The notes below the pieces were generated by a model, which worked only from the letters and a program-made list of their open reading frames with translations, was not told where the DNA came from and made no database searches. This document shows, in pieces, positions 1-64,000 of a stretch of DNA of 64,000 nt (the first letter of the stretch is position 1; every line of letters begins with the position of its first letter). The stretch spans positions 1-64,000 of the forward strand of contig NADL03000185.1 of NCBI GenBank assembly GCA_002205965.3, read 5' to 3'. Both the position numbers and the translations under genes were made by a program. The DNA is from Kappaphycus alvarezii. Its lineage: Eukaryota > Rhodophyta > Florideophyceae > Gigartinales > Solieriaceae.

Positions 1-547
1 ATAGTAGATGTCAGTACAGTTCCAGGTTGTGGGTGATACAAGTAGCTCTGAAAGGTCTATATAATGGCCACATCAATTCCCACCCCTGGCCGATGGGTGG
101 CTGGCATGGGTATGGCACCTAGATATTTACCTTGAGGAAATATCTTCTAATAGTCTCTCTGGTTCACACGATTACCGTGAATACATTTTATGGTTATTAG
201 TATGTTTGTTTGAGACTTTTGGGGTAGCCAAAAGTCTATATAAGCCGAGTAAACTGCTTCCTTTAGTGGAGGTGAAGCAAGTTGGCAGACAACTTCAAGC
301 CAAGTCCCGAGTAGTAGGAAGTTGAGAGTCAACTTCAGACCCAAGAAAACTTTTTCTTACGCTAGTCGCAGAGCGTCGGTGGTAGACCCTGCCCCTTTTA
401 TACTTGCTTGTAGCCTCAACTCTCTTCTATATACACTCCCTTTTGTTCGTTCAACAATACCACGGCAGCACTTTTGTCGCTCGCAACACCTCCTTCTCAG
501 GGTAATTGGTTCTGAGGATCTCCTCCCCCGCCGATTTACCCCTATCA
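1..547 (+). mobile_element. LTR of gypsy family, class a (left part outside window)
   Basis: This is the right-hand 547 bases of an LTR nearly identical to those at 1199-1915, 7996-8713 and 37431-38148. It has both TATA-like boxes (around 57-63 and 232-240), the two R-region hairpins (about 266-330) and the CA end at 546-547. The base after it starts the host-like block X1. It is probably the 3' LTR of an upstream element, or a solo LTR; the window edge prevents a decision. Confidence 0.9.
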
Positions 548-575
548 CAAACCCAAGGAATCGTCGCCTAACTGG

Positions 576-1135
576 TCATTTATCGCCTTTCTTACCTGAC
601 ATATCTTCTTCCTCCTTTCTGCTTTGCCAAAGTTCTTGATGCACTTGGGATCCTTCCCCATTACGGTGTCGGTATACCCTTTTTGAGTCGATTGTGTGGT
701 TGTCTGGAAAACCATGGGATAGATCGGATATACCTTGCAAGAGTAAAACACCCAAACGTTTCCCCTTGGGATCCTTGAGCAGGTCCCACTCTAGTCTCAT
801 CCCTAGAGAGAATAGAATCAATAGTCCATTGAACTGCATTGCGCACTCTTCCGCTGTTTCGATGCAAGTCCGCCGCCGTCCGTAGTGCGGCCATCGCTCC
901 GCAGTTCGTTGCATACTGTTTAGCCTCGGGCTCTCTTTTCAAAGCTCTGCAAGTGCACCAGTGGCACCCCGTACAACACGCGGATTTTCTCTTCTACTGT
1001 TCAATATCGCCACAGGTGTGTCGCTCGCACCCACACAGCCGAAGCCTTTGCCGCAACCGTGACCCAAAAAGACGAGAGGAACAGACAAGCTTGCAGTGCA
1101 TACCACGACACCCGTGCACCTTGCACCCCAGCCAT
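576..1135 (-). pseudogene. Armadillo-repeat-like host gene fragment, copy X1, split by a LINE tail
   Basis: Read on the minus strand, this encodes a helix-rich stretch with the pattern of armadillo repeats (for example VVRGATGALAELLKREPEA followed by NCGAMAALRTAADLH and a VQWTIDSIL helix), then a charged tail ending GKKGDK and a TGA stop at 576-578. I choose the start near 1135 only because it is the first Met; the true gene may begin further upstream in an earlier exon. A 109-bp LINE tail (656-764) sits between GPAQGSQ and VHQELW of the tail and shifts the frame. An LTR lies 28 bp beyond the stop and another abuts the far side at 1199. A near-identical copy lies at 8741-9297. ARM proteins are protein-binding scaffolds; no specific function can be assigned. 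Confidence 0.55.
656..764 (+). mobile_element. Family-1 LINE tail, 109 bp, in ARM gene X1
   Basis: The insert matches the last ~110 bases of the family-1 LINE 3' end seen in full at 52640-52831, ending in ACGTTTCCC. It is flanked by a direct repeat of up to 12 bp, CTTGGGATCCTT, at 644-655 and 765-776. A fixed 3' end, a variable 5' end and a target duplication of this size indicate an extremely 5'-truncated LINE insertion. It has no A-tail. Confidence 0.75.
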
Positions 1136-1425
1136 TTCATTAGATAGCTGTATTAATTATGTAATCCGCTCAGCAATGCAGGACTGTAGCATGGCTCGTG
1201 ATGTGCGCAAATTCGCACACGAAAAAAATCTAGATGAGGACCATGATTGTATACAGTATCGGAATTGGGAAGATATTTTTACAGTTTTGAATTTGCAAGA
1301 CATTTTTAATTTTGGGTGAGTGCGGCAAATTCGTCGGTTGATTTTTTCATTTTAGGACACGCTGTCATAGTAGATGTCAGTACAGTTCCAGGTTGTGGGT
1401 GATAATACAAGTAGCTCTGAAAGGT

Positions 1426-1440
1426 CTATATAATGGCCAC
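1426..1440 (+). promoter_or_regulatory. Upstream TATA box in U3, directly before an ATG
   Basis: TCTATATAATGG: the TATA box overlaps the first ATG of U3. In the long LTR classes the corresponding place is a TATTTAAAG box upstream of the U3 coding block. In class a the ATG opens only a frame of about two dozen codons. Confidence 0.5.
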
Positions 1441-1601
1441 ATCAATTCCCACCCCTGGCCGATGGTGGCTGGCATGGGTATGGCACCTAGATATTTACCT
1501 TGAGGAAATATCTTCTAATAGTCTCTCTGGTTCACACGATTACCGTGAATACATTTATGGTTATTAGTATGTTTGTTTGAGACTTTTGGGGTAGCCAAAA
1601 G

Positions 1602-1612
1602 TCTATATAAGC
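1602..1612 (+). promoter_or_regulatory. Main LTR TATA box
   Basis: GTCTATATAAGC is conserved in the LTRs at 232, 8400, 37836, 45280 (minus), 62660 and 15485 (minus). It sits about 30-60 bp before the R hairpins, as expected for the start of the genomic RNA. Confidence 0.7.
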
Positions 1613-1917
1613 CGATTAAACTGCTTCCTTTAGTGGAGGTGAAGGAAGTTGGCAGACAACTTCAAGCCAGTCCCGAGTAGTAGGAAGTTGAGAGTCAACT
1701 TCAGACCCAAGAAAACTTTTTCCTAAGCTGGTCGCAGAGCGTCGGTGGTAGACCGTGCCCCTTTTATACTTGCTTGTAGCTTTCTCAACTTTCTTCTATG
1801 TACACTCCCTTTTGTTCGTTCAACAATACCACGGTAGCACTTTTGTCGCTCGCAACACCTCCTTCTCAGGGTAATTGGTTCTGAGGTTCTCTTCCCCCGC
1901 CGATTTACCCTATCATT

Positions 1918-1935
1918 TGGTACTCTTGTGGAGGG
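1918..1935 (+). other. Candidate primer-binding site of gypsy B
   Basis: Two bases after the LTR end the sequence begins TGGTACTCTTGTGGAGGG, and the same string follows the 5' LTR of element D (38151) and, inverted, element C. TGG fits pairing with a tRNA CCA end; I cannot name the tRNA. Confidence 0.45.
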
Positions 1936-2003
1936 GGTTGCACCCGAGGTATTCGAGTTGAGCAGTAGTAAGGAAAACTTCGGGGGATTTTTTTTCTGTA
2001 ATC

Positions 2004-3000
2004 ATGGATCTCAACGCTGCTCGTATAACGTTCACAGGGGGCAAGACTGAAGACGTTGAGGAGTTTCTTTACACATATATCAACGTTGTGATGCGAGAGA
2101 AGGGCGACGAAGAGAAGGCCGCAAGTATCTTCGCCTATCTCATGGTGACGCAATGCACAAATATAAGTCCAAGTTTATCGACGGGTGGTCTCTTAACGGG
2201 AATGGGCGTAACTTCGGTGAGGTATGTGAGTGGCTTGTGAAAGAGTATGCTAAGGAGGTAGAACCAGATGAGATGATTCGTACCGCCATAGAGGCCCGGC
2301 TCAACTTCGACGATTGTTAAGCTCATTGGTGTACTTGTGTGATCTTTATGAAAAGGCTGGGTTCAACGCCCAAGCCAAGTACGGAATGCTGCGTAAGGCG
2401 GCTATGGGGGATAAGCGGCGTCTCCGATTTCCTCCTCATCAAGGGCCCTCACACTTTGATGAACTGAAGGGTACCATGGTAGAATTTGTCAAAAATTCGG
2501 AGACGTTTCAGTCACTGAGTGAAGTACCGAGGGAAACCCGCACATCGATGTCTATCTTACATCCTGAAAAGAATTATCAAATGCCGGCTACAAGGGCTGC
2601 AGCATTGGAATCTGTCAGGAGCGATGTCAAACATTTGGAAGAAAGGTTGGAAACCCGATTCGATAATCGACTTGACATGATAACCTCGCAGTTGAAAGCC
2701 TTACTTTTACCATTAAGAAGAACCAGTCTGGGGCCCCTAAGGCCGCAGAAGTCTGTTCTTACTGTCACAAGCCTGACACTTTGCAAACAGGTGTCTTGAT
2801 AATCCACATAGAAACACTCGTTGTGGAAAGTGCGGTCGATATGGGCATCATGAAAGTAACTGCTGGTCTAAAGACAACAGAAGAGCAAACTTATCGGAAG
2901 CAAGGAGTGAGTCAGGACCAGAGGTGAAAATCTTACAAAATAGAAGGATCAAAGGTTGACGGATGCCGGTAACGTATCCATCGCTGAAGAGATTAGTCAA
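2004..3000 (+). pseudogene. gag: gag region of gypsy B
   Basis: It begins MDLNAARITFTGGKTEDVEE and includes a capsid-like helical region (CDLYEKAGFNAQAKYGML) followed by a region with zinc-knuckle remnants. The related gag of copy C shows two CCHC knuckles (CSYCHKPGHFANRC and CGKCGRYGHHESNC). Here the gag is a fossil with several breaks. Confidence 0.8.
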
Positions 3001-3399
3001 GTCAATGTGACAAAAAGGGATGGGGAAGGGAACATTTTATCGAAGAAACCTAGGCTAGATTATGGAATGCTGGAGCATATCCCAGCATCTGTACCTCCTC
3101 GAACCAAGAGGTCTGATCAAGTTGTTCCAGGAGTGGGAGTCACTCCGGCCAAGAAGACGAAAAAGAGTAAGAAAGTTAAGAGTATCTCTAAGGACGTATT
3201 AGAGTATGTGAAGAGGTACAATTTGATGGCTGAGCTTGCATCGGCCCCAACTGGGATAACGTTTGTTCAACTTTTGAGGGGCGACGCAGAGGATGCGAGA
3301 AAAGAACTCAAAAAAATTATTCAGGTCTAATAAGTCCGCTATGGGTAAGAAACTGTTTCTTCAATCGGCCTCGACAGCACCAAGACGTCTTAAGCTGGT

Positions 3400-3800
3400 A
3401 CCAGTCAAATTATTGGGTACGAAAACCCAAGCTCTCTTCGATTCGGTGCTGTTCCAAACCTCATTTCAGAAATTTGGTGACAGATCTAGGTCTCGACATT
3501 ACTCCAACGACTCTAAGAATAACTGTGGCGGATGGAACCGTCTCAAAATGCATGGGCACTGTTGACAATGTTTCCGTGTTCTTTGGTGACTCTAAAGTTG
3601 ATGTAGACTTTCTTTTCATGCCGGATCTCCCTTTCGATGCAATCATTGGCTGCCCTACCATGGAAAGACTAGGGACATGCATTGACTTGGGTAACCAAAT
3701 GGTTTCAGTTAATATTGACGGCAGAACCGTGAAGAGGCCCCTGGATTTCGACCAAAGCACGCATCCTGAAGATTTTAAAAGAAACGGACAGTGAAGATTT
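3400..3800 (+). pseudogene. Aspartic protease region of gypsy B
   Basis: The region matches the protease of copies C and D, where the active-site strand reads ALFDSGAVPNLISETLV. A downstream LPFDAIIGCP strand is also typical of retropepsins. This copy is broken. Confidence 0.7.
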
Positions 3801-4367
3801 CACTCCTAGCTATGACAGCGAAGATTCGAAACCAACTAACACTTTCGGAAGTGGAAAATGGTACCCTCGGGGGGTAATGACATGGCATGGGACGATTATG
3901 ATTCTGGGTTTGAAACAGATGACGACTGGAATTCTAGGATAAGTTTGAAACCCGAATGTGTTTCTTTTTTGCGATGATATCGAACCAAAGGACAGAATTC
4001 GGAGCATGAAAGAAGATTACCTTTGCAAAGAAAATAAGAATACGTCGAATTCCACATATGAAGATGTGAGCACGACGGAAGAGGTCCTTCAAAATTTTGA
4101 GGTTGGATCAAGAAGAAAAAGGGCGCCAAATGGCAGAAATCCAAGGAAAGTGCAGCACCTTCCCGCCCCCGCCTCACTGAAAATATCCGACATGTTAACA
4201 TCTTCCGAAGTAATTGCATGGAGCGTTTCAGATTTAAGACAAGCAAGTGTACCAGTTACTCACTCCTTCGATACTTACCGACACTCAACCGATTTATCAC
4301 AAGCCTAGACATCAACCGCCAAAATATGACCAATTTATCTCAAAAAATGTTACAAGTATGCTGAAAA

Positions 4368-5774
4368 ATGATATATATTCGACCAGTTTCATCCCCATGG
4401 TCGTTTCCAGTTGTGGTCGCACCAAAGAAGGATGGAAAGCTGCGTTTTTGCGTCGATTACCGACAACTGAACCAGAGAATGATACCCGATCGATTTCCGA
4501 TTCCGAACATGGAGGAGATCCTCGAGGACCTGAAGGACGGGAGATATTTCACCTCAATTGACCTTTACACTGGCTATTGGCAGATTCCATTGGATGAAAA
4601 ATGTAAGGAAAAAACAACCTTTACCAGCAAAGCCGGTACGTTCAGGTTCGAAGTGATGCCTTTTGGTCTCATGAATGCACCAGCTACATTCCAAAGAATG
4701 ATGAACGAGGTTTTGAAAGGACTTCCATTCGCAAGAGTCTATATCGATGATGTCGTCATATTCTCAGAAACATTGGATCAGCACATCTCGCACGTCAAGA
4801 CAGTTGTGGAGAGGATATCGGAGTATAGCTTGAAAATTAAGTTGAGCAAATGCTTCTTTGCGAAAACTTCTATCCAATTACTCGGTCATATCGTCGACCA
4901 AGAGGGAATTAGAGTGGATCCAGAGAAAACGAAAAAAATAAAGTTGGCACCAAGGCCCGCTTCAAAGACGGAGGTCCGAAGCTTCTTAGGACTGGCCTCA
5001 TATTACAGAAGATTTATCAAAGATTTCGCCAAGACTGCAGCACCGTTACATGCCAGCACTACGAAGAACGGAAAATTTTACTGGAACAAGGAAATGGAAA
5101 CTGCATTTCAGGAGCTTAAAGATAAGCTATGTGTCCCCCCAGTTCTCATGTACCCAGATTTCAAGAGACCATTCGTTGTGGAGACAGATGCCTCAGAACG
5201 GTCTTTGGGTGCCGTTTTGTCCCAAAAAGATGAAAACGGAAGACTACACCCTGTTCAATTCGCAAGCCGAACTCTGAATGATGCGGAAAAGAGATACTCA
5301 GTCTGCGAGAAAGAAGCGCTAGCTGTCGTCTTCGCGCTGAAAAAGTTTCGCGTATACCTTTTATCACTCGAGAAATTTGTCTTGATAACTGATCACCAGG
5401 CACTTAAAACAGCATTCCAAAAGAAGGATGTACATCACCGCTTGGCCCGATGGCTCGACATTTTCGCAGAATATCGGTTTGAAATTGTGTATAGACCCGG
5501 ACGCAATAATCAGCCTGCCGATTACCTATCCCGCTTGAGGGACGCACTGATTCCAAATGAAAAAGCTTCGGAGGACATCGTCGGAGTCGCCGAGTTGCAG
5601 TTGCCGAACGATAACGAGTACGAAGCTAATATTCACGGACTGATCAAATTCCTCGATGGACTAGAAATGAGAAAGGTTGATCTTGAACACGAAATTGGGT
5701 ACGCAGGAATCAAAAGGCTTTTACATTGTGGAATGGGAAACTCTTCCGGCACACTAAAGCCGGTCCCCGACTAG
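4368..5774 (+). CDS. pol: Reverse transcriptase and RNase H of gypsy B (open)
   Basis: The 468-residue open frame contains RT blocks in order: DGKLRFCVDYRQLN (about 22-35), TSIDLYTGYWQI, TFRFEVMPFGLMNAPATFQ and the catalytic YIDDVVIFSE (about 124-133). Next come the thumb/connection motif LGHIVDQEGIRVDPEK and FLGLASYYRRFI. RNase H follows with VETDASERSLGAVLSQ, EKEALAVVFALKKF and LITDHQAL. This is the standard Ty3/gypsy layout and it reads open here. The same stretch in D (40581-41498 and onward) is almost identical. As an internal part of a retrotransposon polyprotein, its ATG is not necessarily a real start. Confidence 0.92.
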   Translation: MIYIRPVSSPWSFPVVVAPKKDGKLRFCVDYRQLNQRMIPDRFPIPNMEEILEDLKDGRYFTSIDLYTGYWQIPLDEKCKEKTTFTSKAGTFRFEVMPFGLMNAPATFQRMMNEVLKGLPFARVYIDDVVIFSETLDQHISHVKTVVERISEYSLKIKLSKCFFAKTSIQLLGHIVDQEGIRVDPEKTKKIKLAPRPASKTEVRSFLGLASYYRRFIKDFAKTAAPLHASTTKNGKFYWNKEMETAFQELKDKLCVPPVLMYPDFKRPFVVETDASERSLGAVLSQKDENGRLHPVQFASRTLNDAEKRYSVCEKEALAVVFALKKFRVYLLSLEKFVLITDHQALKTAFQKKDVHHRLARWLDIFAEYRFEIVYRPGRNNQPADYLSRLRDALIPNEKASEDIVGVAELQLPNDNEYEANIHGLIKFLDGLEMRKVDLEHEIGYAGIKRLLHCGMGNSSGTLKPVPD

Positions 5775-6940
5775 TGGCCCCTTTGAAAGAAAGAATGAAG
5801 ATCTTGAGGACTTTCCATGATGAGCTAGGGCATTGGGATCTCGAAACAACCAAAAAATTCGTAACTGAGAGATTCTGGTGGCCCGGTATCCATAAGGACG
5901 TCTATAATTTCGTGAAAAGCTGCGACAACTGCCAAAAATTCACTCCAATACGGAAGTATAAGACAACTCTAAGTTTTCCAGTTTCCGGTCTCTTTGAAAC
6001 CTTCTCAATTGACTTCGCGGGCCCGTTCAAGGAAACTTCTTCCGGAAACAAATATCTCCTTATAGGGGTGGAACATCTTACTGGATGGCCAATAGCAGTT
6101 GCAGTCGAGGAGGCAAATGCTGAGGTGGTACTGAGATTCATCGAAAAAGAAATAATTGAACCGTTTGGTCTTCCAAAAAGGATCATCTCGGATAACGCCC
6201 TTTGTTTTACTGCAACTTCACTGCTTCGTTTTTTGGAAGAGAAAGGGATTCAGCTGAAGACCGTTCTCGCATACGCTCCTATGTCCAACGGGAAAGCGGA
6301 GAGGATGGTTGGAACCATCAAACGAGCAATATCGAAAACTATGTTGGAGAATGAAATCCAGTGGGAAGATGCCTTACCAAAAGTGTTATACGGCTACCGT
6401 CGAAGAAGAGGAAGAAATGGACGCTCACCATTCGAGCTAATGTACGGAAGGGCTCCTAGAATGTTACAGAGAGACATGGAAACAAATATTATCGATGAAG
6501 AGAGTAGGGAAGTTGAACTACTGGCCACCGAAGGCTGGAGATCACACCGCGCGCTAACACAGACAAGAAATAAGGATGCAGAACCTGCAGTCAGAACCTT
6601 TTCAGTTGGCTCTAAAGTACTTGTAGTACATGGAAAAGCAATGCAGCAGGCTGTGAAGTGGCCGGCCTTCCAAACCAAGTACTCGAACCCTTGCATCGTC
6701 ACGGAGGAAAGACACCCGCACTATCAGCTCTGTTCAAGCTCAGGGAAGAGATCAAGGAGGGCCATCCATGCACGTCGTCTGGTCCCTTACCATCAGAGGC
6801 CTGAAGAATTCCTTCTCACACAGGACTATGCGCAACCACGGGGCATACTCATCTTTAACTATAGAATGATTCCTATGGGAGGAAAAAGGGCCTGGGAATG
6901 GATCATCTCGTTACGCGGGACTACTACGAACTCCACGTAA
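5726..6940 (+). CDS. Integrase of gypsy B (open)
   Basis: An N-terminal zinc-binding HHCC motif is visible (HDELGH about 25 residues before CDNC). The catalytic core has SIDFAGPF (first Asp), IISDNALCF (second Asp) and SNGKAERMVGTIKR (Glu), a DDE layout. A long basic C-terminus follows; it lacks a chromodomain. The frame overlaps the preceding RT frame by 49 bases and the following ORF3 by 43 bases. It would be produced as part of pol and acts in the nucleus to insert the cDNA. Confidence 0.9.
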   Translation: MWNGKLFRHTKAGPRLVAPLKERMKILRTFHDELGHWDLETTKKFVTERFWWPGIHKDVYNFVKSCDNCQKFTPIRKYKTTLSFPVSGLFETFSIDFAGPFKETSSGNKYLLIGVEHLTGWPIAVAVEEANAEVVLRFIEKEIIEPFGLPKRIISDNALCFTATSLLRFLEEKGIQLKTVLAYAPMSNGKAERMVGTIKRAISKTMLENEIQWEDALPKVLYGYRRRRGRNGRSPFELMYGRAPRMLQRDMETNIIDEESREVELLATEGWRSHRALTQTRNKDAEPAVRTFSVGSKVLVVHGKAMQQAVKWPAFQTKYSNPCIVTEERHPHYQLCSSSGKRSRRAIHARRLVPYHQRPEEFLLTQDYAQPRGILIFNYRMIPMGGKRAWEWIISLRGTTTNST

Positions 6941-7962
6941 TCATCCATTTCTACATTAATATATGCCTATGTTTTCGTACGTTGAACGGACCATTGCTAC
7001 CTGAAGAAGATTTCCGACTATTAATAAGAGTTCTATTTTCATTCCAAAACGGAAGGTTCACGGAAGCAGGTCCAGAGTTTGTGGAGGTAATATATCATTA
7101 CTCTATAGGAAGATATGGAATGGTAGCTGCTGGAGACTTGTCGCAAACGTATCTGAATATTATCCGTCCAATTTACGTATTTCTCAAGAACAACCAAGAC
7201 GTGCGACTGAGAGGTTACGCCTTACCCCCGGATATGGAATACAGGCTGGTCCCGTATCCTCTATGGGAACCTTACGTTTCTCCGCCACAAATTGGGAACG
7301 TTGGAGGCGGCGAGGATCCTCCTGAAGCAGTGATGATGACCAGAGGAGGACCTTCAGGAGACAACAACCCGCCCAGAAGAGGTTCCGGTCGTCCCCCGAG
7401 AGGACCTCGTGCAGGTCCCAGTACGTCAGGAGCTGGTCGCGGCCATTCATCGGGACCGTCCACCACAACTTCATCTCTAGCTCTCCTTCACAACCATGCA
7501 CAGCATACAGTCGGAAGAAGAAGATTATCTTTTTGGCTGCGCAATATCTCCGAGGATGCGAACGATGCGCAGGTCATTTCTTATTTCATGATAAGCATCT
7601 GTTTATGTTTTAGGGCGCTACATGGACCGCACTTATCTTACGAAGATTCGTTCTTGATGATGCGCGTCTTCTTTTCTTATCGACATCCATTCCTCCGGCA
7701 TCTTCCAGAAGAGTTTGCATATCACATATATTTTTTCACTCTTGGAAGATTCGGAAGAGTCACGGAAGAAGAATGTATTCAACCCCACCTCGATGTTATC
7801 AAACCAATATATGAGGCTATGCTACAAAGTGAGGTACCAGTAATGCGAACCTACTTTTTAGAGCATCATATTGGTAATCAGTTGCATCCGTACCCGTTTG
7901 AGAGACCATACATTTTATCAATAAGACAGCGAACACTAACGGAAGCAGAAGAAGAGCAGTGA
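6898..7962 (+). CDS. Accessory ORF3 after integrase, two-module protein of unknown function
   Basis: This 354-residue open frame lies between integrase and the 3' LTR. It contains two copies of one module: residues about 10-125 (HFYINICLCFRTLNGP...YHYSIGRYGM...LNIIRPIY...YPLWEPYV) and about 205-330 (YFMISICLCFRALHGP...IYFFTLGRFGRV...LDVIKPIY...YPFERPYIL). Between them lies a Gly/Pro/Arg/Ser linker (about 130-195, RPPRGPRAGPSTSGAGRG). I see no signal peptide or clear transmembrane anchor, so it does not look like an envelope protein. A copy truncated at its 3' end lies at 9995-10265 (minus), and a fragment of the module end at 42535-42660. I do not recognise the module. Confidence 0.8.
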   Translation: MDHLVTRDYYELHVIIHFYINICLCFRTLNGPLLPEEDFRLLIRVLFSFQNGRFTEAGPEFVEVIYHYSIGRYGMVAAGDLSQTYLNIIRPIYVFLKNNQDVRLRGYALPPDMEYRLVPYPLWEPYVSPPQIGNVGGGEDPPEAVMMTRGGPSGDNNPPRRGSGRPPRGPRAGPSTSGAGRGHSSGPSTTTSSLALLHNHAQHTVGRRRLSFWLRNISEDANDAQVISYFMISICLCFRALHGPHLSYEDSFLMMRVFFSYRHPFLRHLPEEFAYHIYFFTLGRFGRVTEEECIQPHLDVIKPIYEAMLQSEVPVMRTYFLEHHIGNQLHPYPFERPYILSIRQRTLTEAEEEQ

Positions 7963-7981
7963 CGAGTCGGGACGTTCGTCT

Positions 7982-7995
7982 TGAGCGAGAGGGCG
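7982..7995 (+). other. Polypurine tract region of gypsy B
   Basis: GAGCGAGAGGGCG directly precedes the 3' LTR start at 7996. The same place in D reads GAGCGAGGGGGCG. This is the expected primer site for plus-strand DNA synthesis. Confidence 0.6.
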
Positions 7996-8713
7996 TGATG
8001 TGCGCAAATTCGCACACGAAAAAATCTAGATGAGGACCATGATTGTATACAGTATCGGAATTGGGAAGATATTTTTACAGTTTTTGAATTTGCAAGATAT
8101 TTTTAATTTGGGTGAGTGTGGCAAATTCGTCGGTTGATTTTTTCATTTTAGGACACGCTGTCATAGTAGATGTCAGTACAGTTCCAGGTTGTGGGTGATA
8201 CTACAAGTAGCTCTGAAAGGTCTATATAATGGCCACATCAATTCCCACCCCTGGCCGATGGGTGGCTGGCATGGGTATGGCACCTAGATATTTACCTTGA
8301 GGAAATATCTTCTAATAGTCTCTCTGGTTCACACGATTACCGTGAATACATTTTATGGTTATTAGTATGCTTGTTTGAGACTTTTGGGGTAGCCAAAAGT
8401 CTATATAAGCCGAGAAAACTGCTTCCTTAAGTGGAGGTGAAGCAAGTTGGCAGACAACTTCAAGCCAAGTCCCGAGTAGTAGGAAGTTGAGAGTCAACTT
8501 CAGACCCAAGAAAACTTTTTCTTACGCTGTCGCAGAGCGTCGGTGGTAGACCCTGCCCCTTTTATACTTGCTTGTAGCTTCTCAACTCTCTTCTATATAC
8601 ACTCCCTTTTGTTCTTTCAACAATAACACGGTAGCACTTTTGTCGCTCGCAACATCTCCTTCTCAGGGTAATTGGTTCTGAGGATCTCTCCCCCGCCGAT
8701 TTACCCCTTATCA
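7996..8713 (+). repeat. 3' LTR of gypsy B (class a, 718 bp)
   Basis: The LTR has the same structure as 1199-1915 with about 2-3% difference by eye. It is followed directly by host-like block X2, with the same flank (CAAACC...) as the LTR ending at 547. Confidence 0.93.
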
Positions 8714-8740
8714 CAAACCAAGGAATCGTCGCCTAACTGG

Positions 8741-9297
8741 TCATTTATCGCCTTTCTTACCTGACATATCTTCTTCCTCCTTTCTGCTTTGCCAAAGTTC
8801 TTGATGCACTTGGGATCCTTCCCCATTACGGTGTCGGTATACCCTTTTTGAGTCGATTGTGGTTGTCTGGAAAACCATGGGATAGATCGGATATACCTTG
8901 CAAGAGTAAAACACCCAAACGTTTCCCCTTGGGATCCTTGAGCAGGTCCCACTCTAGTCTCATCCCTAGAGAGAATAGAATCAATAGTCCATTGAACTGC
9001 ATTGCGCACTCTTCCGCTGTTTCGATGCAAGTCCGCCGCCGTCCGTAGTGCGGCCATCGCTCCGCAGTTCGTTGCATACTGTTTAGCCTCGGGCTCTCTT
9101 TTCAAAAGCTCTGCAAGTGCACCAGTGGCACCCCGTACAACACGCGGATTTTCTCTTCTACTGTTCAATATCGCCACAGGTGTGTCGCTCGCACCCACAA
9201 GCCGAAGCCTTTGCCGCAACCGTGACCCAAAAGACGAGAGGAACAGACAAGCTTGCAGTGCATACCACGACACCCGTGCACCTTGCACCCCAGCCAT
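8741..9297 (-). pseudogene. Armadillo-repeat-like host gene fragment, copy X2
   Basis: This is the second copy of the fragment at 576-1135, differing by only a few small changes and carrying the same LINE tail (8821-8927). From Met at 9297 it reads about 185 codons before the LINE tail takes over the frame. Its stop-side neighbour is again an LTR, 28 bp away. Beyond its start side the sequence runs on without an LTR (CATGGCTCGCTCACATTC at about 9350-9367), whereas X1 meets an LTR exactly after CATGGCTCG. X2 therefore preserves the uninterrupted side of the same locus. Confidence 0.55.
8821..8927 (+). mobile_element. Family-1 LINE tail in ARM gene X2
   Basis: This is the same insert as 656-764 in the duplicated locus, flanked by CTTGGGATCCTT at 8809-8820 and 8928-8939. 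Its presence in both copies shows the LINE insertion came before the duplication. Confidence 0.75.
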
Positions 9298-9360
9298 TTC
9301 ATTAATAGCTGTATTAATTATGTAATCCGCTCAGCAATGCAGGACTGTAGCATGGCTCGC

Positions 9361-9994
9361 TCACATTCAACATTTCGCCACTGCGCGATCGATCGATCAA
9401 ATTGGCAGCACCCTTCTACCCTTTTCCGTCATTCAGACTACTTCCTGACTACATAAAAGGACCCCACCATTGCTCTCACCACCTGCAACTCGTTCAAGGC
9501 CTCTTCAGACAAGATTTTCAAGAAAATCAAAGCATTTCTGATGAATTTTCCACTCTCGCAGATGATTTCGTATGCAGCAATGTCCACAATAGAAGTTTTT
9601 GGTCCTGAGGACAGCGCTACGGACACTGAAGCTATGCAGTTCGAACTACCTGACCTCCATGATGTTCAATGCCACTTAAAAGAGTTGCTATCGCCGCTAC
9701 GTGCTATATTGACTCCGGCGTTCTTCCAGCAGCCTCTGTTTGCCCTTGGCACAATATTTTGAAGTTGCCAAGCTGTTCGGGTTCTGAACAGTACTGGAGG
9801 AATGTTTGGATAAAGCCGTACCATTAGTCGAGGATTAAACCGACAATAGGATCTTCATGCATTCTGGTTTGCCCATTCCCTGAATGGCGATGCTGTTTTT
9901 GCACGACAAGTTGTTGTTGTATTCAAGGAAACACGCTAACTTGGATCCTCGTCTATCTCTCCGACGTCCGTTTCAGGTAGTCAACGCTCCACAC
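9361..9994. other. Unassigned single-copy stretch next to X2
   Basis: This stretch continues locus X beyond the LTR insertion point and stops where gypsy C begins. A plus-strand frame at 9541-9762 (MNFPLSQMISYAAMSTIEVF start) and a minus-strand frame at 9438-9626 are both short and unrecognised. An ACATAAAAGG TATA-like string lies at about 9450. Confidence 0.4.
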
Positions 9995-10265
9995 CAGAAG
10001 AATCATCAGATATGTTTGCGACAAGTCTCCGGCAGCTACCGTTCCATATCTTCCTACAGAGTAATGATATATTACCTCCGCAAACTCTGGAACCTGCTTC
10101 CGTGAACCTTCCGTTTTGGAATGAAAATAGAACTCTTATTAATAGTCGGAAATCTTCTTCAGGTAGCAATGGTCCGTTCAACGTACGAAAACATAGGCAT
10201 ATATTAATGTAGAAATGGATGATTACGTGGAGTTCGTAGTAGTCCGCGTAATCGAGATGATCCAT
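9995..10265 (-). pseudogene. ORF3 first module of gypsy C (partial)
   Basis: The sequence matches the first module of ORF3 in B, including HVIIHFYINICLCFRTLNGP. It ends where the element is cut off. Confidence 0.75.
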
Positions 10266-10289
10266 TCCCAGGCCCTTTTTCCTCCCATA

Positions 10290-11480
10290 GGAATCATTCT
10301 ATAGTTAAAGATGAGTATGCCCCGTGGTTGCGCATAGTCCTGTGTGAGAAGGAATTCTTCAGGCTCTGATGGTAAGGGACCAGACGACGTGCATGGATGG
10401 CCCTCCTTGATCTCTTCCCTGAGCTTGAACAGAGCTTATAGTGCGGGTGTCTTTCCTCCGTGACGATGCAAGGGTTCGAGTACTTTGTTTAAAGGCCGGC
10501 CACTTCACAGCCTGTTGCATTGCTTTTCCGTTTGCTACAAGTACTTTAGAGCAGACTGAAGAAGTTTGGACTGGAGGCTCTTCATCCTATTTCTTGTCTG
10601 TGTTAGCGCGCGGTGTGATCTCCAGCCTTCGGTGGCCAGTAGTTCGACTTCTCTCTCTCTTCATCGATAATATTTGTTTCCATGTCTCTCTGTAACATTC
10701 TAGGAGCCCTTCCGTACATTAGCTCGAACGGTGACCGTCCACTTCTTCTCTTCTTCGACGATAGCCGTATAACACTTTTGGTAAGGCATCTTCCCACTGG
10801 ATTTCATTCTCCGACATAGTTTTCGATATTGCTCGTTTGATGGTTCCAACCATCCTCTCCACTTTCCCGTTGGACATAGGAGCGTATGCGAGAACTGTCT
10901 TTAGCTGAATCCCTTTCTTCCAAAAACGAAGCAGTGAAGTTGCAGTAAAACAAAGGCGTTATCCGAGATGATCCTTTTTGGAAGACCAAACGGTTCAATT
11001 ATTTCTTTTTCGATGAATCTCAGGACCACTTCAGCATTGGCCTCCTCAACTGCAACTGCTATTGGCCATCCAGTAAGATGTTCCACCCCTATAAGGAGAT
11101 ATTTGTTTCCGGAAGAGGTTTCCTTGAATGGGCCGGCAAAGTCAATTGAGAAGGTTTCAAAGAGACCGGAAACTGGAAAGCTTAGAGTTGTCTTATACTT
11201 TCGTATTGGAGTGAATTTTTGACAGTTGTCGCAGCTTTTCACGAAATTATAGACGTCCTTATGGATACTGGGCCACCAGAATCTCTTCACAATGAATTTT
11301 TGGTTGTTTCGAGATCCCAATGCCCTAACTCATCATGAAAAGTCCTCAAGATCTTCATTCTTTCTTTCAAAGGGGCCACTAGTCGGGACCGGCTTTCGTG
11401 TTCGGAAGAGTTTCCCATTCCACAATGTAAAAGCCTTTTGATTCCTGCGTACCCAATTTCTGTGTTCAAGATCAACCTTT
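10290..11480 (-). pseudogene. Integrase region of gypsy C
   Basis: The HHCC zinc motif, FSIDFAGPF and IISDNA core strands match the integrase of B. It is broken. Confidence 0.85.
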
Positions 11481-11499
11481 CTCATTTCTAGTCCATCAA

Positions 11500-12900
11500 A
11501 TTTAATTAAGTCCGTGATTAGCTTCGTACTCGTTATTGTTCGCACTGCACCTCGGCAACTCCGACGATGTCCTCGGAAGCTTTTTCATTTGGAATCAGTG
11601 GATCCCTCAAGCGGGATAGGTAATCGGCAGGCTGATTATTGCGTCCGGGTCTATACACAATTTCAAACCGATATTCTGCGAAAATGTCGAGCCATCGGGC
11701 CAAGCGGTGATGTACATCTTTCTTTTGGAATGCTGTCTTAAGTGCCTGGTGATCAGTTATCAAGACAAATTTCTCGAGTGATAAAAGGTACGCGAAACTT
11801 TTTCAGTGCGAAGACAACAGCTAGCGCTTCTTTTTCGCAGACTGAGTATCTCTTTTCCGCATCATTCAGAGTGCGACTTGCGAATTGAACAGGGTGTAGT
11901 CTTCCGTTTTCATCTTTTTGGGACAAAACGGCACCCAAAGACCGTTCTGAGGCATCTGTCTCCACAACGAATGGTCTCTTGAAATCTGGTACATGAACTG
12001 GGGGACACATAGCTTATCTTTAAGCTCCTCAAATGCAGTTTGCATTTCCTTGTTCCAGTAAAATTTTCCGTTCTTCGTAGTGCTGGCATGTAACGGTGCT
12101 GCAGTCTTGGCGAAATCTTTGATAAATCTTCTGTAATATGAGGCCAGTCCTAAGAAGCTCCGAACCTCCGTCTTTGAAGCGGGCCTTGGTGCCAACTTGA
12201 TTTTTTTCGTTTTCTCTGGATCCACTAATTCCCTCTTGATCGACGATATGACCGAGTAATTGGATAGACGTTTTCGCAAAGAAGCATTTGCTTAACTTAA
12301 TTTTCAGGCTGTATGCAGATATTCCTCCCACACGTCTTGACATGCGATATGTGCTGATCCAAGGTTTTTGAGAATTCCACATCATCGATATAAACTCTTG
12401 CAAATGGAAGTCCTTTCAAAACCTCGTTCATCATTCTTTGGAATGTAGCTGGGCATTCATGAGACCAAAAGGCATCACTTCGAACCTGAATGTACCGGCT
12501 TTGCTGGTAAAGTTGTTTTTCCTTACATTTTTCATCCAATGGAATCTGCCAATAACCAGTGTAAAGATCAATTGAGGTGAAGTATCTCCCGTCCTTCAAG
12601 TCCTCGAGGATTTCCTCCATATCGGAATCGGAAATCGATCGGGTATCATTCTCTGGTTCAGTTGTCGGTAATCGACGCAAAAAGCGAAGTTTTCCATCCT
12701 TCTTTGGTGCTACCACAACTGGAAATGACCATGGGGATGAAACTGGCGAATAATATCATTTTCCAGCATACTTGTAACATTCTCTGAGATAAATTGGTCA
12801 TATTTTGGCGGTTGACGTCTAGGCCTGTGGTAAATTGGTTGAGTATCGGTAAGTTCAAATGAGTGAGTGACCGGTACACTTGCTTGTCTTAATCTGAACG
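11500..12900 (-). pseudogene. RT and RNase H region of gypsy C
   Basis: The region holds the RT thumb and RNase H strands (DASERSLGAVLSQ, EKEALAVVFALKKF) and RT palm blocks homologous to B. It is broken. Confidence 0.85.
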
Positions 12901-13436
12901 CTCCATGCAATTACTTCGGAAGATGAACATGTCGGATATTTTCATTGAGGCGGGGCTGGAAGGTGCTGCATTTTTCTTGAATTTCTCCATTTGGCGCTGG
13001 TCTTCTTGATCCTCAACCTCAAATTTTGAAGGACCTCTTCCGGCGTGCTCACATCTTCAGATATGGAATTCGATATATTGTTTTCTTGCAATTGTAATCT
13101 TCTTTCATGCTCCGAATTCCGTCCTTTGATTCGATATTATCGCAAAAAGAAACACATTCAGGTGTCAAACCTACCCTAGAATTCCAGTCTTCATCTGTTT
13201 CAAACCCAGAATCATAATCATCCCATGCCATGTTCATTATCCCCCGAGCGTACCCTTTTCCACTTCCGAAAGTGTTAGTTGGTTCGAATCTTCGCTGTCA
13301 TAGCTAGAAGTGAAATCTTCACTGTCCGTTTCTTTTAATCTTCCGGATGTGTGCTTTTGTCGAAATCCAGGGGCATCTTCACGGTTCTGCCGTCAACATT
13401 AACTGAAACGATTTGGTTGCCCAAGTCAATGCATCC

Positions 13437-13697
13437 CTAGTCTTTCCATGGTAGGCAGCCAATGATTGCATCGAAAGGGAGATCCAGGCATGAAAGAAAG
13501 TCTACATCAACTTTAGAGTCCCCAAAGAACACGGAAACCTTGTCAACAGTGCCCATGCATTTTGAGACGGTTCCATCCGCCACAGTTATTCTTCGAGTAG
13601 TTGGAATGATTTCAAGACCTAGATCTGTCACCAAAGTTTCTGAAATGAGGTTTGGAACAGCGCCCGAATCGAAAAGAGCTTGGGTTTTCATTCCCAA
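13437..13697 (-). pseudogene. Protease region of gypsy C
   Basis: ALFDSGAVPNLISETLVTDL carries the aspartic protease DSG(A) site. The strand LPFDAIIGCL follows. Confidence 0.75.
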
Positions 13698-13799
13698 TAC
13701 TTTGACTGGTACATTAAGACGTCTTGGTGCTGTCGAGGCCGATTGAAGAAACAGTTTCTTACCCTTAGCGGACTTATTAGACCTGATAATTTTTTTGAG

Positions 13800-15100
13800 T
13801 TCTTTTCTCGCATCCTCTGCGTCCCCTCAAAAGTTGACCAAACGTTATCCCAGTTGGGGCGATGCAAGCTCAGCCAAAATTGTACTTCTTCACATACTCT
13901 AGTACGTCCTTAGATACTCTTAACTTTCTTACTCTTTTTCGTCTTCTTGGCCGGAGTGACTCCCACTCCTGGAACAACTTGATCAGACCTCTTGGTTCGA
14001 GGAGGTACAGGTGCTGGGATATGCTCCAGCATTCCATAATCTAGCCTAGGTTTTTCGATAAAATGTTCCCTTCCCCATCCCTTTTTGTCACATTGACTTG
14101 ACTGATTTCTTCAGCGATGGATACGTTACCGGCATCCGTCAACCTTTGATCCTTTCTGTTTTGTAAGATTTTCATCTCTGGTCCTGACTCGCTCCTGCGT
14201 CCGATAAATTTGCTTTCTGTTGTCTTTAGACCAGCAGTTACTTTCATGATGCCCATATCGACCGCACTTTCCACAACGAGTGTTTCTATGTGGATTATCA
14301 GGACACCTATTTGCAAAGTGTCCAGGCTTGTGACAGTAAGAACAGACTTCTGCGGCCTTAGGGGCCCCAGACTGGTTCTTCTTAATGGTAAGAGTAAGGC
14401 TTTCCAACTGCGAGGTTATCATGTCAAGTCGATTATCGAATCGGGTTTCCAACCTTTCTTCCAAGTTTTTGACATCGCTCCTGACAGATTCCAATGCTGC
14501 TCTAGTAGCCGGCCTTTGATAATTCTTTTCAGGATGTACGATAGATCGATGTACGGGTTTCCCTCGGTACCTCACTCAGTGACTGAAACGTCTCCGAATT
14601 TTTGACAAATTCTACTATGGTACCCTTCAGTTCATAAAAGTGTGAGGGCCCTTGATGAGGAGGAAATCGGAGAGCCGCTTATCCCACCGCCGCCTTACGC
14701 AGCATTCCGTACTTGGCTTGGGCGTTGAACCCAGCCTTTTCATAGAGATCACACAAGTATACCAATGAGCTTAACAAATCGTCGAAGTTGAGCCGGGCCT
14801 CTATGGCGGTACGAATCATCTCATCTGGTTCTACCTCCTTAGCATATTCTTTCACAAGCCACTCACATACCTCACCGAAGTTACGCCCATTCCCGTTAAG
14901 AGACCACCCGTGATAAACTTGGCCTTATATTTGTGCTTTGCGTCACCATGAAGATAGGCGAAGATACTTGCGGCCTTCTCTTCATCGCTCTTCTCACGCA
15001 TCACAACGTTGACATATGTATAGAGAAACTCCTCAACGTCTTCATTCTTGCCCCTGTGAACGTTATACGAGCAGCATTGAGATCCATGATTACAGAAAAG
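13800..15100 (-). pseudogene. gag: gag region of gypsy C with two zinc knuckles
   Basis: The best-preserved nucleocapsid of the family lies at 14126-14575 on the minus strand: CSYCHKPGHFANRC and CGKCGRYGHHESNC, two CX2CX4HX4C knuckles that bind genomic RNA. A coiled-coil-like stretch (LEERLETRFDNRLDMITSQL) precedes them. The gag as a whole is broken. Confidence 0.85.
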
Positions 15101-15174
15101 AAATCCCCCGAAGTGTTCCTTAGTACTGCTCAACTCGAATACCTCGGGTGCAACCCCTCCACAAGAGAACCAAA

Positions 15175-16500
15175 TGATAGAGATAAATCGGCGGGGGAAG
15201 AGATCCTAAGAACCAATCACCCCAAGAAGGAGGTGTTTCAATAGACAAAGCGCTACAGTGGTATAGTTGAACGAACAAAAAGGAGTGGATTGTGAAGACA
15301 GTTGAGAGAGCTAAAGCAAGTATGGAAGGGGCAGGGCCTACCACTGATGCTCTGCGACCAGCGTAGGAAAACTGTTTCTTGGGTCTGAAGTTGACTCTCA
15401 ACCCCCTACTACTCGGAGCTTGACTTGAAGTTGTCTGCCAACTTGCTTGACGTCCACAAGAGTAAGCAGTTTACTCAGCTTATATAGACTTTTTGGCTAA
15501 CCCTAAAGTCTCACAGAAACATACTAAGAACCGCAACATGCCCCAAATGGAATCGTGTCAACGAGAAAAACTAACACCAGATACTATCAGGATAAATATC
15601 TAGGTTCTTTCCTTAATATCTTATAATTCTAGATCAGAGCCAAACAGTTCCTCCAAAATATCCATCCCACCCAGGCAGTCCACAAAAATATCCGCGAACG
15701 GCCTAGAATTCTCCATTGCCTCCTGCTAAATATCTAGATCACTGAGGACGCTCACATCCGTTCCAGAGTCGGGACCATCTGGTCCATATATTCTGGACCC
15801 TTTCCCACTAATCCAGTACTTTCCATGTCTCCCTCCCGCTCATCTTCCTCATTCTCCTCTTCATTTCCCTCTTCATCTTCGTCAGAAGAGTCAGAGATCA
15901 CAGTTACTCCCTCAGTCTCCCCTTCATTCTCCATGGGAGCCCCCCACCGTTACACACTAGTGGCTCCCACGGATCCAGGCAGTCTTCCTCTTCTTCCTTC
16001 TCTTTCTTCTCTGTATCTTCTGCCTGCTCGAAGCAGTTACGGCGGACCCACTCCCGGACGCGTTCCCGGTCCAACCTTTTACAGTAATCATCGCAGTCAG
16101 TTGGGCCACTTTCCATCAGTGCCAAAGCGTTGAGTGGACGACGGCCTCGGGATGACTTGGTGATGGTGAGGGAAAGGCGGAGGCTGGTCATGTTAAGGGC
16201 CAAAAGAAGGGGTGGGCTGATGGGGTAGTTGATGGCGGGGGTTGCCTCAACGACGTCCATCTCGAACTTTAAATACTGCGACGTCTTCGAAAATTATGAC
16301 GGCCTTGGGTGTGTACAGAAATGTCATCTATTAATGACATCGTGTCTCAAAATAGAAAATCAACAAATGATTTGGCCACACTTTTCCAAATTAAAATATC
16401 TTGCAAATTCAGAAACTGTAAAATATCTTTCGTATTCCGATACTGTATCCAATTTGGTCCTCTTCTAGACTTTTTTCGTGTGCTTATTTTGCACACATCA
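15175..16500 (-). repeat. 5' LTR of gypsy C (class b, 1326 bp, with U3 coding block)
   Basis: On the minus strand it starts TGATGTGTGCAAAATAAGCAC at 16500 and ends ...CTATCA at 15175. Its first ~200 bp and its last ~430 bp align with the class a LTR. Between them lie about 600 extra bases that encode an acidic protein. The R hairpins and main TATA box are present. Confidence 0.88.
15640..16260 (-). CDS. U3-embedded coding block of class b LTR (fossil)
   Basis: Minus-strand frames within U3 encode, in order, a start at about 16260, a block reading SGPTDCDDYCKRLDRERVRE, an acidic low-complexity stretch (EDEEGNEEENEEDEREGD), MVPTLER, and a C-terminal block with PFADIFVDCLGGMDILEELF. The same blocks in the same order occur in the LTRs at 44971-46436 and before 62979, which argues for past selection as protein. 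A TATTTAAAG box lies just upstream (about 16265). It lies in more than one frame here, so the copy is broken. No known family recognised; the acidic, Leu/Phe-spaced C-terminus recalls transcriptional activation regions, which is only a guess. Confidence 0.6.
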
Positions 16501-16689
16501 CAGTAGCCGTGTGAATTCGAGGTGTATTTCCCGACCGGCCTTTTTCTTGTTCAAAACAACCCGAATTACTGAATCCTTGATCGCCGTCAGCTCTTCAGGC
16601 GATTTACTACCCCCAGTATTGTTTCCTGGTCTCGTCAATGCCTCTCTTGATATCTTTCTCGGAGGTACGTTTTCATTGCTCTTTTTGAC

Positions 16690-18125
16690 TCAAACCGTCA
16701 GAATTTCTACGAGGAATGGAGAAATACTCAATGAACTCTCGGAGTCCGCCGATTCCGTGGGGCTTTGTTTCTTCAAAGGAGAAAATACCGATTCAGAGGT
16801 GACGTGCTCTATATCTTCCAAAAGTGAAACACCCAAACCTTCCCCCGTTAAAACAGACAGGTCAACTTCGGATGAAAACTTCCTTATTCTTCCAGTATCT
16901 GACACAGCTGTATTTGATGAAGGAGATTCCGAGCTTGATGAAGGAGAGCCCGGTCCAGGTCTCATTCTGTCGCTGGGAAACCTTGCTCAAATACTTGCGC
17001 ACTGATTTGTTCCTGTGGCAAAGGAAACAGAATCTTGAACGCACGAATGATTAAGAGAAAGGCGGACTACGCTGCAAAATTATTTGCCCTTTTCATATTG
17101 AACTGTTGCTGATTCGAAATGAAACGGGCTAGTGCCGTGCGGTTTTTGGGCTGATCTAGTGCTTGCGCTCATAGTTTCTGAAGTGCCCAGCATTCCATAA
17201 ATCTATTCTTTCCCTAATATTTCCGTAATGGTGGTTTAAACCTTTATGGATTGTACATTGTCGCACAGAAACGTGTGGAGGGTATTCATAAATTAACTAC
17301 GGATGGGGGCGGCGGGTAGAGAACTGTCGCGCCTGTATTATTTGGAGACTAAATTCAGGACAGGTAACAGAGTCGCAGAGCTCCTGTTGAGGGGAAGAAC
17401 CACGAAGGGAAGCAGCGAAGGAAGCAAGGCCGCGGAAAAAAACCTTGCCGTTGTCTCCCGAGGCGCCATAGATATCGATCCCGACAGGGGAGAGAAGGAT
17501 ATCGTTTTGGTTGCAATAAGTGACATAATGACAATGTTTCTCGAGCTCTGTGTGTGTTACAGCAGTGCCTGCGGTCACTGTAATAGATTGTATGATGAAG
17601 GTTTTCCTTAGTTCAGTAATTCCAGGAATTAGTGGGTTTGGCTGAATCTCTGCCCCTGTCTCCGTTTCAGAGGTCGACTTTATCTCACCTACACCCTGAT
17701 TGAGAGAACGAGGCTCCTGTGGAGTGACTGGAGTCGTTCTACGTATGCCTTCGGTCATTTGAATTGTAATTCCGGTAAATCTATCCCACGTGACTTACGG
17801 CTCGCCTTCATCACGACTATGTGCAAGGTGGGCTTTCTCAACAGTATTATTTAGACGGGAGCTCTGCAGGTCAATCGAGGGATCACTAACAGCAACTACA
17901 GTTGATAAGGTGGACTGCTTGGACGGCACACCTGTAAGGCTGTCTGTCACCGAGACGGCGTCCACGAAGTTGGGATTACTACGTTAGCGGTGCCCGGGGT
18001 ATTTTTTTGCATTGGGATCCCTTTGCCTGTGTACAGAGAACCAATAAACTCTTCTAGTGAGTCAGATAGCTTCCTAAACCCAAAGTTATGTGGTCCACTC
18101 GAAATATCTGAGGACATAAACGGGG
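16690..18125 (-). CDS. Minus-strand Ser/Thr-rich coding region, unrecognised, possibly spliced host gene
   Basis: Several consecutive minus-strand open stretches have coding character. The first (about 18113-17990) reads MSSDISSGPHNFGFRKLSDS then EEFIGSLYTGKG. The next (about 17960-17795) includes VDAVSVTDSLTGVPSKQSTL. The third (17758-17297) includes TGAEIQPNPLIPGITELRK. The last (16965-16690) is Ser-rich (GPGSPSSSSESPSSNTAVSD). A consensus-like 5' splice site, GTAAGT, directly follows GAGCC at the end of the second stretch, so at least one intron is plausible; frame changes elsewhere could be introns or decay. I do not recognise the protein. Gypsy C's LTR abuts its 3' side and a chromovirus tail its 5' side. 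Confidence 0.35.
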
Positions 18126-18176
18126 TTACGTGCTGTTTAAATTTTTCTTAACCAATGATCGGCAGGGCAATTCACA

Positions 18177-18440
18177 ATGCTTTCCATTCTAGTATCCTTA
18201 AGCCGTACTTTGAAGATGAGTTTAATCGCAGAATTCCGCCTCCATCACCGGTACAGGTTTAGGATGGGCAGAAAAGAATACAATGTCGAATTAAATCTCA
18301 GTCACAAGAAAAAACACGGAAAAACAAAGTATCTCATTAAATGGAAAGTATATGCTGATCACAAGAACTCATGACTACCAGAAAATGAACTTCAAATGTG
18401 TCAAGATCTGCTACAAGAGTACAAGAATCACAGCGATTAT
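18177..18440 (+). pseudogene. Chromodomain at integrase end of a chromovirus
   Basis: The frame reads GRKEYNVELNLSHKKKHGKT then KYLIKWKVYADHKNS and, after it, LPENELQMCQDLLQEYKNH. YLIKWKVY plus the LPENEL helix is the signature of the chromodomain at the C-terminus of chromoviral (Ty3/gypsy) integrases, which binds histone marks to steer insertion. The upstream part of this element is not present, so this is a tail remnant of a lineage separate from B/C/D. Confidence 0.75.
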
Positions 18441-18445
18441 TCTTC

Positions 18446-18970
18446 GCAAAGGGGAATAATGTAACGATCACGTCAGTAAGTTACTTTAAATACCCTGAAG
18501 CAATCCTTCCAGTAACCGTTTCCAAGGATTTACACTACAAGAAGACATTAGTGAAATCTGGGCACTGTTCGCCGACCTAGGTGTAAAACGCAAGATCATA
18601 CCAATTTGTACCAAGCCATTGAGGTGAAGCCATATTGGCTTTCTATGTCCTTGCCTATTGGACTAATGGAACTTTGACATGATGTTTAGTGTTGTCGTTA
18701 TCGTTAATAGATGCTAAATAAGCCTTCAAACCCTTGTAGTTTGATACCTCTGGGGTCTTTTTTTCCGGAATAGCTTTGAATTCAGTACTGTGTGCTTACA
18801 ATGTATCAGTACTGGTGTTGCGTACTTTTCTATATAAGACCTGCTCCAATGCTTCAGCCTTTTTACAGGAAGCATCAACCAACAGTTCAACCACAAATTA
18901 CCTTTTGTGCGCTCAGCGACGTACGCGGGCTTTGTGTACCTGCAAAGCAAGAGATACTTTGTAAATTGCA
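18446..18970 (+). mobile_element. Polypurine tract and 3' LTR of the chromovirus remnant
   Basis: GCAAAGGGGAATAA at 18446-18459 is a polypurine tract directly followed by TGTAACGATCACG, a typical LTR start at 18460. A TATA box (TTCTATATAAGACC) lies at about 18829. The LTR end is not certain; I place it near 18970. Confidence 0.6.
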
Positions 18971-19229
18971 GTGAAGATTTACATATTCGTAATCGAAACG
19001 AAAGAGCGGGGGCAAAGAATGTGGAAAAGGAGGAAGCAAACTCAGAGATCACGACTTTCCAACGTTCACGTTTTTTAAAATCCTGTAATTACCGTTTGCT
19101 TGGCTTATGCAAAGCATGAAATTGGGCCCGTTGGTCATGAGATGCCAAACTTTCAGCTGCATAAACTGCAGACAGTAACTAATATTTGGTCTGGAGAATA
19201 ACGCGGGTGGCACTTTTGCAGTTCCCGGC

Positions 19230-20210
19230 TCAGATCAGTGACAACTCAGCTGCCATTTTGAACATGGTCTGTGATGGCTCTAGCAATAACGTCGCATACT
19301 GATTTCCCGCCACAGAAAATATAGACAAAGTTTTCAACGAGGCATAATGGAAGACGTTCGGTGATGCACTCCTGGCACGACCGATACTTTTAGTAGCCCA
19401 TGTTACAACAATAAATGCTTTCTTCAAGAAATCAATTTTAGAGAATTCATCACGATAAATTGGAGGGTACTTCAAAATGCGCCAGAAAATGGTTAGGCTA
19501 GTACGATTTAGAGCTTTAATCGGTGATTTACACGAATTTTATTCAAGAGTAACACTGAGTAAGTTCAGATTTTCATATATGCAGTATTGACGCGCTTTAG
19601 AGTTAAATCTTCTGTATATCATATTAGCCACTATATCATACTGGTCAGAAATATGAAGAACCCAAATCTGAAAGCAATTTTCAGCTGTAAGGTGAACTGC
19701 GGAGACGTCACATCCAGTCACGGAAGTGGAAAATTGGGGACTGAGGATCGACATAATCACATTAATTGGCAAAACATCATCAGCTTTATCAAACCCAAGG
19801 TATGCAGCAGCACGCTTCATTGTATACCACCCAAGATCTCCAGATGCGCCCATCAGCTCGAATTACGCATCGGCTCGAATTTTTCCATTCAATTGAAGCG
19901 GGCCACAGAATGACGAGGCAACTTTTCTGACAGTGCCAATATCGTTTCGCTCCAATATTTGCCTTACTTTCATAGGGAGACTCGCATGAAAAAAATAAGC
20001 AGCATAGATAAGAAGAATCCCTTTTTTGACACACGGAAAAAATCATTTGAACAAAAGCGGCATTTAAGAATGGCTTGTCGGCAATAATGTGAAAGCCAGC
20101 TTGGGCGCAAATAATCTCCAATGCAGGAGCGAGTAAAAGACATCAGTTTCCAAATATAACAGTTGGTCGTATGTAACGGCAGTCGGGGTGTTTGTTTGCA
20201 CTTTTCCAAT
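19230..20210 (-). pseudogene. Decayed GFO/IDH/MocA-type NAD(P)-dependent oxidoreductase
   Basis: On the minus strand, pieces in different frames resemble the family in order. CAQAGFHIIADKPFL (about 20110) matches the 'AGKHVLLEKP' loop after the Rossmann fold, and MGASGDLGWYTMKRAAAYLG (19853-19795) matches the 'GALGDLGWY' motif of dihydrodiol-dehydrogenase-like members. A downstream open piece (19475-19230) could be the C-terminal end. The pieces are separated by frameshifts and stops and the GxGxxG N-terminus is not visible, so this is a pseudogene. Introns could explain part of the frame changes. Function in life would have been sugar or diol oxidation; no substrate can be inferred. Confidence 0.5.
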
Positions 20211-23200
20211 TCATCTATTGAGAATTGCCCATGTTCCGCTTTGTAAGGGCATCAAAGATGTTGTTTTTATCTTTTATCTATTGCATTAAAGCAATTTTAG
20301 ACTCACAAGATTCTCTGTACAGTTATATTGCGACAAACGCCTATAATCGTGAACGTCATGAATTATGGTGATGGCTGGGAAGAGTAATGGCTTAAAATAA
20401 GTGGCAAAGAGAGATTATTAGCACACAAACTCGATAAAAAGTAGTGAAGGAGTCCATTGCGACTGTTAAGATTAGCAAACTTTTAAGAATAGTTGCTGCG
20501 TTCCGGGACGCATTTAATCATATTGTTGGAAATCCAATATTGTATTTCAATTTGTCACAGTCGGCCTGAGATAACAAGGTATATGCAGAACAGTAAATTA
20601 GTTTCAGTTTTCTGGCACTCCATCAAACTTGGAATGGTAGAACTGCGACAATATAATTTTTTCATCTCTTGGTAAGCTTCCGGTGTTGAATTACTGACAG
20701 AAAATTCTTTAATTGTAATTGGGATTCCATTCCAAACTTTTATCGCTGATAAGAGTCCTTTGTACGATTTATTCAATCTAAATATCTCTGACAGGATCAA
20801 TACCAAGTGTATTTCAAAATTGGCGGGAAATTTTAATTCTGTGAGGTCAAATCTTGTTCGAAATCGCATCTTCCCGTAGTAGTATTGGAAACATATTTTA
20901 TGGTAGAATAGTATGGTTTCTGTTATTTACTTCAATTTCAAATCGGCTAATTGAGTGTGATATTAAGATTTTTTCTTTAGGAAATAATTTGATTCCCAAA
21001 CGATAATCCGAATATCATAGGAGCCATCGACATGATTCAAAGATGATCAAGAATCGTTTTCTTCGATGAGTACTAAGTTCTGTTATACGGGCTTCTGTTC
21101 ACTCAGGGCATCATTTGACATGCCAGGGCATGTGGCTTAACAGTCGATGTGTGTTTTCCTGTGGGGTCGAGGTATTTAAATCTCTGTACTTTTTTTGGAA
21201 AGAAGGCTGATAGAAAACGAGCAAAACAAAATGATTCACGTTCTGTATCCATCAGGATGCGATGGTCTAGTCTTACATTTCAGTAATCCAAACCGCCAAA
21301 ATCTTTGAAAGTAATGAACACAGACATACCCTGATGCCCTTGTCTATGAATTTGACTTGTTTTCTCTTACTTATTTGCGCAGAGCTAGCTTGACGAAATT
21401 TTCCTTTGCATTTAGACTATTCCATAATGCAGGTACAACGTTTCATTTGCTTTTCGAGGAATTATACAGGAATTAATTTCGTGAGAATGTATTATGGAAC
21501 AGTACTATATTATCGAGATACCAGCACACTCGAGGACACAACGCGTGAAAATTGTTCATAATATGCGTCAATTGAGTCGAAGCGCAATGCATTTATGGTG
21601 ATGAATTAAGAGTATTTGATGTGTATCCCTGTGATAGCTCAAAATAATTCACAATATCGTGTCCACAGGAGGGCTTATTGCGAAATCAGTCCGTGAGAAA
21701 ATCCCCAGAACGGTCAAGGAGGTATTGTTTTTATCTCGTTCGTTCCTCAAATTCTTGGAAATATGCAGTGAAATCCATTTCAAAGCGCAATTAACTAACT
21801 TTGGTGCCAATTTTGAAATGTCTCCTCAAAGGGCGACTTTGTGGACTGAAACATACTTTTTCACATTTCGCAAAAAAATCACGTTTTTTAGTAAACAAAA
21901 GATACTAATTCAGCAGCATGTCTTGGAGTTTCTTTTGTATATATATATATATAAGCGAGAAGCCATACTTTTAAAACAAAATACTAAGACTGTCCAAATT
22001 TCGGCCACGTAAATTAATTGTATTTGATTTTACTTGATAAATCTTGGAAGTGGCCATTCAATAACACTTTTGAACTATGAATGTTCCTCAAGTCACACTG
22101 TAGCTAGAATAATTTCACACGACAGTTTTAAGCGCTTTTAATTAAAGCGGAGGATGTCCCACGCCATGTTTGAATGGGTACCTCACGTCATTCAGAAATA
22201 CTTTAGGGCACAAATAAAGACTTGAAGCAAAATTTATCATATACATTAGAACTAATGTTTTGTTACAGTAGTCCTTCCAGACTCCCTTTTTCCAAAGAAG
22301 AGGCTATACTGTATCGAGAGATATGTTTTTGTATATTTATTTATGAACACATGAAAATTTGTTCGAGTCTCTCTACCTTTAGTAACGGAGCTAGAGCCAT
22401 GATTTAGCAGTTTGATACTTCCAATGATTCTGATCATATTATGGGCAAACGCTGTTTCAATGAGTTCGGAACATTTCTTTTTTTCTTTAAATTATAATTT
22501 ACATCTATTAGACTGTTCTTATCTCCTGTTATGTACAGCGGAATACCGCTTTATACCATTTAAATCCATCATAAAAGTCTCAATATATCGAATGTGAGAT
22601 TCCTATATCTTCACTTATAGTCATGAAAGTTGGAGAATGGCTCAGAATATAAGGGACTGAAATTAAAATGGATTACCATTGCCAAAGGCAGGGCTACTTC
22701 AAACTTCATTCCTGTGGACGACTAGGGAACCGACCGTCCAAAATATGACTTTGACGGTTTTTAGTCGGCATCATATCAAACTTTGTAGTAATTTCCCTTG
22801 CCTGATCCCTTTTCTCTTGGATAAACTGGAGCCAGGAAAAAGTAACCACTAAAGCTACCGTTACAATTGTTTCTTTTTGAGTGTGCTTTAATTGGATGGT
22901 TGTCTTCTAGGATATTTAAAGTCACATATATTGGACACTAGAACTTCAAGTTACAGATTTTGTGATCCTTCTGCGCTCAATTTGTGCAGAATTCCACTTC
23001 TTCGATGAGCGTCACTATCATCTCTGAATTCGTCTCATTCGAATCACAGCTGAACCGGCAATTATCTTCATCGTGAACATCAATATTCCGCTTTCGTTCT
23101 CTAAAGGCGAATATTTTAGTCATTTATGATCCTTTACTCCCTTTAAATGTTTTGCAGATGTCCAAAGGAACCTGTAAATATACAGTCAGGAACAGATTAA

Positions 23201-25500
23201 ATTTAAGCCTTCTTAGTCGTATTTTAAGTACACTCAGTAGTTTAAGAACAGAAAAGTATAATAAAGCCACGCAATTAAGAACAAAAATTCAGCAACAAAC
23301 ATAGGAAGCACTGGAGCTGACTGCATCCTCAGTACCAGTTAATTTACCCACTTTTTCGAAAATTTTCTAATCATATCTCCAGATCTCATGTAAACTTTTT
23401 AATCATATCTACAAATTTCATGTAAACTACCAGTGAACTTGTTGATTGCGAGTTTACCAGTACTAATATATTGCTTAAATTATCTTGTGATAGATACAGC
23501 AACATTTTTGTATTCATGTGATTCTCTACGCTTTCCTTATGACGTTATGAAAATTTTAGCCCATAACGTTACCTCGCTTTGCTCCTTAACGATTCTTATA
23601 ATGTGAAACTTGTACATTGTGTTGTTTTGTACGGAAAGAAAGGCCTTATTCTCAACTATTTTATTTATTGTTTCCAATTTTAGTACTCTTCCGATACGAG
23701 AATCGCTTTTGAACAGAATTTGACAAGGGGTTTGGCCAGAGGTCCGCGAAATCATGAAAAATAGCAGTTCAAGTCCTCGATTTCATTTATTTTAACGGAG
23801 GGGACCCTATTGGAAATATTATCGAATCCAGTTAGAGAGGAGACTTCAGAGATGTTAGAATTTTGCTTGTTCACGTTTTCAACCAGTTGAATGGCTTTGA
23901 AATAGAGATCCTGCTTAAAGTTAATCTTTACTTTTTCATGCACTTAGTCAAATAAACTATGTGTAGCTCGGTTTAGGGCCCTAAGATAATGTTGGAGCTT
24001 TAATTAATTGGTAAAAGTCATGTTGGACGAGCGTTTTAGGAATTTAGTGTTTTAGATGTCAAAATTCTCTAAATACCTCAGCAGCTACTATCAAATCAAC
24101 CTCAACTGCTACAATTTTCTCTGTAGTAATAAATATTGGCATATTTTAAGTACAAAATGGGTTATCGCGCAAAAAAGTTTCTTGAATTACTTTTCCTATT
24201 CCATAGCTGCGCTATGGTGCGATTTGGGCGCCATGGAGCGAAACATCAGGCAAAAATAATGGTACTGAGCACCTCTGGTATTCTCGTGCAGATCCTTAAC
24301 TAACTACGCAATGAGATCAAAGGCCTTAAAATATAGAAAAACCTAGGAAGACAGTAGTCTGAATGACTTCTCTCTTTTCTCTAAACAGCCCTATCGAGCG
24401 TCGAATACTGCTTTCTATGTCCATTCTGTTGTAGAAACACGTTTCCACGCACAAAAATGAGCTGGTTTACGATAAACTGCTTTAATCGTTGCGTTAAACA
24501 CAAAGACAGACCCTAAAATAATTTGCTAAGGAACTAATACAGTGCACACTAGCTGAACACAATGTATTTTGTAGTCAACAATATGTACTCTCTAGTTCTA
24601 TTTCTCCATACGTGATGGATTGGGTGTGCGTGGCATCTCTCTGTATATATCAGGGTTGTGCGAGCATCAAAAATAGGACTGGTAAATGCCCGAGAGCATA
24701 GGTGCAGGGGCTAGAATTTAATCAAATGCGTACATTGACCTACTTATTGTGAGGTCTTGGGGACATACATCCATGGCCTTATATTAGTGCATTATACACA
24801 ACTGGTTGATTACATCATGTCTGTGATTACTAAAATGATGTTTCTACGACCATTGCCCATGTAATGTTTCATAAACGTTTTTAGATCTGATGAACTCTTT
24901 TCCTTATTCCAGCATCTGAAAAGACATATAATCATTAGTTCCACCCCTATTTGTTACAGTTTTCCTTATTCCAGCATCTAAAAAGACATATAATCATTAG
25001 TTCCACCCCTATTTGTTACAATTTAATGATCATCTGCTTTCAGTAAGTAATGCCAATTATTAGAGTATCAAAAATCCATAAACATACCGCCGACGGATGT
25101 GAAACCTAAAAAAATTGAAAACGAGTCCTACCTTCCCTTAACTTTCGAATAACGGACCCACGCTGTGACATTCCAACTTTGAAGCCTTCTCCCTACTTCG
25201 TTAAGATTATTACCGACTTTTCCGACTCTTCCCTCTACGCCCAATTTATGAAAGGTTCGGTTCCATTGGACGATTCAAGCTAGGCGTCTATACCAACGCG
25301 AACCATTGTTGTCGCTTCCACCAGCGAAGAGAAAAGTCTGCAAGAAGGCCTGATTGATTGGTGAGCACTACAAAAAGGAGCTTCTATAGGCGTATTTCAT
25401 CCTGCTTTCACTGTCAACCAACCAAACGCCTCAGAAAGTAGAGAAACAAACATTTGAAGTCGAGAATATTATTCAAAGATGGAAGCGATGGAAGGGACGA
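20211..25500. other. AT-rich region without recognisable genes
   Basis: Only short frames occur, none with a recognisable motif. Minor features are a TA microsatellite at about 21940-21955 and a 62-bp tandem duplication at 24901-25024. I see no LTR or LINE ends here. The minus-strand frames at 23537-23755 and 23752-23943 adjoin each other but match nothing I know. Confidence 0.5.
24901..25022. repeat. Tandem duplication, 62-bp unit, two copies
   Basis: The unit starting TCCTTATTCCAGCATCT is repeated with a 62-bp period (24901 and 24963); the copies differ at about one or two bases, so the duplication is young. Confidence 0.9.
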
Positions 25501-25527
25501 GATCGCAATTCTATGTTATGTGGTTTT

Positions 25528-25809
25528 TCAAGCAGATATAGGAGCACCTCTATGCTTGCGAGATTTTTTTGTTGCATTCAAATAGAGGCGTACACTGGGG
25601 AGATCACAAGTAAGCAAAAAGGAGAAGAAAAGACTCGTGTACTGAAAGAGTTCCGTGGGAACTTCTTCACTTTGCTGACATCTTAGAAATTCATCGCATG
25701 AAAGAAATACCTTATTCTGAGGCAAATATACATATGGAAACTTCTCAGACACTACAGCAGCGCAAAAAGGAAAATCTCGATATCGCGTGAGAAGTTCTTG
25801 CAAAGTCAT
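25528..25809 (-). CDS. Orphan 93-codon frame, unrecognised
   Basis: The frame reads MTLQELLTRYRDFPFCAAVV at its start and has a Leu/Phe-rich end. No family recognised and no supporting context; it may be chance or an exon of a lost gene. Confidence 0.15.
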   Translation of the reverse strand: MTLQELLTRYRDFPFCAAVVSEKFPYVYLPQNKVFLSCDEFLRCQQSEEVPTELFQYTSLFFSFLLTCDLPSVRLYLNATKKSRKHRGAPISA

Positions 25810-26204
25810 GAAAAATATGAACCGGACTCAGTCCAATAACAGAAGCACGATAATGTTTGGGTTCCATTGCTAGCGAAAGCTTTCTTACCAATCTAGCTTG
25901 CAGAAACCGATAATTCAGGCGCTAGGTTCACGGAAGAAATACTAAAATTTCGGTTCCTGACAGGCAAAACTTAACGGAGAATATCATATCTGCTTTCATA
26001 GATCGGTTTAATAAGTAAACCATATGTCCTAAACTGGAGAGCATTTCATCAGTTTCTATGTCTCTTTGTTTGTGGATAAGCAGGGCATGTGAGGACATAT
26101 TTGATCTGAGTGTGCATGGAATGGGCGATGAGCTCGAGCAACAGAAATTTCTTCTGCGAATGTTACAGTGCAGCTTAGCTATTTGAATCCATTTTGCCGA
26201 GGTT

Positions 26205-27340
26205 TTGGAAAAAGAGTTGGACTTTCCGAATATAGCCAACAAAGTTATTTGCTGTGTGAAATATTACAGATCAAATCTAAGAAACAGTACAAAAGCACTT
26301 GAGAATATTGTACAATGCACTCCAATTAAATCAAAGAACTGGTTTGAGGGCCCATACTTTGAAAATTTGTTGGCAGACACATGTAATGCAGCGACATCAT
26401 TTGCTTTGCTTTCAACGACGTTCCGTCAATAATTAGTTGAAACTTTCTTCGAGAAGCACTTTAGAGGTGCATTTCATGGACGAAGGAGAACTCGAAAGGC
26501 CGTGAAGGGTGGCATTCCGCGTGTCGAGTGAAACGAAAAACGAACTTGTCATGCCTACCCCAGTCAAGACAATGTTTGTTTCGGTAATTGTCATGATGAA
26601 AATGATGGTAGAATACCGTGACGTTGTGAAGTACTGCTTCTCTAATCAAGAAGAGATAAAACTGAAACAAGGAATTCATTCCGTTGAGACTTCTGAGAAA
26701 GTCCAAATTATTTGCGAAACATGGGAACCTGTGATGCGATATTCTTTTTTGAGTCAAAAGGCTGAGATTTGGGTTTGAGCGACAATGTAGCAAATTTTGA
26801 AGGACTGTGCCTTTTACTACAGTGAAATATTCATGCAGCAGCATACGATAGGTGAGAATGCTAGATAAGTTAAAAGACAGCTGCATGAGTACAAGAAAAG
26901 CATTGCAGCAAAAATTAAGAGTACAATTTCTGCGTTTGTTGATCCCCTACTCACATCCCAAAGTCTGAAGGAAAAGTACATACAGCACTACCTATGTTCG
27001 GTTCTCAATCGAGCATTTAAATTGCTTAGAGATCCATTAATGAAACTGCACTCAGAGTCTCCTTCCAGTGGACGAAATTTAGATATGAAGTAGGATACAG
27101 GAGTTTTTGTGTCGCTTTATCGGAATACATTTCATCATAAGCTAGAAGCTTTTATGTCAAAGTTGGAAACACTTGAGAACTTGGAAGTACCTTCTCTGGA
27201 TTTGGGGGAGAAAGAATAGGAGAGCTCAGCCATTATTAATGATTTAGACTGCTTTTTCATCGAAAAGGAACAGACGGACGCGGAAGGATTGAAAAAGGAT
27301 ATCGAGAATGGGCTTCGTCGATACCGCCGCGAGCCTTAGC
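26205..27340 (+). pseudogene. Decayed plus-strand coding region, unrecognised
   Basis: Plus-strand translation gives coding-like stretches interrupted by stops: ELDFPNIANKVICCVKYYRS near 26210, IKSTISAFVDPLLTSQSLKE near 26920 followed by YIQHYLCSVLNRAFKLLRDP, and NDLDCFFIEKEQTDAEGLKK near 27240. Length and composition suggest one large old gene. I do not recognise a family; it could be a host gene or a transposase. Confidence 0.3.
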
Positions 27341-27474
27341 CTGATAATGATGACAAAATGGGATGGACTCAATGTAATAAAGAGAAATATCCCACCGTTG
27401 TCAGTTTAACTCGTCACATACGATTCATAACACCTATGCAAGTTGGCAACAAACTTTTATTCATTCTAGCAGAC

Positions 27475-27933
27475 TGAATTACAAATAAGCGCCGTAACAC
27501 TTGTAAAAAATGAGCTGATCTTTGAGTAAATACATTTCTTGTACCCGTTGTAACCCTTGTTCTCCACTAAAGCTATCCTTTTATACTAAAGAATTCCTGT
27601 GAACCTACCAAACCAGGAACTAGCACTACACCACATCAGCCAAGTTCCAGTAGGTGCTGATGCATTTGCAAACTTAGCAATCTCACTAATCCTGAACAGC
27701 ATACTATCTAAATGGAGATCCGTCCAATTACATATGCGGAATTTCGAGATATAGTTACGTAACTGTACGTAATTATTCTTTTTTGACACATTCACCTCGA
27801 TAGACTTCGTGTTATGCGCGTCATGCAATAAAGGATAAGCCTGAACTCCTAAAATCATCATCATTCCAGTATCACACAAGAAAAACACGGAAACAAAACG
27901 AATTCCTTCCTGAGATTTGGGATCATATCCTCA
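27475..27933 (-). repeat. Probable 3' LTR of copia F
   Basis: On the minus strand AAGAGGGGGATT (27934-27945) is followed by TGAGGATATGATCCC, a plausible LTR start. A TATAAAAGG box lies at about 27577-27585. The far end near 27475 is uncertain and no second LTR was found. Confidence 0.5.
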
Positions 27934-30200
27934 AATCCCCCTCTTGACATCAAGATCAACACCATCCTTAGTACCTTCTTCCAGTCCAAGTGCATCACGA
28001 TGAGAATTGAACTTAAGAAATAGCAGAGGCTTGTTCAGTATATCAGCAACCATAAAATATGACAGACAATGAACAAGTTTAAGATCCCTTTATCAACCAG
28101 ATCCTTCACAAAGTTGTGGCGTATTGATACATGCTTGGCATTACGAATTCCTTCTTTGCCCCATATTATGGCTCCACTGTTGTCTTCTTGGACAATTGTA
28201 GGACCAGTGATCTCCACATGCAGCTCATAGAGCAAAGTGCGAATCTAATTGCGACTCTAAACGACTGACTTTGCTGCTTCTCTCAGAGCAACAAATTCAT
28301 CTTCTTTTGTAGGTATTGCAACAACAGATTGTTTGCAACATTTTCTCATCACAGTGCTACCTGCATACTTTCAAACAACGTCAGACAAAGAATTTTTGTC
28401 TTCTCTATCTGCAGCCCCATCTGCATCAAAGCATGCAGTTAAAGTTCCCGTAGACTTTGCAAGTCTCAAACCTAGTTCCAATGTCCCGCAAAGGGAGCAA
28501 AAAACTCGTTTAACAGCCAAGAGACTCGCAGCTGTAGGATTAGATGCGTAACGAGTTAAATAGTTAACAGCTACAGCAATGTATGGACGTGTCCTCGTGG
28601 AGAGGAATAAAAGAGATCCAACCATTTCCTGATACTGGCTGACTTCAATCTCACCTTTTGCTTGAGTAGGATTCGCTATATTGCTGAGTGGTGTAGCAAC
28701 TGGATTGCTGCCGCCCATTCAAATCAGTGCAGAACTTGAATTACACAGGGGATTTGTTACAGAAATATGCCTCTGTAATTGCGAATAAACTGAACACAAA
28801 GGAAGCTCTGTAGCTCCCCAAGATCATTGAGCTCCATATGCGCTGCAAGTTCCCTTTTCAGATGATTGATGCTTGAAATGCATGGACAAATTACAATAAC
28901 GTCATCAACGTAAAATAGAATCCACATGTTCCCCTTGCGATACAAGCACTGATTAAATCTACTATTCTTAAATCCAAATTTGCAAACAGCCCTGTTCTTT
29001 TCTCCATCCAAAGGCGAGGCGCTTGCTTCAAGCATTGTAAACCTTTCCTTAATTTAAAAGCATTGCTATTTTTTAAGCTTCAAACTTTCGCAACTTGGCG
29101 GTGGTGAAACATTTACATTACTGTCAATGTCAACATGCAAGAACGCCTTTCTGACATCTGGCTGATGTATGAAATAATCACGCTGGACAGAAACTGCCAG
29201 GGTGGTACGAACTGTGTTGAAATCCATAACTGGACTGTAAGTCCACTTATATACCCTTGCATGAATCCCTTGGCTACAAGATGAGCCTTGTAGCGTGCAA
29301 CTGATCGATCAGGATTATATTCGATTCTGAATATAGATATGGTGGCTACTGGTTTAACCCCATCTAGAAGAGTCGCCGTCTTCCTGTTCCCGTGACTAGT
29401 CAAGGAGTTAAGTTCTTCATCAATGGCCTTCTGCCATTGTGCTGCAAAAGGAGAAGAAAGTTCTTCTTCAATTGACATCGGCTCGTGTGAAGTAAGAGCC
29501 ACATTTGCAGATCTGGGGTCATAAAAGCTTTCTTGCTTCCTATCTCTCCTGGGATAGCGAGAGGCTGTTTCCGGGATTAATGGTGTTTTACCAGCATTGC
29601 CAGTTGTATCTTCCTGATTACTCTCTTCTCCCACCCTTTCTGGCCCGGTTTGACCATTATCATCGTTATCCTCATCCCGTGTGGACTGGTGCGGTGCCAA
29701 AAATGTAAGAACATTAGTGTTTGGTACTGCAGGGCTACTTGAAAAATTGTTTGAGTTTTCGATTCTGCGAGGAGATGTTTGTACAGCAGACGTTTCTGCC
29801 ATAGTATAGTCCTCTTCATCAGAAAGCTCCTCTAGTGGCCCCTTAGTTTCCAGTTGATACCCCTAGAGAGAGGGGAATTTGCCCCCAAATATATCAACAT
29901 GTTGAGATAAAACAGCCTCTTTGGAATGTTTGATCCAAAATTTTTAAATGCTATTCTCAAAGCAGCAGACAAGTACTCTCTACAGGGTCTTGCTGTAGAG
30001 CATCTTACACTTCTCGTTCGGGACATTGGTCCAAATAATACTACCAAAACCCGAATTTGGTCAACTCCGGGCTTCATTCCGGTAATAATCTCATAGGCCG
30101 TAGCATATACCAATATGCAACTCCACCGTAGCTATTCCAAATGTACCAATGGGCTCAAAAGTTGTGTCAAGAACTGCAAGGAAAAGTAAATTGTCAATAA
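27475..30200 (-). mobile_element. Ty1/copia fragment F
   Basis: On the minus strand, from right to left: integrase end (about 30113-30000, YATAYEIITGMKPGVDQIRV), the linker and RT start (29802-29113, with QWQKAIDEELNSLTSHG and RYKAHLVAKGFMQG), the RT core (about 29035-28757, WILFYVDDVIVI), RNase H (28718-28035, with LLFLSTRTRPYIAVAVNYLT and QEDNSGAIIWGKEG), then a polypurine tract and 3' LTR. The 5' portion is missing. It is a fossil with several breaks. Confidence 0.85.
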
Positions 30201-32870
30201 AGCGCCAAATTACTCGGTCTATGAGGACCCTGGTGGGTTGAGTCCTCCATGGATGTTATAAATTCGTATAGAGCTGGAATTTATATGAAATAAGACGTCA
30301 CGCAGAAAAGACAGCCTACGGAATACAATACTCTTAGGGTAATCAAAATTTCAAACCCGATCTTACTCATGAGGAATTTCTGGAGGTTGTAGAGACTGTC
30401 CTTATGTGCTAGTATATCATCATGGAGTGAGTGATGTAGCAGAAAATTGGCCGTAATGTAGTCTACAAAATAGTAAAAAGATACTTGGTTTCCATCTGCT
30501 TGCACCTAAGCAATGATATCACGAATTTACTCGGCTAGTCCACTCTGAGGCCCTCCATAAGTGTGTGGGTGTTCCGTAATGTAGAACTGAGGTTGTTGTA
30601 ATCCCGCAGGTGATTCGTCATTGTTGCTTGAAAGGAAGAGCTACGTTCTTTTTCTTTCATTTCGTAGTTGTAGTCCAAGAGTTATACTTAGTCGAAATTG
30701 TCATCACAGTGGTAGAAATGAATCAGGAGTGAGAGTTTAAGACCACAGTCTGGCTAAAGACCTTTCACAGCACTGAGTAATCCAATTACATATAGACAGT
30801 TCAAGCAAGGTCATTTTTGTGAGTCAAAAACATATGTAATGGCCTGGCCAGAGAGAAATGGGCGCAGCGAAAATGGGGAAAGGGGTGACCATATATTGGC
30901 CAGCAGCACATGGGAAAATAGTCGCGAATAAATACAAGTGCATCTATTGCAATTCATTATTCGAACTTGTCAGCAGTCTCTGTTATCGTCAACTTACATG
31001 ATTACATCGTACGACGGCAGTTCTACTGGCTTCTTCATTACACAGACCTGTCCTCCCTAATTTCCAAAGGACAAGTGAATGTAGTCATATGAGTACAAAT
31101 GATTGTTCGAAAAGCACTAATTTTTTAATTAAAATTATGCCTTGGTGCGTCGAATCCCTGAAGACTAACATCCCGTAACTATAAAAGAATTAGTTTAAAG
31201 CCTAAAAATTCCCAGCCCTGACAAAAATGAGATAGGAAACTGCCTTGTCGCATTCTTGACGACACCTGTAAACCTCAATCCACATACAAAAGTTCATTTG
31301 CTATAGCCACAGAATCATATGAAGAATCTGCACAAATAAGTCGATTTGAATGAAAACAAGGCTCTGTAAGACGAAAGGCAATAGCAGTACTTTGAGGGAA
31401 ACTCGACTCGTAGCGCAGATTACTCCTGTCAAGTTCTCACAAAATAATCCCCAGATTCAATATAATTCTACTGAAATCACAGCAAGCGGTCTTGATTTCA
31501 CATCCTTTTTCATGGTTACGGTCCATAGCGACGTATTTTGGGAATTCTTCTGACATATTGTTTCCCCTCATTCCGTACTAGCGCGACATGCTGTCATTCA
31601 CGCACCTTCTCTCCGATGGAGACACTCTTGACCTCCTATGCTGTTTTATGGGCCCCATGAATCCATTGACAAAATACTATCCTCTTTCAGTGCTTTCATA
31701 TTCCGTGTAGCGGCTGAAATTAGTACGTGAGAACAGTGCTTCGAAACGGTTACTCGAAATTATTTTTCAAAACACCGCCAATGGAATGAATTTGGATATA
31801 GACTGTGTACTCCGAAGCGACCTTCTGCTTTTTAACTCTAATATTCATAGCAATATGAGAATTCCAGAAAGCTTTAGAATTTCACCGGCAGTTGCAAGCA
31901 TGAGCCCACTATTAGCGAGTTTTCGGTTTGTTGTTTCGGTAATTGTGGAAAGGTGTTTGGATGTAAGCATGCAAAGTCTTCTCATACTCGATATGACCTT
32001 CCATGTACGTGTCACCTGCTCGACCAATTCCTGTCAATGGTCGATGTGCCATTGATCCATTCGACGGTAACAATACCTCCTGAATGGTCCAAAATTTTCC
32101 ATGTACTTTGTCTCACGCCCCTCTACTCTGGCCATCCCATTAGCTTCTTCTCAAGGTTCTTCTCCTGAATGATAACGATTCGGTTGGTCGATCACGGCAT
32201 CAGATATTTCCATTTCACTGGATGTTGTTGTGCTAACTTAGGGTGCTTCTCCTGGCTTGATGTTGAAAAGTTCCAAACTGACACGCTTTTTCCGGTCCTG
32301 AATGGACGAGTCTGTGGTGACCGTATTCTAAAGTCATACAGTAGATGTTTCAATTTCGATGCTGACCACAGATTTGTTGACGCGATTAATTTTCCAAAGA
32401 GAACTGAATAGTCGCTTATACTCAGCGGCTGACTTAACAAGGGTTGGATGAGTTTTGACAAGGTTTCTGGGGTGTTGACGGGGGTCATTGGATTCGTCAT
32501 TTTTGGCTAAATTTTGAGATGTTGACAAACTTGTCGTGTGATCGGTTGAACAATTGAGGTGTAAACTCCGAAATTTTGCAGGACTGACTAGTTAAGGGTA
32601 CTACTAGATATAGTGAAAACCAAATGGTGTTATTATGTAAGTTTTATATAAAATTTTGCTGTTTGAACTATGGACTCATATGAGTACAACTGTCCTCTGT
32701 AAACTAGCTAGTCTCGGGTTATACCCGTCATACATCCGTAATCATTAAAGTACCCTAATGTTTTTCTCCAGTTCTACGTTGGATATATCGTACAGTACAG
32801 TACAGTATTGTACTGTATATCAACGATCCATTCCACCTTGTGACGAAATACTGTAAATTGTATAGTCCCT
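30201..32870. other. Gap without recognisable genes
   Basis: Only short unsupported frames occur. A self-complementary ACAGTACAGTACAGTATTGT run lies at about 32792-32818 and may fold into a small hairpin. Nothing else was recognised. Confidence 0.4.
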
Positions 32871-32879
32871 TTATTGGCG

Positions 32880-33120
32880 ACCCTCAGCTCGTTCCCTGCC
32901 CACAGGGATATTATTTGAATGTGATCAATCCATATTCCGCGCCCTACAATAGTTCCGCAGTGTTCGATGCCGCCGCTTCCTTTTTCAAGCTGAAACTGCC
33001 AAGAACGACATGTATCGCGCCCTTTGCAATGATCTTGATGTGTATTCATACCCGATGGGTTTCAGCATGTATGGCTCTAGTGGTTTTGGGACCGAGGCAG
33101 TGTTGCATAGAATTTCCAAG
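32880..33120 (+). pseudogene. LINE C-terminal endonuclease-like domain fragment
   Basis: Plus-strand translation gives DPQLVPCPQGYYLNVINPYS and, after one frameshift, ETAKNDMYRALCNDLDVYSY then GSSGFGTEAVLHRIS. The order 'V..V..NP.SA.Y', 'A..K...Y..LC', 'G..G.EA...L..I' matches the C-terminal domain of a LINE group also present at 43910-51737 and 53297-53870 (VTFVKPL...KYQEFI...GGWNPDAFSFV). The fragment is short and diverged. Confidence 0.45.
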
Positions 33121-33531
33121 TAAATCGCCTCCCGGAAAGGGATGAGTTCTGTTGGCGACGTCAACTCCTGAAAATTGTTCCCATTTACTTGATCCAACAA
33201 CTTGCTGCGATTTCTATCAATCGCGAGAAGCCACAACGACCTGATCAGTAATTCTGTACCCTTGAAGTACTGCAAGTAGATTCAAAAACCTTCCCCCCTT
33301 TCTCGGTATCTGCATTTTAACAGATCCCTTGAAGTTTTCATCAGCTTTGTCCGATAAGCGGCGCATTCGAAAGCCCGTTAAAGAGCGCTTCGTTTCACAC
33401 CAATTCAAATTTGGATCCGTCACCTGGACGCTGAGATCGGACATTTTTCCGTCATCGAGAAAAGTTTCGCCCGAGCTTCCTCCGAAAGAACGAAGGCCCT
33501 TGCATTGCTGTACTAAAAGCTCTCGCCCGAA

Positions 33532-34113
33532 TTGGCTACTTTTTTTCTTGTTATCTCCTCCTTCTCTTCCTACTGGCTAGTCACTGATCTCCCCAACAAT
33601 TCCACATCCGCGTCAGTCCGCGACTTACTTCGTATTGTTGATCCGGCTCATGCGTCGCTCGAATTTCTGGTCACCTCTGCTTTATTGTTAAATGCAAGTG
33701 TTGATCTGTGTGACTCCGCAACTATAAATGAATTTATTGCGTCCATAACGAACTCGAGCGTATTTGATGCTCTACGTCAGTCTCATTCGAGTAAGCCAAA
33801 GTTCCGCTTCGTACTCTCTATTCTCAATTCGCTCGTCTCTGCAACTTCTGGCGATCGCACACTCCAGACTCTTCCGGACGAGTTTTCTCAGGCCCCAAAT
33901 GACTCATGCACAACTGGAGTCCGTCTTCACTGCCTCTCCGCCGAGCACTCTCATCGTCTTCCTGCTCTTGTACGTGATGGAATTACGAAAGATGACAGTC
34001 TCTCGGAGGCAAAACTATCCAAAACATTTACAGGAACCGTACGTACTAAATCCTGCCTTCTCTTTGGCGGGCACCAGAAGCGGTGGTCCTTGTACGTGCA
34101 TCTCCTGGGCTAG
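33532..34113 (+). CDS. Unrecognised 193-codon open frame
   Basis: The frame runs from ATFFLVISSFSSYWLVTDLP through a helical, Ser/Asn-rich middle (DLCDSATINEFIASITNSSV, FVLSILNSLVSATSGD) to a basic end. The start codon is arbitrary because the frame is open slightly upstream. It is the longest non-transposon-like frame in this part of the window, but I recognise no family and see no promoter. It could be an exon or a decayed gag. Confidence 0.25.
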   Translation: MATFFLVISSFSSYWLVTDLPNNSTSASVRDLLRIVDPAHASLEFLVTSALLLNASVDLCDSATINEFIASITNSSVFDALRQSHSSKPKFRFVLSILNSLVSATSGDRTLQTLPDEFSQAPNDSCTTGVRLHCLSAEHSHRLPALVRDGITKDDSLSEAKLSKTFTGTVRTKSCLLFGGHQKRWSLYVHLLG

Positions 34114-34329
34114 CCATTCGCGATCCTTCTCAATTCCGGCATGTGCTTTCCAGTGGCGGATTTCCTGGCTCTTGTTAAATAATTCGCACCGAGGATCCCC
34201 ACGAGTTCCTTGTTTGTGCTGCAGAACCTGACCTACGATCTCTTTCTGCTCCTTATCTTCGTTTCTCTTCCTTGCCAAAAGGTCAGATAACTACGAGTCC
34301 CCACATCTCCAGTTCTCTGATCTTTTCTC

Positions 34330-34784
34330 TCTCGATGCCACCACTCCTGCTGGCGATATGAATATAAAGGGAGGACTCAAAAAAGAATTGCAAGTAGAAT
34401 GTTCTCAATAGTCTCAAGGTCTCTGTCTAGTCTCAGTAAATCTGCTTGCGGTTGTGTCAGCCTCTGTAGTCTCAGTTGTGTCTCAATTGTGTCTCAGTGT
34501 CCCATTGCGTCTCTGTCTCTGTCTCTGTTTCCATTTTTTTCATTAGATGCGGACATCTCTACAGTGCTACGAATATTTATTACTGTACTGAACGAATTCT
34601 TGGGTATGAACTCGAGTAAGAAGACATAATAAACTATCTCTCCGGGATGCGCAGCACTAGATAATTAACTGTTCGCAGTACTCTCCAAGTAATGAGTAGA
34701 TTTCATCAGTCATCTTCAATGCCAAAAAGTAAGCATACTGACAGATGACCAGATCTTATAAACTCTCCCTTTTCAATACCCGTA
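34330..34784 (+). other. CT-rich stretch with TATA-like box and GTCTC repeats
   Basis: A TGAATATAAAGGGAGGAC box at about 34368 is followed by many GTCTCAGT/GTCTCTGT repeats (34405-34540). This resembles an LTR promoter region or a simple-repeat tract. No boundary could be set. Confidence 0.3.
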
Positions 34785-37430
34785 CTAACCTGTAGACGCA
34801 TAGGAAGAGCGTGATTCATATTTTGGCAATGAAATAGGTAACCAAACTTCGAATAGCATCACCTGCGGAGGTGCTGCAAGTGGACTATCTTTCTTTGTGA
34901 GAGGATCTGCCAAATTTGTTGCACCAGGGATACAGATGACTTGGTTGCGCTGGTGTGTTCCAAAGTAGTATCTCAACAACTGTACATCACCCGGGTGCTC
35001 TTGTCCTCTGAGCATCGACAGGTCGACATAGAAGTGAATAAGTCTTTAGAATCAACAGCGGTTGAAAGATGAATATCTATATCTAGTAACACCTTGTAGG
35101 CACATGATATGGTACGTCCTTCATCCATAGCGCCACCAGCCGCAAGCACTTTTGCGGAAGCAATGGATTTTACAGGGACCCTCGAAAAATGAGAAGACCA
35201 ACTCAGAGGGTGAAAAGTAGAGTTTGTCTGGAATGGCCCTATCAAATGACCAGCAACATAACCAAGTTGCCAATTTCTGACGGTTTCGCAGCATCAGCAA
35301 AAATAGGAGCAGATATATCAATTGAACCACGCGACGAGGGTCCATTATATGTAAGTATAGTACCAAGTCTCTTAACTTCACGAGGTGTACTAGTTTGCCG
35401 GATGATGCCATTTACTGTGGGCTCTCTAGAAGTCTGCTGCAATGAACTAGACGCATATACAGCAAAAGGGCTCACAGTAGATCCAAGAAATCCCAATGAA
35501 CGATTCACAGACATAAATTTGTGAAGTTCTACTGCATTCAATGTTTCTCTTTTCTCCTTTTGTCGGAGGTATGTTAACTCATATGGTTCAGTTGCGTTCA
35601 GCTTTTCTTGATCCAAAATAAGAACAGTGGCATCTTCATTCTGCAGAATATTCATACCAAAAAACTTGAATTCGCCAGGCATGTGCAAAATTGTCCCAAT
35701 CTTGTAAACATTGGCAATCCTTTGAATAAATTATTTCCTAACATGATCCGGACCACCACCCAGATTATCGCCTACTCCTTTTTCAGTGACTAGTATCAAC
35801 TTACCGCCCTTCTTCAAATAAAACAACTTGGGAACGTAGACTACACTCGATAATTCAAGGTCTATAAATGCTGAATCCGAGTGCCTCTGCCACTTGGCAT
35901 TGGAATTTTCAAGTCCGTACGATGCCACCTTGACCAACCAAAGAATGACCTCTTGGAACACTCACCAGGCTGGATCACATAAACATCTCTCGTAGCTGCT
36001 CCAGATCAGAGGAAAGCACTTTTGATATCAGTATTACTCAAGAACCAAGAATAAAGTGTACATGTTGATAATATTATGCGAATCCTCAGAGGAGGACATG
36101 AAGCGGAATCAGTTCTGACATGAAATATTTCCCGGTCCTTATTACTACGGGGGCAATGCGGGCCTAACATGGTAGTTTGGCAGCATCCAGGACCTTCTTT
36201 TTGTGCAACGCATTACTGCTAATTACGTTAGAATCACGAGGTACCTTTGATACATGTATTTCATCACATTTTTCCAAGATTACAGACTCTTCATCCTAAT
36301 ATGCATTGTGTAGCGCAGACGTAGGCAAGCCTTGTGTGTGATGGCTCAGGAATTCCTTCGACTTGAACCGATAGTAGTACTGTCTAAAATATTCCTGCTC
36401 ACATGATTTGATTTGATTCCCAGGTAACAGCTCAATTTCATTAGCCAGTATTGTATCGTGCATTGAATTAACTTCTTCCAAATCATCCGATGGTATGTGC
36501 ACAAGATGTTCATCTGCTATAAGATGTAACGGTAGACCATGATCTGAATTGATTTCTTCCGCAGGTGCTTCTTCATTTACACAACCCATACCATAGTCAT
36601 CAGGCTTTTTCTTGGCTCCACCCGCTGTATGAGATGCTTTTCGATGCTCAAAATTGCCTTCGAGATTCAATGAACGTCCCAGAACTTTATTACACTGACC
36701 AATAGCCTTCTGAACGGCCAGTGCCAGGCCATTCGTGTCACTAACAGCATGGCGCACATCCTCGATTGCTTCCCTAATAACTTTTCCTTATTTCCCAGGA
36801 ACAGAAACAATCTCAGCTGAACTATCATATTCCAGCACAGACTTTGGCAACAAACAGGCTCCTCGCTTATGTTTCTGGTCTTTGGGGTACACCTGTACCA
36901 AGTCCCCAAGCTTTACAACTTTCTTTTTGGATAAATTTCTTCGACATGATAGCATTTAGCTTTCCCTTCCCAATCATCTCACTGTGTTGGTCTCTCATCT
37001 CGCTCGGAAAGTGGATCGGATATACATCTGTCATTGGGCGAGTAAGCCCTTTGCAAGTTCTTATGCACTGGCAACATCATTACCGCACAAATCGTTAGAT
37101 ATTCTCAACGTTAGACTTACCAATAAACGCTCGTTACAATCTTGATTCGCAAATTGTACACATATTAAAATGTCTTTCAAGACCGTATTCTTCGATTCAA
37201 AAGCATTCTTGCTATGACGCCTTGCCGAAACAGGTCGAAATGTAATTCCCAGTTTTTTCACATATACCTGAAATTCATCGGGCTTAAAGGCTTGGTCTCC
37301 ATAGATCGCTACAGGAGCCCAAAATTGAGAAATAAAACTATTTTGTAACAAGCAAATGGCATTGCTAATGTTGTTTGATTTCGCACCGTCTCCAGCAGAA
37401 AACGGGTAACCGCATCCATTCTGTGAAAAG
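34785..37430 (-). mobile_element. Ty1/copia fragment E
   Basis: On the minus strand from right to left: integrase core (37450-37061, with FWAPVAIYGDQAFKPDEFQV and RRHSKNAFESKNTVLKDI), a linker with acidic segments (36757-36296), RT/RNase H pieces (35688-34973) and an RNase H end (QLLRYYFGTHQRNQVICIPG, ATNLADPLTKK). The integrase strand 'RPVSARRHSKN..ESKN' is of the copia type found in marine eukaryotes and differs clearly from G. It ends exactly at the 5' LTR of gypsy D. It is a fossil with several breaks; no LTR found. Confidence 0.8.
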
Positions 37431-38148
37431 TGATGTGCGCAAATTCGCACACGAAAAAAATCTAGATGAGGACCATAATTGTATACAGTATCGGAATTGG
37501 GAAGATATTTTTACAGTTTTTGAATTTGCAAGATATTTTTAATTTGGGTGAGTGTGGCAAATTCATCGGTTGATTTTTTCATTTTAGGACACGCTGTCAT
37601 AGTAGATGTCAGTACAGTTCCAGGTTGTGGGTGATACTACAAGTAGCTCTGAAAGGTCTATATAATGGCCACATCAATTCCCACCCCTGGCCGATGGGTG
37701 GCTGGCATGGGTATGGCACCTAGATATTTACCTTGAGGAAATATCTTCTAATAGTCTCTCTGGTTCACACGATTACCGTGAATACATTTTATGGTTATTA
37801 GTATGTTTGTTTGAGACTTTTGGGTAGCCAAAAGTCTATATAAGCCGAGTAAACTGCTTCCTTTAGTGGAGGTGAAGCAAGTTGGCAGACAACTTCAAGC
37901 CAAGTCCCGAGTAGTAGGAAGTTGAGAGTCAACTTCAGACCCAAGAAAACTTTTTCTTACGCTGGTCGCAGAGCGTCAGTGGTAGACCCTGCCCCTTTTA
38001 TACTTGCTTGTAGCTTCTCAACTCTCTTCTATATACACTCCCTTTTGTTCGTTCAACAATACCACGGTAGCACTTTTGTCGCTCGCAACACCTCCTTCTC
38101 AGGGTAATTGGTTCTGAGGATCTCTTCCCCGCCGATTTACCCCTATCA
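37431..38148 (+). repeat. 5' LTR of gypsy D (class a, 718 bp)
   Basis: Starts TGATGTGCGC at 37431 and ends CTATCA at 38148. It has the same TATA boxes and hairpins as the LTRs of B and the same candidate primer-binding site downstream. Confidence 0.93.
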
Positions 38149-38236
38149 TTTGGTACTCTTGTGGAGGGGGTTGCACCCGAGGTATTCGAGTTGAGCAGTA
38201 GTAAGGAACACTTCGGGGGATTTCTTTTCTGTAATC

Positions 38237-39160
38237 ATGGATCTCAACGCTGCTCGTATAACGTTCACAGGGGGCAAGACTGAAGACGTTGAGGAGTTTC
38301 TTTACACATATGTCAACGTTGTGATGCGTGAGAAGGGCGATGAAGAGAAGGCCGCAAGTATCTTCGCCTATCTTCATGGTGACGCAAAGCACAAATATAA
38401 GTCCAAGTTTATCGACGGGTGGTCTCTTAACGGGAATGGGCGTAACTTCGGTGAGGTATGTGAGTGGCTTGTGAAAGAGTATGCTAAGGAGGTAGAACCA
38501 GATGAGATGATTCGTACCGCCATAGAGGCCCGGCTCAACTTCGACGATTTGTTAAGCTCATTGGTGTACTTGTGTGATCTTTATGAAAAGGCTGGGTTCA
38601 ACGCCCAAGCCAAGTACGGAATGCTGCGTAAGGCGGCTATGGGGGATAAGCGGCTCTCCGATTTCCTCCTCATCAAGGGCCCTCACACTTTTGATGAACT
38701 GAAGGGTACCATAGTAGAATTTGTCAAAAATTCGGAGACGTTTCAGTCACTGAGTGAGGTACCGAGGGAAACCCGCACATCGATGTCTATCGTACATCCT
38801 GAAAAGAATTATCAAAGGCCGGCTACTAGTGCAGGCATTAGAATCTGTCAGGAGCGATGTCAAAAACTTGGAAGAAAGGTTGGAAACCCGATTCGATAAT
38901 CGACTTGACATGATAACCTCGCAGTTGGAAAGCCTTACTCTTACCATTAAGAAGAACCAGTCTGGGGCCCCTAAGGCCGCAGAAGTCTGTTCTTACTGTC
39001 ACAAGCCTGGACACTTTGCAAACAGGTGTCCTGATAATCCACATAGAAACACTCGTTTGGAAAGTGCGGTCGATATGGGCATCATGAAAGTAACTGCTGG
39101 TCTAAAGACAACAGAAGAGCAAATTTATCGGAAGCAAGGAGTGAGTCAGGACCAGAGGTG
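38237..39160 (+). pseudogene. gag: gag region of gypsy D
   Basis: MDLNAARITFTGGKTEDVEE opens a 220-codon frame with the capsid-like region. The nucleocapsid shows CSYCHKPGHFANRC, one clear CCHC knuckle. It is broken in its second half. Confidence 0.85.
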
Positions 39161-39907
39161 AAAATCTTACAAAATAGAAGGGATCAAAGGTTGACGGATG
39201 CCGGTAACGTATCCATCGCTGAAGAGATTAGTCAAGTCAATGTGACAAAAAGGGATGGGGAAGGGAACATTTTATCGAAGAAACCTAGGCTAGAGTATGG
39301 AATGCTGGAGCATATCCCAGCACCTGTACCTCCTCGAACCAAGAGGTCTGATCAAGTTGTTCCAGGAGTGGGAGTCACTCCGGCCAAGAAGACGAAAAAG
39401 AGTAAGAAAGTTAAGAGTATCTCTAAGGACGTACTAGAGTATGTGAAGAGGTACAATTTGGTGGCTGAGCTTGCATCGGCCCCAACTGGGATAACGTTTG
39501 GTCAACTTTTGAGGGGCGACGCAGAGGATGCGAGAAAAGAACTCAAAAAAATTATCAGGTCTAATAAGTCCGCTAAGGGTAAGAAACTGTTTCTTCAATC
39601 GGCCTCGACAGCACCAAGACGTCTTAAGCTGGTACCAGTCAAAGTATTGGGTATGAAAACCCAAGCTCTCTTCGATTCGGGTGCTGTTCCAAACCTCATT
39701 TCAGAAACTTTGGTGACAGATCTAGGTCTCGAAATTACTCCAACGACTCGAAAAATAACTGTAGCGGATGGAACCGTCTCAAAATGCATGGGCACTGTTG
39801 ACAAGGTTTCCGTGTTCTTTGGGGACTCTAAAGTTGATGTAGACTTTCTTGTCATGCCGGATCTCCCTTTCGATGCAATCATTGGCTGCCCTACATGGAA
39901 AGACTAG
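39158..39907 (+). CDS. Basic linker and aspartic protease of gypsy D
   Basis: This 249-codon open frame has a Lys-rich N-terminal part (AKKTKKSKKVKSISKDVLEY) followed by the protease with ALFDSGAVPNLISETLVTDL and VMPDLPFDAIIGCP. It is the best-preserved protease of the three copies. Confidence 0.8.
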   Translation: MKILQNRRDQRLTDAGNVSIAEEISQVNVTKRDGEGNILSKKPRLEYGMLEHIPAPVPPRTKRSDQVVPGVGVTPAKKTKKSKKVKSISKDVLEYVKRYNLVAELASAPTGITFGQLLRGDAEDARKELKKIIRSNKSAKGKKLFLQSASTAPRRLKLVPVKVLGMKTQALFDSGAVPNLISETLVTDLGLEITPTTRKITVADGTVSKCMGTVDKVSVFFGDSKVDVDFLVMPDLPFDAIIGCPTWKD

Positions 39908-40580
39908 GGACATGCATTGACTTGGGCAACCAAATGGTTTCAGTTAATATTGACGGCAGAACCGTGAAGATGCCCCTGGATTTCGACAAAAGCACGCATC
40001 CTGAAGATTTAAAAGAAACGGACAGTGAAGATTTCACTTCTAGCTATGACAGCGAAGATTCGGAACCAACTAACACTTTCGGAAGTGGAAAAGGGTACCT
40101 CGGGGGTAATGAACATGGCATGGGACGATTATGATTCTGGGTTTGAAACAGATGACGACTGGAATTCTAGGATAAGTTTGAAACCGAATGTGTTTCTTTT
40201 TGCGATGATATCGAATCAAAGGACAGAATTCGGAGCATGAAAGAAGATTACCTTTGCAGAAAAAAAATATCGAATTCCATATATGAAGATGTGAGCACGA
40301 CGGAAGAGGTCCTTCAAAATATTGAGGTTGAGGATCAAGAAGAAGGGCGCCAAATGGCAGAAATCCAAGGAAAAGTGCAGCACCTTCCCGCCCCCGCCTC
40401 ACTGAAAATATCCGACATGTTAACATCTTCCGAAGTAATTGCATGGAGCGTTTCAGATTTAAGACAAGCAAGTGTACCGGTTACTCACTCGTTCGAACTT
40501 ACCGACACTCAACCGATTTACCACAAGCCTAGACGTCAACCGCCAAAATATGACCAATTTATCTCAGAAATGTTACAAGT

Positions 40581-42028
40581 ATGCTGAAAAATGATATTAT
40601 TCGACCAGTTTCATCCCCATGGTCGTTTCCAGTTGTGGTCGCACCAAAGAAGGATGGAAAGCTGCGTTTTTGCGTCGATTACCGACAACTGAACCAGAGA
40701 ATGATACCCGATCGATTTCCGATTCCGAACATGGAGGAGATCCTCGAGGACCTGAAGGACGGGAGATATTTCACCTCAATTGACCTTTACACTGGCTATT
40801 GGCAGATTCCATTGGATGAAAAATGTAAGGAAAAAACAACCTTTACCAGCAAAGCCGGTACGTTCAGGTTCGAAGTGATGCCTTTTGGTCTCATGAATGC
40901 ACCAGCTACATTCCAAAGAATGATGAACGAGGTTTTGAAAGGACTTCCATTCGCAAGAGTCTATATCGATGATGTCGTCATATTCTCAGAAACATTGGAT
41001 CAGCACATCTCGCACGTCAAGACAGTTGTGGAGAGGATATCGGAGTATAGCTTGAAAATTAAGTTGAGCAAATGCTTCTTTGCGAAAACTTCTATCCAAT
41101 TACTCGGTCATATCGTCGACCAAGAGGGAATTAGAGTGGATCCAGAGAAAACGAAAAAAATAAAGTTGGCACCAAGGCCCGCTTCAAAGACGGAGGTCCG
41201 AAGCTTCTTAGGACTGGCCTCATATTACAGAAGATTTATCAAAGATTTCGCCAAGACTGCAGCACCGTTACATGCCAGCACTACGAAGAACGGAAAATTT
41301 TACTGGAACAAGGAAATGGAAACTGCATTTCAGGAGCTTAAAGATAAGCTATGTGTCCCCCAGTTCTCATGTACCCAGATTTCAAGAGACCATTCGTTGT
41401 GGAGACAGATGCCTCAGAACGGTCTTTGGGTGCCGTTTTGTCCCAAAAAGATGAAAACGGAAGACTACACCCTGTTCAATTCGCAAGCCGAACTCTGAAT
41501 GATGCGGAAAAGAGATACTCAGTCTGCGAGAAAGAAGCGCTAGCTGTCGTCTTCGCGCTGAAAAAGTTTCGCGTATACCTTTTATCACTCGAGAAATTTG
41601 TCTTGATAACTGATCACCAGGCACTTAAGACAGCATTCCAAAAGAAGGATGTACATCACCGCTTGGCCCGATGGCTCGACATTTTCGCAGAATATCGGTT
41701 TGAAATTGTGTATAGACCCGGACGCAATAATCAGCCTGCCGATTACCTATCCCGCTTGAGGGACGCACTGATTCCAAATGAAAAAGCTTCGGAGGACATC
41801 GTCGGAGTCGCCGAGTTGCAGTTGCCGAACGATAACGAGTACGAAGCTAATATTCACGGACTGATCAAATTCCTCGATGGACTAGAAATGAGAAAGGTTG
41901 ATCTTGAACACGAAATTGGGTACGCAGGAATCAAAAGGCTTTTTACATTGTGGGAATGGGAAACTCTTCGGCACACTAAAGCCGGTCCCCGACTAGTGGC
42001 CCCTTTGAAAGAAAGAATGAAGATCTGA
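40581..42028 (+). pseudogene. pol: RT and RNase H of gypsy D
   Basis: The RT blocks are identical in order to B, including DGKLRFCVDYRQLN, MPFGLMNAPATFQ and YIDDVVIFSE. RNase H with VETDASERSLGAVLSQ and LITDHQAL follows. The region is nearly intact, with very few breaks. Confidence 0.9.
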
Positions 42029-42535
42029 GGACCTTTCCATGATGAGCTAGGGCATTGGATCTCGAAACAACCAAAAAATTCGTACTGAGAGATTCTGGTG
42101 GCCCGGTATCCATAAGGACGTCTATAATTTCGTGAAAAGCTGCGACAACTGCAAAAATTCACTCCAATAACGAAGTATAAGACAACTCTAAGTTTCCAGT
42201 TTCCGGTCTCTTTGAAACCTTCTCAATTGACTTTGCGGCCCGTTCAAGGAAACTCTTCCGGAAACAAATATCTCCTTATAGGGGTGGAAATCTTACTGGA
42301 TGGCCAATAGCAGTTGCAGTGAGGAGGCAATGCTGAGTGGTCTGAGATTCATCGAAAAAGAAATAATTGAACCGTTTGGTCTTCCAAAAAGGATATCTCG
42401 GATAACGCCCTTTGTTTTACTGCAACTTCACTGCTTCGAGTTTTGAAGGAGAAAGGGATTCAGCTGAAGACAGTTCTCGACTACGCTCTTATGTCAAACG
42501 GGAAAGCCAAAAGATGATTGGAACTATCAAACGCG
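42029..42535 (+). pseudogene. Partial integrase of gypsy D
   Basis: This is homologous to the zinc domain and core of integrase in B, heavily broken, and it stops after the region equivalent to SNGKAERM. Confidence 0.8.
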
Positions 42536-42682
42536 CACCTACTTTTTGGAATATTTTATAGGTAATCAACTGCATCCCTATTCGTTTGAAAGGCCTCATG
42601 TTTTAACAATAAGGCAACTTACATTAATGAAACAGAAGAAGAATGATGACGAGTCGGGACGTTCGTCTTGAGCGAGGGGGCG

Positions 42683-43262
42683 TGATATAATGAAAATTGT
42701 AGATATTCCTTGGCATGCTGCGCTGGCTGAGTTGGCTGCGCTGCTGGCTTGGCATGCTGCGCTGGCTGAGCTGTCACTGTACTTACAATTATATTTTTAA
42801 TTATTTTTAGAGGGATGCTTTGCACTGTACTGTGGCGGTGCAGATTTGGCACATAGGTACTGTATAGGTACAGAATGTGAGGGTTGAAAACTCTATATAA
42901 GGGGCTGTTTGCATGAAATGGTAGGACTACTTGGGAGCCAGCATACCCGAGCGGGGCGCAACAAGTTAAGTCAAACAAAAGCATAAAGGAAGTTGGCAGA
43001 CAACTTCAAGCCAAGTCCCGAGTAGTAGGAAGTTGAGAGTCAACTTCAGACCCAAGAAAACTTTTTCTTACGCTAGTCGCAGAGCGTCGGTGGTAGACCC
43101 TGCCCCTTTTATACTTGCTTGTAGCTTCCTCAACTCTCTTCTATATACACTCCCTTTTGTTCGTTCAACAATACCACGGTAGCACTTTTGTCGCTCGCAA
43201 CACCTCCTTCTCAGGGTAATTGGTTCTGAGGATCTCTTCCCCCCGCCGATTTGCTCCTATCA
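42683..43262 (+). repeat. 3' LTR of gypsy D (class d, 580 bp)
   Basis: It follows GAGCGAGGGGGCG and starts TGATATAATGAAAATTG. Its U3 contains a duplicated CTTGGCATGCTGCGCTGGCT motif (about 42710-42765) and a separate TATA box (CTCTATATAAGGGG, about 42890). From about 42990 on it joins the family's common R-U5 with both hairpins and ends CTATCA. Confidence 0.88.
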
Positions 43263-43909
43263 GAGCCCAAGCCCGAATCCCACGAACCAGTCTCACAAGG
43301 TTAACATTTCCGCACTGCGACCAACAGAAACTACGTAGATAAAAAAAATTCGGCAACTGCCAATACTATACCTATCGTTTCTTGCGTTTTGTACCGCTTA
43401 GCATCAGCTATGTATTGAGTTTTTGCCACCTTCCGCATAAGACCTGACACCATATTAGGATGCTATCGCAGCCTTTGATACATGGAACGCCTCATGCAGC
43501 CCCTCGGACCGACCTCCGTTCAGAAACTTCTGCTCCTCCAATCCTACATCGCAAAAATATGCTAACAGATGCAGTTCACGGGCCTATTCAAGGGGCCCTG
43601 CCGCTCGGCAACAGCTGCACTCGCGCCTTTCGTGGCCTTGACCTGTCGATGTAGTCACAGGGTCGCGAAGGCGCAGACCCTTCTGTTTTCTCCTTTTCTT
43701 CTCTCCAAACTCCTTTTAGATTCCCCCCGCTAGAAGTTTCAGACGACTAAGTAAACTACCCCATCATTCTCCCCTTTCGCAGCAGGTATATCCCTGCCCG
43801 CAGCCAAAGGATGGATCTGCTGCGCACCGTGTCCCGGTATTAAGACACATATTAAGAGCAAGGATTTCTCAGTTTAGTTCCAGTACTTCTGCTAGACCCT
43901 TTTATTCGC
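43263..43909. other. Unassigned stretch between gypsy D and LINE fragment
   Basis: A plus-strand frame at 43460-43654 (LTDAVHGPIQGALPLGNSC) might be the upstream linker of the LINE that continues at 43910, but I see no diagnostic motif. Confidence 0.3.
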
Positions 43910-44072
43910 CCGCGATACTCCTTGTCCAAAGGCAGGGTGTCCTGAAATGTTGGATATATACGGGGACCAATTGCTGCGCTGTCGTGACGACTGTGAGCGC
44001 AGTTCTCGCAACAAAATCCAGATGACCCTCCTCGAAAATGACCTGGCAAAGGCGGTCAGACCTCTTATATTT
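43910..44072 (+). pseudogene. LINE C-terminal domain, left half (split by copia G)
   Basis: Plus-strand translation gives PCPKAGCPEMLDIYGDQLLR then CRDDCERSSRNKIQMTLLEN and VRPLIFEPR. The 'C..C....D.YGD..L.C' zinc-like motif followed by 'EPR' and 'RPDI' is typical of the C-terminal domain of a LINE group with a restriction-like endonuclease-type end. The reading frame continues without loss at 51612, on the other side of the copia element. The RT domain upstream is not visible. Confidence 0.65.
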
Positions 44073-44380
44073 TGTTGAAATATACATTTCTAATTCATCT
44101 AAGACTTGCAATTAAGACAGCCAATTCTGTTGACATTCCTAATTCATCTGAGACTTGTAATTAAGAGACATTGTCTGCTCTAATTAGAAATAGAAAGAAC
44201 AGTTCCAGCAGCTTGAAGTTAGACGGTTAGTTTGAGTCGGTTGTAATTGAGAAAGTTCTGCTATTTAAGGGAGTCGAATGAACTAGGAACTGAGAATTAG
44301 TCGGTCCAGAACAACAAGAAAAACCAACCTACTTCGAAGTTTACCACATCGTACGATCACCCTTTGTGTCATCCTTTGCA
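44073..44380 (+). repeat. 5' LTR of copia G (about 308 bp)
   Basis: Starts TGTTGAAATATACATTTC and ends near CCTTTGCA. It aligns along its full length with the 3' LTR. Confidence 0.85.
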
Positions 44381-44490
44381 TCAGGTTATAGGCCCAGGTG
44401 TGTGGGAGGCTCTAACGTGGTTGCATGACTAGATATCTGTTCAAGTGCTGCTATTAAGGATTTGAAGTAAAAAGAACTGGACACGTCGCC

Positions 44491-44965
44491 ATGAGTGCCA
44501 CAGCGGACATGGTGGACGTCAGCCCGCTTCGAATTGAAACACTCAAGTCGGAGAACTATCATTCTTGGTCGGGAGAAATCAAGTTGGTTCTGCTGAGCAA
44601 AGGAGTATAGGGCATTGTGAACGAATCTGAGAGGGAGCCGCCGGCTGCAGATGTCGAGGCTAAAAACATGTGCAAGGCTCGCCGAGACACTGCATTGGCA
44701 TGCATGTTGTTGAGTGTGAGTAAAGAGTGTAACACTGTTGTGATCGGCGAGGAGGACACCTCCAAAGTGTGGAACATTCTCAAGAACAGTTCAGTGCGGT
44801 TTATCGGCATCTGTTGACAGTTACGTAGAAAAATATCGCTCGATCAAGATGAGTGAGGAAAACTGTGACACAGTTCGTCAACAGACTGACAGACTTGGAA
44901 AACAAGTTGGCATCGATTGGCAGTACCGAGCCCGAAAGAGGATGAACGTCGCTCACTACTGCGTG
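44491..44965 (+). pseudogene. gag: gag of copia G, N-terminal part
   Basis: The frame reads MSATADMVDVSPLRIETLKS then ENYHSWSGEIKLVLL, the 'L.G.NY..W...M...L' pattern of copia gag (UBN2-type). It is interrupted by the solo gypsy LTR at 44971 and resumes at 46442 (REEFDNVADIIVS), then a zinc-knuckle-like KCTHRGRPNHTKQDCW near 46590. Confidence 0.8.
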
Positions 44966-44970
44966 GTCTC

Positions 44971-46436
44971 TGATAGGGATAAATCAGCAGGGGAATAGAT
45001 CCTCAGAACCAATTACCCCAAGAAGGAGGTGTTGCAAGCGAAAAAAAATGTTACTGTGGTATAGTTGAACGAACCGAAAGGAGTGGATAGGGAAGACAGT
45101 TGAAGGGGCTACAAGCAAGTATGGAACGGGTAAAGTATACCACCTATGCTTAGTGACTAGCGTAAAATAAACGCTTTTAGTCTGAAGTTGACTCTCAACT
45201 TCCTAACTACTTGAGACTGGGCTTGAAGTTGTCTGCCAAATTGCTTGACCTCTCCACGAGGAAGCAGTTTACTCAGCTTATATAGACTTTTGGCTGTCCC
45301 TGAAGTCCGAACAAAACTACAGAAGGAACCAGGAAATGCACAGAAACAATTTGTGTGGATGATATACTCTAAACAAAAGATACTTAAGAAACTAACAATC
45401 AATGAGGTCCTCTTATTTTCCATTCTGTAAATTGGATCCAAACAACTCCTCTACAATATCCATGCTGTCCAAGCAGTCCCATAAATATCTGCGAACGGCT
45501 CATAGCTCTCTGTTACCTCCTCGTAGATATCTAAAATACTAAAGATATCTCCATCCGGTTCCAGCGTCGGCACCACGTGTCCCAAACTTTCAGACAGGCC
45601 CCAACAGTCCAAAATTTCCATTCCCTCTGTTCCCTCATCCACCTTGTCGCCGTCCTCCTCCTCTTCCTTCTCCTCCTCCTCCCCATCCTCTTCTTCCTCC
45701 CCATCTTTCTCCTGAGTCTCGTACACTAGCTCAGGGGCTAACCATTCTCGAAGGACTCCCCGCTCTCCTCCTCGATTTCTCAGTCTCATCTTCACTTACC
45801 TCCCTCGCCTCTTCTTCTATGAGAGGCGGCAAGCGAACGCGATGATTTCTTCTTAGTTTGCCGCCGGATGGAGTTCGTCGGCATCGGTTTGGCCTGTAGG
45901 CGGCGAGACGGAGGCCATTGACGGAATGGGAAGGGCGGTTTTTGGAGAGGTTTTTGGAGATAGGGACAGAGGGGCGATTTGGCGTCATATTTCTGGAAAA
46001 AGGGGTGAGCGCGGTTGCGGATGTTGACAGAAAGGGGTAATCACCTTATCGAATGTTGGTGGTAGGAGTTGATGCTTCAGCGACAATTCTATAGCACTTT
46101 AAATAGGGGCATGTTCTCTTGGTAATCATCATGGTCTTCGGTCAAAAAAAAAGACGATACTGCGGCCTTGGATTTGCATGAATTAGGGACATCGTAAAAA
46201 TCTGCGTGATAAAATATCGGAACTGAATTTTGGCGAGGTGAAGTGACCACGAGTTGAAAGGCGTCTCTTTGAAGGAGGAGGACCAAATATTCAAACATAA
46301 AATAGAAGTTGGAGTTGTGCAGTGAATTTGGATTCATAAAGGAAAAAGATATCAGAATTTGTTTTGGGAAGACAAAGGTAGGCGATTGGTCAAGGACGGA
46401 TTTCAAGATGGGAATAGGACCTTTTTTGTTCCGACA
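44971..46436 (-). mobile_element. Solo gypsy LTR, class c (1466 bp), in copia gag
   Basis: It is flanked by a 5-bp target duplication GTCTC (44966-44970 and 46437-46441), and the copia gag reads on across it. On the minus strand it starts TGTCGGAACAAAAAAGG at 46436 and ends CTATCA at 44971. R-U5 with main TATA and hairpins (about 45180-45300) match gypsy B/C/D. U3 carries the acidic coding block. Confidence 0.92.
45425..45988 (-). CDS. U3-embedded coding block of class c LTR (fossil)
   Basis: Minus-strand pieces in order are MTPNRPSVPISKNLSKNRPS at 45988, WLAPELVYETQEKDGEEEED with a long Glu/Asp run, HVVPTLEPDGDIFSILDIYE, TESYEPFADIYGTAW and, near the end, SMDIVEELFGSNLQNGK. The blocks correspond one for one with those in the LTRs at 15175-16500 and before 62979. 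A CTATTTAAAGTGC box lies at about 46100. The copy is broken. Confidence 0.6.
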
Positions 46437-46829
46437 GTCTCCGTGAAGAATTTGACAATGTTGCCGATATAATAGTGAGCTAGGGAAGGACCGCCCTGCT
46501 GCTTTCGGAAGGCTGGTCACAAAGGAAGCAATGCTGAATGTGAAGAAAGATGTTGCCCGAAACAGGATCAGAGCTCTATGTTCACAATGGTAAGTGTACG
46601 CATCGTGGAAGGCCAAACCATACGAAGCAGGACTGTTGGGACAATCTCGAAAGCATCTCAAACCGTCCGAACCGTGACTATGGCAATTAGAAGAATGCAG
46701 TGGATGCTGCAGTGGCCGTGGAGGCCGCGGTAAAAGTCACAGTCGTCGAGTAGGCTCTGGGTACATTACCTTCCTTACCAAGTCTGACCCGTCGCCATCG
46801 CAAAAGGTTTTGGATGCCAAAATAAGTGG

Positions 46830-47065
46830 ATCCTGGACTCTGGAGCTACAGGGCATACGTTACGTCTAATTGCAAGGATTATTTCGTCCGTATTAATCTC
46901 CTGACATGCAAGTCTGTGTCTGTTGGGAATCGCGAGCCGATAGAAGTTCTCTGCAAAGGCACTGTCCGAGGCGAATGTGATATTGGTAACAAAAAGGTCA
47001 AGGGGGCTATGAAGGACGTGTTTTACATTCCAGAACTGATGTGCAATTTTGATATCGGTATCTAA
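46830..47065 (+). pseudogene. Protease region of copia G
   Basis: WILDSGATGHT (about 46831) is the copia aspartic protease active site. The following VLCKGTVRGECDIGNKKVKG and VFYIPELMCN strands are typical. Confidence 0.8.
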
Positions 47066-47217
47066 TCGGCGACAGGCTGGCTTTGTTCCTACATTTGATT
47101 GAGACCAAAACGGGTGTGGAATGTGCATGGTACGCCAGAAGGACAACGGATGTATTCTTCTCGTTGGTAATTGATGTGAGTCAGGCTTGTACCAAATTCC
47201 ATTGACACCTGAGCAGA

Positions 47218-47860
47218 ATGGTTGCTTCTGGTGAAACAAAAAAGCCACTTAAGAAGCAACAACTTTGGCATTTGAGACTCTGGCATGCTAGCAAAGGAGC
47301 GATCGCCAAGACTATTCCTTCAGTTGATGGTGTGAGCTTCAAGAAAGCTAGTGACATCAGTGGATGTGATGCCTGCAGCACCGGTAAGTCCAGAAATCAG
47401 TCACGCTATGATGCTTCAGACAAGGATACGGGCTCCCTTGACCTGGTTTATTCGGATTTACTGGGGCCGGTGAAACAGCTCTCCATCAACGGCGCCCGTT
47501 ACGCAACGACTTTGTATGACGACTCCAGCGCAGTATCACTAATTCGATTCTTACAGAAGAAGTCTGGTGGAGAACAAGCATTGAAGGACATGATTAAGGA
47601 AATCGAAAATGCATTCAACTCCAGAGCGAGGCGCATCTACGTTCGACGGCTAAGAACAGACAAGGGTGACAAATTTCTAGGATAAGAATTCACACGTTGT
47701 TTGAAAGACAACGGGATAATTCACGAGCTTACTGCGCTCTATTCACCGGAGTCAGACGGCAAGGCCGAGCGACTGAATAGGACTTTAATGTACAAAGCGC
47801 GAACTATGCTGTTGGACATGACCGAGGTGCCGGACAATGGAATGATTTGGGCTTAGTCAA
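47218..47860 (+). pseudogene. Integrase of copia G
   Basis: The pre-integrase zinc motif LWHLRLWHASKGAI...CDACSTGKS is followed by DLVYSDLLGPV (first Asp), RRLRTDKGDKFLG (second Asp) and, further on, SDGKAERLNRTL (Glu). The DDE core order is clear; the copy is broken. Confidence 0.85.
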
Positions 47861-48530
47861 TGAATACGGCGATTTTTTTGAGGAATACGATGTGTAGTTC
47901 AGCCTGCAGTGGCAGCAAGACACCATTCGACAAGATCATAGGTAAGCGACCTCACCTAGGACATCTTCGTTGGTTTGGTGCATTGGCTTACGTCCATGTT
48001 ACAAAAGAGAAGCGGAGGAGAAAATTTCAAGCTCGAGCTGCTAAGGGATATTTGGTTGGATACCAGCGCGGGAACAGCTACAAGATATACATGGTGGACA
48101 AAAAAGATGTAATCATCTCTCGCGATGTCTCATTTGATGAGTCTGCGTCAAGATATATAGCAGAGCAGCCAAGTGAAGAGGACATTTTATTGGATGATGA
48201 GTCAGCCAAAACGGACTTGAGAAAGAGTAGTACGCCAAGCTCCGCTGACAAACCGACTAATCCTGTGGCTTAAAACGTCGAGATACCTGAAGAAGGCGTT
48301 TTTGTCGCATCACCAGCTAACGACCTGGGCCAACATTTGGAACAGGATGAAAACCCGGACCACGAAGAGGATGAAGTGGTTGAACCTGGAATAATTGAGC
48401 ACATCACCGAGGTTGTCACAACCAGTTCTGGAAGAGTTGTTAATGAGCAAGACAAGTTTGAATATCTGATGGGCATTGCTTTGAGTGTCAGGATTGAGAA
48501 CGAGCACAAGAAGGTACCACTTTCTTAGAC
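47860..48530 (+). pseudogene. Integrase C-terminus and linker of copia G
   Basis: The frame contains KTPFDKIIGKRPHLGHLRWF then GALAYVHV, the 'P.E...G..P...HLR.FGC' motif of copia integrases. An acidic linker rich in Glu and Asp precedes RT. Confidence 0.8.
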
Positions 48531-48572
48531 GGAAGCAAAAAAGAGCAAAAATGTTGCTCAATTGCATGAAGC

Positions 48573-48664
48573 TTGACAATGATACGATATCTACGCTCCG
48601 GTACAAATTTACTAGATACCAACCCACACATCTACCACAGTAAATAAGCCCCCATTTACTTCCT
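48573..48664 (+). mobile_element. Family-2 LINE tail, 92 bp, in copia G
   Basis: It starts TTGACAATGATACG and ends with the family-2 3' end CCCCCATTTAC plus TTCCT. It is flanked by a 12-bp direct repeat ATTGCATGAAGC (48561-48572, 48665-48676), and the copia frame reads on across one copy of it. Confidence 0.85.
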
Positions 48665-48861
48665 ATTGCATGAAGCCATGGAGGTTGAAATGGCAGCCAT
48701 CGAGAAGAACGGAACATGGCAACTTGTCCAGACGCCGAATGACGTCAAGACAATTAGAAACAAGTGGGTGTTTGCGAAGAAGACTAATGCGAAAGGAGAA
48801 CTTAAAAGGCGTCGAGCTCCACTTGTGGCAAAGGGTTTCAACCAAAGCCCTGGCATAGACT

Positions 48862-49534
48862 GCAAAATAATTAAGATAGGTAGATCCAAATGATAATAAA
48901 TAGTTCCAACTTGAATAAATAAATAAATGCCGCAATTGGACTTAGAATGAATAATGAATAGAAAACCAAATTTAATGATAGGTGATCGAGTGGAATATTT
49001 CGATAGCCCAGGGATGTAAAAGTATTTCTAACCACCTAGACTACTTATACTCTACACCAGGTTGAACCTGCTACAAAACTCAGGTGAGCCGTTCAATAAT
49101 TTTGGTAGACATAGTTCAGGCTCAGCAAAAATTATTCCAGTACTTTCAAGGTAAGCAATCTTCCAGATAATAATTTTTTGGTAGCATAAATGCAATAATT
49201 ATAGCCTGTATAATATAAAAACCCAATTGTAGGACATAAAAATTATTTCACACTGAATTCAGCATAAAATAGCGCCAGTGTATATAGATAAAATTATTCC
49301 TTGATGATTCACAATAAATATAAACTGTGGGCCTCAATAAAATATTGTTCCACAATTCAGCATCACTGTAGGACACTGGGATAGATATTAAAATATTTCG
49401 TCAATATTGTTCCACAATTCAGAATCACTGTAGGACACTGGGATAGGTATTAAAATATTTCGTCAATATTGTTCCACAATTCAGAATCACTGTAGGACAC
49501 TGGGATAGAGATTAAAATATTTGGTCAATTTTCA
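48862..49534. mobile_element. 673-bp AT-rich insertion of unknown type in copia RT
   Basis: The insert lies between CATAGACT (48854-48861) and CATAGGCT (49535-49542), an 8-bp direct repeat with one mismatch, so about 8-bp target duplication. Its ends are only weakly inverted (TGCAAAATAATT... and ...AATTTTCA). It has no coding capacity and carries three 62-bp tandem repeats. An 8-bp duplication would fit a hAT-like non-autonomous DNA element; this is a guess. Confidence 0.6.
49341..49526. repeat. Three tandem 62-bp repeats inside the 673-bp insert
   Basis: Units at 49341, 49403 and 49465, each beginning AATATTGTTCCACAATTCAG, differ at only a few bases. Confidence 0.95.
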
Positions 49535-50189
49535 CATAGGCTACAACGAGACGTTCTCCCCGGTTGCTTCGTATACTACCTTCCGTTTCTTCTTGTCTTT
49601 GATTGTCAATGAGCTACAATTCGATGTGATATCTTCTTTTTTGAAGGGATTTTAGAGAAAGAAATCTACATGACACAAACTGAAGGTTTCATTGATCCGG
49701 ATCACCAAACGTGGGTGTATCGCCTGTTCAAAGCACTGTATGGTCTCAGAAAGTCATAGAGAGCCTGGAAGAATCGCATTCAAAAGATAATGAAGGAGCT
49801 TGGATTTATCCAATCGCAAGCAGACCCGTGCTTGTATGTGGTCGTCAAGGCTTATGGTAGTGTGTATGTCTTGGTGTATGTTAACGATCTTCTGTTTGCT
49901 GGGAAAGATTTGGAAGTACTCAAGGACATTGCTCAAGCCATGTCACAAAAGCTTGTTTTAAGTATTGAGGTAAAGGTCGAGAAGTTTCTGGGTACGGTAC
50001 TCGAGCGTGATGAGATTTTATGCACACTGAAAATCTCGAACCCGCACATGGTTGATCAGATGTTATGGGCTTTTTGAATGAAGGATGCAAAGCCGGCAAA
50101 TATCCCGATCCAGTCCATTGTTAACCTCTTTCTGAACGATCATGACAAGGGTGAGTTTGAGTGTCTACCGAATGTGCCGTGCAAGCTGC

Positions 50190-50830
50190 TAGTCGGACCT
50201 CTCCTTCATCTGTCGAACACTACTAGACCGGACATTGCTTTTGCATGCTCCTTTCTATCGCGACTCATGCAGGACACCCGTCCTTGTCACTGATACACTG
50301 CCAAGCTCGGCTTACGCTACTTGAAGAGGACACTTAATCACGCTATCACATTCCGTGGTGATGATACAACTTTACATGAGTATTCTGATGCTGACTTCGC
50401 CGGCGACAGGGCAACAAGGAAATCGACAAGCGGATACACCTTTCTTAACTCTGGCGGAATTTTTTCTTGGCGTAGCAAGAAACAAACGGTATCCGCAAAG
50501 TCTACGGTTGAGGCTGGGTACATTTTGATCAGCAATGCAGTTTGCGAGGCTGTTTGGTTGTGCCGCCTATCTTAAGATTTCGGAATGAAAGGTAACAGTT
50601 GTTTCTCGATCAAAGTGCGTGGCTGCTATCGGCATCGCGTCAAATGAGGTAGTCAACCAGCGATCAAAGCATATCGAAGTCAAGTATCATTTTCTAAAGC
50701 ATCACGTTGAAGAAAGTATAGTCAGGGTGGACTACATCCCTACCACTAAGATGAACGCTGATGTGATTACCAAGTTTTCGCCTTTGGTCAAGCATTGGAA
50801 GTTCAAGACAAAGACGAGTGTATCGTAAGC
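50190..50830 (+). pseudogene. RNase H of copia G
   Basis: TTRPDIAFACSFLSRLM, HEYSDADFAGDRATRKSTSG and SKKQTVSAKSTVEAGYI are the copia RNase H strands; HIEVKYHFLKHHVEESIVRV and TKMNADVITK form the end. Confidence 0.88.
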
Positions 50831-50860
50831 CGTGTTAATGGGGTTGACTTCGAGGGGGAA

Positions 50861-51611
50861 CGTTGAAATATACATTTTTAATTCATCTAAGAATTGTAAC
50901 TAAGACTCAGCCAATTCTGTTGACATTCCTAAATCATCTGAGACTTGTAATTAAAAGAAAATGTCTGCTCTAATCAGTGTCAAAGTTCTCTCTCGTGGCA
51001 AGTGTAACTTGCGACCACAGTCGGCCCTACAGAGAGCTGGTGTGGGGTCCGGAAGACAGACCTCGCGTACGACTCGGCTCGCGGGTTGTGCGAGCCCCTT
51101 CGGCCGGCAGTACACCGCAAAGATCTGCAGCCCTATGGAGGGCTGTTCACCTTACAAAGTACAAGGTTTGCTTGATGCAGTTTGGTAGTTTGTTGTACAG
51201 TTATTCGATACTTCTTTTACTCAATGTGTCTAACTTCTCCCCATATATATAATGTATACATCCACCATATGATTCAACATATGACTCAACTAGTCTCAAT
51301 TGGAGGCACTAAATTATCATAAACTCTCTTCACTCTCCTTCCGACACGGAATGATTAGAAAGTAACAGTTAAATGGTAGAGGTAGATCTGACTAATGGCC
51401 GGAAGGACGACAATCAGAAGTAGAAAGAACAGTTCCAGCAGCTTGAAGTTAGAAAGTTAATTTGAGTCGGTTGGAATTGAGCAAGTTCTGCTATTTCAGG
51501 GAGTCGAAAGAACTAGGAACTGAGAATTAGTATCGGTCCAGAACACAACAAAAAACAACCTACTTCGAAGTCTACCACATCATACGATCACATTTTAATT
51601 CATTCTTTGGA
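50861..51611 (+). repeat. 3' LTR of copia G, enlarged by a solo LTR
   Basis: A GAGGGGGAAC polypurine tract precedes it. Left part 50861-50977 and right part 51413-51611 together align with the 308-bp 5' LTR. Confidence 0.85.
50978..51412. mobile_element. 435-bp solo LTR of another family in copia G 3' LTR
   Basis: It begins TGTCAAAG and ends GGACGACA, with TGTC/GACA ends, and is flanked by a 5-bp duplication ATCAG (50973-50977, 51413-51417). It is otherwise unlike any LTR in the window. No internal region of its family is visible here. Confidence 0.75.
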
Positions 51612-51737
51612 TTATATTTGAGCCTCGTATACACTACCGACATAGGATGAGGCCGGATATCAAGGCGTTGGGAATCGCCGATGACGCGGACAATTTTGAC
51701 GTAACCTTCGTAAACCCTCTTTCCCGAATCAAAGCGA
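51612..51737 (+). pseudogene. LINE C-terminal domain, right half
   Basis: It continues the LINE from 44072: FEPRIHYRHRMRPDIKALGI then ADNFDVTFVNPLSRIKAR. 'RPDI......FDVTFVNPL' corresponds to the endonuclease-like core and matches RGTDYFDVTFVKPLAPSHRR at about 53600 (minus). The LINE is cut at 51738 by an inverted LINE tail. Confidence 0.65.
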
Positions 51738-52008
51738 GAGGGGGAACGTTTGGGTGTTTTACTCTTGGAAGGTATATCCGATGTATCCCATGGTTTTCCA
51801 GACAACCACAATCGACTCAAAAAGGGTATACCGACACCGTAATGGGGAAGGAACTACGCTCCCAAAAAAGCTACCTTCAGGCCAGCCATCAAGCAGGCCG
51901 CATTGGACATGACGGCATTTGCGGCGTGCTTTCGCATCAAAACCTCCCGAACCGTTCCGTAGTTGAGTGGAGTTCCATCACCGCCTGCCGCAGCATTTCA
52001 TGTACAAG
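51738..52008 (-). mobile_element. Family-1 LINE tail, inverted (left arm of palindrome)
   Basis: On the minus strand it encodes HAANAVMSNAACLMAGLKVA, then a stop and the family-1 3' end finishing ACGTTCCCCC at 51738. It pairs with the plus-strand copy at 52499-52831. Confidence 0.75.
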
Positions 52009-52012
52009 TGTA

Positions 52013-52180
52013 AACAGGGGGTTAATTTGCTGTGGTAGATATGTGGGTTGGTATCCAGTAAATTTGTACCGGAGCGTAGATATCGTATCATTGTCAAGCC
52101 AATTGCGAAACTGTACAATGCGTCGAAAGCTGTGGACGGCAGTCCAATCTACCAGAAGGTGGAAGGGAGGCCAGATGTAC
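52013..52180 (-). mobile_element. Family-2 LINE tail, inverted
   Basis: On the minus strand it runs from GGCCTCCCTTCCACCTTCTG to the family-2 3' end (CCCCCTGTTTAC). It forms an almost perfect inverted repeat of about 165 bp with 52330-52499. Confidence 0.75.
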
Positions 52181-52189
52181 ATGCATACT

Positions 52190-52499
52190 ACGATACAAGT
52201 TGACGCGGTATCAGTCAGCTTTTCTGTTACAGTAAATGAGCCCCAAGTGTTCCCCCTTTATCTAGCTGCAACTAACGGTTTTTTACAGCGGCACTCTGCT
52301 TTGACAGTAACCTCCAATGCCGCTTGTTTGCTAGCTGGCCTCCCTTCCACCTTCTGGTAGGTTGGACTGCCATCCACAGCTTTCGACGCATTGTACGGTT
52401 TCGCAATTGGCTTGACAATGATACGATATCTACGCTCCGGTACAAATTTACTGGATACCAACCCATATATCTACCACAGTAAATTAACCCCCCATTTAC
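52190..52499 (+). mobile_element. Family-2 LINE tail with C-terminal codons
   Basis: It encodes LQRHSALTVTSNAACLLAGL then PSTFW and a stop, followed by a 3' UTR with the repeat TACGCTCCGGTACAAATTTA and the end CCCCCCATTTAC. This shows that the short family-2 inserts are LINE 3' ends. Confidence 0.75.
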
Positions 52500-52831
52500 A
52501 GCCACTAACGGTTTAACGCTTTTGTCGAATAATTTACCAACGAAAACCTGCGCCAACATCGTCAGGCTGCGCTTTCTTAGGAACGTGGCTGTGAGGGCAC
52601 TGGAGACGTACGGAAAGGTTCGGGGGTTTTGATGCAAAGGCACGCTGCAGCAGCCGTCATGTCCAATGCGGCCTGCTTGATGGCTGGCCTGAAGGTAGCA
52701 TTTTAGGGAGCGTAGTTCCTTCCCCATTACGGTGTCGGTATACCCTGTTTGAGTCGATTGTGGTTGTCTGGAAAACCATGGGATAGATCGGATATATCTT
52801 CCGAGAGTAAAACACCCAAACGTTTCCCCCT
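52500..52831 (+). mobile_element. Family-1 LINE tail with C-terminal codons (right arm)
   Basis: It encodes MQRHAAAAVMSNAACLMAGL then KVAF and a TAG stop (about 52705), followed by a ~125-bp 3' UTR ending ACGTTTCCCCC at 52831. Upstream, in another frame, RNVAVRALETYGKVRGF appears coding-like. This copy defines the family-1 end. Confidence 0.75.
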
Positions 52832-53296
52832 TTCTTAGAACTCCACCATTCCCCCCACTCCCAGTAAACCAACCAAAATTTACCCTATAGTTATGGTTGT
52901 TACATTGGTATGATTAATTTATGCCTTACCATTGAATGTGCCAGACTACACAACAGGTAACCCCGTTTGAAGGATTCCCCTTACGTACTAGGAGTTTTTC
53001 CTTACTTTTCTTCCTAAGGGCGACATTCCGGGAAACAACTATTTATATTATTTGAACAATAAGCTTTTCAAACATCTCTCTCCTCTTGAAAGTAAGGAGG
53101 AGGGTGTCTTTACTGTAGAGTTTCAACGCGCTGAGAACCAGAGAGGGTTTTTAGATATTTGTCTAGTACTCTGGCTGGAAATGTTTGGGTCAGTTTACTG
53201 TGAGTGGATTATAGAGCGAAATTCCATTAGCTCGTGCAATGTGACGGCCGGCGGAGAAATCACTACGGTGAAAAGGGGCGTACTATGGAACAGCAA
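52832..53296. other. Spacer, no recognised gene
   Basis: An 82-codon plus-strand frame (53052-53300) has no recognisable motif; part of the stretch is probably the 3' UTR of the minus-strand LINE that stops at about 53297. Confidence 0.3.
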
Positions 53297-53870
53297 CTAA
53301 AACGTTGCAGCGAGCCCTGGCGACAGACATGCGGAGTTCGAAGCAACCATCAACGCAGAATGCCGCTGTAGGGGTGTGTCCCTGACCTTGGGGAATTGGT
53401 CCTTGGCACGATTAGCGACTGATCGTGCCACGTCGGTCACAAAGGAAAAGGCGTCTGGGTTCCAGCCTCCGAGGGTGGAGATTGTGACGGGAAGCAGCCG
53501 ATTCCTGCCCTTCAATCTAACAATGAACTCTTGGTATTTCCGGAGATTTTCCTCGTAGACGATGTTCAAGCTGGTGAGAGGGTTGAGGGTCCTTGTCCGC
53601 CGATGAGAGGGTGCCAAGGGTTTGACAAAAGTGACATCGAAGTAATCCGTGCCCCTGAGAGCACCAGTAGCCCTGATGTGTGGTGTGGCTTTTTGTTCCC
53701 CTGGTGATCTTGGCTCGAGAGTGGGGTGCCCTGCGGCAAGGGCGAGGTCGCTGCCCAGTAACGATACTTGGTCGTCGTTGCAGACGATTATTTGTCTGCC
53801 ATACTTGAAATGGATCAGGTGGTCTCCATGGACATCCATTGTTTCTGGGCAAGAAGCTCTCGGGCAGGGG
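53297..53870 (-). pseudogene. LINE C-terminal endonuclease-like domain, family 3, open
   Basis: The minus-strand frame of 180 codons reads PRASCPETMDVHGDHLIHFK at its start, DLALAAGHPTLEPR, TDYFDVTFVKPLAPSHRR, NLRKYQEFIVRLKG, TISTLGGWNPDAFSFVTDVA and ends LQRHSALMVASNSACLSPGL. This is the most complete example here of the LINE C-terminal domain (zinc-like 'C..........GDH', then a nuclease-type core). The C-terminal peptide matches the ends of families 1 and 2, linking all three. The RT upstream is missing (5' truncation near 53870-54050). Confidence 0.7.
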
Positions 53871-54053
53871 GTTTCTGGTGCGAACAGGGGTATCTCACAA
53901 AAGTGCTAGAGCCAAATTGAGAAGTTCTGCGTTTAATGGCGGTTTTGAGCCCTGAGCTTGGAACACATGGACCCAGACTTTGGCTCAAGGTATTTTTATA
54001 GATGCCAAAAGGCTCTTGTGCGGGTGTCGCCCTGATGCAGCCCTTCTTAGACG

Positions 54054-54231
54054 GGGAAAGGTTGGGGTGTTTTTACTGTTGGAGGATGTATTCGATCTAT
54101 CCTAAAGGTTTCCAGACAACCATAATTGACTCAAAAGCGGGTATAACGACACAGTAATGGGGAACGAACGACGCTCCCTAAAAAGCTACCTTGAGGCCAG
54201 CCATCAAGCAGGCCGCATTGGACATGACGGC
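54054..54231 (-). mobile_element. Family-1 LINE tail, diverged
   Basis: On the minus strand it encodes AVMSNAACLMAGLKVAF and a stop, then the family-1 3' UTR to GGGGAAAGG at 54054. Flanks CTTCTTAGAC and CTTCGTAGAG may be a diverged 10-bp target duplication. Confidence 0.7.
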
Positions 54232-54240
54232 TTCGTAGAG

Positions 54241-54309
54241 GGGGAACGTTTCGGTGTTTTACTCTTGGAAGATATATATATATATGCATATCCGATCTAT
54301 CCCATGGTT
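54241..54309 (-). mobile_element. Family-1 LINE tail, 69 bp, with TA microsatellite
   Basis: It is flanked by a perfect 9-bp repeat TTCGTAGAG (54232-54240, 54310-54318). It covers only the last ~60 bases of the family-1 3' end plus an internal ATATATATATAT expansion. Confidence 0.8.
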
Positions 54310-54318
54310 TTCGTAGAG

Positions 54319-55942
54319 TGCCCTGTGGGCTGCATCGGTCAGCTACTTTTGTGTTGGTGGGTGGTTGGAAAACAATATGCTGAATGGCAGTGGGTCGTGC
54401 AGGCAGAAGGAGGAGGACCACGTACTGAATGCGGCTGAAGTGCTTTTTACGTGGAACCGCTAAACAGTTCGAAATATTAAAGTAGTTAAGACCATGATAG
54501 CGTAGGATATCAAGATAGAGTGATTTGCCATGAACTGGTCTCTTTGGAATAGAATGGCTTTCGCGTTCAGCATCTGCTTCGAAAAATGCTACATGCCTGA
54601 CATGTAAGCTCCATACAGCTGTACAGCTTTGTCGACTTTTAAAGCAGGGCATGCTGTGTATTTTACTTGCCTTTACATTTCCCTCCTTCATTAGATGGGA
54701 AGAATTTGGGGTTGCGCTTTCTGCTAGACTTGGAGGGCACAGAACAGGAGGAGTTTTTATGCTAGGACTTTGATTATGGGAAAACCGGTTCTTATTTGAA
54801 CGACATGAGGAAATTTTCATAGAAAATCAGTCTGAGGTTTTAGGTATTCCATTGAAAGGCAAGGATTTCCCTTAGAATACACTCTTCGCCCCTTTATCTG
54901 ATAAATATAAGGTGAAGCCTTGCCACTACAAAAGAAAGGTCTTGTAGTCACAAAAATCAAGAAGTGACTCACATATACAACAGAGCCTTCAGTGGAAACG
55001 ATCGTTTTCGCATTTCAAGAGTGGGAAAAAGGCGTGAAACTCTGCGGATGCCAAACTTGAATGTATTTTGCATAACTGGCACAAGCCCGTCGCCTATTAA
55101 CTGTACAACAGGGGGGGGGAGAATTGGGGTGCTTTACTGATTAGGGATGCAGAATGGCTGCAATGTACAACAGTGTACTACTCGAATGCATTTTTGTAAC
55201 AAATTACATTTCTTGTGCGGTTGTCCTTTCAATCCCCCGGCAGTATCTTAATGAAAAGGCCTGGACTTCCCCTTCAGACCCACGGTGGGAGCAATTTCAA
55301 ATCGGTTGGATTTTATACCAAAGCAACAACGACAAATGCTGGCAAGCATCATTTCTTCAAATGAAGCATAGCAGTTACGGAAACATAATTCAAAGTATTA
55401 AATGCTAAGAACTGTGTGTGTTCGCAGATTGTTGCATACTAATGATACAGGCAATTTGCTTGAATGAGTTAAGAGGTGCACGTTAAGCAAAAAGAATGAG
55501 TTGCCCGTTATGGAGTGTGCATTGCCTGTTTGCCCTTCATACTAAAATGGGTATGATTTTTCAAAAAAATCCTCTGTATACCCTGAAGCAAAACTTTCCA
55601 AGAATTCCGCCTTTGGCTTTTGAATAGGCTAGTATTGCCTTAAGGAAACTTATAATAACATTAGTCTATTTATAGGCTGGGCACCCCTCGTGTTTACGAC
55701 TCAAATCTCTTCGTGCGCAAGTGATTCCTCTCTTTAGCGCCTTTTGATGAATTCGCAATATGTTCTGAACTATTTCTCATTGAATACGGAAAACCTCATG
55801 TCAAGAATTTACTCGATTGCTAACAGCAGTGATATAAATCATCAAGAATCTAAACTGACTATCAACAATCGCGGTCAACTCAACCGAACCAGAAAAAAAT
55901 TTCGCCCATGAAACACACAAGACGTCTTTAAACGGTCGCTCA
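54319..55942. other. No recognised gene
   Basis: A 229-codon minus-strand frame crosses the two LINE tails and looks fortuitous. A run GGGGGGGGAGAATTGGGGTG at about 55112 followed by CTTTACTGATTAGGG weakly recalls an old family-1 end. Confidence 0.35.
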
Positions 55943-56760
55943 ATGACCGTAGATATCATCAAGTTGCTTCGTTCGCGTTTGAGATCTCAAACCGCTATGG
56001 TTGGGTTGCTGATTTCCTGCTTACAAGTGATCCTTTATCTGTCTCTGATGTCGTCACTGATCTGCAAAAGGCATCCGGAGTTATTGCATCAATTATTGCC
56101 AAGAATTCGGGGGGGAGAGGTGGATCTGTTTATGCCGAGCAGTTCGCGCTTATCCCAATTTTTTCGAACGGCAAAATTACGACTGGCATGCTGGTGCGAA
56201 AGATGGATTCCTGTTCATCCTCATCGAGAAGTCGCAGCCCTCCATTACTGAAAGCTAGAATCGCGTTTGATGCCGAGAAAGTATCACTACTTGCTGTATT
56301 CAATTCCTCCTCGAGAAGTATGATACAAGTAATTTATATCTGCCATCAAGTGCAGTATGGGATACAGCTGGCAACCTTTGATTTCGATAAGGAGGGTTTC
56401 GAAATACAGTTTTCGAAGGGAAAGTGTCGGCCACTGCTGCTGAACTCATTACTTAATTGCGACTTTTTCTACGAAGGAGAAACAGATGCATAATGTGTTC
56501 GAGAGAGTCGCATCGAAGTTGCCGCTGCTCCATAACACGTTTCCTCCAAAGCACCCTTTGGACTTCTCATGCTTCGCCCCTAACCTAGTATTACTTGGTG
56601 GTGATTTTGCAGCTCGGAGGGTTTCATGGCAGAGAAATTCTCGCAACTTACTATTCAAACCATATCACTGCGCCCTTCAATGCAAAATTTCTATCTCTGT
56701 TGATGAGAAACGTGTTTCAAAAATGTGTAGGCAGTCCTAGGCCATCATCATGTTGTTAAA
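55943..56760 (+). pseudogene. Decayed plus-strand coding region, unrecognised
   Basis: Coding-like pieces in more than one frame: VSDVVTDLQKASGVIASIIA near 56030 followed by KNSGGRGGSVYAEQFALIPI, GAKDGFLFILIEKSQPSITE near 56195, and EILATYYSNHITAPFNAKFL near 56640. Length and composition suggest a degraded gene. No family is recognised. Confidence 0.3.
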
Positions 56761-59263
56761 GTAATTCTCGTAGACTATCGTAATAATATTCCCCTGTTAT
56801 CAAATTTGTTATATTAAGTATGTACGCAACTCTAAACATAATTTTAGCATGTTCTCTAAAGGCAAGTCTCTCATAAATGAGCTGGATTCATAAATCTACC
56901 AGTGCATGAATGATATGCCAACAAAAATAATGCTTGTTCTACAAAAGAGGGGGCCATCAAGAGCCCAGAACTTTATTAATAAAGAAGGAAGAATGACGCT
57001 TTATTGTTTGAAGACAAGTCCGCACTACACAGGACCTCGGTTCTGCTGGATGGACTCGGAAATTAGATACTGTAGGGAACTGCAAAAATTTATTAATAAA
57101 GCTATGAAGAAACGATTTCATTACCATGCCCTGTATAATGCCATTTAATCCAACATTAGGTTATTGCTCTCTAAAAAATCATTGTCATTTATGATGCAAA
57201 TTATTTCTACTCGACAGCCACACTGTTCACGGGAAGATGTGAAAGTCGGTAGGAGTACAATTTCGTAGCCCTAGGAAGTTTGGAAATCATCTGGGACAGA
57301 CACTCGACTTCAACTGCCTCTAAGTACAGAAAACTAAAGATTACGGGTTTCCTCGGCCGCAGAATTCAAGATATCATCATATGGCTCGGGTTAGTTTCCA
57401 ACCCCTGATTTCGCCCCGTGAACAACGACTGAAACTTTACCAAAGCAATTCGAAATGTAATGATTAGCGATTACCTTACACAACCAATGGTTGACGATTA
57501 AAAAGATAGAAGATAAGCGTTGCTTTCGGAAGATGGGAAATATGTGCTTTCTATGGGTTAGGTTACGAGGAAGTAACAATGGTAGACACAATGGTAGACA
57601 CCCTGGACCGACTAATGTCAATTCGTTAAACCCATTAAATTAACATTTGCCACATTGAACTAGTAGTTCATTTTCAATATTGCTTGGTTTGTCGGGGAAC
57701 TTTTTTTTGGCCAGTCCAAATGTGAACCTAATAAATGTGAACCTTACTGGCCAGTTTATTCCCTATAATCCCGTTTATGTAACGGGATTTAGACGCATTT
57801 GCAATTGACTATCTGTACTTGTCCAGAGTATGTTACGGTAGTTGGGAACTTGTATCATACTAGAATGTAATTCTTCAATGCCTGCCTTGGATTGGATACT
57901 TGTGTGGAAGTTCAGATGGTGTCGGTGCGTAATACTAGGGAGCTTGCCTACCGTGAGGGCAAACATGTAGAAGCAGTTGCCTAGTATTAACAACATATTT
58001 TGTCATTAAAAAAATTACGGAAGTGTCATTGTTGCTTTAATCCACAATCTCTCGACACATAAAGGTTCTTCTCGAAATATTTTCTTTTAGAAAGTTGGCT
58101 TGCAAGTCATTTGACACCGAGCCGCAGCGAATTGAAATGGCGCTTTTCATAAACGATTGAGTAATGTAGACTACAATTCTTTCGGTAAATATACTGCAGT
58201 TGTGAAACTGCTTTCCGCAATTATCAACCTCTTTCATCTCAAGTTCGTTTGGCTCGAACCTTTCCTCCACTCGCTGCAAAACAACACAAATTTCTGCTCT
58301 ATCATTGCAGACGCTCTGATAGCCGCAACACATCATCTGAAAAAAGTCGGTATTCAACCCATCAAGAAATCGACTCAAATGTGAAACTAAATTACATGGG
58401 TGCACAAGCTGAGGGGAGATTGACGCAGAGTAAATATCAATTGCCTATTCAAATATATCCGGCAAGGTGAATTATAAATGGAAAAGGCCAAGTATAATTT
58501 ATATTGTTTCGCCTCTATAAATAACTTTCACAATATTTTTGGATTTCAACAGTGCATTACTCCCGAGCTATTTACAATTTGATTAAAATTAGGATCCATT
58601 CTTGTTGCGATGGACTGACGAATATGTGAACGGGGCTTATTGGAGGTGACGTGTAAAATCTCTTTGCTCCGAGAAACATCACAGAAAGTTAATTCCGAAG
58701 TAACACCGTAACAAGCCACAGCAGCGTTGTCCCAAGTTAAATATGAGAATCAGAAGAACTGCTTTAATGAAGGCATCTTATCCTCCCCGAAACTAGTACA
58801 TATTGAATATTGCAAGTGTACTGTCTTCACAGTACTTGCAAATCGCGGGAAACCGTTTTCCTGGAGAAATAAAGGTATTGCATCGACTGAGAGAGTGTTG
58901 ATGAGGACAAATTACCAGGAAAAAGTTTACCTGGAACACCAGAGGATGTAATTGGACTACGAATGAGAGGGACTACTGGTTACAACGGCTGGGAGAAGTT
59001 TTTGCCATGCCGACAGGTTGGAGGAGCCTTGAGTTGATAAGGAAGTCTGGCTACCACAATAGCTAGGAACGGAACATAAAACTATTGTAAAATGAAATAT
59101 GAAGACAAAAAGTCCTTATAGCTAGCTCGAGGACCTACCCAAGCTGGGGGTTGGCATTTCAAGTATTGCTTTGAAACACTCAAACCTCGTTGAGAAGGAT
59201 AAAAAAAATAACGTAGAATAGTCTTGAATTGACCTTGCGCGCGAGAGAGCCTAAAATACAAGC
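56761..59263. other. No recognised gene
   Basis: Several frames of 60-120 codons exist, the longest on the minus strand at 58037-58405, none with a family signature. Confidence 0.4.
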
Positions 59264-59632
59264 ATGTCGCTAGCAGGGACGAACAAGTGTTTCCAAAAGT
59301 TAGGCAACATGAAATCCCACGGAATGTATCTAATTTATGACAAAGACAAAGGCGAAGTGGTATTCAAATGGATTACATGCAATACCACGGGCGGTACGGG
59401 AGGTTCGTTTACTGCACCAGATAAGCTGGCTGATACCCATTCAACTTGTACGATGGTAGTGAGCATGTACAGAAAAGGTTGCGGCAGGCGAAAAAGAAAT
59501 TTGTTTGCTGTCAACTACACCGACCGGGAGTTGAAACCGGGTCTCGCACGTGGCAGGGGAGTAGGTTTCCACAGCAATACTTCCTGTCCAATCAAGAGTA
59601 GACGCAATAAGCTAATTCTGAAAGGGATATAG
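59264..59632 (+). CDS. Orphan 122-codon frame, unrecognised
   Basis: MSLAGTNKCFQKLGNMKSHG starts a basic, Cys-containing protein that includes CNTTGGTGGSFTAPDKLADT and CGRRKRNLF. No domain recognised. The frame is open end to end with no visible promoter; it may be a real small gene, an exon or chance. Confidence 0.25.
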   Translation: MSLAGTNKCFQKLGNMKSHGMYLIYDKDKGEVVFKWITCNTTGGTGGSFTAPDKLADTHSTCTMVVSMYRKGCGRRKRNLFAVNYTDRELKPGLARGRGVGFHSNTSCPIKSRRNKLILKGI

Positions 59633-60769
59633 ATGTTCGAGTATAACATATTCAACTTGGTGCATTATGACTTAATCCCCTACAATGCTCAATGGCGCCG
59701 AGGAGGTCGTAATTCATAAGTACCGCAGCTGACAATGTTGAACAAGAATAATCTACTTAGACAGGGAGGTTTCTGCAGCTGGACGGAAGTAGTGCCTTTA
59801 CGTACATTAAAGTCCGTCTCTTGTAACGCGTTACCAGATGTGCTCGAACAAAAATGGATAGGAAAAAGGCTCGTATCAATAGATATCGACATCAATTGCC
59901 CCTTTTCGCATTTTGTATCCAATTGTGTCAGGAGAGGACTGAAGGAGTTCTCTTTGAGAACATAAAATCTATTTTCCAATGTTTCTATCAACTGTACACT
60001 TCCCTTTTATTTCTACGCGACGATATTTCTGTTTACTCATTCAGTTTTCTTTTTTTCTATTTCTCGTTTATGTGTAATTAACTTCAGCTTTCCCAGTATT
60101 TTTTTTTGTCTTCTCAGTTTATTTGATCTTCTTCCATCCTACTTTTTCATAATTAAGATTCGCACACTTGATTGTAGCCATTAATGTCCCCGCAAAAAAC
60201 AACTTCGCCTACTTTTTTTGATTCAGTGAGCCTGTCAATCCAAGGGTGATGGGCCTACGTAAAATGGCCTCTAGCTAGTGAAAATTCATTCGCGGCCCCG
60301 TAGCAACTATTGAACCAATCTCATCCCTCTCTACAGCCACCCTGCACGGACTTCTCCCTTCCTGTCCTGGTTCCAAATCTCGCCAACTTCGTACCCTCAA
60401 CGAGTTCCTGCTAACCCGAAGAGTATGAAGATTAAGAAGAGGAGGTTGAGGAGAACTCTAATAAATAAAGGAAATCGAAGTTTCACGCGGATTGGAGGGA
60501 ATCAATTAGATGAAACAATTGATCTCGGTCATGAATCTGGTTAGAAGGATAATAGACAAACTGTATTTGTTGCACGAAGAGTTAGGCAATCATGAGCAGT
60601 CCACGGATATGTGTCGGGGCTACTTGGGTACTTATGGAGTTTTTTGAGGAGAGTTATTGGTCTCAAATAGAAGATAAAGATTGTATGGAGTTGTCTGCAT
60701 CCACGTGAAATGTTTTCGTGCGTTTGTTGTTCTCTCCAGTAGTTTTATGAATATTTAACCTTACAATTT
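59633..60769. other. No recognised gene
   Basis: T-rich in part (60000-60140). Two overlapping short frames at 59735-60081 have no motif. Confidence 0.4.
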
Positions 60770-60841
60770 ACGCTCCGGTACAAATTTACTGGATACCAAC
60801 CCACATATCTACCACAGTAAATTAACCCCCCATTTACGACT
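60770..60841 (+). mobile_element. Family-2 LINE tail, 72 bp
   Basis: It starts ACGCTCCGGTACAAATTTAC and ends CCCCCCATTTACGACT. It is flanked by a perfect 9-bp repeat TTACAATTT (60761-60769, 60842-60850). This is the shortest family-2 copy and one of the shortest LINE insertions in the window. Confidence 0.85.
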
Positions 60842-61600
60842 TTACAATTTGAAATTGCGTAACCCAAATAATTTTATTTACTCAGGAAACGTGAGACGAA
60901 TTGGAAATCAACTGCGATGTGGAATACTTTGATCAACTCTCTATCCGCTAAGCGAGGTGAAAGAGCCTGGTCCTTTGGACCTAACTACCTAGGTACCAAT
61001 ATTTTTTTCACTTTCGGCCCTCTCTTTTGTCCGGTAACGTCTGTAGGAACACTTCAGTCGCCTACTAAAGCATTATCTGGACTAGTTGGTAAGTTTTCCG
61101 CAGTTTTATCCTATCAAGTTAGTTTGATAGTCTTCTAATTGCATACTATTGCCGTCATTTCCAACTTGTGAACTCAGGTCGTCGCTTTTCAGTCCCTTTC
61201 GATGAAGGATATAAATATGCCCCGGAAGTTTTATTCTATTGGACTCGCTTCCCTGTTTTCAACTACTTCTTCCATATTCCTCTGGCTTTGCACTGAGGTT
61301 CTCAGGTGATCATAATTTGTTGTCGATCAGTTTACAACATACCATACAGTACTTTCTCTGCAAGAAATTGAAGTACAGTCATACATATTAAATTCTTCGC
61401 ACCACCAGCAGTAGATCAGCATTTTGGCTGATGTAAATGAGTTTTTATTCGTCCGATATCGTAGGTCCCGAATCATGATATGACGGCGAACAAGTAGGAC
61501 TCCCAAACTTTGCACAACTCGCAATAAACCAATCCATTTTACCCTATAGCAGTAAGAAAACCCATAAACCCCACAGATATATTCCATCAAAGTGGATGAA
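60842..61600. other. No recognised gene
   Basis: Short frames only (for example plus strand 60917-61138). No motif seen. Confidence 0.4.
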
Positions 61601-62979
61601 TCCATGCAGTTTGTAATACAGAAAATGGTGTTCCCTCGTGTAGTCCAGCAACTTACAACGATCAAGCCCCTGACTTAGCTCACCGTCCTTTCCAAATTTG
61701 CCTACCATCCTGCCTAGATATTTTAATACTGTATCCTCTCCTCCAAATTAGCGTTTAAGTTTTTTATAATCTACCTTCTTCATCAAATTCACTCCTTATC
61801 TAGAAGTTTCGCGCAAATGCTCTACTGCAATTTCGATTTTAACTTGTTATTACCGTCTCCAGTCCGCCTCTAGGGTGTACTTAAATCCATTTTACCAAAC
61901 GTTTTTGAGATCTACCAACCCCTACATACATTACCCTCCCCCTCATACTTTCTATCCTCCGTCCACAATCGCCCCACTCCATTTACAACCAAAATGAACA
62001 ACCTTCGCCCCTCCGCCCCCATCACCAAAACCCGCCCCTCTCGCCACTTGAACGTCCTTGCGCTTGCTTCATATGGCCCGACGGACGTAGACGACTACCT
62101 GCGACGCCAGACTAAGAAAAAGATAATGGAGTTCGTCCGCAAACTCTTCGTTGAGGATGAGGCCGAAGAGATACCTGAGGGGCAGGGGTGGGATGTCGAG
62201 AGGAGCTGGGGAGATCTTCGAGGTGTGGGCAGCCCCGGAATTGGTCTACGAGGTTAACGACGAGGAGGACGAAGAGAATCATGAGGAAGATGACAGGGAT
62301 GAGAATGAGGACAAGGATGAGGACGAGGATGAGGACAGGGAGGCATGGGAAGTGTTTGAATTGTGATATGTATGGAACAAGTGTACCGACGATGGAATCG
62401 GATGGGGATATTTTAGTAGTTTAGATATCTCCGGATAGAGAGTTATGAGCCGTTCGCAAATTTGTGGGGACTGCTTGGGCAGCATAGATATTTTAGAGGA
62501 GTTGTTTGGATCTTATCTAGAGAACGGGAAATAAGAGGACCGCATTGATTGTTAGTTTCTTATGTATCCTTTGTTTAGAGTATATCGTCCACACAAAGTG
62601 TTTTTATGCATTTCTGGTATCTTCTGTAGTTTTGTTCGGACTTTAGGGATAGCCAAAAGTCTATATAAGCTGAGTAAACTGCTTCCTCGTGGAGATGTCA
62701 AGCAAGTTCGCAGACAACTTCAAGGCCAGTCCCAAATAGTTAGGAAGTTGAGAGTCAACTACGGACCCAAGATACATTTTTCTTATGCCGATCGCAGAGC
62801 ATCAGTGGTAGACCCTGCCCCTTTTATACTTGCTTGTAGCCCTCTCAACTCTCTTCCATATACATCCCTCTTTTTTCGTTCAACTATACAACGGTAGCAC
62901 TTTTTTTCGCTTGCTACACCTCCCTCTTGGGGTAGTTGATTCTGAGTATCTCTTCTTCCGACGATTTACACCTATTACA
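61600..62979 (+). mobile_element. Gypsy-family LTR with U3 coding block (probable solo LTR; left end uncertain)
   Basis: The right end CCTATTACA at 62979 and the R-U5 with TATA (AGTCTATATAAGC, about 62660) and hairpin strings (GAAGTTGAGAGTCAACT, about 62743) match the family. U3 carries the acidic coding block from 61994. No gypsy internal sequence follows, so it is a solo LTR or the 3' LTR of a lost element. The left boundary could not be fixed; from the class c length I expect it near 61.5 kb. Confidence 0.75.
61994..62520 (+). CDS. U3-embedded coding block, third LTR (fossil)
   Basis: In order: MNNLRPSAPITKTRPSRHLN, ASYGPTDVDDYLRRQTKKKI, AAPELVYEVNDEEDEENHEE, a long Asp/Glu run, TSVPTMESDGDI, and near the end DILEELFGSYLENGK. 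It matches the LTR of C (SGPTDCDDY) and the class c LTR (APELVYE, VPTLEPDGDI, DIVEELFGS). The ATG at 61994 follows a pyrimidine-rich leader and a CTTAAAT box at about 61880. The copy is broken. Confidence 0.6.
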
Positions 62980-64000
62980 GTTACGATATAGGTCTAAACT
63001 ACAACTTAAATTTCAATCAGCTTATCGTTTTTAAGATAATATACAGCAGACAATTTATTTGAGTCTTATTGGATGTCATAATTGTTCATTTATATAATAA
63101 GCAATTATTTTTAATTTATTTTCACTGATAAATACATTTGAGGGGGAAACTTTTGGGCGTTCAACTGTTTGGAAAGAATGATAATTTTCCATACCCCAAT
63201 GGTGGGGAGCTAGGAAATTTGTTTACTGGGTGGTTTAGAAGAGGAGGAAAACGGATAATATTTTAAGGGTGAATACGAGGGGCTCATTAACTCTAGCAGA
63301 TATGCAGGTTGTAGACTCTCAGGAGTTTTTTGGTTTGAAAGGCGAGTAGTTTACTGCTAGACTGTTAATCACCTGTCCTGTTACAGTCAACTGGCAAAAA
63401 AACCAATCATGCCAAGCAATTGAGTAAATATCTCCACATTTTCCTCAATACAATCACCATTTGATTTGACCCTATACAAGCCAGCTTATCTGTCAATGTA
63501 AATAAAAACACGCGATATGTTTTTTCCAGCTGACTATTGATGATGTAACTGATATTTTTGCCCGAAAGAAGGGACCGCGAGGGCTGGGGAGACGGGGGAT
63601 TTTAAAATTATATGCAAAATAAGCGAAGAAACCAAACAGAATAATCCCTGAAACTAGAATCCAGATTAAAATGCGAAAGAGATTACTCGAAACCACATCA
63701 GACATACAAAGGGGATTAGTGGCGTGGGCTTAATGTGAATTGTGCAAAGTTCTTGAGTACTATGAATGTTCACGTAAACCATGTGTCAGGATGTATTATA
63801 CAAGTAATAGAGTGTTTCAATCGACAATAAAGTAGCTACTAGTCCATAACGCAAGCAAGAAGCCTCGGAGGTGACCATCAACCCCACACATGGTTGCAGG
63901 AGAACTGCCACCAACTTATAACACTAACGATCGGGCCACCCTATTATTGTGAAAAAAGCACAAAAAAGTTAATTTATAAGCGTAGAGATAGGGACGGGGA
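62980..64000. other. Terminal stretch, no recognised gene
   Basis: At 63140-63190 GAGGGGGAAACTTTTGGGCG and the following CAACTGTTTGGAAAG weakly resemble an inverted, old family-1 LINE end. Nothing else is recognised. Confidence 0.35.

Follow-up and report, generated by a model that had tools for sequence, protein, structure and literature searches.

Long terminal repeats (LTRs) usually count as non-coding DNA, and the divergence between them serves as a neutral clock. A protein gene borne on an LTR is otherwise known mainly from a few retroviruses. The superantigen gene (sag) of the betaretrovirus MMTV is a full open reading frame (ORF) within U3, present in both LTRs and associated with U3 promoter activity; its product, the type II membrane glycoprotein Sag, engages vertebrate T cells. 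The coding region of lentiviral nef reaches into the U3 of the 3' LTR from a start outside the LTR, and Nef is a myristoylated, membrane-associated adaptor. Spumavirus Tas (Bel1) is an accessory transactivator whose activation region is C-terminal and acidic and which has an internal promoter close to the element's 3' end; it overlaps the 3' LTR only partly, and its internal promoter lies in env. We know of no system outside the retroviruses in which an LTR is a complete gene.

Two LTR retrotransposons offer partial parallels. In crapaud, from Podospora, LTR variation is concentrated in the U3 upstream of the TATA box and recombination occurs between subfamilies; the U3 variation is explained by promoter or enhancer selection, and the part of the article drawn on here describes no LTR protein (PMC10787394). 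The rice element Retrosat2 combines long LTRs with an additional ORF, ORF0, whose role is unknown and which is described as lying upstream of the gag-pol ORF; it is more variable than that ORF and is missing from some relatives; the part of the article drawn on here does not state a location in the LTR (PMC3485330). Titles and opening lines of abstracts in the open-licence literature yielded no U3-encoded protein in a Ty3/gypsy element, which agrees with the statement, in an earlier note on the present DNA, that no like protein was known from such elements.

The DNA analysed here (the window) is a stretch of 64,000 nucleotides from the red alga Kappaphycus alvarezii that contains several related Ty3/gypsy elements. 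By examining the long LTRs of these elements and their relatives in the rest of the genome, we arrive at a best explanation that, taken as a whole, we hold tentatively and with slightly less than even confidence: the U3 would carry a gene with its own promoter, whose product would be a nuclear regulator activating the genomic promoter.

Long LTRs and ORF remnants in the window

The window contains three long LTRs of different types, and the first also illustrates the presumed promoter of the genomic RNA.

15175..16500, minus strand: long 5' LTR (type A) of a truncated Ty3/gypsy element (self-blastn; at least 44 further match rows)
44971..46436, minus strand: solo long LTR, type B, flanked by the 5-bp target duplication GAGAC (read by eye; at least 43 further match rows)
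61612..62977, plus strand: solo long LTR, type C, flanked by the 5-bp target duplication CAGTT (from the sequence, row L096; at least 43 further match rows)
15480..15486, minus strand: TATATAA box, presumed genomic-RNA promoter, downstream of the ORF (from the sequence; 20-nt anchor around the box)

All three LTRs, first proposed in the earlier note, are real as judged by self-blastn and sequence, and both target duplications are perfect; the coordinates proposed for the first two hold, and those of the third are corrected from 61600-62979 to 61612-62977. The truncated element has a recognisable body up to about position 10006. Separate window ORFs of two elements match the Pfam families Asp_protease, RVT_1, RT_RNaseH, Integrase_H2C2 and rve, and in L145 a CCHC motif is visible in gag, followed by PR and RT; by domain order (Gag with CCHC, PR, RT, RNase H, integrase) the host element is Ty3/gypsy. 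Paired LTRs and target duplications, the marks of an LTR retrotransposon, are both present: three LTR pairs are 97.3-99.5% identical, and a survey that sought TG starts and exact 5-mers only found a perfect 5-bp duplication beside an LTR-like start in 35 of 117 LTR rows (hand count). A fourth pair, L071/L072, is identical, lies 3.1 kb apart and looks like a tandem duplication.

Three further observations concern the bodies of these elements. The pol of the family runs past the integrase into a tail (6898-7962, plus strand; also in the upstream flanks of L003, L008 and L012) that contains two related repeats of about 110 aa, ends almost at the 3' LTR, is open without a stop for 447 aa in L012, and has no Pfam match; its single-sequence model is all helical at very low confidence (pLDDT 38.6) and is uninformative. 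For the gag at 38237-38899, the protein collection contains two relatives, at 57-58% identity. At 49341-49532 there are three tandem copies at 62-nt spacing.

Within the U3 of each long LTR, on the sense strand, lies the remnant of an ORF.

15627..16191, minus strand: type A remnant of the U3 ORF, spread over three frames and interrupted by one in-frame stop (tblastn, query the intact L017 ORF)
45416..45988, minus strand: U3 ORF remnant, type B, frame-broken (tblastn with the L049, L110 and L095 ORFs)
61994..62531, plus strand: U3 ORF remnant, type C, first 87 codons open (87-aa open piece; tblastn)

None of the three is intact: frame changes and stops divide each into pieces that lie in two or three frames; the type A remnant, for example, falls into tblastn blocks at 16191-15919, 15943-15761 and 15773-15627. 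The peptide blocks described in the earlier note are therefore present, but its single coding interval, 15640..16260, is in fact a set of fragments in several frames. The order it gave (GPTDxDDY, APELVYE, acidic run, VPTLExDGDI, DILEELFGS, stop) is right, and an equivalent of APELVYE (EPLVC) is present in the LTR at 15.2-16.5 kb as well.

Intact copies of the ORF elsewhere in the genome

The genome searched comprises 336 Mb in 884 contigs. Its 22 match rows for LHC proteins and 17 for phycobilisome linkers, the latter spread over many contigs, point to a red-algal host; searches for Chitin_bind_4 and Zn_clus gave nothing, which speaks against an arthropod or a fungus as far as an empty search lacking a positive control can. 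DNA searches with the three window LTRs returned 6632, 6181 and 5443 first-look candidates, and scoring 40 of each gave at least 45, 44 and 44 match rows. Of the 120 stretches that we retrieved, which include the third LTR of the window itself, 117 have a 20-nt anchor around the genomic TATA box (at most 4 differences), the exceptions being L076, L125 and L142. By a position test, the ORF is intact in 17 of the 117 anchored LTRs (4/39 in the type A list, 9/40 in B and 4/38 in C), with an open length of about 180-210 aa. Among these 17, L075 lacks the N-terminus, L024 and L092 have a frame change near the C-end, L090 lacks the stop, and L120 is 177 aa long with an altered acidic region. A six-frame protein search with one intact 211-aa ORF gave 164 matches (best 150 of 11,096 candidates scored); among the 150 matches listed, 81 of 136 long rows have no internal stop (hand count, query included), which is not a genome-wide rate because frame-changed copies would appear as partial rows, and the proportion among best-scoring matches is far beyond chance. 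The outcome that the earlier note had set against its own proposal, that no other LTR would keep an open frame, is thus contradicted both in the sampled LTRs and among the best-scoring rows.

Three intact ORFs lie in 5' LTRs that are followed by the element's primer-site sequence (L039, L110, L117). The case for coding and function is weakened by one element whose two LTRs are 99.5% identical, since only L083 has an open ORF and L088 is broken. Fourteen of the 17 flagged ORFs were aligned and used for the group dN/dS and charge analyses (L075, L092 and L120 being left out); they form groups A, B, C and D with a common plan.

Selection on the ORF

With L024 and L090 also dropped, a codon model for the remaining 12 ORFs gave an omega of 0.163 in the N-terminal (N) block (lnL -1101.2 vs -1159.9 at omega 1) and of 0.522 in the C-terminal (C) block (-841.6 vs -846.4). 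Purifying selection is strong in the N block and modest in the C block. Across the two alignable blocks of the 14 ORFs, Nei-Gojobori dN/dS is 0.14-0.36 between groups where dS is unsaturated (it is saturated in the A-B comparison) and 0.46-0.59 within groups, and reaches 0.96 for the C block within group C. The deeper comparisons bear out the proposal of a protein under selection, with dN/dS below 1 (omega 0.16 and 0.52 in the two blocks) rather than near 1 across many copies.

The constraint is specific to the reading frame. In subsets of the 14 ORFs, the N block has a pN/pS of 0.27-0.48 when read in the ORF frame and of 1.28-2.05 when read in +1 or +2; low values (0.41-0.53) also come from one reverse frame, as expected because its silent positions overlap those of the ORF frame. 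The C block shows less contrast (0.30-0.50 in frame, 0.61-2.13 in +1/+2). These results bear on the alternative that there is no protein, and that the peptide blocks persist as conserved regulatory DNA or as a trinucleotide repeat. Such an alternative could draw on the broken state of every window copy and on the GAG/GAT-rich acidic run, which could expand by slippage; it is opposed by the full-length open frames of divergent copies and by the frame-specific synonymous excess in blocks outside the repeat, and we regard it as highly improbable. In their pure form, DNA conservation and repeat slippage are ruled out by frame-by-frame tests of the sequence on either side of the acidic run.

Within-group variants outside the acidic run were divided into those common to at least three copies (53 synonymous, 84 nonsynonymous, 5 stops) and those private to one (181 synonymous, 548 nonsynonymous, 25 stops). 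The two classes differ in their synonymous and nonsynonymous counts (53/84 vs 181/548; Fisher p=0.0011) and in codon positions (shared 35/43/64 vs private 242/251/261; p=0.022), and private variants are near the neutral expectation of about 27% synonymous. The shared and private counts are based on 36+34+36 copies of A, B and C. For these counts and for the neutral expectation, A is without L034, L071, L074 and L075, and B without L080, L083, L089 and L093-L096; in the counts for C, L122 was lost and L144, of another type, was left out. The window copies W15 and W44 were retained in the A and B alignments. Because shared variants are enriched in synonymous changes and private ones are near neutral, selection acted during the spread of the elements and ended after insertion: settled copies decay about neutrally, and selection is at the level of element propagation.

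The case for coding and function is weakened by the modest omega of the C block, by its value of 0.96 within group C and by the 5 stops among 142 shared variants. On balance, the U3 almost certainly holds a coding gene under selection, and comparisons between LTR subfamilies are not neutral here because part of the U3 has been under selection at the protein level.

A putative promoter in a modular U3

Upstream of each ORF remnant in the window is a second TATA-like box.

16268..16275, minus strand: TATTTAAA box, proposed ORF promoter, 84 nt upstream of the ORF start (from the sequence)
46098..46105, minus strand: TATTTAAA box; the type B ORF starts about 117 nt downstream (from the sequence)
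61878..61885, plus strand: TACTTAAA box; the type C ORF starts 116 nt downstream (from the sequence)

A TAYTTAAA box (TATTTAAA or TACTTAAA) is found at most 160 nt upstream of the ATG in 95 of 118 LTRs, at -84 to -118 in 90 of these 95, and in all four types into which the upstream sequence falls. TATTTAAA itself occurs in 31/39, 30/35, 1/32 and 8/12 LTRs of the respective upstream types, and in 0.7% of shuffled 160-nt stretches; in the third type, that of the window's type C LTR, the box is present in 25/32 when TACTTAAA is allowed. It is mostly at -84 or -85 in the upstream type of the window's type A LTR and at about -112 to -117 in that of type B. Between box and start, ATGs are depleted (11 vs 46.6 expected, 94 LTRs), and C is abundant in this leader (40% C, 9% G). 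In most intact copies the ORF stop is followed, after about 130-140 nt, by TATATAAG, the presumed genomic TATA box.

The surrounding U3 is modular. In 118 of 119 LTRs (L075 was left out), the roughly 250 nt upstream of the ORF are of four sequence types and the N block of five, and these occur in several combinations (U1 with N1, N2 and N3; N2 with U1 and U3; N1 with U1 and U2). Across 10 between-group pairs, most identities over the 300 nt upstream come close to the level of shuffled sequence, with exceptions at 0.69 (L095-L106, distal half) and 0.59 (L017-L039, proximal half); in R-U5 it is 83-91%. Some pairs of upstream types have stretches of 27-67 nt in common, so that the types are not fully independent and the promoter argument is weakened. 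When L095 is compared with the ORFs of group B, types B and D hardly differ in their C blocks (mean dS 0.08) and lie far apart in their N blocks (mean dS 1.6), a contrast that points to U3 mosaics formed by recombination.

The simplest reading of box, leader and ORF is a transcription unit inside the U3, and the ORF very probably has its own promoter there. The LTR thus seems to hold a putative promoter and an ORF ahead of the genomic promoter. In the proposed mechanism, a TATA-type promoter and an ORF of about 180-210 codons would stand just upstream of the promoter that makes genomic RNA, and each LTR with an intact ORF, solo LTRs included, would be a self-contained gene that does not need the rest of the element.

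A different origin of the protein would need no U3 promoter: the genomic RNA could encode it in a spliced or downstream ORF, as a factor for the virion, for assembly or for cell-to-cell passage. Among 24 flanked loci, three are 3' LTRs (L003, L008, L012) that stand directly after the post-integrase region known from the window's first element, and there the ORF follows pol, where env- or nef-like genes are placed. A dedicated promoter is a better match to the TATA-like box and to the leader, poor in ATGs and rich in C, and the protein has no hydrophobic stretch to serve as signal peptide or membrane segment, which makes this origin improbable.

Features and possible role of the protein

The 14 aligned ORFs have an N-terminal block, RPS..I.K..PSRP.N....GPTD..DY.RR.......VRR, a middle Asp/Glu run of variable length, and a C-terminal block, typically FADICxDCLxxMDILxELFGSD, that typically ends MDIL.ELFGSD.E. 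Their net charge is -31 to -65, with the first 55 residues slightly positive; in 13 of the 14, the last 39 residues have a net charge of -6 to -11 and 6-9 W/F/Y/L, the exception (+4 and 17 W/F/Y/L) being L090, which has lost its stop. Kyte-Doolittle hydropathy revealed no signal peptide or membrane-type hydrophobic stretch in the 14 ORFs: the maximum 19-residue value is 0.46-1.25 in 13 (L090 cut to 190 residues), and the highest, 1.64, belongs to L024, whose C-end is frame-shifted. A single-sequence model of the window's own 87-residue N-terminal piece has helices at 17-25 and 29-51 at low confidence (pLDDT 62.5), and the N-terminal part (GPTDxxDYxRR...VRR) is slightly basic and probably helical.

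Searches for relatives gave no Pfam family above cut-off for two ORFs and no recognisable DNA-binding domain, no PDB match below E 0.09, and no homologue among 5.8 billion proteins or in viral contigs. Pfam matches to acidic proteins (such as BUD22 and Nop14; E 0.02-8, all below cut-off) and one PDB match at E 0.098 were set aside as probable composition matches.

From its position and composition, our preferred reading of the protein, at about even odds, is a nuclear regulator that would act on the adjacent promoter. In the proposed mechanism it would act in the nucleus as an element-encoded regulator and would most likely activate the genomic promoter, which begins some 130 nt past the stop codon of the ORF, its N-terminal part binding U3 or chromatin and its acidic C-terminus recruiting the transcription machinery. 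By composition, the acidic and hydrophobic C-terminus may be an activation region. The activator reading is weakened because there is neither a recognisable DNA-binding domain nor a Pfam or PDB relative, and that the protein is specifically an activator is a possibility to which we give somewhat less than even weight.

The main rival is that the protein counters host silencing or modulates chromatin, as a histone- or SUMO-pathway-binding factor that keeps LTR chromatin open. The long Asp/Glu tract with nearby aromatics (e.g. EEWLAPELVYE) in the aligned groups would suit such a role, and group A ORFs add VIVIS[DG]SSDEDE, which we take, from general knowledge, to resemble a SUMO-interacting motif; a high copy number, suggested by the 5443-11096 loose first-look candidates, would also attract silencing. 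The SUMO-type motif is, however, missing from the aligned type B, C and D ORFs, and no domain match speaks for a chromatin factor, so that we consider this role rather unlikely.

Short LTRs without the ORF

The window also contains elements with short LTRs, in which a U3 ORF was looked for and not found.

1199..1915, plus strand: short LTR (about 717 bp) of a related element, without the U3 ORF block (self-blastn, LTR comparison)
7996..8713, plus strand: 3' short LTR of the same ORF-less element as 1199..1915 (self-blastn)
37430..38148, plus strand: another short ORF-less LTR (self-blastn)

The first two are 97.6% identical over aligned bases, and the body with the third is 97% identical to that of the first ORF-less element (1199..8713). 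Compared with the long type A LTR, the short LTR has both ends in common and lacks the ORF-bearing middle of about 720 bp. In an ORF-bearing element, 3.6 kb of body is 93-96% identical to three window bodies. Because ORF-less elements have spread on a body 93-95% identical to that of ORF-bearing ones, the protein would be dispensable or supplied in trans. The ORF-less short LTRs are the main evidence against an essential function in cis, and the short-LTR elements are possibly trans-dependent variants.

The existence of ORF-less variants would also fit a protein that limits its own element, through self-restriction or copy-number control acting on Gag or on transcription; with solo LTRs expressing such a protein, more copies would mean a higher dose. 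Spreading copies should lose a pure brake, yet the frame was kept by selection in lineages that spread, and we judge such a role quite unlikely.

Returning to the regulator, a fuller version can be stated, doubtful as it is and held with clearly less than even confidence: the LTR would be a complete gene, with a U3 promoter and a conserved acidic regulator upstream of the genomic promoter that it controls; solo LTRs would be potential trans sources, promoter modules and N-terminal domains would be reassorted among lineages, and ORF-less LTRs would be cheaters. Solo LTRs may then remain genes, and ORF-bearing and ORF-less LTRs on closely related bodies would constitute a testable case of conflict.

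Comparison with known systems

Among LTR retrotransposons, the red-algal family and crapaud both have U3 variation and recombination, and, as far as the part of the crapaud article drawn on here goes, a protein in the LTR belongs to the red-algal family only. Compared by description, in the part of the source drawn on here, Retrosat2 ORF0 is alike in being an extra ORF on a long-LTR element that is missing in some relatives.

Among retroviral genes, no sequence relation to the MMTV Sag, spumavirus Tas or Nef families was found in Pfam, PDB, 5.8 billion proteins or viral contigs, and the likeness is one of arrangement. Lentiviral nef also has coding sequence in the U3 and, unlike the red-algal ORF, starts outside the LTR. 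With Tas the red-algal protein would have in common the part of an accessory regulator (proposed here) with an acidic C-terminus and a putative internal promoter; unlike Tas, it has no counterpart of the Tas DNA-binding part that we could find. As in MMTV sag, the red-algal ORF lies in the U3, between the LTR start and the genomic TATA box, whereas the protein, acidic and without a membrane-like stretch by Kyte-Doolittle hydropathy, differs from the membrane glycoprotein Sag. The red-algal ORF suggests that the U3-gene strategy of some retroviruses had an independent origin in a Ty3/gypsy element.
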